Position numbers and translations under genes: made by a program
Origin: an uncultured Chlorobiaceae bacterium
GTDB lineage: Bacteria > Bacteroidota > Chlorobiia > Chlorobiales > Chlorobiaceae
Reading direction: 5' to 3'
NCBI GenBank assembly: GCA_903920215.1
Contig: CAIXLG010000036.1
Span: 1-37,419 of the forward strand
DNA: 37,419 bases
Notes under the pieces: generated by a model
The model's input: only the letters and a program-made list of their open reading frames with translations
Database searches by the model: none
What the model was told of the DNA's origin: nothing
Part shown: one piece after another, positions 1 through 37,419 of the stretch
Position numbering within the stretch: the stretch's first letter is position 1
Layout of the letters: each line of letters starts with the position of its first letter

Positions 1-1
1 A

Positions 2-202
2 ACAGATGTCGTTGACGAGGTCAACAAACTTGTTCCATCCATCCGTGAAAAATTCCCCGACATCGTCTTCTTTGGCGGACAGCTTGTCTTTACCAACGAA
101 ACAATCATGGATCGCTGGCTGCACAATTACACCGTTTTTGCCGTACAGCAGAACCTCTATGTCCACGGTATTCCCTTTGTGATTCTGCCGGTTAAGGTAT
201 AG
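2..202 (+). CDS. C-terminal end of a membrane permease (APC/KUP-like, possibly K+ transporter), partial
   Basis: The reading frame enters from the left edge and stops at TAG 200-202, leaving 66 residues. The visible part is the soluble C-terminal tail. It ends with an LHNYTVFAVQ stretch and then GIPFVILPVKV. From memory, bacterial APC-superfamily permeases and KUP-type K+ transporters have tails of this kind, with a Leu-His-Asn turn and a hydrophobic strand ending in LPxxV. The transmembrane part lies outside the window, so the substrate cannot be read. Potassium is suggested by the context: the next three genes form a copy of the sensing module of the kdp locus further right. An amino-acid permease remains possible. 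Confidence 0.5.
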   Translation, partial: TDVVDEVNKLVPSIREKFPDIVFFGGQLVFTNETIMDRWLHNYTVFAVQQNLYVHGIPFVILPVKV

Positions 203-245
203 CACTGTAAAGGTTCTATCAGCAATACATGCATGAAGGATACCT

Positions 246-2078
246 ATGATCAGCATACGACAAAAACTTCTGCTCGGGTTTGGAGGCCTGCTCCTCATTG
301 TCGCTGCAATGGGTCTCTTGACTATACGTCAAATCGACTCACTTGGGGGAGCCATCGATGTTATTCTCAGGCAGAACTATAGAAGTGTTCTCGCTTGCCA
401 GAAAATGTCGGAATCCCTTGACCGTATCGACAACGGAGTGCTGTTTACCTTTACCGGGCATTATGAGCAAGGCATGGGAAATATTCAGTTGCACAACAAG
501 GAATTCCTCCATGCGTTACAGGTCGAACTAGGCAATATCACCCTGCCTGGTGAACATCAGAAAGCCATGCAGATAAGGGCACTGTTTACGGAATACACCA
601 GGGTTATCTCCCTGATTACCGACCCGAAAGTATCGCTTTCAGAAAGACAAAACCGTTATTTTTCCGATCTCCTGCCCCTGGTTCACCGAATGAAGCTGCT
701 TTCCAGCGAAGTGCTTGAAATGAACCAGTCCAATATGCAACGGGCGAACAATAATGCCTGGAAAATGGCTGCCTCAGCGCATAACAACGTGCTTGTTGCC
801 ATCATTGCCAGTGCGTTTATCGCTCTGTTGTTCAGTTATCAGTCGCATCGATGGATTCTTATGCCGATTAAAAAGCTCATTGCCTCGGCGGAGGAAATCC
901 GGAAGGGTAACCTTGATCTTGTGCTTGATACCACCTCCAAAGATGAAATCGGTCAGCTTTCAGGGTCGTTCAACGAAATGGCGGCGACTCTGCGCAAAAT
1001 TCGTAAAAGTGACAGGGATGCGCTCGTTCGGACAAGAAAAGCCACACAGGAAGTATTCAAGGTACTCCCTTCACCAATAGCAGTGCTCGACAGTGACGGT
1101 GAAGTAGAAGTTTCAACCGAATCCGCTGAGCACTTTTTCGGATTAAAACCGGGAGTAAATGTAAGAGATCTTGGTCGTGAGTGGTTGCTTGTTTTGTGGC
1201 AAAAAGCTCTGCGACAGGGTTCTTTGGCAGAATCTGAAGAGGGTAATGGTTTTATCCAGCATTTTGCAGATAATCAGGAGCATTTTTTTCAACCAATGGC
1301 ACTCCCTATTCCAGCAGGAGATGAAAGTCTCAGCTTTGCAGGAACCGCCTTGATATTTAAGGATGTTACCAAAGAGCATGAACAACTGGAGCTGAAACGA
1401 AGTGTCATTTCTACAGTATCCCATCAGTTGAGAACTCCTTTGACTTCGTTGAGAATGTCGATCCATCTCCTGCTTGAGGAACGTATAGGTCAGCTGAATG
1501 AGAAGCAGGCTGATTTACTTCTTGCAGCACGGGACGAAAGTGAGCGCCTTGTAAACATCATTGACGATCTCCTGGATATTAACCGTATTGAATCAGGGAT
1601 GGCTCATTTGGACATTAAAGCTGTTTCGCCTTCACATCTTGGCATTGAAGGAGTTGAGTCGTTTCTTGTCCAGGCCACAGATCAAGGCGTGACCATCGTC
1701 AACGCTATCCCGGAAGGGTTGCCTGATGTAATGGCTGATTCTGACAGCATCCTGTATGTGTTTGCCAATCTTTTGTCGAATGCCTTGCGGTTTACTTCGC
1801 CTGGTGGAACAGTAACGATAAGCGCAGTTCGGAATCAGAACAACATACGGTTTTCCGTTGAAGATACTGGTGAGGGTATATCTCCCGAACACATGGAGCA
1901 CCTTTTTGAACAGTTTTACAGGGTTCCCGGTCAGCAGCAGAAAAGCGGGATAGGACTGGGGCTCTCTATCGCCAAAGAAATTGTTGAGGCTCATGGCGGC
2001 AAGGTTAGCGCCGAAAGTGTCTATACAAAAGGTTCTGTTTTTCATTTCACCCTTCCTTTCAAGAAAGAGATTATCTGA
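246..2078 (+). CDS. KinB-like membrane histidine kinase (HAMP-PAS-HisKA-HATPase)
   Basis: 610 residues. TM1 lies at about 8-28, followed by an extracytoplasmic helical region of about 150 residues, TM2 at about 180-200, and HAMP at about 200-255 (ending near KDEIGQLSGSFNEM). A PAS-like domain covers about 265-375. The HisKA H-box is STVSHQLRTPLTSL with phospho-acceptor His393, and the HATPase has an N-box NLLSNALRF, a G1 box EDTGEGI and a G2 box GIGLGLSIAKE. It would phosphorylate a response regulator in response to an envelope signal. No regulator gene is adjacent, so the partner may be one of the NtrC-type regulators at 32128-33495 or 35474-37009. It is a clear paralogue of the kinase at 30060-31934 throughout, starting with RQKLL at the N-terminus. 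The start has AAGGA a few bases upstream. The upstream permease ends 43 bases earlier, so the genes may be co-transcribed. Confidence 0.9.
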   Translation: MISIRQKLLLGFGGLLLIVAAMGLLTIRQIDSLGGAIDVILRQNYRSVLACQKMSESLDRIDNGVLFTFTGHYEQGMGNIQLHNKEFLHALQVELGNITLPGEHQKAMQIRALFTEYTRVISLITDPKVSLSERQNRYFSDLLPLVHRMKLLSSEVLEMNQSNMQRANNNAWKMAASAHNNVLVAIIASAFIALLFSYQSHRWILMPIKKLIASAEEIRKGNLDLVLDTTSKDEIGQLSGSFNEMAATLRKIRKSDRDALVRTRKATQEVFKVLPSPIAVLDSDGEVEVSTESAEHFFGLKPGVNVRDLGREWLLVLWQKALRQGSLAESEEGNGFIQHFADNQEHFFQPMALPIPAGDESLSFAGTALIFKDVTKEHEQLELKRSVISTVSHQLRTPLTSLRMSIHLLLEERIGQLNEKQADLLLAARDESERLVNIIDDLLDINRIESGMAHLDIKAVSPSHLGIEGVESFLVQATDQGVTIVNAIPEGLPDVMADSDSILYVFANLLSNALRFTSPGGTVTISAVRNQNNIRFSVEDTGEGISPEHMEHLFEQFYRVPGQQQKSGIGLGLSIAKEIVEAHGGKVSAESVYTKGSVFHFTLPFKKEII

Positions 2079-2116
2079 CAACCTCGCGCATTGGTAAATA
2101 AGGAGGATCAAGAATC

Positions 2117-2209
2117 ATGAACGTTTATCATTACTTGTTTTTTGGAATACTTATCTTTTTTATCCTCGCAGGAGCCGCTGGAGTGATAGGTATTTTATTG
2201 CATCATTAA
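2117..2209 (+). CDS. 30-residue single-span membrane peptide (KdpF-like position)
   Basis: ATG 2117 to TAA 2207-2209, preceded by a strong ribosome site (AAGGAGG at 2100-2106). The peptide is one hydrophobic helix with a short polar start (MNVYHY) and a His-His end. KdpF is a single-span subunit of similar length that stabilises the KdpABC pump. In the kdp locus of this window kdpF lies directly after the paralogous kinase, exactly as this peptide follows its own kinase. I infer a KdpF-derived or functionally similar small membrane subunit acting with the adjacent permease or kinase. Sequence identity with KdpF is too short to judge. The strong SD and tight spacing (38 bases after the kinase stop, about 50 before the next start) argue that it is really translated. 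Confidence 0.6.
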   Translation: MNVYHYLFFGILIFFILAGAAGVIGILLHH

Positions 2210-2257
2210 ATGCATGGAAGCATAACCGGTTATCCCATCTTCAACAAAGGAGAACCC

Positions 2258-3883
2258 GTGGAAAGTAACAGGAACGACAGCTTTTTGCGTCTCATCCAGC
2301 GCTCGCAAAAAGGAAAGCTCAAAATTTATCTCGGTTACTCTTCAGGGGTTGGCAAAACCCTTGCGATGCTTCAGGAGGCGGAACGTCTCCATGAAAACGG
2401 TATTGATATTGTAGCTGGTTTTGTTGAGACTCATGAAAGAGGGGAGTTCGCATCCCTGCTTTCGAAGCTTGAGCTTATCCCCCGTAAAAAACAGATGTAT
2501 AGAGGGATAGAAATTACAGAGATGGATATTGACGCCATTTTGCAGCGCCAGCCATCGGTTGTTCTTGTTGATGAACTTCAGCATTCTAATGTACCGGGAA
2601 GCAAAAATGCCAAACGTTATGAAGATGTTGAGGAGATTCTTGCTGCCGGTATCCATGTAATTTCGACATTGAATATCCAGCATCTCGAAAGTCTCTATGA
2701 AACGGTTGAACAGGTTACTGGTATAAGGGTGAAAGACCGGGTGCCTGATCGGCTTTTGTCGCAGGCTGAACAGCTTGTCAATGTGGATATTACCCCCGAT
2801 GATTTGCGGCAGCGCCTGATTGAGGGAAAAATCTTTTCACCCGGCCAGCCAGGGACTCTTGTATCAGACTTTTTCAAGCCTGAAAGTCTTGAGCAGCTTC
2901 GTGAGTTGACTCTTCGGGAACTTGCTTCTCACATTGATTTGAAAAGGCGAACGCAACTCGCAGATGAATTTCCTTCGAATCCTGATCAAATTATGGTATG
3001 CCTCAGTTCGCATAGCCTGAACGGTGAGGCACTTGTTCGCTATGCATCGAGAATAGCGGGACGATTGAATAAAAACTGGTATGCCGTCTATGTGCAGAAG
3101 CTTGCAGAGAACTCTCCTGTATTGGATGAGGGATCGGATCACTGGGTTGCGGAGACTCTCGGTCTAGCCCGTGAGCTTGGCGCGGCAGTTTTTAACTATA
3201 AAGGTGATGATGCGGTGAAAACCATTCTGCAGTTTGCCCGGGAATACCGGGTCGGACATATCATTATTGGTAATTCGGGAGGAACACTTCCTTTGTGGCA
3301 GCGCATACAAGGGAAAAAGAGCGTTGTTGAACGATTGATTGATGAGTGTCGGGATATAAGTGTAACGGTCTTTGATACCCGGCAGGGTGGAGCTTCCGGT
3401 TCATCTCAGGGCAATGAAGCGCCCCTTGTCATGAAGAAGGATATTTCCAGGTTCGATAAATTGCCGCACAATGAATGGAAAGAGCTGGTCAGGAATGCAA
3501 AGGTGGTTGTTCTGGATGGTGTTGTTGAGCAAAAAAAAGCCTTCAGGCTGTTGCTTCATGAGTGCTGCATGGCTCGCCCCGATATCGATGAAGAGGAGGC
3601 ATGGAAGAGATTATTGGAGCGTGAAAAACAGGGTGGAACCTATGCCGGGTCGGAGATTGGAATACCCCATGCCAGACTCGATGGTCTGAAACAGCCAGCG
3701 GTTATTATCGGAGTAAGCAAAAGCGGGGTGTATGACAAGGAGTCGAAAAATAGAGCCCGTATTATTTTCCTTGTGCTCACCCCGATTTCAGATCCGAACG
3801 GTCACATCAAGATACTTGGCGTCATCAGCAACATGGCTTCTGACACTCAGTGGCGCAATGCCATGCTGCAAGAGGCGGGTTAA
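2258..3883 (+). CDS. Transmitter-less KdpD sensor fused to USP and PTS EIIA domains (copy 1)
   Basis: 541 residues from GTG 2258, chosen because AAGGAG lies about 7 bases upstream and the product then begins MESNRNDSFLRL, colinear with the copy at 23772-25451. An upstream ATG at 2210 would add 16 residues. Domains: KdpD N-terminal domain (about 15-225) with Walker A GYSSGVGKT at 26-34 and DELQH at 104-108; universal-stress domain (about 245-385); PTS EIIA type-2 domain (about 415-541) with phospho-acceptor His471 in IPHAR. The four TM helices, GAF and kinase transmitter of full KdpD (about 890 residues) are absent. In E. coli the KdpD N-domain tunes kinase activity and unphosphorylated EIIA-Ntr binds KdpD. 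I infer a regulatory adaptor for the upstream kinase. The canonical DELAHTN motif is altered to DELQHSN here. Confidence 0.9.
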   Translation: MESNRNDSFLRLIQRSQKGKLKIYLGYSSGVGKTLAMLQEAERLHENGIDIVAGFVETHERGEFASLLSKLELIPRKKQMYRGIEITEMDIDAILQRQPSVVLVDELQHSNVPGSKNAKRYEDVEEILAAGIHVISTLNIQHLESLYETVEQVTGIRVKDRVPDRLLSQAEQLVNVDITPDDLRQRLIEGKIFSPGQPGTLVSDFFKPESLEQLRELTLRELASHIDLKRRTQLADEFPSNPDQIMVCLSSHSLNGEALVRYASRIAGRLNKNWYAVYVQKLAENSPVLDEGSDHWVAETLGLARELGAAVFNYKGDDAVKTILQFAREYRVGHIIIGNSGGTLPLWQRIQGKKSVVERLIDECRDISVTVFDTRQGGASGSSQGNEAPLVMKKDISRFDKLPHNEWKELVRNAKVVVLDGVVEQKKAFRLLLHECCMARPDIDEEEAWKRLLEREKQGGTYAGSEIGIPHARLDGLKQPAVIIGVSKSGVYDKESKNRARIIFLVLTPISDPNGHIKILGVISNMASDTQWRNAMLQEAG

Positions 3884-3899
3884 ACGATGTGGGTCTCTC

Positions 3900-4271
3900 C
3901 TACAATGTCTGTTCAATGGAGTTCGGTGTTACTGCCATTACAGCACGTGCCCATGCAAATTTTGCTTTGGTTCCGTCAAAGTCAGCGCCTGAGGTTTCAA
4001 TGCTCGCGGTTCCTTTGATCAGGAAGCCGGTGCCAGGGCCCATATTTCCAGCGACCTTGCGGCTGCCAAGTGTAATCAATACCTGATTGTTAAAAGCAAT
4101 GTTCGCTTCTGTACGGTGCATATACCCTACAGGAATAAGGATGCGCTCAGCATCAGTAATGCGTACATAGCTGTTCCAGGTGTTGACCATATGCGGTCCA
4201 TCCTGCCCCAACGTAGCAATCGCAACCACGCCGTCATGCTTCAATACTTCCGTCAATTTCTCTGGAATCAT
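3900..4271 (-). CDS. Pyridoxamine 5'-phosphate oxidase-like FMN-binding protein
   Basis: 123 residues starting at the Met preceded by GAGG about 8 bases upstream; an in-frame Met 11 codons earlier lacks such a site. The fold is suggested by KHDGVVAIATLG near the N-terminus, WNSYVRI, ILIPVGYMHRTEANIAFN and QVLITLGSRK, as in small PNPOx-like split-barrel flavoproteins that bind FMN or related cofactors. These proteins reduce or bind small molecules in the cytoplasm; the substrate cannot be predicted. It converges with the KdpD-like gene, with a 16-base gap, and has no obvious operon partner. Confidence 0.75.
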   Translation of the reverse strand: MIPEKLTEVLKHDGVVAIATLGQDGPHMVNTWNSYVRITDAERILIPVGYMHRTEANIAFNNQVLITLGSRKVAGNMGPGTGFLIKGTASIETSGADFDGTKAKFAWARAVMAVTPNSIEQTL

Positions 4272-4561
4272 CTGTATGCCTCGATTATGTTGTATGTGTC
4301 TCAAAGAATGTAGTCCTGCAGATTAAGCTCCATCATTGTAAGGCTTTGCCGAGAAATTGCCAAATATTGTTAGCTTTGTCAGTGCTTATGTGCGGATAAA
4401 ACACTGGATATGATGTAAGCCGGTAACCTCACATAATCAATGTTCTAAAACAAATTTTGGCAATAAAATAAGAGAGCTTTACATACAGGAATCTTATTGA
4501 ACCAATCCCATTCGTTAAGCTCCAATTCCAAGCAAAACTGGAGAGCAAGATATGACAGTGT
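4272..4561. other. Intergenic stretch with a partial palindromic repeat
   Basis: No convincing gene here. The only structure I see is at about 4412-4437, where ATGTAAGC, GGTAA and CTCACATAAT match the middle of a larger palindrome at 21613-21648. The rest is AT-rich and unremarkable. Confidence 0.5.
4412..4437. repeat. Copy of dispersed palindromic element (degenerate)
   Basis: The segment reads as ATGTAAGC, a C, GGTAA, a C, then CTCACATAAT. The copy at 21619-21644 differs at only a few bases. Here the outer arms are eroded, whereas the other copy has perfect 11-base arms. It may be an insertion-sequence end, a recombinase site or a REP-like element. Confidence 0.5.
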
Positions 4562-4762
4562 CTAAAATACTTGAGCCTCATTGATGTGCCTGACTATCCT
4601 GAAGGCGTTTACTCTTGTTGAACGAGCGTTCTTCATGTCAATATTCCATGCAAAAATATGCCCTATGTTGAAAAGTGTGGCACATACCGCAGTATCAACG
4701 ATTTCCAGCTGAATAGAAAGCGATCGTTTCAGGAACTCCAACGTCTTTACATGGTCACTAAG
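4562..4762 (-). pseudogene. Unidentified coding-like fragment directly after the ABC exporter stop
   Basis: After the TAG of the ABC gene (4763-4765), the same minus-strand frame stays open for 66 codons to TAG at 4562-4564. The translation looks protein-like (KTLEFLKRSLSIQLEIVDT, then NIGHIFAWNIDMKNARST), but there is no start codon with a ribosome site and I do not recognise it. It could be the tail of a lost gene, a once-longer C-terminus, or chance. Confidence 0.3.
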
Positions 4763-6682
4763 CTATTTTGAGGATTTATTATTTCCTTCTATTTTTCCTA
4801 AAAACTGAATATCATAGAGATGCTTATAGAGACCATCAAGCTTAAGAAGTTCTTGATGATTACCCGTTTCTATGACACGACCACGATCAATGACAATGAT
4901 CCGGTCGGCATTCCGAACGGTAGACAGCCTATGAGCTACCACAAGAGCGGTACGATTTGCAAGCGCATGGTCAATAGCCTCTTGTACCACCTTTTCCGAT
5001 TCGTTGTCAAGAGCACTGGTTGCTTCATCTAAAATCAGAAATTCCGGGTTTTTTACTATAGCACGAGCAATGGCCAGTCTCTGGCGCTGGCCACCGGAAA
5101 GCTGTACACCACGGTCGCCAATCAGGGTTTCATACTTCTTGGGTTTTTCCTCAATGAATAGATGTGCATTGGCCATATTAGCCGCTGCAATGATCATCTC
5201 CCGCCTGATCTCACCATTGCTACCATAGGCAATATTCTCCCCAATTGTATCATTAAATAAAATCACATCCTGGTTGACCAGTCCAATCATACTTCTAAAC
5301 TGCTTGAAGTCATATTCGCGGATATCAACCCCGTCAATAGTGATCCGGCCTGAATCAACATCATAAAAACGTAGCAACAAGTCAACCATCGTAGACTTTC
5401 CAGAACCGGACTGCCCCACAAGCGCAACAATCTCCCCTTTTTTGATTTCTAAAGAAACATGATCGAGAACATTCGGAGCACCCGTTTCATTGCTGTACTT
5501 GAAGGAAACATCCTCAAACCTAATCTCATGGACGAAACTATTTATCGAACGAGTCCCATTGCTGATATCCGGCACTGTATCTAGCAGTTCAAACAAACGC
5601 TCTGCAGAGGCCTTTCCGACTGCCATCAGGGTATTGACCTCCCCTAATTCTTTGATTGGCCCCATCGTTGAATAAAGGGTGAAAATAAAAAGCATCAGTT
5701 CTGATGAAGTTATGTACCCATGAAACACCTCCAGACCACCAAACCAGAGCACTGTGGCAATGGTTGTCACAAACAGCGTTTCATTCATCGGTCCGATAAT
5801 ATTGCGAAGCATTCCTATTTTAATATCGAGTTTGCTGAAATTTTTGGTAAATGCCTGGAAGCGATCAAGTTCGACATTTTCGAATGCGTTCGACTTAATA
5901 ACCTTGATCCCACTAAATTTTTCCTGCAGTACCGAGTGCATATCTCCCATTTTAGTTCGTAAAACAACAGCAAGACCATTAACCTTGTTACCGATCACTC
6001 GTATAACGAAAAATATGCTCAGTGAAGTGACGGCTGCAAACAAAGTGAGTTTCCAGCTTATGATCAGAAGAGCTGCAACATAAACGACTATTGAAAATGG
6101 ATTTTGTAAAAAATTGATAAAAATTAAGCTAATCGTATCATTAACAGCCTGAACATCATTATAGACAAGGGTCATTAAGTCGCCTACTCGATTCTTGTTG
6201 AAATAATCCAGGTGCATCTCAATGATATTACTGAAAACATCATCCCTGAGACTCTTTGTGGACTTGGTCTTAATCCTGAACAGAAGCTGGCTGTTCAGGA
6301 AGACAAAGAGATTTTTCAAGGCAAAAGATGCAATCAGAAAAAGGCATATGTTCAAGAGTGTACGTTCTTTGGTCTCTGAATGAAATACTTTTGAAAAGGA
6401 TTCAGTCACAGAAGCCTTAAGCTTGTCACTATTTATTCCTTGAAAAACAAACGGATCGGATATGATGCTGATTGCCACAGCCTTTTTCTCAAAATCTTTA
6501 GTATGCTGATGCGCAGGAGCCTCAATGGTACTGTCAGCATTAAAAACAGCATTCAAAAGAGGAAGCATTGAGTAGATTGATACAATTCCTAGCAGAGAAG
6601 TCATCATACTGAGCATCACAACAAGCACCACTGTCCCTTTTGATGGGTGTATGTAGTGAAATAAACGGATAAATACGCCCAT
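4763..6682 (-). CDS. MsbA-like ABC exporter (fused TMD-NBD)
   Basis: 639 residues. The N-terminal half has six predicted TM helices (first at about 17-45) with an unusually long loop after TM1 (about 50-110). The sequence DYFNKNRVGDLMTLVYNDV fits the coupling region of type IV exporters. The NBD has Walker A GQSGSGKST at 423-431, Q-loop near LVNQD, signature LSGGQ at 528-532, Walker B FLILDE at 548-553 and switch His in VVAHRLST. It should work as a homodimer in the inner membrane. Two roles are plausible: lipid A or lipid flipping (MsbA-type), or export of the lasso peptide encoded at 8239. The lasso genes run the other way, with a dead transposase between, and no other exporter is seen. The sequence reads more like a general lipid exporter, so assignment to the lasso cluster is uncertain. 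Confidence 0.88.
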   Translation of the reverse strand: MGVFIRLFHYIHPSKGTVVLVVMLSMMTSLLGIVSIYSMLPLLNAVFNADSTIEAPAHQHTKDFEKKAVAISIISDPFVFQGINSDKLKASVTESFSKVFHSETKERTLLNICLFLIASFALKNLFVFLNSQLLFRIKTKSTKSLRDDVFSNIIEMHLDYFNKNRVGDLMTLVYNDVQAVNDTISLIFINFLQNPFSIVVYVAALLIISWKLTLFAAVTSLSIFFVIRVIGNKVNGLAVVLRTKMGDMHSVLQEKFSGIKVIKSNAFENVELDRFQAFTKNFSKLDIKIGMLRNIIGPMNETLFVTTIATVLWFGGLEVFHGYITSSELMLFIFTLYSTMGPIKELGEVNTLMAVGKASAERLFELLDTVPDISNGTRSINSFVHEIRFEDVSFKYSNETGAPNVLDHVSLEIKKGEIVALVGQSGSGKSTMVDLLLRFYDVDSGRITIDGVDIREYDFKQFRSMIGLVNQDVILFNDTIGENIAYGSNGEIRREMIIAAANMANAHLFIEEKPKKYETLIGDRGVQLSGGQRQRLAIARAIVKNPEFLILDEATSALDNESEKVVQEAIDHALANRTALVVAHRLSTVRNADRIIVIDRGRVIETGNHQELLKLDGLYKHLYDIQFLGKIEGNNKSSK

Positions 6683-6704
6683 ACAATGGAAATTTAATCT
6701 CAGC

Positions 6705-7793
6705 TTATAACTTGCACTTATTGCTTCGGCAATTAAAGGTGCTATTCTTTTGTATACCAGAGGTTCGAGCGATCGAAAAGTGTCTCAACTTTTCCTGGCA
6801 TCTTTTGTAAGACGCCTCAAATGAGAAATGGTGTTTTTCCGAATCTGTTTTTTTGTCCGCGATACTCCTCCCTTGTTGACATGTGCTGCAATTGTTCAAA
6901 TCACGGTTCATGTACTTGTCAGGGTTCAGTTCCGTTGAGTATGTAGGAAAATAAAATACCTCAATTTTATCGGTGTTCAACGCGAGCCATTCCTTGACTG
7001 GTTTGAAACGATGCACACGCAAATTATCAAGGATCAGGATGATCTTATGGCCAACATCCTTTACAAGCCGGTTCATAAATTGAAATTAGATTAATCTCTG
7101 GTAGTTCATCTCGCCCTCATACAGCATAAATCGCAGTTTTCCTCGATTACTAATTGCTGACATCATGCTGATATGCTCTTTTCGAGCATCCATGCGCAAT
7201 ACCATAGTCTTGCCAGAAGGTGCATAACCCCTTACAAGATTGATGTTTGTGGATATCCCAGCATCTTCGCCCCAGTAGATTTCAGTCTGCTCTGATTTGG
7301 CTTTAGTCTTGAGCTCAGGGAATAATTCCTGCATCAGGCGTTCAACCTCTACTGTCCTTTGCTCATAGGCTTTGCGCAATGGTTTTTGTGGGGTATAGCA
7401 CCAACGCGACAGATATTGCCCTACAGTACGCATCGGTATCTGTATGCCGAATTTCAGCTTGATCAACATTAGAATGGACTGACGGTCCCAAAGAGCAAAG
7501 GGAAGCATAGGCTGATCAGGACAATGATCGTTAATAATTTTCTGGATTGCCTTTTCCTGTTCAGTTGACAGGGTACGTTTGTCTCGGGTTTTTCGATCAC
7601 GCTTTGGTACTGAAAGCATCTTGTTGCTAGCTTGCAGAGACCATTGCCACCGCCGACTGGTGGTCTGCATTGAAAGACCTAAAAGCCCAGAAAAATCAAG
7701 ATTCTTTTTGCACTTTTTTCGAAGAGCCATGACCTGTTTGCAGAGGAGTTCGCGCTCACGGTCAGTTGCTTTTCTGAGATCTATTTTTTCCAT
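6705..7793 (-). pseudogene. IS630-family transposase, inactivated by nonsense and frameshift changes
   Basis: The N-terminal part (7086-7793) has HTH regions, then a first catalytic Asp in EIYWGEDAG. An in-frame TAA (7086-7088) interrupts it. The frame resumes three codons later with NRLVKDVGHKIILILDNLRV, YFPTYSTELNPD and NRDL, which carry the second and third DDE motifs. After NRDL the reading frame is wrong: another frame holds the expected C-terminus (ISHLRRLTKDAR and so on), again with a stop. At least two lesions make the element dead. I could not fix the terminal inverted repeats or the TA target duplication. It sits 22 bases upstream of the ABC exporter start, so it has replaced whatever originally lay there. 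Confidence 0.85.
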
Positions 7794-8117
7794 GGTCTCA
7801 ATATACTAGATCAAGAGCTATGATTGCCGAGTCAATCATTCACGTGTTTATCTACCGTCTTTAACATAAGAAGTAACGGAATAATAAAACGCGATATCAA
7901 GCTAAGCTATTTTATTTATGTATTTTACGCTACTCAGCTGTGCTCTCATAATTTTCTATACACTCTGAACAACAGCGTAATAACCTCACCCAGCCCTATA
8001 AGCATTTTTTTACTGAAAAATGGTCATGCAGAAGTTGTTATAACTAATTTCTTGCATTTGGTTCTCCAGATTACCATCGAGGTCTTGCTCGAAAATCGCT
8101 CTGAAGTGAAAATGGAG

Positions 8118-8147
8118 TTGATGTATTTGTTGCAAATATTTTACAAT
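8118..8147 (+). promoter_or_regulatory. Possible sigma-70-type promoter upstream of lasso precursor
   Basis: TTGATG (8118-8123) and TACAAT (8142-8147) are separated by 18 bases and lie about 90 bases before the precursor ATG. In AT-rich DNA such matches occur by chance, so this is only a candidate. Confidence 0.3.
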
Positions 8148-8198
8148 ACTATTCAGTGTTTATTTTTGTTTTTTACTGCGATTAGAGTAAGTTCTTCT

Positions 8199-8215
8199 AT
8201 TCGGATTTCCCGAAT
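8199..8215. repeat. Inverted repeat ATTCGG-N5-CCGAAT just upstream of precursor
   Basis: A six-base inverted repeat with a five-base spacer ends 23 bases before the precursor start. It could be an operator or a small 5' UTR hairpin. There is no long T-run, so it is not a clear terminator. Confidence 0.35.
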
Positions 8216-8238
8216 ATGTTAACAAAAAAAGCAAAACA

Positions 8239-8433
8239 ATGAAAAACGTAAACCACAAGCAAGCAAAGCCGGATTCGACCGTCAGCTCATCTCCTGAAAC
8301 CAAGCACCAACAGATCGGATCAAACTTTGGGTTCAAGCCAGTGAATACAATTAATGGTGCCGCAGCAAGAACAAAAGGAAATTACATGGATCACCCCAAG
8401 GAGAAATACTATTATATATACCCTAAACCATAA
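8239..8433 (+). CDS. Lasso peptide precursor (A protein)
   Basis: 64 residues. Residues 1-46 form a hydrophilic leader and 47-64 the predicted core GNYMDHPKEKYYYIYPKP. Supporting features: Thr45 at the penultimate leader position, as is typical of lasso leaders; Gly47 as core residue 1; Glu55 at core position 9, which allows a nine-residue Gly1-Glu9 macrolactam; and an aromatic tail (Tyr11-13, Tyr15) that can plug the ring. The leader contains FGFKPVNTING, where Pro34 and Gly40 have the spacing of the P-x-L-x3-G recognition motif, although Leu is Asn here and the upstream aromatic is shifted. The B and C maturation genes lie downstream on the same strand. The start ATG lacks a clear ribosome site. 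Predicted mass of the cyclised core (my arithmetic): about 2287.08 Da. Confidence 0.78.
   Translation: MKNVNHKQAKPDSTVSSSPETKHQQIGSNFGFKPVNTINGAAARTKGNYMDHPKEKYYYIYPKP
8377..8430 (+). other. Predicted lasso core peptide coding segment (18 residues)
   Basis: Codons 47-64 of the precursor. Ring candidate: Gly1 to Glu9. Asp5 is too close for a known lasso ring size (7-9). The tail residues 10-18 are Lys, three Tyr, Ile, Tyr, Pro, Lys, Pro. No Cys, so it would be a class II lasso peptide. Confidence 0.7.
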
Positions 8434-8741
8434 GTCGCCAATGTAGTTGAAGCCATGGGAAAGAGCCTGACCTTTGGTATCCGAGAACATAAAAAGCGCG
8501 TATCAAAATGTCAGAAACCGTATTGGTCGAACTCCAAACAGTAGATGGATACTATGCGCAAGCCGACTTGTTAGCTGGTCGGCTTTGCTTTTGATCGCAA
8601 TATATGGACTCACAACAAAAAAAAGAAGAACACATCAATAAGCTTTAACTCATTATTATTGTTTATTGAGCAAAAATTTAACAGGATATTCTATTTCAAT
8701 AATGTAAGTTCTTGTAGATTTCCTTAATAAAAGACTTGATA
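8434..8741. other. Gap between precursor and B gene, with a hairpin
   Basis: About 300 bases without a convincing gene. A 29-codon frame from ATG 8452 has no support. A strong hairpin at 8558-8592 may attenuate transcription between the precursor and maturation genes. DNA becomes markedly AT-rich after about 8600. Confidence 0.5.
8558..8592 (+). terminator. Hairpin after the lasso precursor gene
   Basis: GCAAGCCGAC (8558-8567) pairs with GTCGGCTTTGC (8578-8588, one bulged T) around a ten-base loop, followed by TTTT. It could be a terminator or attenuator that gives more precursor than enzyme mRNA, a common arrangement in RiPP operons. Confidence 0.65.
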
Positions 8742-9491
8742 ATGTATTTTCACCCTAACAAATATATTTATCTAACTTATTTCAATGATGAAATAATAGC
8801 TCTTGATTTACAAAAAGATCAATATATTTTTTTATCACAATTTTCTGAGGTTATATATTTTGCTTTAAATAATGAATTCAAATATGTACAAGATAAATAT
8901 GTGTTAGCTGGTAATAATGATAACCACATGCCTGATGATTTTAATAATGCAATTAAATATTTGAGAGAGATAGGGGTTTTATCAAAGATTAATTATGATT
9001 ATTCATCTGCTATTCAATTGAAAAAAACCAATTTCTCTGCTGGAGCACCAAATATTGACTGGCGAATATCTATTGGTGATTTAGATATCAAGGTCAAAAT
9101 ATCAATGATCTTTGAGGCTTACGTTTTGCTTATAAAAGTATATTTTATTATTAATATATTTGGATTTTATAGTCTAATAAAAGCTATAAAAAGAAAGAAT
9201 ATTGGGTGTGTTAGAAAAGATGCCAAAGAATTTGATATTCTTGCTACTGCTTTAAATCAGGCATGCTTCTATTTTCCGATAAAAACCAAATGTCTTGAAT
9301 GGTCAGCGGCACTAACCTTTATGGGGCTAAGAAGAAAATGGAAATGTAATCTTGAAATAGGAGTGCAAAATTTACCCTTCGCAGCACATGCATGGGTAAA
9401 AGCTGATGATAAGGTAATAGCTGACAGCCACAATTTACCAGAAACTTTATCAGTTATTCTATCAGAACCTTTTTTGATAAGGAGTAATTAA
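8742..9491 (+). CDS. Lasso peptide B protein: RRE (B1) fused to transglutaminase-like leader peptidase (B2)
   Basis: 249 residues from ATG 8742; a TTG two codons earlier is also possible. Residues 1-90 resemble the PqqD-like RiPP recognition element that binds the leader. Residues about 160-249 are the transglutaminase-like cysteine protease domain, with Cys184 in KCLEWSAAL, the LEIGVQNLPFAAHAWV motif with His216, and Asp228 as the likely third catalytic residue. A hydrophobic linker lies at about 121-145. It should bind the precursor leader and cleave after Lys46. The fused B1-B2 form is the McjB-type arrangement of proteobacterial clusters. Its stop abuts the GTG of the cyclase gene, so translation is probably coupled. 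Composition is AT-rich compared with the flanking chromosome, suggesting transfer. Confidence 0.9.
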   Translation: MYFHPNKYIYLTYFNDEIIALDLQKDQYIFLSQFSEVIYFALNNEFKYVQDKYVLAGNNDNHMPDDFNNAIKYLREIGVLSKINYDYSSAIQLKKTNFSAGAPNIDWRISIGDLDIKVKISMIFEAYVLLIKVYFIINIFGFYSLIKAIKRKNIGCVRKDAKEFDILATALNQACFYFPIKTKCLEWSAALTFMGLRRKWKCNLEIGVQNLPFAAHAWVKADDKVIADSHNLPETLSVILSEPFLIRSN

Positions 9492-11288
9492 GTGTTTATT
9501 GCAGGCTTTTTTAACCAGGTTTCTGATAATATATTCAGTAAATTAGATGCTATTGTAGGGGACAAAATATGTGGAGAGAGGGTTTATTTTAAGAATAAAC
9601 TAGTAAGTATTGTTGTCGGAAAAACATCTTCTTCTGTAGATCAAGGCAGAATAATAAGCCTTGATAATATTTTATTGGTAGGCAAGGTCTTTAGTAAAAT
9701 AAGTTTTCATTCAATAACAAAAGAAGATTTAGAGAAACAATCATCAATACCTAATAATCTTTTTGTAAATAAATACTGGGGTAACTATATTTATGTAAGA
9801 GTAAAAGATAATCAAGTAACAGTACTTCGAGATCCTGTAGGGCAAACCCCATTGTTCTATACTAAATTAGATTCAGGAGAATACTTATTTTCATCTGAGA
9901 TTGAAACCTTGGTTGATATGTTGAAAACCCGCCCTGGATTTAATTGGAAATATTTTTCTTCTTACGCATTACATGCATTTATTACAACAGAACAAACAGC
10001 TTTTAATGAAATTTATGAGCTGCCACATGGGTGTCAAATCTCCTACAACTCTACAAAGGGAATTACGGATACTTCTATAGTCTGGAACCCACTAAACTAT
10101 TTCAGTGGCTATAAAGGCTCGGAAAATGCAATGAATAATATTGTAAATATAACTTCAAATGTTATTGAAAGTTGGACTAATAGCGCCGATGTAATATCCC
10201 TAGACTTTTCAGGGGGCACTGACTCTACAGCTATTCTTTTGTTATTAAATAAGATACTAAACAAGAATAAAGAGATAAGGCTAATAAATCAATATCATCC
10301 TGACGTTTCGTCTTCTGATGAAAGGAAGTATGCACGTGCGATAGCAATGGACTTAGGCCTTCATTTAATAGAGTTTGATCATTCGGATAGTTTACCGTAT
10401 GACCCTGCCGTGAAATCAGCGCGATTTAAACCTAATTGGCCAACATCAATCTTATCCTATTTGAAAGTTAACAATGATATAAGTTCTTTGTTAGAAGGAA
10501 GTAAGAATGTTACCTATATGAGCGGACACGGAGGAGATCATATATTTATGTGTCCTCCTCCAGTAACATCTCTTTGTGATTACTTAATTGAAAAAGGTGG
10601 AAAAGAATTTAATACAAAAGCAATGGAGCTATATGCCATATTTCGCGAGCCGTTATCTTCAATGGCAAGCAATATACTTAAAGGCTTCATTTCTTATTAT
10701 TTTCACTCACAGTACACCCAATCATTTTATGCTATCAACAAAATCAAAAGCGCCCCTTGGTTTAATAAAGAAGTCTATTTGTTAGAAAAGCAAATGCATT
10801 ACCATCCTTTTTTTGATAATGAAAAAACCACTAAGAGCTTGCCTGGAAAATTTTGGCTTATTGAGGGCATATACAGCGGTTTATCTACTATAAAGACAGA
10901 TATAAGGGATGATGGAACTAACCCAATATTTTTTCCTTTATTTTCGCAGCCACTATTAGAACTCGCGTTATCTATACCCACCTATGAGTCATATCGCTAC
11001 GGGCACAATAGATATCTTTTCAGAAAAGCTATAAGTGATACTTTCAAAAGTGATGCTGTTTGGAGACACGATAAGGGAGAAACTAGCGGCATTGAACAAA
11101 GGGGTATAAAAAGAAATGAAAAACGAATATTGGAGCTTTGTTTAGATGGGAATTTGGTGAAGCAAGGATTAGTAAACAAAGAAAAGCTGCACACAGGTAT
11201 GCTTAAGATAATGAATGGTCAAACGGATTACCAATGGGCAGTTACTGATATAATTTGTGCAGAAACATTTATAAATTTATGGAGCTAA
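9492..11288 (+). CDS. Lasso peptide C protein: asparagine-synthetase-like macrolactam cyclase
   Basis: 598 residues from GTG 9492, with AAGGAG about 8 bases upstream and directly after the TAA of the B gene. The N-terminal half follows the class II glutamine amidotransferase fold (ELPHGCQISY near 176-185), but residue 2 is Phe instead of the catalytic Cys, so it cannot release ammonia from glutamine. The C-terminal half is the ATP-dependent synthetase domain with PP-loop SGGTDS at 240-245. In lasso biosynthesis this enzyme adenylates the ring Glu or Asp side chain and joins it to the new N-terminus of the core. The acceptor would be Glu9 of the core encoded at 8377-8430. Length matches the family. 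Confidence 0.9.
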   Translation: MFIAGFFNQVSDNIFSKLDAIVGDKICGERVYFKNKLVSIVVGKTSSSVDQGRIISLDNILLVGKVFSKISFHSITKEDLEKQSSIPNNLFVNKYWGNYIYVRVKDNQVTVLRDPVGQTPLFYTKLDSGEYLFSSEIETLVDMLKTRPGFNWKYFSSYALHAFITTEQTAFNEIYELPHGCQISYNSTKGITDTSIVWNPLNYFSGYKGSENAMNNIVNITSNVIESWTNSADVISLDFSGGTDSTAILLLLNKILNKNKEIRLINQYHPDVSSSDERKYARAIAMDLGLHLIEFDHSDSLPYDPAVKSARFKPNWPTSILSYLKVNNDISSLLEGSKNVTYMSGHGGDHIFMCPPPVTSLCDYLIEKGGKEFNTKAMELYAIFREPLSSMASNILKGFISYYFHSQYTQSFYAINKIKSAPWFNKEVYLLEKQMHYHPFFDNEKTTKSLPGKFWLIEGIYSGLSTIKTDIRDDGTNPIFFPLFSQPLLELALSIPTYESYRYGHNRYLFRKAISDTFKSDAVWRHDKGETSGIEQRGIKRNEKRILELCLDGNLVKQGLVNKEKLHTGMLKIMNGQTDYQWAVTDIICAETFINLWS

Positions 11289-11344
11289 ATCTATAGTAAT
11301 TCTTTTTTATGATTTTCAGCAACTTTATTTAATATAAAAATGTA

Positions 11345-11737
11345 ATGGAACAAAATATATTTGGACGTTTCTTGCTCATAATTATGCTTTCTTCTTATCT
11401 ATCATCGTGTGCTGTTGCTGCATCTGTTGCTACAAATCAATTGATTTCAAGAACGACTAAAGCCATAGATAGTAAATTGAAACACAATGATATTAACGAT
11501 AGAAAAGGGAGTGACAAAGAAGATAAAAGAAGACTTCATGTGAAATCCAGACATAGTGACAAACAGAAAAAAAATGGTCAAGTAGAACATGATGATCAAC
11601 GGCAGGTTACAGATGGAAATATTAAAACTAGTTCCCAAAAATCTACACTGGTAACAATGAAGCCAGAAAAACCACAGAATACAAAGAGTCAAATTAAACC
11701 AGTGAGTCCCCAAAATACATTGATACCTATCAAATAA
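11345..11737 (+). CDS. Small Lys/Gln-rich lipoprotein of unknown function
   Basis: 130 residues. N-terminal hydrophobic signal (about 7-20) with a lipobox LSSC (Cys22), so it should be lipidated. The rest is low-complexity and hydrophilic: an Asp/Lys/Arg-rich middle, then a Lys/Pro/Gln/Thr-rich tail with repeated KP and PQNT units. No domain is recognised. It follows the lasso cyclase by 56 bases in the same AT-rich block and could belong to that transcript, for instance in immunity or envelope attachment, but nothing in the sequence shows this. Confidence 0.6.
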   Translation: MEQNIFGRFLLIIMLSSYLSSCAVAASVATNQLISRTTKAIDSKLKHNDINDRKGSDKEDKRRLHVKSRHSDKQKKNGQVEHDDQRQVTDGNIKTSSQKSTLVTMKPEKPQNTKSQIKPVSPQNTLIPIK

Positions 11738-11901
11738 TTTGGGAAAGACTAACGGATTTGTTAAATGCGCAGAATGTAATCATTTTTGATCGTAAAAATT
11801 CAATTTATGATAAATAAATAAAGTGCAGAGAAAGCTGAATTCTATACATTTGCTATGATATAGCCTATTTACTTTTCGGTTACAAATAATCTTTCAACTC
11901 T

Positions 11902-12228
11902 ATGGATTCAATAAGAATCATGCAAAATGTAATTATAGTATGCGTTGTATGCTCAACTTTTATTTTTTGTTCTGTTAATGCAGTATCTACTAAAACAATT
12001 GAAACATTGAAGATTGCTTCTCATCAAGGAAATGATCAAGCTGCGTTCAATCTTGGAAATATTTACGCTAATGGTATAGGAGTATCACAAAACTATACTG
12101 AGGCAGAAAAGTGGTTTCGCATTGCTGCTGTTCAGGGGAATACAAAAGCACAGTGCACTCTTGGAATGCTGTTTTATGCTGGTAAAGGACTAACTCAAGA
12201 CTATGTAATCGTTAGAGAATTACTATAA
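11902..12228 (+). CDS. Secreted Sel1-repeat protein, truncated
   Basis: 108 residues with an N-terminal signal peptide (hydrophobic about 9-26, ending VNA). Two Sel1 (TPR-like) units follow: AAFNLGNIYANGIGVSQNYTEAEKWFRIAA, then a second that breaks off after GLTQDY. A further Sel1 unit without a start lies downstream at 12369-12581, and about 130 bases of inverted-repeat-containing DNA separate the two. I read this as one Sel1 gene broken by an insertion or decay. Sel1 repeats mediate protein-protein contacts; no specific role is visible. Confidence 0.6.
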   Translation: MDSIRIMQNVIIVCVVCSTFIFCSVNAVSTKTIETLKIASHQGNDQAAFNLGNIYANGIGVSQNYTEAEKWFRIAAVQGNTKAQCTLGMLFYAGKGLTQDYVIVRELL

Positions 12229-12231
12229 CAT

Positions 12232-12353
12232 AATTCGTCATAAATATTGTAGTTGAATTATATTGATTATATGCTAACGCATTATAAAAAAATGCATTTC
12301 ATGACGAATTGTACTGTAAAAGAGAGCTGATTCGCAATTCAAATATTACAGTA
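12232..12353. repeat. Nested inverted repeats splitting the Sel1 gene
   Basis: AATTCGTCAT (12232-12241) pairs with ATGACGAATT (12301-12310). A second pair, TACTGTAA (12312-12319) and TTACAGTA (12346-12353), follows immediately. The block is AT-rich and lies exactly between the two Sel1 fragments. It may be a small non-autonomous (MITE-like) insertion, though target duplications were not found. Confidence 0.5.
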
Positions 12354-12368
12354 ATTTTCTAACAAGCC

Positions 12369-12581
12369 CATTATGCCGAAGCGGAGAAATGGTTTCGACT
12401 TGCCGCTGACCAAGGGGATGCGGAAGCGAAAATTGCATTGAAAAAATTAAAAAAAAACCAGCGGGCTAAGCGATCTGCAATAAGTAACTCAGTAAGCTTT
12501 TCTGAAATCATTGAGTATTTGATTGATAGCTACCACGGAGGGCGACCACAAGGGTCGCCCGTACGGCGCAATAATAGCTAA
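12369..12581 (+). pseudogene. Sel1-repeat fragment (3' part of split gene)
   Basis: The frame from about 12369 to TAA 12579-12581 reads HYAEAEKWFRLAADQGDAEA, a canonical Sel1 unit, followed by a Lys-rich tail. It has no start codon or signal peptide and continues the theme of the gene at 11902-12228. The GGGCGACC palindrome lies inside the last codons and so contributes to the C-terminus. Confidence 0.6.
12540..12560. repeat. Perfect palindrome GGGCGACC-N5-GGTCGCCC (REP-like)
   Basis: Arms 12540-12547 and 12553-12560 form an eight-base-pair GC-rich stem in AT-rich surroundings. I recall this motif as a dispersed repeat in many environmental bacterial genomes. It could also act as a transcription terminator, but lacks a T-run. 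Confidence 0.65.
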
Positions 12582-12741
12582 TCTGTTTTGTGTGTAGCAT
12601 GTATTACGGACTCATTTTCTATGAAGCGCTTATAAAATCCGTTTTCTGAAACAACTCTAACACCATTTATTAAAGTTTATATTCAATTACTCAATAACCA
12701 TAATGAGTTAATAGGCGGAGAGGAGCGAGATCTGTAGTAAC

Positions 12742-12866
12742 ATGGTCAACACAAATGAGCTGCCAAAAAACTTCGTTACTCCGACGGATAATGCCCTTAT
12801 CGAAAGATTTAACGGCCTAAGTCGCGATGAGCACCTGCATATAACCTGGTTTCCAGGCCTTGATTT
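12742..12866 (+). pseudogene. IS3-family transposase (OrfB) fragment
   Basis: The segment PTDNALIERFNGLSRDEHLH followed by ITWFPGL corresponds to the end of the integrase catalytic core of IS3-type OrfB (PxDNAxxESFNGxxRDExL, with the catalytic Glu equivalent in LIERFNG). The preceding codons and everything after about 12865 are not homologous, so only about 40 residues survive. The remnant lies against the end of the PIN-domain gene. Confidence 0.7.
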
Positions 12867-13373
12867 TTATCCAAGCCTGACTCTTAAATCGCGAAGCATT
12901 GCAAATGTATTAAGATACTCGACATTAAAAGCATCACAAACATTAGGAATAGGGATCCTTCTTCTTATAGTCGAATTATACTCCTCGTGCGTTACTACGA
13001 CATAATTGTAAACAGCAGCATAGGCAACTAACCAGGAGTCAGCCAGATCAAACCGGGCAAATTCAGCTTTTGCTGAGGGTGAGTACTGCACATGTCTTTG
13101 AGACCATACCATAATTTCAGCATATTTAGCAAGTACCAGGGCATCGTCACATGTCACAAAAGAATCAATAAATGACCCATTTATCCAATCAACTAATTGA
13201 TCAGAACCACGATTAATTTCATTCTTTACATGATCAATACTTTTTAATTTCTCATTATCAGCTTGAATTAACAATTTATCCCAAAATACAGGGGCAATAT
13301 CAAAGGCATAATAATGACGTGCGGCATTAATCAAGACATTGGCATCCAATAGAAATATTAAAGAGTTACTCAT
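12867..13373 (-). CDS. PIN-domain ribonuclease-like toxin (DUF4411 type)
   Basis: 168 residues. The N-terminal strand FLLDANVLINAARH carries the first acidic residue (Asp10). Further conserved acidic residues are in HVKNEINRG (Glu52) and FDLADSWLVAYA (Asp109, Asp112), and THEE lies near 128-131. This is the layout of PIN nucleases of the DUF4411 group, which are usually paired with an XRE/ImmA-type metallopeptidase. Its ATG overlaps the stop of the upstream gene by four bases (13370-13373), indicating translational coupling. It probably acts as an RNase toxin in the cytoplasm. Confidence 0.82.
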   Translation of the reverse strand: MSNSLIFLLDANVLINAARHYYAFDIAPVFWDKLLIQADNEKLKSIDHVKNEINRGSDQLVDWINGSFIDSFVTCDDALVLAKYAEIMVWSQRHVQYSPSAKAEFARFDLADSWLVAYAAVYNYVVVTHEEYNSTIRRRIPIPNVCDAFNVEYLNTFAMLRDLRVRLG

Positions 13374-14524
13374 ACTTTCTTCCCAAATATCTCATCAGCA
13401 TAAGTTTGAAATGTATCACGCTTCAATCCCGTTAAATGATAGGCTTCGGTATAAGCTGTTTTCCCCTCACGAACCGATTGAATCAACATTTGCCCAAAGC
13501 GGTTACCAATTCGAAGGTTCTGTGTAGGATAAAAATCACCACCACCGGCATCAGATTTTTTTTTCGCTGCAAGCTTAATCTCTCTGCTTTGCCAGTCACG
13601 ATAATAATGGAAAAAAACCTTTCTCTCTATAAGCCCAAGATCCAGGCATCGTCGTGCAGCAACAATCTCACTAACCTTAAAATGCCTTGCTATATTTTGA
13701 AAACGATTAGCATTGCCTCCAATTGCAGGCCAGAGATTTATCAGTAGTGTTGTTGGCACTAGAAATTCAGCGGCAATTTGGTTACAAACCATTTCGGCAG
13801 AATCAGCTGCAGGTTGCAGTCGACGTAAATCGAATGCAGCACTGATACCAAGCCAGAGGTGAGCCAGTTCATGAGCCAAGGTAAACATCTGCGCTGCTTT
13901 TCCATCTGCCCCATTGACAAAAACCAAGGGCGCATATTGGTCAACCAAGACGAATCCCCTGAATTCCTGAGGATCCAGTTTGCGAGAAGTGTTATTTCCA
14001 ACCACACCGTTAACCATAACCATAATTCCAGCCTCTTCAATCTTCCTCTCAAGCCCCCTTAATGCATCAGACCATGTTGGCTGACTTTTTGCCCAACCAT
14101 CATTAATGCCTAATACTTTCCTGATTTGGGCAGCAATATCTATGGGATTATCAGTAATTGATGCAGAGCCAATAAAAGGTAATGGAGCATGCCCCTGCTC
14201 AGTCAAGCAGTCCCGCATCCATGCCTGCCGTTGTTGCATCTTGTAAACGGTATCAAGAAGTTCAGGACTGAATTCTTGTACTGTCTCACTTGTCAATGTC
14301 CTGAAGTTTGTAATAGGTAAACTTTCTTCAGGTGGGCTTGTGAGTAATAAATATCCAAATGGAACCGCGGCAGCTTTTGCAAAATCCTGAAGTTGAAGAA
14401 AAGTTGGCTGAGCCGTTCCGCTAAGCCACGCGCCTATTTTTTTGAATTTATGTTCCAATTTCTCCTGTCGGCGAGACCGTTGTATCGCCCACTCAAGAAC
14501 TTGGGGAGTAATAGCAATCCGCAT
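13370..14524 (-). CDS. XRE/ImmA-IrrE family protein with HExxH metallopeptidase motif (antitoxin partner)
   Basis: 384 residues from ATG 14524; GTG 14530 would add two. The N-terminal 65 residues resemble a short HTH module (KIGAWLSGTAQPTFLQLQDF). The C-terminal ImmA/IrrE domain has the zinc motif HELAH at 218-222 within FTLAHELAHLWLG. ImmA cleaves repressors in other systems. Here, in front of a PIN gene with a four-base overlap, it is expected to control or neutralise the toxin. Such pairs (COG2856 with DUF4411) are found in mobile or variable regions, matching the surrounding remnants. Confidence 0.85.
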   Translation of the reverse strand: MRIAITPQVLEWAIQRSRRQEKLEHKFKKIGAWLSGTAQPTFLQLQDFAKAAAVPFGYLLLTSPPEESLPITNFRTLTSETVQEFSPELLDTVYKMQQRQAWMRDCLTEQGHAPLPFIGSASITDNPIDIAAQIRKVLGINDGWAKSQPTWSDALRGLERKIEEAGIMVMVNGVVGNNTSRKLDPQEFRGFVLVDQYAPLVFVNGADGKAAQMFTLAHELAHLWLGISAAFDLRRLQPAADSAEMVCNQIAAEFLVPTTLLINLWPAIGGNANRFQNIARHFKVSEIVAARRCLDLGLIERKVFFHYYRDWQSREIKLAAKKKSDAGGGDFYPTQNLRIGNRFGQMLIQSVREGKTAYTEAYHLTGLKRDTFQTYADEIFGKKV

Positions 14525-14647
14525 TACCACATACCAAATAAAATTTCGAAGGAAAACGGCAGAAATATTTTAATACTCAAAGCCACTGTAGGGAGCGTCT
14601 CCCAATTTAACAAAAACATTGAGTATTCTGGTGAAAGTGTACCACTG

Positions 14648-14905
14648 ATTTCATCAGGCCGTAGCGGGTGGGTGGTGGATAGTCCAGCAACAGGCAACAC
14701 AGGTTACATGCGGCATTTCGGTTGCCTTTGGTGGGCTCGATGAGCTTATTCACCTCGGCAACAACAAGGTGTTTTCGTTATTTCCATGCTGCCGGAATGA
14801 CGAACTTGTTTTTAAGCCAGTTAGAAAAAAAGGGTTCATCCATTTCACCTACCGCCATATCCAAAAACGCGTTAACAGCTTTGACTTCTCTTGACTTCAG
14901 GTTCG
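14648..14905. repeat. Diverged repeat, copy A (partner at 22141-22268)
   Basis: 14648-14691 aligns by eye with 22141-22182 (shared core GATAGTCCAGCAA), and 14852-14905 with 22217-22268 (shared core GCGTTAACAGCTT). The spacer is about 160 bases here but only about 35 in the other copy, so one has lost or gained about 125 bases. Confidence 0.6.
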
Positions 14906-14948
14906 ATCCGGTACCAAAAAAGTTCTCTCCGTCGGGGGTTGCTGAATT
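14778..14948 (-). pseudogene. C-terminal gene fragment of unknown family
   Basis: The minus strand is open for 56 codons up to TAA 14778-14780, with a protein-like sequence (TGSNLKSREVKAVNAFLDMA, EPFFSNWLKNKFVIPAAWK) but no start. The copy near 22217-22268 encodes a degenerate version (SSAVEAVNAVLNLAAVG). The shared reading frame suggests both derive from one protein-coding gene that was duplicated and lost. Family unknown. Confidence 0.4.
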
Positions 14949-15112
14949 TTATAATAGCTCTCAATAATTAGAGTTTTAGAATTTATTCATTCATGAATAA
15001 ATTCGTTTTTGAATAAAAAAATCATTCATTCCAGTTCACTCATCACAGAATGGATTTAATATTGGCAACCTTTCCTTCCTCTTGCTGTTTCGAGGCTACG
15101 CTTGGGGTGTTG

Positions 15113-15346
15113 TCAGTATATTTTTCTGCCCCATCGCATAGCGGCGAGGGATGCAAGGCTGAGCAGGAAAAAACCTGCAATGAGAGGGAGGACAGTCCCG
15201 TTGTAGCATTGACCGATTGCGGTTCCTGCTATGAGTGAGATGAAGGTTGAGAGGGAGATAGTAGGTGCAATATGGCGGGTGGCACAACCCGGAGCAATGA
15301 TTTTTAGCGCGCTACTGCTTGCTGGCGTGATAACGGGCATTGCCAA
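15113..15346 (-). pseudogene. C-terminal remnant of an MFS drug-efflux transporter (Bcr/CflA-like)
   Basis: 77 codons that fit the last two TM helices of a Bcr/CflA-type MFS transporter: SLSTFISLIAGTAIGQCYNG, then TVLPLIAGFFLLSLASLAAM and a basic end. The first 30 codons do not fit the family and are probably frame-shifted. The upstream ten helices are missing. I treat it as a decayed gene. Confidence 0.55.
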
Positions 15347-15458
15347 TTCTGTGCTCCACGTCTGGCATTGGCAGAAGTGGACACCGGTGATGGTGAGTGA
15401 AACGATAATGCATATCAGTCTGGCGGAATGGAAAGCACCACAGATAAAGGGACAAAAA

Positions 15459-15486
15459 AAAGGCCATTTACTGAAGAATGGCCTTT
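15459..15486 (-). terminator. Intrinsic terminator of the DUF2934 genes
   Basis: AAAGGCCATT (15459-15468) and AATGGCCTTT (15477-15486) form a ten-base-pair stem with an eight-base loop. On the minus strand it is followed by a run of eight T residues. It ends 24 bases downstream of the DUF2934 gene at 15511-15669. Confidence 0.85.
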
Positions 15487-15510
15487 AATCTGATACTGCG
15501 AAGAAGTGAT

Positions 15511-15669
15511 TCAGTTATTCAAGTATTTTTCAGCTTCAATCCAATTCTCGATATCTGTATCGTTGTTTGAACCTTTTTCTTCCCATAGATAATAAGCTAT
15601 AAGTCTAATATCCTCTTCAAGCGGTACCGGTGACTCTACTATACTGTTGTTCGTCTTGCTTGTCATCAT
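15511..15669 (-). CDS. DUF2934 small protein, copy 1
   Basis: 52 residues starting MMTSKTNNSI and ending in EAEKYLNN. The core IRLIAYYLWEEKGSNNDTDI followed by ENWIEAE matches DUF2934 (I-R-x-x-A-Y-x-L-W-x-x-x-G-x-x-x-x-D-x-x-x-W-x-x-A-E). The function of the family is unknown. It is a tandem duplicate of the next gene on the same strand, with a strong terminator just downstream. The start could be either of two adjacent ATG codons. Confidence 0.8.
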   Translation of the reverse strand: MMTSKTNNSIVESPVPLEEDIRLIAYYLWEEKGSNNDTDIENWIEAEKYLNN

Positions 15670-15710
15670 TAACGTTGTTGACTAATTCTTCCAAAGTGAA
15701 TATCGCGCGA

Positions 15711-15875
15711 TTAAAGCATCACATTTTTTTCCAAGTATGTTTCCGCAGCAATCCAATCCTCGATATCTGCACCATTGTTTGAGCCTTTTTCTTCCCATAG
15801 ATAATAAGCCATCAGTCTGATATCCTCTTCAGACGGTTCCGGTGACTTTACTGTATTCATCGTCTTACTCTTCAT
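15711..15875 (-). CDS. DUF2934 small protein, copy 2
   Basis: 54 residues (MKSKTMNTVK to LEKNVML) with core IRLMAYYLWEEKGSNNGADI followed by EDWIAAE. It is the upstream member of the tandem pair. The shared DNA extends beyond the coding part into the CGCGATTAAA segment near each gene start, so the duplicated unit is about 205 bases. Close similarity indicates a recent duplication with both copies kept intact. Confidence 0.8.
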   Translation of the reverse strand: MKSKTMNTVKSPEPSEEDIRLMAYYLWEEKGSNNGADIEDWIAAETYLEKNVML

Positions 15876-16183
15876 GTGTGCACTAGTTAACTAATTTGTC
15901 TGAGCTGATAAATCACGCGATTAAAATATCGCATTTTCTTGTTTATCACGTCACACTATAACGAATAAACAAGGTCTTTACTAAGATTATTCTATATAAT
16001 TATTTTTATTCTGCCTGCTCCTGCCCAGCACTTGCTAAGCGCTTCAGCGTTGCTCTCCCGTGATGATGGTTGGGTTCTTGCTTGCCCGGTGGTTACGGCG
16101 AGTGGCATTGGGGGCACTTACTACCGAGTACTATTGTTATCATTTCAATATATCTTTTGAATCCACGATTTTGATAATTCATA
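15876..16183. other. Gap before the hybrid kinase
   Basis: I see no gene. The stretch 16005-16130 is noticeably richer in G and C than its flanks and is not translatable over any length. It may be a fragment of an older gene. No clear promoter for the kinase was found. Confidence 0.4.
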
Positions 16184-18814
16184 ATGTCGAACAATAGTGA
16201 TCATAAAGATGATAGTGCTGGTACTTTTGAGCAACGCTACAAAACGCTCCTCACTGTATTTGATACCCTCGGCCCTTCATTTGTGATCGATCATAATGGA
16301 ACAATTCTTGAAAGCAACCAGGCTTTTGCTGTCATTCTTGGCAAGCAGGTGCATGAATGCATCGGCAAAAACGCTTACGATTTAGTTCCTCCTGAACTGG
16401 CAGCAAAGCGCCGGGAAAAAGCTTATGAAGCACTTCGGACAGGTAAAATCATCACGTATGAAGATGAACGAGTAGGGCGCTTTAATCGGTTTACGTTTAT
16501 TCCTATAGCGGATAAAGACGGCAAGCTTACTCAGCTCTATATAGCGGCACAGGATATCACAGAACTGAGGATGGCTGAAAAGGAGGCTCTAAAGTCGAAT
16601 CTTGTCAGCAATGCCCTTATCGAGCAGATTCCAGGTGCCGTCCTTATCATGGATGCCCATGGGCGTGTTGTTCAGTGGAATGCCTATGAGCGGGATGTTA
16701 TTGCAGGAAAGAGTGAGAGTGAAATGGCAAATACCTTGCTTATAGAGACCATTCACCCAGAAGACAGGCGGCTTGTTGGCGAAAAAATCAGCTCTCTCTT
16801 TCAATCCGACCATGAAGATTCTGCCGAAGCGAGAGTCCTTATACACGGTGGACCTGAATTTCGCTGGTATAAGATCTCCGCCAAAAGAATAATCATCAAT
16901 GACACTCCTTACCTCATTGGTATTGCCACCGATTTCACTGACCACAAGCTTGCTGAAGACACAGCGTTGAAGCATAGCGAAGAGCGTTTCAAAACCCTCT
17001 TTAGAGAGCATTCAGCGGTGAAGTTGCTTATAGACGCGAGCACTGCCAACATCATCGATGCGAACCAGGCAGCTGCAGATTTTTATGGATGATCGATTGA
17101 AGAGCTCCGCACCATGAATATGAGAGATATCAATACCACCTCTCTTGAACGGGCCTTGTTAGCAATCGAAAAAAGCAGGTTACCAGGAACCAATCCTGCG
17201 ATTTTCCAGCATCGCCTGGCAGACGGTTCTCTTCGCAATGTTGAGGCCTACGACACAAAGATCAATGTAGAAGGCAAAGAGCTGTTCTATGGGATTATTC
17301 ATGATGTCACCGATCGCATGCGGGCAGAAGTTCAACTTAAAAAAATGAGTGCAGCAGTAGAGCAAAGTCCCACAGGAGTTGTCATTACTGATTCACAAGG
17401 CAATATTGAGTATGTCAACTCGAAGTTTACTGAAATTACCGGGTATACAGCTGAAGAAGCAAAAGGCGAATGTCTAAGGATTCTCCAGCCAGGAACGTTA
17501 CCGGATACTGTTTTGAAAGATCTCTGGCAAACCCTCCGCTCTGGCAAGGTCTGGCAGGGAGAGCTGCACAACAAAAAGAAGAACGGGGAGCTCTTCTGGG
17601 AATACTCCATTATCTCCGCCATTAAGAACAGCGATGGAGTGATAACCAATTTTGTTGCAGTCAAGGAGGATATCACCATGCAGAAACAGATCAATGCGGA
17701 GTTGGTTGCCGCCAAAGAAAAAGCAGAAGAGACCGACCGTTTAAAATCAGCTTTTCTTGCCACGATCACCCATGAGCTGAGAACTCCGATGAACGGTATC
17801 CTCGGCTTTTCGGAACTGCTCAAGGATCCAGAACTGCCGCACGAGGAATCCGCCGAGTTTATCGACCTTATTCATAAAAGCGGGATGCGCCTTCTGACGC
17901 TTATTAATGAACTCATTGATCTTGCACGCATTGAAGCTGGAGATAGCTTGGTGCAGAAGGTTGACACCAGCGTCAATAAGCTGCTTAAGGAGGTAACTGC
18001 TTTTTTCAAACTTGAAATCCACCAAAAAGGGTTGAGGTTAGCATGTAAACCAGGGCTCTCTGATAGCGAAAGCATCATCAAAACCGACGGTGCAAAACTC
18101 ACCCAGATACTCACCAACCTTGTCAACAATGCCCTGAAATTTACTTTTACAGGGGGCATTAATATTGGCTACACCATGCAGAACGGCATGTTAGAGTTTT
18201 ATGTCAAAGATTCCGGCATAGGGATACCGTTTGCTATGCAGGAAAAGATTTTCGAGCGCTTCATTCAGGTCGATAACCCCTTGACCCGGCAAATTGAAGG
18301 CTCCGGACTAGGTTTAAGCATTGCCAAAGGATACGTTACCATGCTTGGAGGCACCATCCGGGTCGACTCAGCTGAGGGAAAGGGCACTACCTTCAAGTTC
18401 ACCCTGCCCTATAACCCTCCTGGCAGTAACGAACCAGTTGTGCTGTCACCAAGCATCTTAGTGCTCATTGCAGAAGATGACGGCATAACCCGGATTCTTT
18501 TCAAAAAGATACTGAAAGGCGAAAACATGACGATCCTTTATGCCCGTAACGGTCAGGAAGCCGTTGATCTTGCAGAGCACCACCCTGAAATCAATCTGGT
18601 GCTTATGGACATAAAGATGCCATTGGTAAACGGTTACGAAGCAACACGGCAAATCAAAAAGCTCCGCCCCGACCTGCCGATTATCGCCCAGTCAGCCTTC
18701 ACAGCTCCCGAAGACCGTGAAAAGGCAATACAGGCTGGATGTGACTGCTTTATCAAAAAGCCAATCAACAAAGGTGAGCTGCTTGAGCTGATACACAAGC
18801 TGCTCAACCGCTAA
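16184..18814 (+). pseudogene. Hybrid PAS histidine kinase with response-regulator domain, interrupted by in-frame TGA
   Basis: One frame of 876 positions with a TGA at 17090-17092 (codon 303). The upstream part (16184-17092) has two PAS domains (about 20-130, 145-260) and the start of a third. The downstream part (next ATG 17114) completes it, adds a fourth PAS (about 380-500), and then has HisKA with His530 in ATITHELRTPMNGI, an HATPase (NNALKF; GSGLGLSIAKG) and a REC domain with Asp809 in LVLMDIKMP. At the TGA the neighbouring paralogue reads FYGWPIEQL and this one FYG-stop-SIEEL, so a Trp TGG became TGA. A separate downstream protein from ATG 17114 could still give a working cytoplasmic kinase. 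No TM helices are seen. Confidence 0.85.
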
Positions 18815-18868
18815 CCACTCTATGTTACAGAGGGATTTGTAAGGCATAACCTTTGAATTTGAATAACC

Positions 18869-21301
18869 ATGCCCCGTAAAAAGAATGGCATTTCAGATTC
18901 CGCTCAAAACACGCAGGTACAGCAGAGCGGAGCGGGTGATAAACAGAATCTCATTAAAACCATTATCAATTCACTCCCGGGAATATTCTATTTGCTCGAT
19001 GCCAACGGAGAGTTTGTCATGTGGAACAATGTTCTTAGTGGTTTAATAAAGAGTGAATCAGGGAAAGAGAGGGCTCCCAACAATGCTTTAAAATCTGTTC
19101 ATCCTGATGACCGTGTGTTTCTTAAAGAAGCAATTTTGGATGTTATGAAAGGCGTTGAGAATTCAATCGAAGTTAGGATTCTTGTCAGAGGTGGTCCGGA
19201 ATTCCGTTGGTTTCAATTGAGAGGAAAAAAGGTGGTCATTGACAATGATACATACATAATTGGTCTCGGAACCGACATCACCGAGAGCAAGAAGTCAGCA
19301 AACTACCTTATCTGGTCAAACCGCACACTTCAGTTGTTGGGTAAATGTAATGAGATAATCCTTCATGCCTGTAATGAAGTGGAATTGTTGGATGCAATTT
19401 GCCGCATCATTGTTGAAATAGGTGGTTATCGGATGGTATGGGTGGGTTATGCGGAACAGGACAAGGCAAAAAGTGTTAGCCCTGTTGCTCATGCTGGTTT
19501 TGACGAAGGTTATCGGAGTCGCATGAAGGTCTCTTGGGCAAATGTTGATCGTGGACGCGGCCCGACAGGAATCGCAATCCGTAAGGGAAAACCATCGCTT
19601 ACCCGTAATATACTGAACGATCCGCTATTCGAGCCCTGGCGTATGGATGCGACACAACACGGTTACACCTCTGTTGTTGGTTTACCCTTGAAAGCAGGAA
19701 ATAAGGCGTTTGGCGCAGTAACGGTTTATTCCTCTCATCCAGATGCTTTTGATGCAATGGAGATGGAGCTGCTCACAACTCTTGTGGACAATCTGGCCTA
19801 TGCAATTACGGTATTGCGTACCAGAGAGGCAACGCGGATAGGTGTTGAAAATTTGCGGAAAAGCGAAACGCGATACAGAGCCTTGTTTCAGAACCATCAT
19901 ACCGTGATGCTGATCACTGATCCGGAGGATGGTATGATTGTTGATGCCAACCCGGCAGCAGCAATATTTTATGGATGGCCAATCGAACAACTCCGCAGGA
20001 TGCACGTACAGGAAATCAATTCACTCTCTCCTGCAGAGACCATGGCAGGCATGGAGCAAAGCAGATCAGGCGAAAAAAATCATTTTTCATTCAGGCACCG
20101 GAGGGCAAACGCCTCTATTCGTGATGTTGATGTGTTCAGCAGCAAGATAGAGATCTCTGGAAAGACTCTTCTCTATTCAATTATTCATGACATCACAGAA
20201 CGCAAGCGATACGAAACGGTCACCGCTTTCCGTTTTTCTCTCATTACTATGGAAGCAACTCATTCTATAGGAGAACTGCTGCAAATGACACTTGATGTGG
20301 CCGAACGATTGACCAAAAGCTCCATCAGTCTCTTCCATTTTGTAGCCGAAGACCAGACAACACTCTCCTTGCAGGCATGGTCAACAAACACCAAAAGGAA
20401 TATGTGCAAAGCGACAAGCGAGACTCAGCACTATCCTGTCGATCAGGTTGGTTTATTGGCCGATGCTCTGCGCGAACGGAAAGCTTTTATTCATAATGAT
20501 TATGCATCACTCCAATGTCGCAAAGGGATGCCCGAAGCTCAGACCGAAGTCAAACGTGAAGTGGTTGTCCCTGTTTTGCGTGATGATAAAGTCGTTGCGA
20601 TTGTCGGGGTTGGCAACAAGTGCACTGAATATGATGAGGATGATGTCAAATGGGTATCGACCCTGGCAGATATCGCCTGGGATATTGTCGCTAAAAAAAT
20701 TGCTGACAAAAAGAATGAACTATTGAAGGAGCAGAACTTTGTTATTGAAGATCTTGCCATGCATGATTCTTTGACAGGTCTTCCAAATCGTCGTCTTCTC
20801 TCTGACCGGATAACTCAGGCTCTTGCCCAAGGTCAACGGAACAGAACAATGGCAGCATTGATGCTATTTGATCTCGATAAGTTCAAAATGGTTAATGATA
20901 CATATGGCCATTATATCGGTGATTTATTACTGAAAGAGGTGGCAAGCCGAACAAGCGAAAAATTGCAAAGAGGTGGGGATTCTCTTGCTCGCCTCAGTGG
21001 CGATGAGTTTGTTGTGTTGCTACCCCATATTGCTGAAATTTCGAATGCTGTTGCAACTGCAGAAAAAATCTTGTCCTCATTAAAGAAGCCATTCGAAATA
21101 GAAGGGCATACCATCAATATTTCATGCAGCATGGGTATCGCCGTGTTCCCCATTCATGGCCGGGACGAGCTATCGTTGATGAAGCATGCAGACATTGCAA
21201 TGTACAAATCAAAGAGAGATGGAGGAAATTGTATAACTGTGTTTCATGATAAGCTCTCTCTTGACGCCAATGGAGTAAAACTCGACCAGGGAGCTGTCTG
21301 A
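18869..21301 (+). CDS. Diguanylate cyclase with PAS-GAF-PAS-GAF sensory region
   Basis: 810 residues: PAS about 25-145, GAF about 150-310 (MVWVGYAEQDKAKSVSPVAH), PAS about 325-440, GAF about 445-620, GGDEF about 640-800. The active-site loop is SGDEF (710-714), a common functional variant. The product-inhibition I-site is present as RGGD at 701-704, five residues upstream, so cyclic-di-GMP feedback is expected. DSLTGLPNRRLL marks the domain start. It is cytoplasmic, with no TM helix. It starts 54 bases after the hybrid kinase and shares PAS sequence with it, suggesting co-transcription and common descent of the sensory region. Confidence 0.92.
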   Translation: MPRKKNGISDSAQNTQVQQSGAGDKQNLIKTIINSLPGIFYLLDANGEFVMWNNVLSGLIKSESGKERAPNNALKSVHPDDRVFLKEAILDVMKGVENSIEVRILVRGGPEFRWFQLRGKKVVIDNDTYIIGLGTDITESKKSANYLIWSNRTLQLLGKCNEIILHACNEVELLDAICRIIVEIGGYRMVWVGYAEQDKAKSVSPVAHAGFDEGYRSRMKVSWANVDRGRGPTGIAIRKGKPSLTRNILNDPLFEPWRMDATQHGYTSVVGLPLKAGNKAFGAVTVYSSHPDAFDAMEMELLTTLVDNLAYAITVLRTREATRIGVENLRKSETRYRALFQNHHTVMLITDPEDGMIVDANPAAAIFYGWPIEQLRRMHVQEINSLSPAETMAGMEQSRSGEKNHFSFRHRRANASIRDVDVFSSKIEISGKTLLYSIIHDITERKRYETVTAFRFSLITMEATHSIGELLQMTLDVAERLTKSSISLFHFVAEDQTTLSLQAWSTNTKRNMCKATSETQHYPVDQVGLLADALRERKAFIHNDYASLQCRKGMPEAQTEVKREVVVPVLRDDKVVAIVGVGNKCTEYDEDDVKWVSTLADIAWDIVAKKIADKKNELLKEQNFVIEDLAMHDSLTGLPNRRLLSDRITQALAQGQRNRTMAALMLFDLDKFKMVNDTYGHYIGDLLLKEVASRTSEKLQRGGDSLARLSGDEFVVLLPHIAEISNAVATAEKILSSLKKPFEIEGHTINISCSMGIAVFPIHGRDELSLMKHADIAMYKSKRDGGNCITVFHDKLSLDANGVKLDQGAV

Positions 21302-21781
21302 TTGGGGTTTTGATGGTTGTTACGGGGGATCTAGCTAATCGGCACTTTCGTAATTGGAAAAATACACGCTAAGCATCATCGTCCCGTTTGTAGCACAACA
21401 CTGCCGTAGTTTCCTTCTTATTCCCGTGCGATCCGAATAATATACTTTTTTGACATGCCGCGACGGGCTGTCTCCATTTGCTCTGCAAATTCTGTTCGGC
21501 GGGATATCAGGTGAAATTTTTTTATCTCACATTCGTCAATTTTCCAGTTACATATTTATGTAAAATACTGGTAACGAGTGTGTGATGGAGGCTTCTGTAC
21601 GGAAAAAATACAGGACATTATGTAAGCAGGTAAGCTCACATAATGTCCCTAAACCTTTGATACTATTTGGCTGCAAGTCGGCAGCGACGCCTTGGAAACA
21701 TTACACCGCAAGACTCCACTTATCCCGGTGGAGCTCCTGTCCAATCAAGCGGGGCTATCTTTCCGAGCCTCCAGTTTACAA
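21302..21781. other. Gap after the diguanylate cyclase with a short coding-like fragment and a palindrome
   Basis: A minus-strand frame ending at TAA 21418-21420 reads protein-like for about 45 codons (RRTEFAEQMETARRGMSKKY, then IIRIARE) but has no start codon; I do not recognise it. A perfect palindrome at 21613-21648 is listed separately. The rest shows nothing. Confidence 0.4.
21613..21648. repeat. Perfect 11-base inverted repeat element
   Basis: GGACATTATGT (21613-21623) and ACATAATGTCC (21638-21648) flank a 14-base loop. The central part ATGTAAGC, GGTAA, CTCACATAAT recurs at 4412-4437. It may be the end of a mobile element, a recombinase site or a REP sequence. There is no flanking T-run, so it is not an obvious terminator. 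Confidence 0.7.
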
Positions 21782-22078
21782 CTACAGCCACAGCTCGTAG
21801 ATGCGGCCGTCCTTGCCTCGAAAAATCACGTGTTCAGTCTTGTCCACGTCCCAGGTATAGCCTCGCGGCTCACCGGCAGCCAGCGTTGACTCGCCTGAAG
21901 CAAGAGTCAGATCGTTGTGATGCCAGGCACCGTTAAACCACAGCTCATGGATGTGCTCATCGGTTCCCAGGTAGACCACATGCTGTGTCTTATCTACACT
22001 CCATGTGTAGCCCCCGGGGTCTTTAGCAGCAACCGGCGCTCCGCCGCTGGCACTCCTGCCAGTCTCAATTGGATTCAC
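21782..22078 (-). pseudogene. Fragment of a repeat lectin-like protein (beta-propeller blades)
   Basis: 98 codons containing two blades of about 48 residues: GYTWSVDKTQHVVYLGTDEH, then IHELWFNGAWHHNDLTLASG, and a second GYTWDVDKTEHVIFRGKDGR ending IYELWL. The pattern GYTW-x-VD-x-TxHV-x-x-x-G-x-D-x-x-I-x-ELWF is that of fucose-binding-lectin-like propellers, which normally have four to seven blades. The first 20 codons are unrelated and there is no signal peptide, so this is probably a broken gene; it is followed by repeat debris. Confidence 0.55.
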
Positions 22079-22530
22079 TTCAAAAAACGCTATCCGCCTT
22101 CATCTTTGTGCGGATTGTCAGTCATGCTTTGATTGCCTTTATTTCATCAGACCCTGGCGGGTGAGTGGTTGATAGTCCAGCAAAAAAAAGCACCGGTCAG
22201 GCGCGGAATTCCAACTGCCGCCAAATTCAAAACCGCGTTAACAGCTTCGACTGCACTTGACCTCAGTTTCCACCCCCTTGCCAAGATTCATCCGCACAAC
22301 TCTATATCCGTTCCGCCTTCAACCTGAACAGATTTTAATACTGCACCAATCCAGTTATTGTTACCGGTATAAGTGAAGTTCTCCGACCTCTTATCCCACC
22401 CGGATAATAAACCTCTCTCTCTATGGCTGTATTGAATAATGCACCTTGCCAAATAGCAGATAATTGAAATATGCAACCACAGGGGTGTATTTAAAGTTGC
22501 CAAGTGCTTGTTATTACACAAAAATTTCAT
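22079..22530. other. Remnant region upstream of the sigma-54 promoter
   Basis: No intact gene. It holds copy B of the diverged repeat (22141-22268). An open minus-strand frame at 22288-22593 has no domain, and its 5' end runs over the sigma-54 promoter, so I treat it as chance. Confidence 0.45.
22141..22268. repeat. Diverged repeat, copy B (partner at 14648-14905)
   Basis: Two blocks, 22141-22182 and 22217-22268, match the copy at 14648-14905, with a shorter spacer. See that entry for the alignment. Confidence 0.6.
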
Positions 22531-22546
22531 TGGCATGAGAGTTGCA
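22531..22546 (+). promoter_or_regulatory. Sigma-54 promoter (-24/-12)
   Basis: TGGCATGAGAGTTGCA matches the consensus TGGCACG-N4-TTGCW at every defined position except one (T for C), with exact GG/GC spacing. The predicted start of transcription is near 22557, about 38 bases before the ATG at 22595. Two sigma-54 activators (NtrC-type) are encoded in this window. Confidence 0.85.
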
Positions 22547-22594
22547 GAATTAAATGTGTCTTCAGATAAAGAATCGGTGAAACAAGGAGGCAAT

Positions 22595-22825
22595 ATGACA
22601 GATGATTTGATTCTTGTTCGGTGGGGAACTCTTGGGGATAGAGAAGGGTGGCGTGTTGAGTATCTGAAAAAAAGCCCCGGCGGAAAATATGAGTTTGTTT
22701 ACGGAAGTGAAAGTCCCTACTTCCCTGTCAATGTTGATCAATTTGGGCCAATTCAGGAGGACCTTTTACTCAATGCGCTCAGAGCTGAATTTCCCCATTC
22801 TAAAATCAAAATCGAACTTGAATAA
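22595..22825 (+). CDS. Small acidic protein preceding the PII gene (paralogue at 23468)
   Basis: 76 residues from the ATG after AAGGAGG (22583-22589 region); a longer frame from 22508 would run across the sigma-54 promoter and is rejected. The protein starts MTDDLILVRWGTLGDREGWR and ends in FPVNVDQFGPIQEDLLLNAL and a short tail. The pattern FP-x-x-V-x-x-FGP-x-x-ED-x-L-x-x-x-L is shared with the 75-residue protein at 23468-23695. Family not recognised; no TM or signal. The sigma-54 promoter and the PII gene 103 bases downstream suggest a role in nitrogen signalling, for example as a PII partner. Confidence 0.75.
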   Translation: MTDDLILVRWGTLGDREGWRVEYLKKSPGGKYEFVYGSESPYFPVNVDQFGPIQEDLLLNALRAEFPHSKIKIELE

Positions 22826-22928
22826 GGGAGAATTCCGGGAGAGATTGATGTCGCGAGAACACACCGCTTTTTTCAACTTTTTTGATCAGAACTGAATCTT
22901 GTTGTTATAACCAAACCAAAATAAAACC

Positions 22929-23333
22929 ATGAAAAAAATTGAGGCTATCATTCGGGCAAGCAAGTATGAAGAGTTGAAGCAAGCTCTCCATGAGATTGAT
23001 GTTGATTTCTTTTCCTGGTGGGACGTTACCGGCCAGGGTAATGACACAAAATTCAAAAAAGAAATCTTCCGGGGGAGTATCAGAGAGACGTCGCTCATTT
23101 CCAGGCGATTACTATCAATCGTTGTGCGCGACATTAATTTCGAGAAAACCATCAAGTGTATTTTAAAGCATGCGCCGACCGGAGAGGTTGGAGACGGCAA
23201 GATCTTTGTCTCTGAGATTTCAGGAGCCTACAGAATCCGGACTGGTGAAAGCGGTGATGAGTCACTGTTCATTAAAGACTCATCATTACATGCATATGAT
23301 TTCCATGAATCATCAGCAGCAGCTCAACGTTAG
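22929..23333 (+). CDS. PII-family signal transduction protein (divergent T-loop)
   Basis: 134 residues. MKKIEAIIRASKYEELKQAL at the start and TGEVGDGKIFV with AYRIRTGE near 95-115 are the PII signatures (B-loop and C-terminal strand), so it should be a trimer binding ATP/ADP and 2-oxoglutarate. The T-loop differs from GlnB/GlnK: WDVTGQGNDTKFKKEIFRG has Phe47 where Tyr51 of E. coli GlnB is uridylylated, so control by GlnD-type modification is unlikely. The C-terminus is about 20 residues longer than GlnB. No ammonium transporter gene is adjacent; instead it sits next to the end of the kdp locus. Probably transcribed from the sigma-54 promoter at 22531. Confidence 0.88.
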   Translation: MKKIEAIIRASKYEELKQALHEIDVDFFSWWDVTGQGNDTKFKKEIFRGSIRETSLISRRLLSIVVRDINFEKTIKCILKHAPTGEVGDGKIFVSEISGAYRIRTGESGDESLFIKDSSLHAYDFHESSAAAQR

Positions 23334-23346
23334 GAATCCTATGGTG

Positions 23347-23379
23347 AGGCGAGTTCTGTAAGAACCCTGGAACTCGCCT
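23347..23379. terminator. Hairpin after the PII gene
   Basis: AGGCGAGTTC (23347-23356) and GAACTCGCCT (23370-23379) are perfect ten-base complements around a 13-base loop. There is no T-run directly after it, so it may be a transcript-stabilising or weak terminator structure between convergent genes. Confidence 0.6.
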
Positions 23380-23467
23380 TATGAGGTCATTTCATCCAAC
23401 CAGTTAGTTGCAGCTGGTTTGATAGTGATACCCTATCTTGCCCAGTAACATATGAATAAAAATCATC

Positions 23468-23695
23468 TCAAAACTTCAGGCAGATTTCCGCAGAAGGGAA
23501 GGTGGTCTTAAGCGAATAGATTAATGTGTCCTCCTCAAACGGTCCAAACTCCTCGACCTTGATCGGGAAATCGGGGGTTCCGCTTTTGAGGACTACTGCG
23601 AACTCTCCTTCGTTGTTTTTTTGCATAACATCAACGCACCACCGTTCTGGAATTGATTGAGTATCCCACCACGCGATTACCTGTTCCTTTGACAT
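23468..23695 (-). CDS. Small acidic protein, paralogue of the 76-residue protein at 22595
   Basis: 75 residues, starting MSKEQVIAWWDTQSIPERWC after GGAGG. The C-terminal half, FPIKVEEFGPFEEDTLIYSL, aligns with FPVNVDQFGPIQEDLLLNAL of the other copy, and both begin with a short charged segment and Trp-containing strand. It converges on the PII gene and lies 76 bases downstream of the last kdp gene on the same strand, so it could be in the kdp transcript or have its own promoter. Function unknown. Confidence 0.75.
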   Translation of the reverse strand: MSKEQVIAWWDTQSIPERWCVDVMQKNNEGEFAVVLKSGTPDFPIKVEEFGPFEEDTLIYSLKTTFPSAEICLKF

Positions 23696-23771
23696 CTTTC
23701 CTCCATGTTAACATTTAAAGCAAAATTTAGTGTATTCTGTTATTCTGTAATGTGTTAACACAACTGGCACT

Positions 23772-25451
23772 TCATTTCTTTTTCTGTTCAGCTAACCAGT
23801 ATCGAATAATGTGCATGACCTCCTCTTCTGAGCCGGCTTGACGCATGGAGGCTCGCCATTGGCTGTCTCCAGCCATTTTGCAGAGCATCCCAAGCAGCTT
23901 GACGTGACTGTCAGGTTGAGTGACTGGCGAGAGCATGAGAAACATAAGTGTTGCCGTATTGTTGGATCCGGGATCATAAATTCCGAGCTTGCTGACCCCG
24001 ATTGCAAGAACGGCAGATTCAATCCCTTCAAGCCGGGCATGGGGTATGGCAATTTCTTCGCCGATAAAGGTTACTCCCTGTTTTTCCCGTTCGAGTATCG
24101 CTCTCCATGCATAATCGAACGGAATCGAGGAGTGCGTCGTGCAAAGCTTTTCGAGCAACTGGCGAATGGCAACATCCTTTTCAAGCACCTCATTCCAGAG
24201 CAGAACATTGGCCTGAATAATCGCACTCTCCCTGTCGTCCGGCGGCGGCTGTTTACTCGGCAGATTGAAAGGAATACCCGAGAGATAATCGGCGGCGCGT
24301 TTTTTCTTTTGGAGATTATCCTGGCTGCGAATGTCAGGCACGATTATGGTGATCCCTAGACTCTCCTGTATCAGTCGTTCTGTTATACTGCGCCTGCCGA
24401 TCAAACGGTGCCAGAGGGGAACCTGTTTTCCTGAATTGCCGACCACAATATTGCCAACTCTGTACTCTCTGGCGAACTGAAGGACGGTTGAAACAAAATC
24501 GTTGCCCTTGTAGGTAAAAACGGTTGCTCCGAGCTGCTGGGCAAGGGCAAGAGTATTGGACAATTTGCGCTGGATGCCGGCATCGATCATTTCAGGGCTT
24601 TCTGAAAGGCTCTGGACATAGACGGCATACCAGTTGCGGTTCAGTCGGCCGGCGATTCGTGAAGCATATCGCAGCAAGGCCGCGCTGTTTTCCGACTTTG
24701 AACTGAGGCAGACCATAACCTGATCCGGACTGGTTGACGGCTCATTCTGCTCGGGGCTGCTGCGCTTCGAGTCGATTTGGGCAACCACCTCACGAAGGGT
24801 CAGTTCTCTGAGCTGTTCAAGATTTTCCTGCCTGAAAAAATTCAGGAGCGCCGACTCAGTCTTGCCTGCCATATAGACTTTTCCCTCTTTCATGCGCTGC
24901 AAGAGGTCATCCGTTGCGATATCGATATTAACCAGTTGATCAGCCTGAATCACCATCCGGTCGGGTAAACGCTCCTTGACCTTGACGCCGGTGGCCTGCT
25001 CGACGGTTTCATAGAGGCTTTCCAGATGCTGGATGTTGAGTGTCGAAACCACATGAATCCCGGCCGCCAGAATCTCCTCGACATCCTGATACCGCTTCGC
25101 ATTCCTGGAGCCAGGAACATTGGTATGGGCAAGTTCGTCGACCATTATCACTGCCGGATGACGCTTTATAATGGCATCGATGTCCATTTCCGTAATTTCA
25201 ATGCCCCGATAGGTCAACTTTTTCCGGGAAATGATATCAAGGCCATCGAGCAGGGCTTCCGTCTCTTTTCTGCCGTGTGTTTCGACAATACCCACAACGA
25301 CATCGACCCCTTGTCCGAGAAGACGCTTTGCTTCGAGCAGCATCTGGTAGGTTTTTCCTACGCCGGCGCAGTACCCGAGGTAAATCCTCAGGCGACCGCG
25401 CTGCGAGCGTTGTATCAAGCGCAGAAAGCTATCCGCCCTGTTTTCTTCCAT
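23772..25451 (-). CDS. Transmitter-less KdpD sensor fused to USP and PTS EIIA domains (copy 2, kdp locus)
   Basis: 559 residues, start ATG with GGAGG upstream. KdpD N-terminal domain about 15-225: Walker A GYCAGVGKT (26-34), DELAHTN (105-111), both canonical. USP domain about 245-385. EIIA domain about 420-555 with His471 in IPHAR. It lacks the membrane, GAF and kinase parts of E. coli KdpD (894 residues). The last gene of the kdp run, it follows kdpC by 21 bases. Known biology: EIIA-Ntr binds KdpD and controls kdp expression in E. coli. Here the two partners are one polypeptide. It likely acts on the KinB-like kinase at 30060-31934 or directly on the pump; which one is not shown. Confidence 0.92.
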   Translation of the reverse strand: MEENRADSFLRLIQRSQRGRLRIYLGYCAGVGKTYQMLLEAKRLLGQGVDVVVGIVETHGRKETEALLDGLDIISRKKLTYRGIEITEMDIDAIIKRHPAVIMVDELAHTNVPGSRNAKRYQDVEEILAAGIHVVSTLNIQHLESLYETVEQATGVKVKERLPDRMVIQADQLVNIDIATDDLLQRMKEGKVYMAGKTESALLNFFRQENLEQLRELTLREVVAQIDSKRSSPEQNEPSTSPDQVMVCLSSKSENSAALLRYASRIAGRLNRNWYAVYVQSLSESPEMIDAGIQRKLSNTLALAQQLGATVFTYKGNDFVSTVLQFAREYRVGNIVVGNSGKQVPLWHRLIGRRSITERLIQESLGITIIVPDIRSQDNLQKKKRAADYLSGIPFNLPSKQPPPDDRESAIIQANVLLWNEVLEKDVAIRQLLEKLCTTHSSIPFDYAWRAILEREKQGVTFIGEEIAIPHARLEGIESAVLAIGVSKLGIYDPGSNNTATLMFLMLSPVTQPDSHVKLLGMLCKMAGDSQWRASMRQAGSEEEVMHIIRYWLAEQKKK

Positions 25452-25472
25452 AGGATATACCTCCAGTTTTTA

Positions 25473-26075
25473 CTATCGGGGAACCATAGTGGTTTTCCCG
25501 GCTGCATCGAGTTCCATGTTCAACACCAGCACATTGACCAAGCCCTCTCCTGACCCCAGGATCTTTTGTCCGTCAGCGTGGCGACGTATTGCCGCCTCGA
25601 CATCTGAAAGAGCCATCCCTCTGGCATGAGCAACCCTCGACGCTTGAAAAAGAGCTGCCCGAAGGGTAATGAGGGGATCAAGCCCGCTGCCGGATGTTGC
25701 AGCAAGATCCGCAGGAAGAGGGTGCCGGGAGTCGGCACCATACTCTTTAACTGTTTTCAGCGCACGTTCGCGCACTTCGGGACCTGCAGGAGAGAGATTG
25801 CTTCCCCCTGCTGCTTCTGCGGTGTACTTTACAGCCGATGGACGTGGCCAGAAATAGCCCGGCTTCGTGAATGCCTGGGCAATAAGCCTGCTGCCGACAA
25901 CTTTTCCTGCCTGGTTTCGAACCAGTGAGCCTGAAGCGGCCTCTGGCACTGCAAAGTGGGCAAAGCTGAATATGAAGAGCGGATAGAGCCCACTGCACAG
26001 CACAATAGTCGCAAGTGCAATTCTGAGCGATGCCGCAATATTGGCTCCTGTATCTTCCATAAGTGTGGTTTTCAT
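25473..26075 (-). CDS. kdpC: KdpC, potassium-transporting ATPase C subunit
   Basis: 200 residues, typical of KdpC. One N-terminal TM helix (about 17-38, ALATIVLCSGLYPLFIFSFA) followed by a periplasmic domain with SLVRNQAGKVVGSRLIAQAF, FWPRPSAVKYTAEAAGGSNL and SGLDPLITLRAALFQASRVA, all KdpC hallmarks. It stabilises the KdpFABC complex and raises nucleotide affinity. The ATG has AAGGAG upstream and lies 14 bases after kdpB. Confidence 0.95.
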   Translation of the reverse strand: MKTTLMEDTGANIAASLRIALATIVLCSGLYPLFIFSFAHFAVPEAASGSLVRNQAGKVVGSRLIAQAFTKPGYFWPRPSAVKYTAEAAGGSNLSPAGPEVRERALKTVKEYGADSRHPLPADLAATSGSGLDPLITLRAALFQASRVAHARGMALSDVEAAIRRHADGQKILGSGEGLVNVLVLNMELDAAGKTTMVPR

Positions 26076-26089
26076 GTGATGGTACTCCT

Positions 26090-28207
<2,118 letters not shown>

Positions 28208-29881
28208 TTATTGAATAGAAGTCGAAAGATAGTCGGCTACCGGTCCAAGCACTGCGACAGGCATGAAGAGCAGTGCGCCGATCAGAAGCACGCTTCCAAG
28301 AATGACGACAGCAAAAAGCGGGGTATCAATGCGAAGCGTCCCCGTGGTTTCCGGAACAGGTTTTTTTGCAGCCATTGAGCCTGCGATTGCCAGCGGTAGA
28401 ATGATGGGGATAAAACGCCCCAGCAGCATGACCAGTCCTGTGGCTATATTCCATGGCACTGTACCGTCGCCGAGGCCTTCGAATCCCGAGCCGTTGTTGG
28501 CTGCCGCCGAACTGAACTCATAGAGAATCTCACTGAATCCATGTGCGCCCTTATTGAGCACGGTGCCTGCACCCCAGGTGGTGGATGCGAACAGGGCGGT
28601 CCCGACAAGGATCAGTAGCGGATGGACCAGCAGCGCTAGCAGTGCAAGCTTCATTTCATGTGTTTCCACCTTTCGGGCACAGTATTCGGGTGTCCTTCCG
28701 ACCATCATGCCGCAGATGAAGACTCCGACGATAATGAAGATGAACATGTTGATGAATCCTACCCCCACGCCACCGAAAATCACATTCAGCCACATGCCTG
28801 CGAGCGGCACCAGGCCGGTTAGCGGATTGAGGCTGTCGTGCATGCAGTTGACTGAGCCATTGCTGGTAGCTGTTGTGACGGCAGCCCACATTGCAGCTGT
28901 TCCGGAAGGTCCGAAACGCAGCTCTTTACCTTCGAGATTCGATACGCTCTCAATTGGCAATCCCTTGAAAGCCATAGCAGGAGAGCTTTCCAGATTGAGC
29001 GCGATGCCCGATTTCAGGACGAGCAGCAGAAGCATTACAGAAAAAATCACTGCGGCATGGCGCATCCGACCGGTTATGCGTCCGAACATCCATACTGTTG
29101 CCATAGCAATCAGAGGAATGCTTATACATTCGATATAATTGGTCAGAAACGATGGGTTTTCGAAAGGATGCGTCGAGTTGGGACCGAAAAATCCGCCTCC
29201 GTTCGTGCCGAGCTGTTTGATGGCTACCATTGCTGCCACCGGTCCCCGGGCGATGGTCTGCATCGCTCCTTCGAGCGTTCTGGCTGCGGCTGCTCCTTCA
29301 AATGTCATGGGCACTCCTCCAACAACGAGGAGAAGAGCTACCACTATCGAAAGCGGCAGCAGAATGAAGAGGGTTGAGCGGAGCAGATCGCGGTAAAAGT
29401 TGCCGACAAGTGTTCTGCCTGCCAGTGACCTGGCCAATGCGGTAAAGCAGGCGATGCCCGTTGCGGCTGAAACAAACTGCAGCCAGGTCAGGGCGAAAAG
29501 CTGGGAAAAATAGCTCATCGAAACTTCACCGGCGTAATGCTGCAGGTTGGTGTTGGTCACAAATGAAGCCGCCGTATTGAAAATAAGGCTTGCTTCAAGA
29601 GGGCCCCTGCCGTCAGGATTGAGTGGAAGCATCTGCTGCAGCGCAAGCATGAGGACAACAGCAGTGAACATGATGGCGTTGAAGAAGAGCATGGAGATCA
29701 GGTAGCCTTTCCAATCCTGTTCTCTGTCGAGCATCCTTCCGCCGGTTTTTCTCAGAAGGATTTCCATCCGGCCATCACTGGAGTTGATCGGAGGATTCAT
29801 GACTGCTGTCATGAAACGGCCCAGCGGCCATGAAAGCAGAACAGGCAAGGCAATAAAGAGAAGCAGCATGAGTAGTTGCAT
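28208..29881 (-). CDS. kdpA: KdpA, potassium-translocating subunit
   Basis: 557 residues from ATG 29881, the same length as the E. coli protein. The open frame extends 40 codons further upstream, but that part lies over kdpF in another frame and lacks a ribosome site; AAAGGAG (29889-29895) precedes the chosen ATG. Selectivity-filter loops are visible: NTAASFVTNTNLQHYAGE, LGTNGGGFFGPNSTHPFENP, TTATSNGSVNCMHDSLNPL and AAANNGSGFEGL. It selects K+ and forms the pore of the KdpFABC complex in the inner membrane. Confidence 0.96.
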   Translation of the reverse strand: MQLLMLLLFIALPVLLSWPLGRFMTAVMNPPINSSDGRMEILLRKTGGRMLDREQDWKGYLISMLFFNAIMFTAVVLMLALQQMLPLNPDGRGPLEASLIFNTAASFVTNTNLQHYAGEVSMSYFSQLFALTWLQFVSAATGIACFTALARSLAGRTLVGNFYRDLLRSTLFILLPLSIVVALLLVVGGVPMTFEGAAAARTLEGAMQTIARGPVAAMVAIKQLGTNGGGFFGPNSTHPFENPSFLTNYIECISIPLIAMATVWMFGRITGRMRHAAVIFSVMLLLLVLKSGIALNLESSPAMAFKGLPIESVSNLEGKELRFGPSGTAAMWAAVTTATSNGSVNCMHDSLNPLTGLVPLAGMWLNVIFGGVGVGFINMFIFIIVGVFICGMMVGRTPEYCARKVETHEMKLALLALLVHPLLILVGTALFASTTWGAGTVLNKGAHGFSEILYEFSSAAANNGSGFEGLGDGTVPWNIATGLVMLLGRFIPIILPLAIAGSMAAKKPVPETTGTLRIDTPLFAVVILGSVLLIGALLFMPVAVLGPVADYLSTSIQ

Positions 29882-29892
29882 AAAGAACTCCT

Positions 29893-29973
29893 TTAAAATT
29901 TTTCGGGTGACACAACGGCGATCATGAGATAGACCGCACAGGCAACAAGAACTGGTAAGACGAAATACTCCAT
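29893..29973 (-). CDS. kdpF: KdpF, small membrane subunit
   Basis: 26 residues (MEYFVLPVLVACAVYLMIAV and a VSPEKF tail), a single TM helix ending in a short polar tail as in KdpF. ATG at 29971-29973 preceded by GGAGG. The stop at 29893-29895 overlaps the ribosome site of kdpA, the usual kdpF-kdpA arrangement. Confidence 0.85.
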   Translation of the reverse strand: MEYFVLPVLVACAVYLMIAVVSPEKF

Positions 29974-30059
29974 AGCAACCTCCGAATAATTGATGAATCA
30001 AGACAACAGTAGAAAAATCAGTAACTCCAGATAGACTCCCTTGTGAATGTTTATCGTCT

Positions 30060-31934
30060 TCATGCCCGTCCGTTTATCGGAAGCTCACCGGTTGAAACCT
30101 GATGTTTATGGATCGGCAACGTGAAGCTGAACAGGGATCCCTTACCTGGCTGGCTTTGTGAAAAGACCATCCCGCCTTGAGCTTCGACGAGCTCCTTGAC
30201 TATGGAAAGCCCCAAGCCGACACCGGAACGCACATCCTGACCAGGCGCCCTGAAAAACTGCTCAAACAAATAAGCCATGTGTTCAGAAGCAATTCCTGAT
30301 CCAGTATCTTCGACGAAGAATCGGACAAAGTTCTCCACCCTTCCGGCTCCTACCCTCACGGTTCCGCCGGGGCTGGTAAATCGCAGAGCATTGGAAAAGA
30401 GATTTGCAAAAACATGCCGGATACCTACCGGGTCAGCAAATACATCCGGCAAGTCATCGGCTATGGCCTCCGTAAGGGTGACGTTGCGGTCTTTAGCCTC
30501 ACTCAAAAAAGGCTCCATGCTTTCCCGAACAAGAAGGGAAGGCTGCACTGGTCGGGGTTCAAGGTATGCCTTGCCCGATTCGATACGGTTGAGATCGAGC
30601 AAATCATCGAGCATTTCGACAAGGCGCTCACAATCTTCCCGGGCTCCAACCATCAATTCGGTCTGTTGCGTATTCAGGACACCTACCTCTTCTTCAAGCA
30701 GCAGGTGAATCGACATGCGCAGCGAGGTCAGTGGAGTTTTGAGCTGATGCGACACCGTGGAGAGCATCCCCTGCTTCATCTCCTGCTGTTCGTGCATTTG
30801 CGTCACATCGCTCATTATCAGAATTGTGCCGTCGCCATCACCTGATTCCGGATCTGATGTTGAGATGATTGGCACTGCTTCAGGCTTGAAGAAATATTCC
30901 TTGTTGCTGACGAATTGCTGCACATAACCCTTGTCGTCAAGGGAAGCAGGTTTCCGGGTAGCAAACGATTTGTCAAGCAGCCCCGAAATCCAGGAAAATG
31001 GAAGTTCTCTTGCCGAAACTCCCGGTTTCAGGCCAAAAAGCTGGACTGCCGTTTCGGTTGAAACCCTGACCTCTCCTTGTGAATCAAGCACAGCAACCGG
31101 CACAGGTAATACTCGGAACACATCTTCTGTCAACTTGCGGCTCCGGATCAGATTCGCCATATCACTGTTACGATTCTGACGGAGAGCAATCAGCATGGCA
31201 TTGAACGAACGCGACAGCTGACCTACTTCATCATGGGCAGCCGTCTGCAGAACAACTTCAAGATTGCCGCGGCGGATCTCTTCTGTCGTTTCAATCAAAC
31301 GCCGTAAAGGATGGAACACCCAACGGTGAATTTGATAACTCAGCAGTATGGAGAAGAGAACGCTGGCCAAACTGACGGAAAGCATCCTCCATCGGGCTGA
31401 AATCGCCAGGCTTTGTGTCGCATTTTTTTCTGTAATCATGTTTGCCTGATTCATATTGAGAATCTCCTGGGCAACTTTTTTGATTTCGTTGAATACTGGT
31501 ACCTGCCTTGTGAAATAGAGCGTCCGGCGATCCGGCTCGCTTATTGAACTCTCCATAACCTTGGGAAGTATGCTGAAATACTCTTTTGACAGATGCTGAA
31601 TCCGATCAGCACGCTCCTGCTCGCCCGGCAAGGTGATAAGGTGCAGTTCGCGATCAAGTGCATTGATGAACTTCGCTTTATGTTTGTTCACCATTATCTG
31701 CATATCCTTGTCGTGATTGCCGAGAAACGAGTTAAGCTCCGCACTGTTGATACTGTCCAGCGCATCTTTCATATCCTGAGAGGCCACCACGCTCTGGTAA
31801 TTCTCTTTCAGTACGATGGCCAGGGATTTTCCGAGCATGTCGATCTGGCGGATGGTCACAAAGCTGATTGCTGCAACGATGACCAGCATGCCGCTCAATC
31901 CGAACAAAAGTTTCTGTCTGATTCCGATTTTCAT
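30060..31934 (-). CDS. KinB-like membrane histidine kinase of the kdp locus
   Basis: 624 residues. TM1 about 9-29, extracytoplasmic region to about 180, TM2 about 185-203, HAMP about 205-258, PAS-like about 265-385, HisKA with His396 in STVSHQLKTPLTSL, HATPase with NLFSNALRF, EDTGSGI and GVGLGLSIVKE. It replaces the kinase half that is missing from the KdpD-like protein and has no KdpD similarity itself. Probable partner: the NtrC-type regulator directly upstream (gap about 190 bases). Paralogue of the kinase at 246-2078. kdpF begins 86 bases downstream. Confidence 0.92.
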   Translation of the reverse strand: MKIGIRQKLLFGLSGMLVIVAAISFVTIRQIDMLGKSLAIVLKENYQSVVASQDMKDALDSINSAELNSFLGNHDKDMQIMVNKHKAKFINALDRELHLITLPGEQERADRIQHLSKEYFSILPKVMESSISEPDRRTLYFTRQVPVFNEIKKVAQEILNMNQANMITEKNATQSLAISARWRMLSVSLASVLFSILLSYQIHRWVFHPLRRLIETTEEIRRGNLEVVLQTAAHDEVGQLSRSFNAMLIALRQNRNSDMANLIRSRKLTEDVFRVLPVPVAVLDSQGEVRVSTETAVQLFGLKPGVSARELPFSWISGLLDKSFATRKPASLDDKGYVQQFVSNKEYFFKPEAVPIISTSDPESGDGDGTILIMSDVTQMHEQQEMKQGMLSTVSHQLKTPLTSLRMSIHLLLEEEVGVLNTQQTELMVGAREDCERLVEMLDDLLDLNRIESGKAYLEPRPVQPSLLVRESMEPFLSEAKDRNVTLTEAIADDLPDVFADPVGIRHVFANLFSNALRFTSPGGTVRVGAGRVENFVRFFVEDTGSGIASEHMAYLFEQFFRAPGQDVRSGVGLGLSIVKELVEAQGGMVFSQSQPGKGSLFSFTLPIHKHQVSTGELPINGRA

Positions 31935-32127
31935 GATTCAATCTTTATCTGCTCTTTTACAAATAACGTGCCAGACACAGAATCAAGGAAAACCGGGTAG
32001 ATGCGGTCGATAAAGAGGGGATTCGGGGTGTAAATTGCACGGTCGCCAAGGGCGTGAGAGTGCAAAATTCAACGTCCACCAGTGGGCAGCGTCAAAATTG
32101 AAACAAGAGGGGGAAAGGGGAGTGCGA
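31935..32127. promoter_or_regulatory. Intergenic region between regulator and kinase with an inverted repeat
   Basis: AAATTGCAC (32032-32040) and GTGCAAAATT (32060-32069) form an imperfect inverted repeat with a 19-base spacer. TTGCAC/GTGCAA half-sites resemble the TGCAC-type half-sites used by NtrC-family regulators. No sigma-54 promoter with proper spacing was found here. Confidence 0.3.
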
Positions 32128-33495
32128 TTAAAGCCCGAACTGCTTGCGTTTTCTCCAAAGTGTTGCCTTGTCGATGCCCAGTACCTCAGCAGATTCCTGT
32201 ACTGAGGAGGTCGAAGCAAGTACCCTGCGAATATGCAGCTCTTCGAGAGTTTCCAGCGTTATTCTATCACCGATTTTAATCTGTGGCGGCAAGGTGGAGG
32301 CAATTGTTTCGGGTAGAAGTTCTTCACCGATAACAGCGGTCGTACAAAGGATCACCGCCCGTTCAACCACATTTCGGAGCTCGCGGATGTTGCCCGGCCA
32401 GCCATAATCGCGAAAAATGCGCAATACCTCAGGGCTGAATCCCTGAATGGCCTTGTGGTTCTGGGCATTGAAAAATGCAAGCATGTTTCCGGCAATCTCT
32501 TCGACATCCCCTGAACGCTCGGCCAGGGAAGGAAGCGTTATCTGAATAACATTGAGGCGATAATAGAGATCCTCGCGGAAACGACCTGAAGCCACGGCGG
32601 ACTCCAGATCAACATTTGTGGCTGCAATAATACGAACATTTGCTTTTCGGGTGTGCTGATCGCCGACACGCTCATATTCCCGCTCCTGAATGAAACGCAG
32701 CAGTTTCGACTGGATTGGAAGCGGAAGTTCACCTATTTCATCAAGGAAAAGGGTTCCACCCTCGCAACTTGCGACACGCCCGGGATTGTCTCGAAGAGCG
32801 CCGGTAAACGCTCCCTTTACATGACCGAACAGCTCGCTTTCAAGAAGCTCCTGGTTCAGTGACGGGCAGGAAATAACACCGAATGGTTTGTCGGACCTAT
32901 GACTCCATGAGTGGATGAATCGGGCAATCATGGTTTTTCCCGTACCACTCGGTCCCCTAAGCATCACAACCGCATCGGAAGCTGAAACCTGTCGGGATAG
33001 TTCTATCACCCTTTGCATTGGCGGGTAACTGGAGCGCAGTGATGCATCCGGATCTTTACGGTTCAGATCGTCCTGAAGAAGGGTGATGCGCTGTTCAAGC
33101 ATCCGGATTGAAGCAAGTCTTTCAAGAACGAGTTTGAGCTGACCCGGCATAAATGGTTTTGGCAGATAATCTGCAGCCCCGCGTTTCATCGCTTCAACAG
33201 CTGTATCCACTGATGCGAAAGCCGTTATGACGACAATCTTCAGCCATGGTGACTGGGCCAGCAGAGAAGACACCAGATCAAGTCCACTCTCCAGGCCTAA
33301 CCGGATATCTACGAATGCAATATCGAATATCTGTAACCGCGCCTCAGTCAAGGCATCCTGAATGTTGGATACCGTAGTGACTTTGTGATTCCTGATCTCG
33401 AAAAACATCATCATGGTTTTTCTGATGTTGCTCTCGTCATCAACGATCAAGACATTCATTGTGGCAGTGGACATCTCTTTTCCTTCACTCTTCAT
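32128..33495 (-). CDS. NtrC-family sigma-54 response regulator of the kdp locus
   Basis: 455 residues. REC domain with phospho-acceptor Asp63 in FVDIRLGLESG; AAA+ domain with Walker A GPSGTGKT, GAFTGA loop (contact with sigma-54) and Walker B GTLFLDEIGE; C-terminal Fis-type HTH (ESAEVLGIDKATLWRKRKQF). It is the first gene of the kdp run and takes the place of the OmpR-type KdpE. ATG 33495 has AGGTGA upstream; a second in-frame ATG (33474) with GGA-AAGAG is also plausible. If it drives kdp, a sigma-54 promoter would be expected; I found none upstream of kdpF or of this gene. Confidence 0.92.
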   Translation of the reverse strand: MKSEGKEMSTATMNVLIVDDESNIRKTMMMFFEIRNHKVTTVSNIQDALTEARLQIFDIAFVDIRLGLESGLDLVSSLLAQSPWLKIVVITAFASVDTAVEAMKRGAADYLPKPFMPGQLKLVLERLASIRMLEQRITLLQDDLNRKDPDASLRSSYPPMQRVIELSRQVSASDAVVMLRGPSGTGKTMIARFIHSWSHRSDKPFGVISCPSLNQELLESELFGHVKGAFTGALRDNPGRVASCEGGTLFLDEIGELPLPIQSKLLRFIQEREYERVGDQHTRKANVRIIAATNVDLESAVASGRFREDLYYRLNVIQITLPSLAERSGDVEEIAGNMLAFFNAQNHKAIQGFSPEVLRIFRDYGWPGNIRELRNVVERAVILCTTAVIGEELLPETIASTLPPQIKIGDRITLETLEELHIRRVLASTSSVQESAEVLGIDKATLWRKRKQFGL

Positions 33496-33616
33496 GATTG
33501 ATCACCTGAGTATTTACAATAAAGCATACAGCTGTTGACTTCCAAGAGAAAACAGTAATAAAAAAAGGTTTTCCCCTTGATGCTGTATATTAAAAAAAAT
33601 CACTCAGGGCGGTGGG

Positions 33617-33931
33617 TCAGGGGTGAGTAACACTGTTAAGCCGTTTCCATACCTCTTCGATGATAAATCCCGATGCTTCATCACGGTCATTCATGAAAAG
33701 CAGCCTTTCGAAAGCATTATGCCTTGAGCGGGCACATGCTTTCAATAAAGCATCGTTGCCTTGATACAGGCCGAACTCGTTGCGGATTACCCACCCCAGA
33801 CCAAAATGAAAATTGATCAACTCCTTTTCGTGAGTATTCCTGAGCTCGCTTTTTTCCTCTTCACTCATTGAGGCGATAATACGCTCTATCGCTTTTTCTA
33901 TCGTCTTTGGCCATAGTGATGGATCAGGCAT
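33617..33931 (-). CDS. DUF6794-type small cytoplasmic protein
   Basis: 104 residues, starting MPDPSLWPKTIEKAIERIIA and containing SELRNTHEKELINFHFGLGW, IRNEFGLYQGNDALL and EASGFIIEEVWKRL. The pattern fits DUF6794 proteins as I remember them (function unknown). No TM or signal. Same strand as the kdp locus, 121 bases upstream of the regulator, probably a separate transcript. Confidence 0.65.
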   Translation of the reverse strand: MPDPSLWPKTIEKAIERIIASMSEEEKSELRNTHEKELINFHFGLGWVIRNEFGLYQGNDALLKACARSRHNAFERLLFMNDRDEASGFIIEEVWKRLNSVTHP

Positions 33932-34126
33932 AAGGATTTCAAATCGTATATGGAAAAAATCAAGTGCAATTTAAGTGATTCAGTTGCAACGGTTATATGC
34001 CGTTCGGCACATCCATTGACTCCTTTACAGATTACTGATAATATTCACAATACAATGTTACACAATTGAAAAACAATTGAACGAGCTGACAAGCAGGATT
34101 TTCTTCACTGCCCACTATATACAATC

Positions 34127-34155
34127 TCAGCACTCAGCACTCAGAACTCAGCACT
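34127..34155. repeat. Short tandem repeat of CTCAGCA/CTCAGAA heptamers
   Basis: Four adjacent heptamers (CTCAGCA, CTCAGCA, CTCAGAA, CTCAGCA) lie just downstream of the bshB1 stop. Possibly a slippage-prone repeat or part of the 3' UTR. Confidence 0.6.
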
Positions 34156-34165
34156 TAATAACTCA

Positions 34166-34930
34166 TCACTTTAAGAATTTTCCCTCAAATGCACTACTGA
34201 ATGAACTAATCCCCATGGTTCCTGAAAGCAGGAACCCTTCGCCGTACATAACGCCAATCTGTTCGCCGAAATACCTGGCTCGTGCTTCAAGCCCGGTAAG
34301 AAATTCCTTGCGATTAATCAGCGTTTTAGGCTCTTCCGTACTTCCTTTGCGGTAAAACTGCGAACCAAAGGCAAGCACTCCCTTTCTGGATGCCTCAAAG
34401 GTTTCCGAAACATCAACAATGACGTCTGGATCAAGGTGTTTGAACTGGACATAGTAAAGCAGGTGTTGAGGCCGGTGGGGCTTCTGCACAGTTCCGTTCA
34501 TGGTTGTCTGAAGCTCTTGAAGGCCTGCATAATAAAAGGCATCGGTAACCAGCCTGGAGGCTTTCGAGTGGTCGGGGTGCCGTTCATCAGGCGGGTTGGC
34601 AAAAACCACGTCCGGCCTGAAGTGCCTGATGACCCTGATAATCTCCGTCAGGTTTTCTTCAGTATAGAATAATTTTGAATCTCCCAGGTCAAGGGAGGAA
34701 CGACTCTCGTACCCCATAACTTCAGCTGCTGCTTTAGCTTCACATTTCCTCGTTTCCGCGGTTCCGAGTGTGCCCATCTCTCCTCTTGTCAGATCGCATA
34801 CAGCAACAGTACGACCCTCACTCATGATTTTCAGAAGAGTGGCTCCGCATGCCAGTTCAACGTCATCAGGATGAGCGCCGAATGCAAGCGCATACACTTG
34901 TTCAGCTGAACTTTCCAATTGCCTTGTCAT
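34166..34930 (-). CDS. bshB1: BshB1-type PIG-L deacetylase (bacillithiol biosynthesis)
   Basis: 254 residues from ATG 34930 (AGGAATA just upstream). A longer open frame starting at 35170 covers the dut 5' end and is rejected. The zinc motif AHPDDVELACG (His20, Asp23) and the later RHPDHSKAS motif define the PIG-L/LmbE family. The further stretches TRGEMGTLGT and FGSQFYRKG suggest the BshB1 subfamily, which removes the acetyl group from N-acetyl-glucosaminyl malate in making bacillithiol-type thiols. Divergent from dut with a 57-base gap that must hold both promoters. Confidence 0.88.
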   Translation of the reverse strand: MTRQLESSAEQVYALAFGAHPDDVELACGATLLKIMSEGRTVAVCDLTRGEMGTLGTAETRKCEAKAAAEVMGYESRSSLDLGDSKLFYTEENLTEIIRVIRHFRPDVVFANPPDERHPDHSKASRLVTDAFYYAGLQELQTTMNGTVQKPHRPQHLLYYVQFKHLDPDVIVDVSETFEASRKGVLAFGSQFYRKGSTEEPKTLINRKEFLTGLEARARYFGEQIGVMYGEGFLLSGTMGISSFSSAFEGKFLK

Positions 34931-34987
34931 TATTCCTGTTATATTTGAATCCGTGAAGAAAATGAAAAATATCACATTCCCTCTCCA

Positions 34988-35449
34988 ATGCTGAAAGTAA
35001 AGATTGTTCGCCTTAACAAACAAGCGGTACTCCCCGTTTATGCAACTGCCCATGCTGCAGGAATGGATATTTCCGCATGTCTTGAAGACTCGATAACTAT
35101 AGAGCCTTTTACAACAGCGTTGATCCCCTCCGGCTTTGCTCTTGAACTGCCCGAAGGATATGAGGCGCAACTCCGTCCAAGAAGCGGCCTCGCACTGCGC
35201 TCACTGATCTCACTTCCTAATACCCCGGCAACTATTGATGCCGATTACAGGGGGGAGGTTAAGGTAATTCTTATAAACTATGGCCAAAACCCGTTTACCG
35301 TTTGTCATGGCGATCGCATTGCACAAATGGTGGTTGCAAAAGTTGAACAGGTTTGCTTCGAAGAAGTTGGAGAGCTTGGTACGACAGTGCGGGGTGACGG
35401 AGGCTTTGGTCATACCGGAACCGGTATCCACCGCAAACAGCAGAAATAA
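34988..35449 (+). CDS. dut: dUTP pyrophosphatase
   Basis: 153 residues, the full length for a trimeric dUTPase. All five motifs are present: AGMDISA (24-30), RPRSGLA (63-69), [13 protein letters not shown] (78-90), GDRIAQMV (108-115) and [10 protein letters not shown] (135-144). It hydrolyses dUTP to dUMP, preventing uracil in DNA and supplying dTMP synthesis. It converges with the next gene. Confidence 0.96.
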
Positions 35450-35473
35450 CCCGGAGGGTCAGGAAAATAAGGG

Positions 35474-36940
35474 TTAGTTCGATTTCAGATTTTCAAGACC
35501 GAATTTAGTGAGTTTTCTGTAAAGAGTCGCTCGTCCTATGCCGAGCATACGGGCTGTTTTTGTGAGATTTCCATGGGAAGCCTTGTAAGCCTTAATAATT
35601 GCATTCCTTTCGTTCTCTTCAAGCGAAAAAGACCACGAGTCACTTTTTTTGTGTGTCGGTGTGGCTGTTTCGTTGAGTGATTCAGACAATGTTTTCTCGG
35701 TAGCGTTGGCATGTGTTGACCCAGGCACGAAAGCTGTACGCAAGGTATCAATGATGCTTCCTTTTCGGATAACTGCTGATCGTTGAACTGCATTCTTAAG
35801 TTCACGGATGTTTCCTGGCCATTGGTAGCTTTCCAGAATCCTTAGAGCCTCCGGATCAAACTTGAGCGCTTCAATGTGGTTTGATTTTGCAAACTCGTCT
35901 AAAAAATGTTGGGCAAGAATGGGGATATCTTCAGCTCTGTCGCGAAGTGTCGGTATGAACAGTAGAAATTCTTCCAGGCGGTAGTAGAGATCTTCGCGGA
36001 AGATATTGTTTTTTATAGCGAGTGAAAAATCCCGGTTGGTAGCTGAAATGATACGGATGTTGATGTCCTTTTCCGCTTTTTCCCCTACTTTTCGAATCTT
36101 TCTTTCCTGCATCACCCTGAGAATTTTTGCCTGTACATCCGAATCCATATCACCGATCTCATCAAGAAAAAGCGTGCCATTGTTGGCCTGTTCAAAAAAG
36201 CCGATATGATCTTTGTCTGCACCGGTGAATGATCCTTTGACATGACCGAAAAGCAGGCTGTCAGCCAGATTGTTTGAAATCGCAGCACAGTTGACTGAAA
36301 CAAAGGGACCATTCTTTCTTATGCTGCCGTAATGAATGGCTTGTGCAAATAACTCCTTTCCCGTACCGCTTTCGCCAAGAATAAGCACGTTCAAGTCAGT
36401 ATTCATGACTTGCCGGACCTGTTCCATGGTTTCTTTGAGTGCACTGCTTTCTCCGATAATACTCTGAAACAGTTCCTTGTTTTTCAGTTCTTTCTTCAGT
36501 TGCTGAACCTGGTTTTTGAGGGTTGCTTCAGCAAGTGCATTGCGCATGACAATTTCAAGCCTCTCAATATCCAGAGGTTTGGTCAGGTACTCGTATGCGC
36601 CAAGTTTTATACATTTTACAGCCTGCGGGATGTCATTGGAGGCGGTAACCATAATGACAGACGTTGAAATGTTGTGCGCTTTTAAATGCAGCATCACTTC
36701 AAAGCCATCCTTCTTCGGCATATTTATATCAAGGAGAATAACGTCAAAAGGCTGGTCGGAAATGCATCGTATGCACTCCTCTCCGTCTTCAGCCGACACA
36801 GCGGTATATCCCATTTTTTGAACATAATGGGTTAGAATCCGGCGGGAGGTATTGTCGTCATCAGCGATAAGAACAACCCTTTTCCTTGATTCATCCACTG
36901 GCTTGCTGGTCTGCTTGTTGCTTTTATGATCCTCTTTCAA
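35474..36940 (-). CDS. NtrC-family sigma-54 response regulator
   Basis: About 488 residues from TTG 36940; the open frame reaches TTG 37009 without any ATG, so the start is uncertain. REC domain (RVVLIADDD; phospho-acceptor Asp in VILLDINMPKKDG; Lys in YLTKP), AAA+ domain with Walker A GESGTGKE and GSFTGA instead of GAFTGA (Ser for Ala), Walker B GTLFLDEIGD, and a Fis-type HTH (LTKTARMLGIGRATLYRKLT). No kinase gene is adjacent, so it is an orphan regulator. The kinase at 246-2078, which lacks a partner, is one candidate. Confidence 0.88.
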   Translation of the reverse strand: MKEDHKSNKQTSKPVDESRKRVVLIADDDNTSRRILTHYVQKMGYTAVSAEDGEECIRCISDQPFDVILLDINMPKKDGFEVMLHLKAHNISTSVIMVTASNDIPQAVKCIKLGAYEYLTKPLDIERLEIVMRNALAEATLKNQVQQLKKELKNKELFQSIIGESSALKETMEQVRQVMNTDLNVLILGESGTGKELFAQAIHYGSIRKNGPFVSVNCAAISNNLADSLLFGHVKGSFTGADKDHIGFFEQANNGTLFLDEIGDMDSDVQAKILRVMQERKIRKVGEKAEKDINIRIISATNRDFSLAIKNNIFREDLYYRLEEFLLFIPTLRDRAEDIPILAQHFLDEFAKSNHIEALKFDPEALRILESYQWPGNIRELKNAVQRSAVIRKGSIIDTLRTAFVPGSTHANATEKTLSESLNETATPTHKKSDSWSFSLEENERNAIIKAYKASHGNLTKTARMLGIGRATLYRKLTKFGLENLKSN

Positions 36941-37091
36941 CGTTATCTTTGTTTTGATGGGGGCCGGTATAGCAGAAAGATGTATCAGTAAATTACTGAA
37001 ACAAAACAACTGTACGGACGATTAAAAAAGATTCAATACAGCTCTGATATTTCAGTAATTGCAATATGAAACTGACCTGTTCTTGTAATGA

Positions 37092-37419
37092 TCAGATTTT
37101 AGGTTTCGCTGCAGGTGCAGAAGGTGCCGCTACAGGTATAGCAGCTTTTACTTCTGGAGCAGGAGCCTTTATTTCCAGCACAATCTCTTTCTGGGAGAAT
37201 GGAATTTGTGTGATCTCCTTTCTGTGACGATCCTGGCCTGTCGGCATTCCAGATGAAACAATGTTGTTCACCAGCTGCCCGAGTCCGGAATTTACATTGG
37301 CAAACAAGTTCTGCACCTGACCGGAGCTGACTGTTGAGTTCAGGTTTTCAAGCAGATTTTTCCATAACTTGCCGAGTTCCTGAAAAGAACTTTGAACCTG
37401 CTCTGAATTAATGGTAGCG
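37092..37419 (-). CDS. Partial Ala/Pro-rich protein, possibly chlorosome envelope-like
   Basis: The frame enters from the right edge and ends in APSAPAAKPKI-stop at 37092. The visible 108 residues have an amphipathic part rich in Asn, Ser, Leu and Val (KLWKNLLENLNSTVSSGQVQ, then NSGLGQLVNN), followed by a tail of Pro, Ala and Val. In a green sulfur bacterium small chlorosome envelope proteins (CsmC/CsmD group) have similar composition, but I cannot confirm this and the N-terminus is missing. Confidence 0.45.
   Translation of the reverse strand, partial: ATINSEQVQSSFQELGKLWKNLLENLNSTVSSGQVQNLFANVNSGLGQLVNNIVSSGMPTGQDRHRKEITQIPFSQKEIVLEIKAPAPEVKAAIPVAAPSAPAAKPKI

What the first reader, a model, noticed from the sequence alone, without database searches (positions are those of the whole stretch)
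8239..11288. Lasso-peptide gene cluster with McjB-type fused B protein in a probable green sulfur bacterium
Three consecutive genes match precursor, fused RRE/transglutaminase leader peptidase and asparagine-synthetase-like cyclase. Cys184/His216/Asp228 of B and the SGGTDS PP-loop of C are all present, while the amidotransferase Cys2 of C is replaced by Phe as in lasso cyclases. The genes are AT-rich compared with the chromosome on both sides, which points to transfer. I am not aware of a characterised lasso peptide from this phylum.
Basis: partly seen in the sequence, partly recalled or inferred. Interest (0 to 1): 0.93.

Follow-up and report, generated by a model that had tools for sequence, protein, structure and literature searches.

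The report
Lasso-peptide genes in green sulfur bacterium
A green sulfur bacterium carries a compact three-gene set that should make a small knotted (lasso) peptide; the kind of system is well known, but this copy is alone among the related genomes searched, was probably acquired from elsewhere, and lacks the export gene that its closest relatives have.

Summary
A (8239-8433), B (8742-9491) and C (9492-11288) are a lasso-peptide precursor, a fused leader-recognition/leader-peptidase protein and a lasso cyclase. B scores well over the curated lasso-B2 cut-off; its Cys184/His216/Asp228 are invariant in all relatives aligned; its predicted N-terminal domain matches solved lasso B1 proteins (Z 8.6-9.8). 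C is kin to lasso cyclases over its whole length. An automatic motif test (Thr at -2, Gly1, Asp/Glu at 7-9) finds exactly one forward-strand hit upstream of B in this window and in 8 of 10 other lasso loci, none on the reverse strand; background is about 0.4% of ORFs. The core GNYMDHPKEKYYYIYPKP with a Gly1-Glu9 ring gives 2287.077 Da.
The host is a green sulfur bacterium (FMO gene present). The cluster is absent from the 64 other genomes of the genus searched and sits at a variable locus; its nearest kin (32-37%) are A-B-C-D clusters in MAGs of other phyla. Transfer is well supported. Corrections: no D exporter follows C; A itself is not AT-rich; another genome of the genus carries an unrelated split-B lasso cluster, so lasso genes are not unique here. 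New member of a known kind; no product has been shown.

The parts
8239..8433 (+). lasso precursor gene A, 64 aa; leader codons 1-46 (8239-8376), core codons 47-64 (8377-8430) GNYMDHPKEKYYYIYPKP
   Evidence: only forward ORF in the 700 bases upstream of B with Thr(-2), Gly1 and an acidic residue at 7-9; same position as A in 8 of 10 other lasso loci
8377..8430 (+). predicted core peptide, 18 residues; ring Gly1-Glu9, loop/tail KYYYIYPKP; 2287.077 Da as macrolactam
   Evidence: motif and mass computed; ring position inferred
8560..8585 (+). 9-bp stem-loop followed by T-rich tail between A and B; possible attenuating terminator
   Evidence: pattern scan, but 1.6 such sites are expected by chance in the region scanned; weak
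8742..9491 (+). gene B, 249 aa: fused RiPP-recognition domain and cysteine leader peptidase (McjB-type)
   Evidence: NF033537 75.1 bits, PF13471 69.3 bits; full-length relatives 33-37%; invariant C184/H216/D228
8742..8990 (+). RRE (B1-like) domain of B, residues 1-83
   Evidence: AlphaFold model aligned to lasso B1 proteins 6jx3 Z 9.8 and 5v1v Z 8.6
9111..9470 (+). transglutaminase-like cysteine protease (B2) domain of B, residues 124-243; codons of Cys184 at 9291, His216 at 9387, Asp228 at 9423
   Evidence: NF033537 match 124-240; fold matches to cysteine proteases and transglutaminases, modest Z 4-6
9492..11288 (+). gene C, 598 aa: asparagine-synthetase-like lasso cyclase; PP-loop SGGTDS at 10209-10226; Cys2 replaced by Phe
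   Evidence: PF00733 55.2 bits; NF033561 and NF033535 hits below cut-off; 32-35% full-length identity to C of four A-B-C-D clusters

Best explanation
A horizontally acquired lasso-peptide cassette A-B-C of the microcin-J25 type (fused B). The N-terminal domain of B binds the leader of A; the cysteine peptidase domain of B cuts between Lys(-1) and Gly1, with Thr(-2) as recognition residue; C adenylates Glu9 and joins it to the Gly1 amine around the threaded tail, giving an 18-residue lasso of 2287.08 Da. Shown here: gene content, order, domain identity, catalytic residues, precursor motif, absence from the 64 other genomes of the genus searched, and lack of a neighbouring D gene. Inferred: the cleavage site, ring size, threading, expression, export by another transporter of the cell, and any antibacterial role.
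For: B is over the lasso-B2 cut-off with Cys/His/Asp invariant in every relative aligned; B1-type fold at its N-terminus, best matches two solved lasso B1-leader complexes. C is related over its whole length to C of four A-B-C-D clusters (32-35%, E to 1e-114) and to lasso C of Sphingobium, Sphingomonas and Acinetobacter plasmids. The precursor motif was found without hand-picking in the window and 8 of 10 other lasso loci, 0 on the reverse strand; background 0.4%. Thr at -2 is found in 94% of lasso leaders and is needed for microcin J25 (PMC11420955). B and C are contiguous with a good ribosome-binding site for C. Transfer: absent from 64 other genomes of the genus, other gene content at the same site in G161 and G197, nearest kin in other phyla.
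Against: No D exporter or isopeptidase lies next to C, although the four closest relatives have D overlapping the end of C, so the cassette might be incomplete. A has no clear Shine-Dalgarno and a base composition unlike B and C. No homologue of A was found by sequence, as is usual for lasso precursors. The AlphaFold model of C was unusable. No expression or mass data.
Confidence: 0.9

Rival explanations
1. A decaying or incomplete lasso cluster: B and C are still open but the peptide is not made or not exported, because D was lost after the transfer.
For: D is present behind C in all four closest relatives and absent here, with no remnant detectable by tblastn between 7794 and 14600. Broken insertion sequences lie on both sides: an IS630-type transposase in two frames at 6705-7793 and an IS3-type integrase fragment near 12742. 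The best matches of D elsewhere in the genome are general ABC exporters at 30-33%.
Against: B and C are full length, with all catalytic residues kept and tightly coupled. Proteobacterial A-B-C clusters without D exist, such as Sphingomonas paeninsulae, which however has an isopeptidase and a TonB receptor next to it.
Confidence: 0.25
2. B and C act on a different precursor than the 8239 ORF, for instance a short ORF between A and B (8508-8594, MSETVLVELQTVDGYYAQADLLAGRLCF).
For: The A-B gap of 308 bases is longer than in the relatives (about 106-210) and holds small ORFs; more than one precursor per lasso cluster is known (own knowledge).
Against: The 8508 ORF has a 13-residue leader, Thr at -3 instead of -2, and its end coincides with the stem-loop; the 8239 ORF alone passes the motif test.
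Confidence: 0.06
3. The genes are a true cluster but belong to a contaminating or misjoined contig of another organism in this draft genome.
For: B and C have low GC and their nearest relatives are in other phyla.
Against: Both flanks of the same contig are collinear with one contig of the sister genome G161 (95.3% over 4.4 kb on the left, 97.0% over 2.6 kb on the right), and the genome is 99.7% complete, 1.4% contaminated, with the FMO gene.
Confidence: 0.03

Closest known systems
Lasso A-B-C-D clusters in MAGs JAIESK010000104 (Alphaproteobacteria), JAFEGW010000006 (Verrucomicrobia), CAMBTM010000020 (labelled Rhizobium sp. Q54), PLXY01000011 (Parachlamydiales)
   Same: gene order A-B-C on one strand, fused B, full-length B (33-37%) and C (32-35%), precursor with Thr(-2) and Gly1, ring residue at 8 or 9
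   Different: those have an ABC exporter D overlapping the end of C; the window has none. Leaders and cores are unrelated in sequence.
Microcin J25 and acinetodin/klebsidin-type clusters (mcjABCD)
   Same: fused B with Cys-His-Asp protease, asparagine-synthetase-like C without Cys2; leader ending in Thr-X before Gly1, as in the annotated Acinetobacter soli cluster
   Different: identity only about 23-27% for B and 22-26% for C; no D; core sequence unrelated
Benenodin-type A-B-C clusters of sphingomonads (e.g. Sphingomonas paeninsulae)
   Same: A-B-C order without an adjacent D
   Different: followed by isopeptidase and TonB receptor, which the window lacks; C identity about 23%
Split-B lasso cluster of G177, same genus (locus L058), paeninodin-like by gene content
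   Same: a lasso cyclase (358 bits to NF033535) and B2 in the same genus
   Different: separate B1 and B2, HPr-kinase-like and nucleotidyltransferase-like genes; its C is far from the window's C in the tree
Putative lasso cluster of the amoeba symbiont Amoebophilus asiaticus (Aasi_0899-0902; PMC8831229, PMC3423634)
   Same: lasso cluster in Bacteroidota, flanked by insertion sequences, shared with alphaproteobacterial amoeba symbionts
   Different: not compared here by sequence; taken only from these papers

Membership tests
lasso peptide biosynthetic cluster, class II, fused B (microcin J25 type) | B protein with RRE domain fused to a transglutaminase-like Cys-His-Asp leader peptidase | tested here: met
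lasso peptide biosynthetic cluster, class II, fused B (microcin J25 type) | C protein: asparagine-synthetase-like cyclase with SGGxDS PP-loop and no catalytic Cys2 | tested here: met
   NCBIfam lasso-cyclase models are hit but under their curated cut-offs, as for the C of the A-B-C-D relative L066
lasso peptide biosynthetic cluster, class II, fused B (microcin J25 type) | short precursor next to B with Thr(-2), Gly1 and Asp/Glu at 7, 8 or 9, no cysteine pair in the core | tested here: met
lasso peptide biosynthetic cluster, class II, fused B (microcin J25 type) | dedicated ABC exporter D next to C (present in mcjABCD, not in every lasso cluster) | tested here: not met
   no ORF or remnant related to D between 7794 and 14600; the ABC gene at 4763-6682 is a genus MsbA copy
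lasso peptide biosynthetic cluster, class II, fused B (microcin J25 type) | product is a threaded macrolactam | not testable with these tools
   needs mass spectrometry and NMR or carboxypeptidase/thermal tests
lasso cluster with isopeptidase (astexin/benenodin type) | isopeptidase gene (AtxE2 family) next to C | tested here: not met
   genes after C are an unassigned 130-aa ORF, a Sel1-repeat protein and a DUF4411/M78 pair

The most novel reading that the evidence does not exclude
A working lasso peptide of a green sulfur bacterium, made by a diverged branch of a lasso system otherwise found here only in Alphaproteobacteria, Verrucomicrobia and Chlamydiae MAGs (perhaps the one described in amoeba symbionts), and exported without its own D protein, possibly through the extra MsbA-type exporter encoded 1.6 kb upstream.
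Probability: 0.15. Interest if true: 0.5.

Novelty: new member of a known kind. Interest (0 to 1): 0.35.

Why it matters
Lasso peptides are stable, knotted and often antibacterial. No paper in the searched library mentions a lasso peptide together with Chlorobium, so an active product may be a first for green sulfur bacteria and would show how such a cassette crosses phyla. The kind of system, its enzymes and its mechanism are well known, so the interest lies in the host, the new core sequence and the missing exporter.

Tried and rejected
(1) Search of species genomes with C alone gave no relatives; a small B alignment did. (2) The ABC gene at 4763-6682 as the missing D: rejected, since 73-75% identical copies occur across the genus in genomes without this cluster. 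(3) B2-family hits in G117, G201, G327 and G350 as lasso clusters: rejected for G117, G201 and G350, as no cyclase lies near them in the stretches read; the short G327 contig was not read in detail. (4) Solved-structure sequence search with B and C: nothing relevant; the fold comparison of B worked. (5) AlphaFold of C: mean pLDDT 38, not used. (6) Viral contigs with the C alignment: no relatives. (7) Pfam and NCBIfam on A: none. (8) Inverted repeats bounding the island: nothing convincing. (9) Precursor of the G177 cluster: none convincing found.

Full report
Observation. A is 8239-8433 (64 aa). C starts at GTG 9492, directly behind the B stop codon with AAGGAG upstream. The predicted core GNYMDHPKEKYYYIYPKP has a lasso mass of 2287.077 Da, m/z 1144.546 as 2+, as stated.

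B. It matches the curated lasso B2 model NF033537 at 75.1 bits (cut-off 33) and Pfam Transglut_core3. Neither library showed the N-terminal domain, so B was modelled from an 11-sequence alignment (mean pLDDT 77). The best solved matches of residues 1-84 are the lasso B1-leader complexes 6jx3 (Z 9.8) and TbiB1 5v1v (Z 8.6), ahead of other RRE-containing proteins. The C-terminal half resembles cysteine proteases and transglutaminases, at modest Z. Cys184, His216 and Asp228 are invariant in both alignments. This is a fused, McjB-type B; the mechanism assigned to it is that of McjB (PMC11420955).

C. It carries the asparagine-synthetase domain, SGGTDS at residues 240-245 and Phe at position 2. NCBIfam lasso-cyclase models are hit below their curated cut-offs, as happens for the C of the A-B-C-D relative in L066. 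By tblastn it is kin to lasso C proteins of sphingomonads and Acinetobacter.

Relatives. A scan of species genomes with a four-sequence B alignment found four full-length relatives at 33-37% in MAGs labelled Alphaproteobacteria, Verrucomicrobia, Rhizobium and Parachlamydiales. All have C at 32-35% over the whole length and an ABC exporter D overlapping the end of C. In a tree of C proteins the window lies nearest these four (path about 1.9-2.2, next 3.9) and far from the lasso C of another genome of its own genus; the fork itself is not strongly supported. In 394 genomes drawn from the phylum, no other carries this subfamily.

Precursor. The motif test was: Thr at -2, Gly1, Asp/Glu at 7-9, core 13-27 residues, leader at least 15. 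It was run on all ORFs of 35-110 aa within 700 bases upstream of B in 11 loci. The window and eight others have exactly one forward hit each, none has a reverse hit, and two have none. Among 1061 small ORFs in six frames of the window and six genus stretches, five pass, one of them A itself. With three candidate ORFs upstream of B this makes chance roughly 1%. A ring closed at residue 7-9 and Thr at -2 are ordinary for the class (94% Thr; PMC11420955).

Host and transfer. The genome has the FMO protein of green sulfur bacteria. Window 1-4401 and 18741-21340 align to one contig of the sister genome G161 at 95-97%, where 5.4 kb of other genes stand in place of the window's 14.3 kb; G197 has the DUF4411/M78 pair of the window at the same site but other genes instead of the lasso genes. 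The 948 bases in front of B are found in none of the 64 other genus genomes. B and C have GC 29-34% with GC3 20-28%, A 41.5% with GC3 46%. So the cassette lies in a variable locus flanked by remnants of insertion sequences, and B and C look foreign; A may have a different history or be constrained by its peptide.

What is missing. No D, isopeptidase or remnant of D lies between 7794 and 14600. The ABC gene at 4763-6682, on the other strand, is a second MsbA-type gene, 73-75% identical to copies in other genomes of the genus. Whether it serves as exporter is open. The ORF at 11345 and the Sel1-repeat protein at 11902 have no lasso-related match.

Known or new. In the same genus G177 holds a lasso cluster with PqqD-like B1, B2, HPr-kinase-like gene and a cyclase scoring 358 bits; so lasso genes in green sulfur bacteria are not unique to this window. 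A lasso cluster is also published for Amoebophilus asiaticus, with relatives in alphaproteobacterial amoeba symbionts (PMC8831229; PMC3423634); I did not compare it by sequence. The library searched has no paper naming both lasso peptides and Chlorobium; most subscription journals are not in it. Verdict: a sound prediction of a new member of a known kind, function unproved.

Noticed in passing
4763-6682 (-): Second MsbA-type ABC exporter of this genome, 62% identical to the other copy (contig C180) but 73-75% to copies in other genomes of the genus; apparently itself gained from another lineage of the genus, next to the lasso island.
   Followed up: partly
6705-7793 (-): IS630-type transposase (HTH_33, DDE_3) split into two frames, hence probably dead.
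   Followed up: partly
12742-12880 (+): Short fragment of an IS3-type integrase (rve_3).
   Followed up: no
12867-14530 (-): DUF4411 gene and an M78 (ImmA/IrrE-like) peptidase gene overlapping by a few bases; toxin-antitoxin-like pair, 92% identical at the same variable locus in genome G197.
   Followed up: partly
4401-18741: Hotspot of gene turnover: the same site holds oxidoreductase genes in G161 and IS3 plus AAA-ATPase genes in G197.
   Followed up: yes
L058:8356-11970 (genome G177): Separate lasso cluster of split-B type with HPr-kinase-like and nucleotidyltransferase-like genes in the same genus; no convincing precursor found.
   Followed up: partly
L062, L059, L061 (genomes G117, G201, G350): Lasso-B2-family proteins without a cyclase, each beside a nucleotidyltransferase-like gene and a conserved 309-aa protein, with radical SAM genes in G201: a possible different RiPP system.
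   Followed up: no
L064:274-4788, L066:4206-8754: Lasso A-B-C-D clusters in a Verrucomicrobia and a Parachlamydiales MAG, with cores GSVGKFHEDRAEPRPNAV and GTPGNFVEDSPTRPRPNAC.
   Followed up: partly
8508-8594 (+): 28-aa ORF with a Gly...Asp7 pattern between A and B; probably chance, ends in the stem-loop.
   Followed up: partly

Follow-up and report, generated by a model that had tools for sequence, protein, structure and literature searches.

A candidate lasso peptide gene cluster with a tyrosine-rich predicted core in an uncultured Chlorobiaceae bacterium

The open reading frame at positions 8239-8433 of the DNA analysed here (a stretch of 37,419 nucleotides from an uncultured Chlorobiaceae bacterium, referred to as the window) is most likely the precursor gene, A, of a lasso peptide that the products of two downstream genes, B and C, would process to a Gly1-Glu9 lasso, in a cluster that was probably acquired horizontally. 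The peptide class is known and the system is not of a new kind; what is new is the core sequence, in an unusual host. The cluster adds a core without a match found in this analysis, and it points to the likely transfer of a lasso system, otherwise present mostly in protist symbionts, into a genome resembling that of a green sulfur bacterium. A full-text search of an open-access library turned up no paper in which lasso peptides and Chlorobium are both named.

The precursor candidate and its predicted enzymes

The predicted core, GNYMDHPKEKYYYIYPKP, is the C-terminus of a 64-residue open reading frame that opens at ATG 8239, and its 18 residues include tyrosines at positions 11, 12, 13 and 15 and prolines at 7, 16 and 18. 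The leader ends in ...GAAARTK, with Ala at -6, Thr at -2 and Lys at -1, and carries GFKPVN, with its Pro at -13, in place of a YxxPxL motif. All the features by which lasso precursors are recognized (Thr at -2, a first core residue that is mostly Gly, and Asp or Glu at positions 7-9) are present in A. Because positions 7 and 8 hold neither Asp nor Glu, a ring of seven to nine residues could be closed only on Glu9. The sequence-only reading had proposed both this core and a nine-residue ring, and the translation of 8377-8430 agrees with it.

No homologue of A was found in 97 other Chlorobia genomes, so that no alternative identity comes from there, and comparison with plasmids gave chance matches only. 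There was no Rfam family within 7700-9000, no phage match, and no obvious ribosome-binding site 5' of A. Among the relatives examined, none of the exact precursor was found and the core is conserved nowhere, so its conservation cannot be judged. The open reading frame at 8455-8544 (MGKSLTFGIREHKK... / MGKSLTFGIREHKKRVSKCQKPYWSNSKQ) was considered as a second precursor and rejected, as it has T-x-G and no acidic residue at 7-9; it lies in the same frame as A, past the A stop, and is possibly a decayed second precursor or a chance occurrence.

Features of the predicted lasso cluster and its boundaries in the window
Feature	Position	Strand	Evidence or remark
IS630-family transposase remnant, two reading frames	6705..7793	-	upstream boundary of insert
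A, predicted lasso precursor, 64 aa	8239..8433	+	ORF; motif common to 20 precursors beside B relatives
A leader, 46 aa	8239..8376	+	
A predicted core, GNYMDHPKEKYYYIYPKP	8377..8430	+	Gly1-Glu9 macrolactam; loop/tail = residues 10-18
A stop codon, TAA	8431..8433	+	
Terminator-like hairpin between A and B, 9-bp stem	8560..8585	+	1 found vs 0.8 expected in shuffles; fold z = -2.95
B, predicted fused RRE + transglutaminase-like leader protease, 249 aa	8742..9491	+	PF13471, NF033537, alignments, fold search
C, predicted asparagine-synthetase-like lasso cyclase, 598 aa, GTG start	9492..11288	+	Asn_synthase domain; alignment; tree
Integrase-core (rve_3)-like fragment	12742..13002	+	downstream side of insert; PF13683 2.4e-05, just under cut-off

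The C-terminal domain of B, which starts at ATG 8742 (TTG 8736 is a possible alternative), is matched by PF13471 (E 3e-19) and by NF033537, the lasso B2 model (E 6e-21; 75 bits against a cut-off of 33), and its Cys184, His216 and Asp228 are invariant in the 14 aligned sequences. The AlphaFold model of B is of moderate confidence (mean pLDDT 63.5, pTM 0.58) and has three N-terminal strands plus helices. The best PDB matches of this N-terminus are lasso RRE-leader complexes, namely 5v1v (TbiB1), 5v1u and 6jx3 (lasso B1), at a probability of ~1.00 and with weak E-values of 0.01-0.06 (0.014, the best, for 5v1v and 0.042 for 6jx3). The sequence-only reading had assumed a separate B1 protein; given these fold matches that assumption is dropped, and B is best read from its model as a single fused RRE-protease of the McjB-like kind. 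C is matched by PF00733 (E 1e-14), and by lasso cyclase models below their curated cut-offs; the SGGxDS motif at Ser240-Ser245 is conserved, the N-terminal glutaminase Cys2 is absent and the length equals that of its relatives. The three reading frames A, B and C show no disruption, and the catalytic residues of B and C are kept; as judged from their sequences, the latter two are real lasso enzymes. Directly 3' of C lies a 130-aa lipoprotein-like, Lys/Gln-rich open reading frame (11345-11737, + strand) without a family match, a possible accessory or immunity gene.

Precursors beside relatives of B

A scan of genome contigs with the single B protein found nothing and an alignment including distant plasmid homologues was too loose; scans with a tighter alignment (A2) gave 13 relatives, 33-48% identical to B. 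Their hosts are a gammaproteobacterial MAG, Candidatus Odyssella thessalonicensis (two loci), Paracaedibacteraceae, alphaproteobacteria, and MAGs labelled Rhizobium, Parachlamydiales and Verrucomicrobia; viral contigs contained no relative of B. Comparison with the precursors adjacent to such genes was the check that the sequence-only reading had named, and all 20 precursors found beside the 13 relatives have Ala at -6, Thr at -2, Gly1 and Glu at position 8 or 9. The last three features served to pick these precursors; Ala(-6) did not, and is nonetheless invariant. Core length is ~16-20 residues in 19 of the 20 and 50 in the other. A matches this pattern with its Ala(-6), Thr(-2), Gly1, Glu9 and 18-residue core, and the Gly1-Glu9 ring is thus its best reading.

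The YxxPxL motif is described for leaders of the B1/B2 type at positions -17 to -12 (PMC10368454). In microcin J25, by comparison, pairing with the RRE seems limited to leader residues -12 to -10 (PMC11420955). That the canonical Leu is missing from A, as had been remarked from the sequence, is literally true, but the suggestion of an altered RRE contact does not hold: none of the 20 relative precursors has the motif, so that its absence is no anomaly in the McjB-like class. The aligned precursors indicate instead that Ala(-6) and Thr(-2) are the conserved leader residues of this class.

The relatives also differ in layout. Two to four tandem precursors with highly differing cores stand 5' of one B/C pair in four loci (L068, 928-1764; L069, 4259-4894; L070, 3924-4274; L074, 4521-4886), and in another (L076, 4373-4588, - strand) the precursor, with core GAKYARNAEQIGERRIRDAP and the Gly-poor ring GAKYARNAE, lies on the strand opposite B and C. 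A large peptidase-like gene, resembling lasso isopeptidases by eye, precedes the precursors of L076 (2160-4193), and a C-terminal piece similar to it occurs in L068 (391-737); none was seen in the window. A protein of ~900-1150 aa with a LuxR-like N-terminus adjoins several of the symbiont clusters (L070, L072, L074 and L079).

Origin of the cluster and comparison with known systems

The contig is part of a 3.04-Mb genome, the only one of 98 Chlorobia genomes with the lasso cluster. Genome kinship and gene content point to a green sulfur bacterium as host, and to Bacteroidota, as GTDB uses the name, as its phylum. An orthologue of C was found in none of the other 97, which gave only weak matches of ~22-34%, and of 393 further genomes from the phylum just one had a match to B, a weak one. 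Both genes are AT-rich against flanks of ~40-46% GC. Its presence in a single Chlorobia genome, its AT-richness and the transposase remnants on either side make horizontal acquisition by a Chlorobia-like bacterium probable, and this is the simplest reading. Downstream of the insert (12867-14530, - strand) a DUF4411 protein adjoins one that carries an IrrE/M78 peptidase domain, and the two are likely to form a toxin-antitoxin-like pair. In the tree of C the window pairs with the gammaproteobacterial MAG (97/97) beside a symbiont-rich clade of ten rows (98/99), which includes loci of Odyssella, Paracaedibacteraceae, Parachlamydiales and other MAGs; the node joining the pair to this clade to the exclusion of the outgroups is weak (74/83) and the outgroup branches are long, so the tree places the C of the window only tentatively as a neighbour of the clade.

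The amoeba-symbiont clusters (Amoebophilus asiaticus Aasi_0899-0902, Paracaedibacter and Odyssella) share with the window the fused B and the A-B-C order; the B and C of Odyssella are 30-39% identical to those of the window, and the symbiont precursors have the same Ala(-6), Thr(-2), Gly1 and Glu8/9. The A. asiaticus cluster is reported to be flanked by two IS elements (PMC3423634), an insertion-sequence association common to it and the window, and its relatives occur in Paracaedibacter and Odyssella (PMC8831229). In most of these clusters C is followed directly by an ABC transporter, and tandem precursors occur in some, whereas the window has one precursor and no adjacent exporter; moreover, its host resembles a green sulfur bacterium of free-living habit, unlike the amoeba symbionts. 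An ABC gene straight after C is likewise absent from the nearest relative of the window. The ABC gene at 4763-6682 was ruled out as a dedicated exporter, since this MsbA-like gene is general throughout the genus, with matches in 31 of the 31 genomes searched, nearly all at 60-75% identity.

Microcin J25 (McjA, McjB, McjC and McjD) resembles the window in its fused RRE-protease B and, in McjA, in Thr(-2), Lys(-1), Gly1 and the lack of YxxPxL; in contrast, its ring closes on Glu8, its cluster includes the exporter/immunity protein McjD and its core is unrelated. Lasso B2 loci from the same genus (G177, G201 and G117) encode proteases of the NF033537 type as the window does, but these proteins have only 150-165 aa, lack a fused RRE, have other neighbours and are not orthologous to B.

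The closest relative is the gammaproteobacterial MAG Zod_Metabat.15 (B 48% and C 46% identical). Its B lies in two parts at the ends of two contigs, the join being our assumption. Unlike the window, this MAG has a radical SAM/SPASM gene (480 aa) between precursor and B. Its precursor, two genes upstream of B, has Thr(-2), Gly1 and Glu8, and a would-be core of 50 residues with CDPVC, which is absent from the window. Modification in trans by an orthologue of the radical SAM enzyme is not supported for the window, as its genome contains only a weak match (26% over 144 residues).

Alternative readings and proposed pathway

B and C could be a real lasso pair of which A is not the substrate, the true precursor having been lost or being encoded elsewhere in the genome; the motif in A would then be coincidental. 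In favour of this, the terminator-like hairpin would cut A off within the 308-nt spacing between A and B (one relative has a gap of 400 nt), and the base composition of A (GC 0.415, third-position GC 0.47) differs from that of B (0.288 and 0.20) and C (0.339 and 0.28); being less AT-rich, A may have a different history. The leader of A also departs from its relatives in Arg(-3), mostly Leu, Ile or Val elsewhere, and Ala(-5), mostly Ser or Thr, and the opposite-strand precursor of L076 means that position alone is not decisive. The frequency of the motif argues against coincidence. Among 1,939 background open reading frames of 35-90 aa, the full motif A...T.G.{6,7}[DE], with a core of 14-22 aa, occurs once, and five times without the Ala; given the roughly five + strand reading frames that the ~500 bases 5' of B contain, the chance of it there is ~0.3-1.3%, a figure that leaves adjacency to B and C out of account. 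Over 1 kb 5' of B the full motif appears in no other reading frame, and in the whole window the looser motif recurs in one small reading frame, antisense to a coding region. With Ala(-6) and the core length fitting as well, we consider it unlikely that A is not the substrate.

It is less likely still that the locus is a decaying relic, with intact genes left silent or inactive after capture by a transposon and no lasso made. The transposase remnants on the flanks, the restriction to one of 98 Chlorobia genomes and the lack of a dedicated exporter would fit such a history, but all three genes are intact with their catalytic residues, and the closest relative, its B split over two contig ends, similarly has no ABC gene just after C. 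The product might also be a branched, unthreaded ring, if no thread is held by the short tail and a ring as poor in Gly as GNYMDHPKE. This ring has no Gly besides Gly1, where most relatives have one at position 4 or 5. However, a Gly-poor ring is present in at least one relative, L076, and a bulky run of tyrosines is able to plug a nine-residue lasso ring; we regard an unthreaded product as unlikely.

For the preferred reading, that A encodes a threaded lasso made by B and C, the following pathway can be proposed. Once expressed, the leader of A would bind the RRE domain at the N-terminus of the fused protein B, and the Cys-His-Asp protease domain of B would cut after Lys(-1). C would then activate the side chain of Glu9 with ATP and link it to the Gly1 amine, which would close the predicted nine-residue ring round the tail KYYYIYPKP, in which the tyrosines would act as steric plugs. 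Release would be by a general exporter, as no dedicated one is adjacent. The source of the cluster itself would be a branch of lasso systems with a fused B, akin to the systems of protist symbionts. An antibacterial role for the product is a guess that we hold less likely than not, and a signalling role is likewise a guess. The three-gene set is small (~3 kb) and easily expressed in E. coli, so that the prediction is directly testable.

The pairing of the window with Zod_Metabat.15 admits a broader reading, to which we give little credence: the two could form a fused-B sub-branch in which the dedicated exporter has been lost and the substrates have diversified (in the window a Tyr-rich 18-mer, in the MAG a 50-residue core paired with the radical SAM enzyme), the product remaining intracellular or leaving by a general route in a role other than that of an exported microcin. 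In the MAG itself (G394), the genes at 9559-11362 of L092 and 4-2438 of L067, on contigs C34 and C72, may constitute a lasso/radical-SAM hybrid pathway.

Follow-up and report, generated by a model that had tools for sequence, protein, structure and literature searches.

Introduction

PII proteins are textbook nitrogen sensors. The gene for a PII protein usually travels with that of the ammonium channel AmtB, which the PII protein GlnK binds, and a sigma-54 promoter in front of a PII gene is classically a nitrogen arrangement. For potassium, Escherichia coli employs the KdpD/KdpE pair, in which KdpD carries a characteristic sensor domain, and EIIANtr also regulates potassium systems.

The window analysed here is a stretch of 37,419 nucleotides from an uncultured Chlorobiaceae bacterium (contig CAIXLG010000036.1 of assembly GCA_903920215.1). 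It carries a gene for a small protein of 76 amino acids (SP1) followed by a PII gene. A potassium-uptake cluster adjoins this pair downstream, on the opposite strand, and reaches up to position 33495 (Table 1). In its own direction the order is NtrC-type regulator, histidine kinase, kdpA, kdpB, kdpC, KdpD-EIIA and a second small protein, SP2. The names kdpA, kdpB and kdpC are those we presume from recognising the sequences. Like E. coli KdpD, the KdpD-EIIA protein (559 amino acids) has the KdpD sensor domain. Unlike the canonical KdpDE system, with its full-length KdpD kinase and OmpR-type KdpE, the window has a KdpD that lacks the kinase domains and is fused to EIIA, along with a kinase and a regulator of other types.

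The closest described arrangement is that of Desulfovibrio vulgaris (DVU3334-3339), where the regulator DVU3334 acts on kdp and KdpD is split, with a sensor+Usp protein apart from the kinase, according to the portions of the accounts used here (PMC3333781, PMC4641369). The window likewise has a sigma-54-dependent NtrC-type regulator with a GAFTGA motif beside kdp, on which it would act, and has its kinase and its KdpD sensor in two distinct proteins. In those same portions there is no mention of a PII, an SP-type protein or an EIIA fusion (PMC3333781, PMC4641369).

Links between PII-type proteins and potassium have been described, as far as the cited excerpts go. The Azospirillum brasilense PII protein GlnZ pulled down the potassium-channel regulator TrkA and also fished EIIANtr, the latter unconfirmed by pulldown, and the authors argue that each of the two ions, NH4+ and K+, leaks through the transporters of the other (PMC7646526). 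The window PII would similarly be tied to a potassium system. GlnZ is, in the part of the paper used, a general PII, unlike the dedicated PII copy of the window, which sits in a kdp regulon with a KdpD-EIIA fusion; by analogy, the EIIA domain on KdpD fits the ties of EIIANtr to K+ noted there (PMC7646526). PstA/DarA is a PII-like receptor of c-di-AMP, which is tied to potassium homeostasis; from the excerpts it has the PII fold in common with the window protein, which is a true P-II (PF00543) with the GlnK ATP motif (PMC4316997, PMC4475381). Finally, the archaeal small protein sP36 of Methanosarcina mazei acts with a PII on a transporter (AmtB1/GlnK1), and on the excerpt used it can be likened to SP by role alone, as a small protein plus a PII (PMC10714827). 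In a Geobacter paper (PMC2700814) we did not find a relevant passage.

Table 1. Positions of the SP1-PII unit, the adjoining kdp cluster and their promoter features in the window
Feature	Position	Strand	Remark
Upstream activator-like element 1 TTGAATAATGCAC	22432..22444	+	99 nt before sigma-54 site; kdp promoters have theirs at this position too
Upstream activator-like element 2 TTGAAATATGCAA	22464..22476	+	67 nt before sigma-54 site
Sigma-54 promoter-like site TGGCATGAGAGTTGCA	22531..22546	+	GG and GC ten bases apart
Small protein 1 (SP1), 76 aa, new family	22595..22825	+	predicted beta-beta-beta-alpha-beta
PII (GlnK-type, kdp-linked clade), 134 aa, C-terminal tail	22929..23333	+	Pfam P-II
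Small protein 2 (SP2), SP1 paralogue, final gene after kdp genes	23468..23695	-	
Kinase-less KdpD: KdpD sensor domain, Usp-like and PTS EIIA-2 domains	23772..25451	-	
kdpC	25473..26075	-	name by sequence recognition
kdpB	26090..28207	-	name by sequence recognition
kdpA	28208..29881	-	name by sequence recognition
Sensor histidine kinase (HAMP, HisKA, HATPase)	30060..31934	-	
Sigma-54-like site TGGCACGTTATTTGTA of kinase-kdp operon	31958..31973	-	
Weak second kdp-promoter element	32028..32040	-	67 nt before sigma-54 site; score 5.3 only
kdp-promoter upstream activator-like element TTGAATTTTGCAC	32060..32072	-	99 nt before sigma-54 site
NtrC-type response regulator (receiver, sigma-54 AAA+ with GAFTGA, Fis-type HTH)	32128..33495	-	

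Results

The SP1-PII unit and its sigma-54 site

An earlier note on this DNA had pointed to a sigma-54 site of exact spacing upstream of a 76-residue gene and a PII gene, and these are indeed present at the positions given in Table 1; SP2 and the kdp cluster had escaped it. The site has GG and GC ten bases apart in a TGGCAY..TTGCW context, the SP1 start codon lies 48 nt downstream of it, and an AAGGAGG precedes that ATG. With a gap between SP1 and PII of 103 nt in the window and about 100-190 nt across the SP1-PII loci, co-transcription of the two genes is no more than likely. A sigma-70 and terminator scan of 22300-23800 gave nothing above shuffles.

Within the window, TGGCAYRNNNNTTGCW is matched exactly at this site alone. 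Tolerating one mismatch raises the count to four (1.96 expected); near matches are about as common as chance, so the motif is not rare on its own and needs other support. Such support comes from the whole genome of 3.04 Mb, which has eight exact matches, one of them upstream of a nifH-like gene, against one for the reversed pattern, and a single-copy sigma-54 gene (PF04552, E 1.1e-54). It comes also from relatives, in which up to 350 nt upstream of each relevant gene were scored with weights of our own choice. Two of them (G005 and G045) have the site in the same place with a score of 21.9 of 21.9; in a third (G015) it is degraded (18.9). A sigma-54 promoter leading the small-protein and PII unit, as the earlier note proposed, is thus probable.

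A promoter architecture common to SP1-PII and kdp

Side-by-side reading of the promoters first drew our attention to a TTGAAWWWTGCA-like element. Elements of this type lie about 99 and 67 nt upstream of the sigma-54 site in both the SP1-PII and the kinase-kdp promoters, the weak second kdp element being scored as GTGTAAATTGCAC on the strand opposite the promoter. Matches to TTGAAWWWTGCAM number four in the window, where 0.14 are expected. In order to avoid circularity, an ab initio motif search was run from random start positions on 14 kinase-kdp promoters from genomes outside the clade of the window. It converged on TTGAAAAATGCAA with a total score of 291, compared with 144-161 for five shuffled sets, and the training sites fell at -99/-100 from the sigma-54 site in 11 of the 14 promoters, at -68 in two and at -199 in one (G049). 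The held-out promoters, of the kinase-kdp, SP1-PII, SP-kdpA and Nif11 types, had their best site at -96..-100 or -65..-69 in 17 of 17 cases, including four SP1-PII promoters, although the compared promoters share descent and the matches are therefore not independent.

Combining the two parts into one pattern (element-N84..91-sigma-54) gave 27 matches in 21 of 101 genomes, and none in all 101 for the reversed control. The genome of the window has exactly two, the SP1-PII and kinase-kdp promoters. By our assignment, 17 of the matches precede a kinase gene or kdpA (one, in G028, counted by its position behind a regulator at a contig end), four precede SP1-PII, two precede other SP genes and two are relics beside kdpB fragments (G038, G050). 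The last two lie at a contig end behind a permease gene (G042), probably also kdp, and inside a coding gene (G045:C51), by appearance a chance match. All 21 genomes have kdpA, which is carried by 29 of the 61 genomes of the genus, and none of the 32 kdpA-less genomes of the genus has a match; as these genomes are related, the Fisher value of 3.5e-10 is descriptive. The relic fragments lie in the kdp direction at about 6351-6700 (L107, G038) and 5603-6010 (L106, G050), each with a well-preserved kdp-type promoter of opposite orientation; both stand between PII and the kdp operon now present.

A sigma-54-like site at -39..-56 precedes 21 of the 24 kinase genes that stand ahead of kdpA, and in the other three (G035, G048, G058) the site precedes an SP gene between kinase and kdpA. 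Many of the kdp sites read TTGT, not TTGC, and the shuffle p-values of single sites are weak (0.00-0.12). Taken singly, the sites outscore shuffled sequence only modestly; their constant position is a stronger argument than the single-site scores.

At the left end of the contig a second histidine kinase (246-2078, +) and a second kinase-less KdpD-EIIA (2210-3883, +) are about 51-55% identical to their counterparts in the kdp cluster, and in another genome (G007) a kinase similar to the left-end one comes after an APC-type permease. Upstream of the regulator gene is a DUF6794 protein (33617-33931, -), to which a protein on another contig of the same genome is related (G000:C22, L075). Elsewhere in the window, genes for a transglutaminase-like and an asparagine-synthase-like protein lie side by side close to an ABC exporter (8736-11288, +; 4763-6682, -), in what we take to be a lasso-peptide type cluster, and a DUF4411 gene beside an IrrE/M78-type gene (12867-14530, -) has the arrangement of a toxin-antitoxin pair.

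A PII protein split from the amtB-paired GlnKs

The window PII matches the whole Pfam P-II profile (PF00543, E 4.2e-21, 75.7 bits with a cut-off of 25, profile positions 1-102 of 102) and matches 41 distinct PDB sequences (E<=0.01), of which almost every one bears the name PII or GlnK. The ATP-binding stretches TG..GDGKIFV and RIRTGE are intact (TGEVGDGKIFVSEISGAYRIRTGE), as is the T-loop arginine of the EI(F/Y)RG stretch. In the aligned stretch GQGNDTKFKKEIFRGSIRETS other residues occupy the places of Gln39 and Tyr51, which serve 2-oxoglutarate/Mg binding and uridylylation, respectively. The amtB-linked relatives differ likewise, and the protein stays in P-II because these residues are features of many, not all, PII proteins. 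A scan of a public genome collection, which serves naming only, returned mostly Bacteroidota GlnKs (48-65% identity) and three from Chlorobiaceae; judged by sequence, the wider type of the window PII is Bacteroidota GlnK (up to 65% identity).

While amtB lies next to the PII gene in eight relatives, it is absent from this place in the window. The six kdp/SP-linked PIIs (G000, which is the genome of the window, G005, G045, G015, G038 and G261) form one clade with support of 99/97 inside the amtB-linked GlnKs, so the window PII descends from an amtB-paired GlnK of the same family. The sister of this clade, the G050 PII, has kept amtB directly after it and is located within a kdp cluster. Compared with GlnK and its AmtB partner, the window PII has a kdp-type sigma-54 promoter, a C-terminal tail and distinct residues: at ten alignment positions no residue is common to the six kdp-linked and the eight amtB-linked PIIs, and four of these (42, 44, 50, 56) lie in or beside the T-loop. 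A C-terminal SSLHxxD stretch is found in five of the six kdp/SP-linked PIIs and not in the amtB-linked ones; the G261 protein ends before it. Upstream of amtB-linked PII genes (L067-L072) we observed a conserved AAAAAGGAGGT-like stretch; it begins no gene directly at the PII start, from which it is about 120-150 nt away, and may be a leader or tiny ORF.

The small proteins and their place at potassium-uptake loci

SP1 and SP2 are paralogues (32% identical, 0.6 kb apart). Neither matches a Pfam or NCBIfam family above cut-off or has a relative in the PDB. The SP profile gave a best E of 0.66 against the PDB. From a two-row alignment, AlphaFold2 predicts three strands, a helix and a strand with a mean pLDDT of 89.6; searching the PDB with this predicted fold (best E 0.026, TM 0.35) did not find a convincing relative. 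A VirB7-like lipoprotein was considered and dropped, its E-values of 0.04-0.2 falling below the cut-offs. Eighteen of 25 SP places were aligned, excluding a weak subfamily and contig-end fragments, and the invariant residues include W19, G30, F43-P44, F50-G51 and E55-D56. SP1 and PII are both under purifying selection; for SP1, dN/dS is 0.08-0.16 among the three closest pairs and 0.42-0.50 against G015.

Of the 61 genomes of the genus, 14 carry SP (with the weak subfamily included, 18 of 101 relatives), as do ten genomes of a second Chlorobiaceae genus; it is absent from the other genomes among 394 of the phylum. For the second genus, which makes up 10 of the 24 SP-bearing genomes, the contexts were read, while the statistics come from the first genus. 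There, SP lies inside kdp operons in 13 of the 14 genomes: it closes the operon in nine (G046 and G027 at contig ends) and sits between kinase and kdpA, or before kdpA, in four (G035, G008, G048, G058). In G030 a lone SP gene far from kdp has a sigma-54 site and both elements. Thirteen of the 14 SP genomes carry kdpA, against 16 of the 47 others (Fisher 1.2e-4); the one without it, G027, has a KdpD fragment at a contig end.

Directly upstream of a PII of this type, SP is found in five genomes from two genera. The earlier note had proposed a PII-associated factor, and the recurrence of the pair agrees with the co-occurrence that this implies. As a description of the family the term is too narrow, since SP is next to PII in only 4 of the 14 genomes of the first genus and in kdp operons in 13. 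Nor is SP a fixed partner: in G038 the gene ahead of PII, behind a sigma-54 site TGGCATGCCATTTGTA, encodes a Nif11-domain protein instead. The setting of the pair varies too. G015 has the order regulator-SP-PII-kinase-kdpABCD-SP, in G045 the SP1-PII pair and kdp are on different contigs, and in G261, of the second genus, kdp, kinase and regulator are followed by SP-PII with elements at -99 and -67, just downstream of an assembly gap.

Elsewhere in the second genus, SP ends kdp in two loci and in two genomes precedes an APC-type permease beside a regulator of the same kind; the remaining SP genes are found in other places. Pfam calls this permease an amino acid permease and NCBIfam has no match; by recognition we take it to be KimA-like. 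In several second-genus loci the sigma-54 or element calls are poor (L251, L254, the first copy in L259). At L249 and L250 (G117, G160) the SP gene faces genes for a PTS EIIA-domain protein and a P-type ATPase. Five weak homologues in the first genus (G056, G016, G038:C15, G043, G005:C105) lack the sigma-54 site as well as the elements and were kept apart as a different subfamily. A divergent SP-like subfamily (MGKQKV..DDPEDIYDALREEYPDAI; L108, L109, L110, L111, L116), also without a sigma-54 site, is preceded by a conserved TATTGCGCAC...GCGCAATCTCA inverted repeat.

Discussion

We consider it quite probable that SP1 and PII form a satellite operon within a potassium regulon that depends on sigma-54. 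As read from the DNA, the promoter architecture is shared, the PII has split from the amtB-paired GlnKs, and a paralogue of SP1 stands at the end of the kdp operon. The switch of SP1-PII is built like that of the neighbouring potassium pump, hence the pair probably has its use when potassium, not nitrogen, is scarce, and the best reading is that a duplicated GlnK and a small accessory protein were recruited into the potassium-starvation regulon.

The earlier note had placed the pair under nitrogen limitation. Under ordinary nitrogen control an NtrC/NifA-type regulator would act and PII would keep its nitrogen role, with the small protein as its partner. This accords with the classic pairing of sigma-54 with PII, with the exact sigma-54 site of the nifH-like gene in the same genome and with the adjacency of SP and PII in five genomes. 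But a sigma-54 site is absent within 350-400 nt of all eight PII genes that are followed by amtB (best 13.7-15.7 of 21.9) and from the two amtB-leading promoters of this genome, and neither the nifH promoter nor any of the genome's six remaining exact sigma-54 sites has the paired elements (best <=8.5, at scattered positions). As the elements of SP1-PII are those of kdp, we regard nitrogen control as improbable, and the nitrogen-limitation frame most probably does not hold. Mere local duplication, by which the SP1-PII promoter would be a hitch-hiking kdp-type copy of no functional meaning, could draw on the closeness of SP1 and SP2 and on the relic kdp promoters and kdpB pieces of G038 and G050. 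It strikes us as very hard to believe, since two genera retain the pair together with its promoter despite differing flanks, purifying selection acts on both proteins and the lone SP gene of G030 retains the elements far from kdp.

Another account grants that the kdp-type regulator drives transcription and has the PII act mainly on AmtB, not on Kdp: because K+ and NH4+ resemble each other, the use of AmtB would have to be altered under K+ shortage. In its favour are the G050 locus, a kdp cluster in which the sister PII gene still precedes amtB, the retained T-loop arginine and the other AmtB genes in the genome of the window. Against it, amtB is beside PII in none of the six kdp/SP-linked loci, and the ten separating positions, four of them in or beside the T-loop, set these proteins apart from the amtB-linked ones. 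We think it unlikely.

Within a potassium regulon, scarce K+ would lead the histidine kinase to phosphorylate the neighbouring NtrC-type regulator, which would then bind the paired elements and drive sigma-54 RNA polymerase at both promoters. The pairing of regulator and elements is inferred from neighbourhood and co-occurrence, and a response to potassium scarcity from the similarly arranged D. vulgaris system, which regulates kdp in the parts of its description used here (PMC3333781, PMC4641369). More speculatively, the PII, with its intact ATP motif and changed T-loop, may bind Kdp or the KdpD-EIIA sensor, much as GlnK does AmtB, and so inform the potassium system of the nitrogen or energy state, for example in order to restrict the entry of NH4+ or to adjust K+ uptake to glutamate, and SP1 and SP2 may be adaptors or modulators of K+ transport complexes. 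It is a tentative idea that a dedicated PII, derived from GlnK and freed from AmtB, and SP together gate the uptake of K+; produced solely in K+-starved cells, this gate would sense ATP/ADP and perhaps nitrogen state, throttle Kdp or KdpD-EIIA and couple the K+ and NH4+ economies as a potassium counterpart of GlnK.

What is new is a sigma-54 kdp regulon to which a GlnK copy of its own and a novel family of small proteins have been added; the parts are otherwise of known kinds. In the open-licence literature we recognised no description of a PII gene in a kdp regulon, or of SP, which is weak evidence of novelty as subscription journals lay outside this scope.

The genomes appear to record the steps of this recruitment, from PII-amtB alone, through PII-amtB inside a kdp cluster (G050), to a PII without amtB under a kdp-type promoter. 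A suspected link between the ammonium and potassium economies thereby gains a testable genetic locus, for which K+ limitation is the predicted relevant condition, and not one that the nitrogen reading suggested. Finally, a new family of small proteins can be named for the potassium-uptake loci of green sulfur bacteria.

What the first reader, a model, noticed from the sequence alone, without database searches (positions are those of the whole stretch)
23772..25451. Natural fusion of KdpD N-domain with a PTS EIIA domain, without kinase
In E. coli, EIIA-Ntr physically controls KdpD. Here the interacting partners are in one chain while the histidine kinase is a separate protein of a different family. 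It implies that phosphorylation of His471 by a PTS relay could report energy or nitrogen state to K+ uptake. No EI or HPr gene is visible in the window.
Basis: partly seen in the sequence, partly recalled or inferred. Interest (0 to 1): 0.72.

Follow-up and report, generated by a model that had tools for sequence, protein, structure and literature searches.

The report
PTS-tailed KdpD regulator of potassium uptake
In green sulfur bacteria and some sulfate-reducer relatives, a potassium-pump regulator has lost its histidine-kinase half and gained a sugar-phosphotransfer (PTS) domain, which may let the cell's energy state switch potassium uptake on or off.

Summary
The fusion is real. The minus-strand ORF 25451-23772 (559 aa) is KdpD N-domain (17-225), Usp-like domain (244-362) and EIIA-Ntr-type domain (416-550). 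A 57%-identical paralogue lies at 2258-3883 (+). Full-length relatives occur in 42 of 86 Chlorobiaceae genomes (44 with two fragments) and about 22 of 395 from a Desulfobacterota sample, so it is no artefact.

Three readings need correcting. E. coli PtsN binds KdpD's transmitter, not its N-domain. The N-domain is itself an atypical serine kinase that inactivates KdpB (PMC11018627), and its Walker residues are invariant here. EI has no GAF, so nitrogen sensing is not implied.

The gene ends an operon HK-kdpFABC-fusion with a conserved sigma54 promoter, an upstream palindrome and an NtrC-type regulator gene. Some loci put the KimA K+ transporter beside or instead of kdpABC; five genomes carry the fusion without KdpB. 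Chlorobiaceae carriers lack c-di-AMP synthase (0 of 35).

Best explanation: a PTS-gated serine-kinase/adaptor that throttles K+ uptake. Phosphorylation and targets are inferred. New variant of a known kind (short, HK-less KdpD). No paper found describes it.

The parts
23772..25451 (-). FUS1: KdpD N-domain + Usp-like + EIIA fusion, 559 aa
   Evidence: 67-row alignment
24777..25403 (-). KdpD domain (atypical serine kinase fold); Walker A G-X5-GKT at 25376-25350, Walker B Asp105/Glu106 at 25139-25134
   Evidence: 2r8r E 2.4e-65; invariant in 67/67
24366..24722 (-). Usp-like domain with SKS-X20-WYAVY (resembles the c-di-AMP motif of S. aureus KdpD)
   Evidence: fold match 7ji4; motif recalled from own knowledge
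23802..24206 (-). EIIA-Ntr-type domain; His471 codon 24041-24039; Arg455 and His516 are the equivalents of PtsN Arg57 and His120
25473..26075 (-). kdpC
26090..28207 (-). kdpB; TGES Ser185, equivalent of E. coli Ser162, codon 27655-27653
28208..29881 (-). kdpA (start about 29881)
29893..29973 (-). kdpF-like 26-aa membrane peptide
30060..31934 (-). HK1: membrane histidine kinase with 4-helix sensor, HAMP, HisKA and HATPase_c; not KdpD-type
31958..31974 (-). sigma54 -24/-12 promoter CTGGCACGTTATTTGTA, 24 nt before HK1 ATG
   Evidence: same place in 21 of 35 relative loci
32035..32065 (.). palindrome TTGCAC-N19-GTGCAA, likely enhancer site of the response regulator
   Evidence: 0.01 expected by chance
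32128..33495 (-). NtrC-family sigma54-dependent response regulator (GAFTGA present)
2258..3883 (+). FUS2: paralogous fusion (541 aa, GTG start), EIIA tail shortened, Trp39-equivalent is Leu
246..2078 (+). HK2, paralogue of HK1 (51% identical)
2..199 (+). C-terminus of a KimA-type K+ transporter; complete in the near-twin genome G061
2117..2209 (+). 30-aa single-TM peptide between HK2 and FUS2

Best explanation
The protein is a short, HK-less KdpD carrying an added PTS input. When K+ is scarce, the membrane kinase HK1 and the NtrC-type regulator open a sigma54 promoter and make HK1, KdpFABC and the fusion together. The fusion's KdpD domain is an atypical serine kinase that phosphorylates Ser185 (TGES) of KdpB and stops the pump once K+ is sufficient. 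The EIIA domain takes a phosphoryl group from PEP through EI and HPr at His471, and its phosphorylation state raises or lowers the braking activity, or moves the protein between transporter and kinase. In KimA loci the same module serves KimA or the kinase instead. Shown: architecture, operon, conserved promoter, conserved catalytic residues, PTS genes, transporter swap. Inferred: serine kinase activity, His471 phosphorylation, and the direction of control.
For: The E. coli KdpD N-domain alone phosphorylates KdpB, and a natural KdpD/Usp protein from Deinococcus does so too (PMC11018627). Its key residues (G-X5-GKT, Walker B Asp-Glu, Arg190 equivalent) are invariant in 67 of 67 fusions. The TGES Ser is present in 40 of 41 linked KdpB proteins. 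The gene directly follows kdpC in both phyla. His471 and Arg455 67/67, His516 54/67. EI, HPr and PtsN in the genome; EI in 43 of 46 fusion genomes. The known input of short KdpDs, c-di-AMP, is missing: 0 of 35 Chlorobiaceae carriers have a diadenylate cyclase, whereas 19 of 19 genomes with short KdpD without EIIA do. sigma54 promoter and RpoN.
Against: Five fusion genomes at least 91% complete (G051, G066, G069, G071, G084) have no KdpB, so KdpB cannot be the only target. The FUS2 clade has Leu at the adenine-binding Trp39 position. Most non-Chlorobi carriers keep a diadenylate cyclase (22 of 26), so EIIA did not simply replace c-di-AMP. Twelve Desulfobacterota fusions have Gln instead of His516. 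No experiment exists on any member.
Confidence: 0.45

Rival explanations
1. Split KdpD controlling transcription: the fusion is the detached sensory half, and its EIIA domain docks on the transmitter (DHp) of the separate kinase HK1/HK2, as PtsN does on E. coli KdpD, so the PTS state sets kdp or KimA expression.
For: E. coli KdpD N-domain complements the C-domain in trans (Heermann 2000, cited in PMC3610689); PtsN binds the transmitter. HK and fusion co-occur: both in 42, fusion only in 2 (both at contig breaks), HK only in 9, neither in 45 of 98 genomes. It explains fusion genomes without KdpB.
Against: The kinase also lives stably in RR-KimA-HK units with no fusion (at least nine loci), so it does not need the fusion. 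The kinase is not KdpD-type.
Confidence: 0.3
2. The EIIA domain acts directly on the transporters (KdpFABC, KimA), like E. coli PtsN on TrkA and YcgO; the KdpD/Usp part is mainly a nucleotide-binding scaffold.
For: Precedents reviewed in PMC13104625. The transporter next to the fusion is swapped between kdpABC and KimA. EIIA-only descendants of a fusion persist in genomes with KimA-HK2 but no FUS2.
Against: Walker residues stay invariant even in KimA-only loci, so the KdpD part is not idle. The EIIA-only genes are not next to KimA.
Confidence: 0.15
3. The EIIA domain is a relic or pure binding domain that is not phosphorylated.
For: FUS2 has a shortened EIIA; His516 is Gln in 12 Desulfobacterota members; the domain is only about 33% identical to the genome's own PtsN.
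Against: His471 and Arg455 invariant in 67 of 67 across two phyla; EI in nearly all carriers; EIIA is the best-modelled part and keeps the PtsN fold.
Confidence: 0.1

Closest known systems
Short KdpD/Usp atypical serine kinase (D. geothermalis KdpD, PMC11018627; NCBIfam NF038185 'KdpD-like non-kinase potassium sensor')
   Same: KdpD N-domain plus Usp, no histidine kinase, linked to kdpABC, all ASK residues
   Different: Extra EIIA domain; scores 349 bits against the NF038185 cut-off of 550; no diadenylate cyclase in Chlorobiaceae carriers; sigma54/NtrC-type control
E. coli / rhizobial PtsN acting on KdpD (PTS-Ntr)
   Same: EIIA-Ntr-type domain with conserved active His, linked to Kdp regulation; rhizobial ptsN2 even lies in the kdpDE cluster (PMC13104625)
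   Different: Fused to the KdpD N-domain rather than free; the histidine kinase is of another family; EI lacks GAF
Split kdpD systems (D. radiodurans kdpD-N plus SK, PMC5716572; Alicyclobacillus, cited in PMC11018627)
   Same: KdpD N-half and histidine kinase on separate chains beside kdp genes
   Different: There the kinase is the C-terminal half of KdpD and the regulator is KdpE-like; here an unrelated HAMP kinase and a sigma54 activator
KimA K+ transporter (PDB 6s3k)
   Same: Permease in the second locus and in relatives (E 2.7e-66)
   Different: In a sigma54 RR-KimA-HK(-fusion) cluster in DAC-free genomes

Membership tests
KdpD (osmosensitive K+ sensor) N-domain family | PF02702 above its cut-off | tested here: met
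   302 bits against 26.1
Full-length KdpD histidine kinase | TM/GAF and HisKA/HATPase_c on the same chain | tested here: not met
   no such domains; 369 bits against the KdpD equivalog cut-off of 1123
Short KdpD/Usp atypical serine kinase | Walker A G-X5-GKT, Walker B Asp-Glu, Arg190 equivalent | tested here: met
   67/67
Short KdpD/Usp atypical serine kinase | aromatic at the Trp39 position | tested here: inconclusive
   Y/W/F in 59 of 67; L in the seven FUS2-type rows, C in one
Short KdpD/Usp atypical serine kinase | phosphorylates KdpB Ser162 | not testable with these tools
   target TGES Ser kept in 40/41 linked KdpB
NCBIfam NF038185 KdpD_non_kinase | score over curated cut-off | tested here: not met
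   349 (FUS1) and 325 (FUS2) bits against 550
EIIA-Ntr (PtsN)-type domain | PF00359 domain with active-site His and Arg57 equivalent | tested here: met
   71.2 bits; His471 and Arg455 67/67; 1a6j TM 0.81
EIIA-Ntr (PtsN)-type domain | PtsN equivalog cut-off (TIGR01419) | tested here: not met
   52.3 bits against 138.7
PTS-Ntr | EI with N-terminal GAF sensor (PtsP) | tested here: not met
   single EI, 599 aa, no GAF
c-di-AMP-controlled KdpD | diadenylate cyclase in the genome | tested here: not met
   none in G000 nor in 35 Chlorobiaceae carriers; met in 22 of 26 other carriers
sigma54-dependent operon | -24/-12 element, RpoN, NtrC-family activator | tested here: met

The most novel reading that the evidence does not exclude
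A sigma54-controlled K+ signalling module in which a PEP-driven PTS domain, rather than K+ or c-di-AMP, gates a KdpD serine kinase, and in which the same regulator has been re-targeted from the Kdp pump to the unrelated transporter KimA.
Probability: 0.3. Interest if true: 0.8.

Novelty: new variant of a known kind. Interest (0 to 1): 0.6.

Why it matters
Short KdpDs lack the K+-sensing parts of E. coli KdpD, and the only input known for them is c-di-AMP. These bacteria have the short form but, in Chlorobiaceae, no c-di-AMP synthase. A fused EIIA domain offers a concrete, testable input: PEP/energy status, plausible for phototrophs whose energy follows light. It would also link PTS, sigma54 and two non-homologous K+ transporters in one module, and give a fixed-stoichiometry system for the disputed PtsN-KdpD-K+ relationship.

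Tried and rejected
c-di-AMP as the signal: the Usp domain has a matching-looking motif and fold (7ji4), but no diadenylate cyclase exists in this genome or in any tested Chlorobiaceae carrier. EIIA as a plain replacement of c-di-AMP: rejected as a general rule because 22 of 26 other carriers keep the cyclase. Fusion as a dedicated KdpB kinase only: rejected because five KdpB-free genomes keep it. Assembly artefact: rejected by 66 distinct full-length homologues. Recent fusion of the genome's own PtsN: unlikely (33% identity; fusion EIIA domains group together, but with only three outgroup rows). sigma54 promoter for the FUS2/HK2 locus: none found; the best site there lies inside KimA coding sequence. 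AlphaFold model: poor for residues 155-242 (mean pLDDT 63, 18 sequences), so domain packing was not used. Literature searches for the fusion found nothing, in an open-licence library only.

Full report
OBSERVATION. The ORF lies on the minus strand, 25451-23772, 559 aa. It has a KdpD domain (17-225), a weakly scoring Usp-like domain (244-362) and a PTS_EIIA_2 domain (416-550). No histidine-kinase domain is present. Sequence and fold searches agree: KdpD N-domain 2r8r, PtsN 1a6j, and the KdpD Usp domain 7ji4. A second copy with the same architecture (57% identical) sits at 2258-3883 on the plus strand; these two are the only KdpD domains in the genome, which is 99.7% complete.

SPREAD. The window belongs to a Chlorobium-like genome: the nearest named record is 'Chlorobium sp. 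isolate L227-2013-22', 98% identical. A profile of 18 fusions found full-length copies in 42 of 86 Chlorobiaceae genomes, plus two cut fragments, and in none of 12 other genomes of the class (family counts are mine from its table). In a sample of 395 genomes from the phylum of L022 (a record titled Desulfobacteraceae) 21 were full length and one was split by a frame break. KdpD/Usp proteins of about 380 aa without EIIA occur in Planctomycetes, Archangium and Ignavibacteria, so the HK-less form itself is widespread and already named (NF038185; PMC11018627).

CONSERVATION. In 67 aligned fusion rows His471, Arg455 (PtsN Arg57 equivalent), Walker A (Gly26, Gly32, Lys33, Thr34), Walker B Asp105/Glu106 and Arg186 (KdpD Arg190 equivalent) are invariant; His516 is His in 54, Gln in 12, missing in one. 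The Trp39 equivalent is Y, W or F in 59; it is Leu in the FUS2-type clade that includes window FUS2. The reference numbering of PtsN and KdpD residues follows PMC11018627 for KdpD and my own counting on the 1a6j alignment for PtsN.

PTS. The genome encodes one EI (599 aa, no GAF), two HPr and one stand-alone PtsN-type EIIA. EI was found in 43 of 46 fusion genomes; the three misses are 80, 88 and 91% complete. The missing GAF argues against the glutamine/2-oxoglutarate sensing described for PtsP in PMC13104625.

OPERON. In transcription order: NtrC-family response regulator, HK1, kdpF-like peptide, kdpA, kdpB, kdpC, fusion. A sigma54 site CTGGCACG-N4-TTTG lies 24 nt before the HK1 start. A strong site (score 12.7 or more of 15.7, 24-36 nt before the start) is present in 21 of 35 related HK loci; control upstream regions of the RR and KimA genes have none, and of the fusion genes one, in L146. 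A palindrome TTGCAC-N19-GTGCAA lies 131-101 nt before the HK1 start (0.01 expected in the window), with similar repeats at about the same position in most other HK1-type loci. RpoN is present and the regulator has GAFTGA. The same cluster occurs in Desulfobacterota at roughly 40-73% protein identity.

TRANSPORTER SWAP. Layouts seen: RR-HK-kdpABC-fusion; RR-KimA-HK-kdpABC-fusion; RR-KimA-HK-fusion; and RR-KimA-HK without fusion. The permease is a KimA homologue (6s3k, E 2.7e-66). The window's second locus is the third layout, cut by the contig start; its near-twin G061 has it complete. Five fusion genomes (G051, G066, G069, G071, G084; 91-100% complete) have no KdpB above cut-off. In G024, G028 and G042 stand-alone EIIA genes occur, and the two placed in the tree (G028, G042) group with the FUS2 clade (100/98 support); these genomes have RR-KimA-HK with no FUS2 beside it. 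This suggests the EIIA part can act apart from the KdpD part. That is inference.

HK CO-OCCURRENCE. Over 98 genomes: HK and fusion 42, fusion only 2 (both at contig ends), HK only 9, neither 45. Shared ancestry inflates such counts.

SIGNAL INPUT. The only known input to short KdpDs is c-di-AMP (PMC11018627). None of 35 tested Chlorobiaceae carriers has a diadenylate cyclase. Nineteen of 19 genomes with short KdpD but no EIIA have one, including G090, the one non-Chlorobiaceae genome of the class with a short KdpD. Of 26 non-Chlorobi fusion carriers 22 have one. So the fusion arose in, or spread among, lineages with c-di-AMP, and in Chlorobiaceae EIIA is the only recognisable input left.

MECHANISM. 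Most likely a PTS-gated serine-kinase brake on K+ uptake (0.45). Support is by homology to an experimentally shown activity (PMC11018627), residue conservation, the TGES Ser in 40 of 41 linked KdpB proteins, and gene linkage. The direction of control is not predictable: dephospho-PtsN is the active form in E. coli and rhizobia, phospho-PtsN in P. putida (PMC13104625). The KdpB-free genomes show there must be at least one other target.

VERDICT. Class: new variant of a known kind; I found no paper describing the EIIA fusion, its sigma54 control or its KimA linkage, in a library without most subscription journals.

Noticed in passing
window 22929-23333 (+); also L024/L145, L139, L157, L198, L201: A PII-family protein (PF00543, 75.7 bits) ends about 440 bp from the fusion and recurs beside kdp or KimA modules in relatives; its T-loop looks unusual.
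   Followed up: partly
window 2-2078 and L198-L203: A KimA-type K+ transporter forms a stable sigma54-regulator/KimA/histidine-kinase cluster in many Chlorobiaceae, also without the fusion.
   Followed up: partly
L136 7487-8152, L137 6278-6958, L138 5308-5928: Stand-alone EIIA proteins, two of which group with the FUS2 clade: apparent fission products, located upstream of a cysteine-synthase-like gene in L136 and L138.
   Followed up: partly
window 2117-2209 (+): 30-aa single-TM peptide between HK2 and FUS2, in the place where kdpF-ABC sits in the other locus.
   Followed up: no
L141 (G052): kdpB appears shortened (562 residues matched) and kdpC missing between HK and fusion: kdp decay beside an intact KimA gene.
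   Followed up: no
window 12867-14530 (-): DUF4411 protein next to an IrrE/M78-type peptidase, resembling a toxin-antitoxin pair.
   Followed up: no
window 8736-11288 (+): Transglutaminase-like protein next to an asparagine-synthase-like protein, as in lasso-peptide maturation pairs.
   Followed up: no
window 7086-7793 (-): Fragment of an IS630-like transposase (HTH_33 + DDE_3).
   Followed up: no
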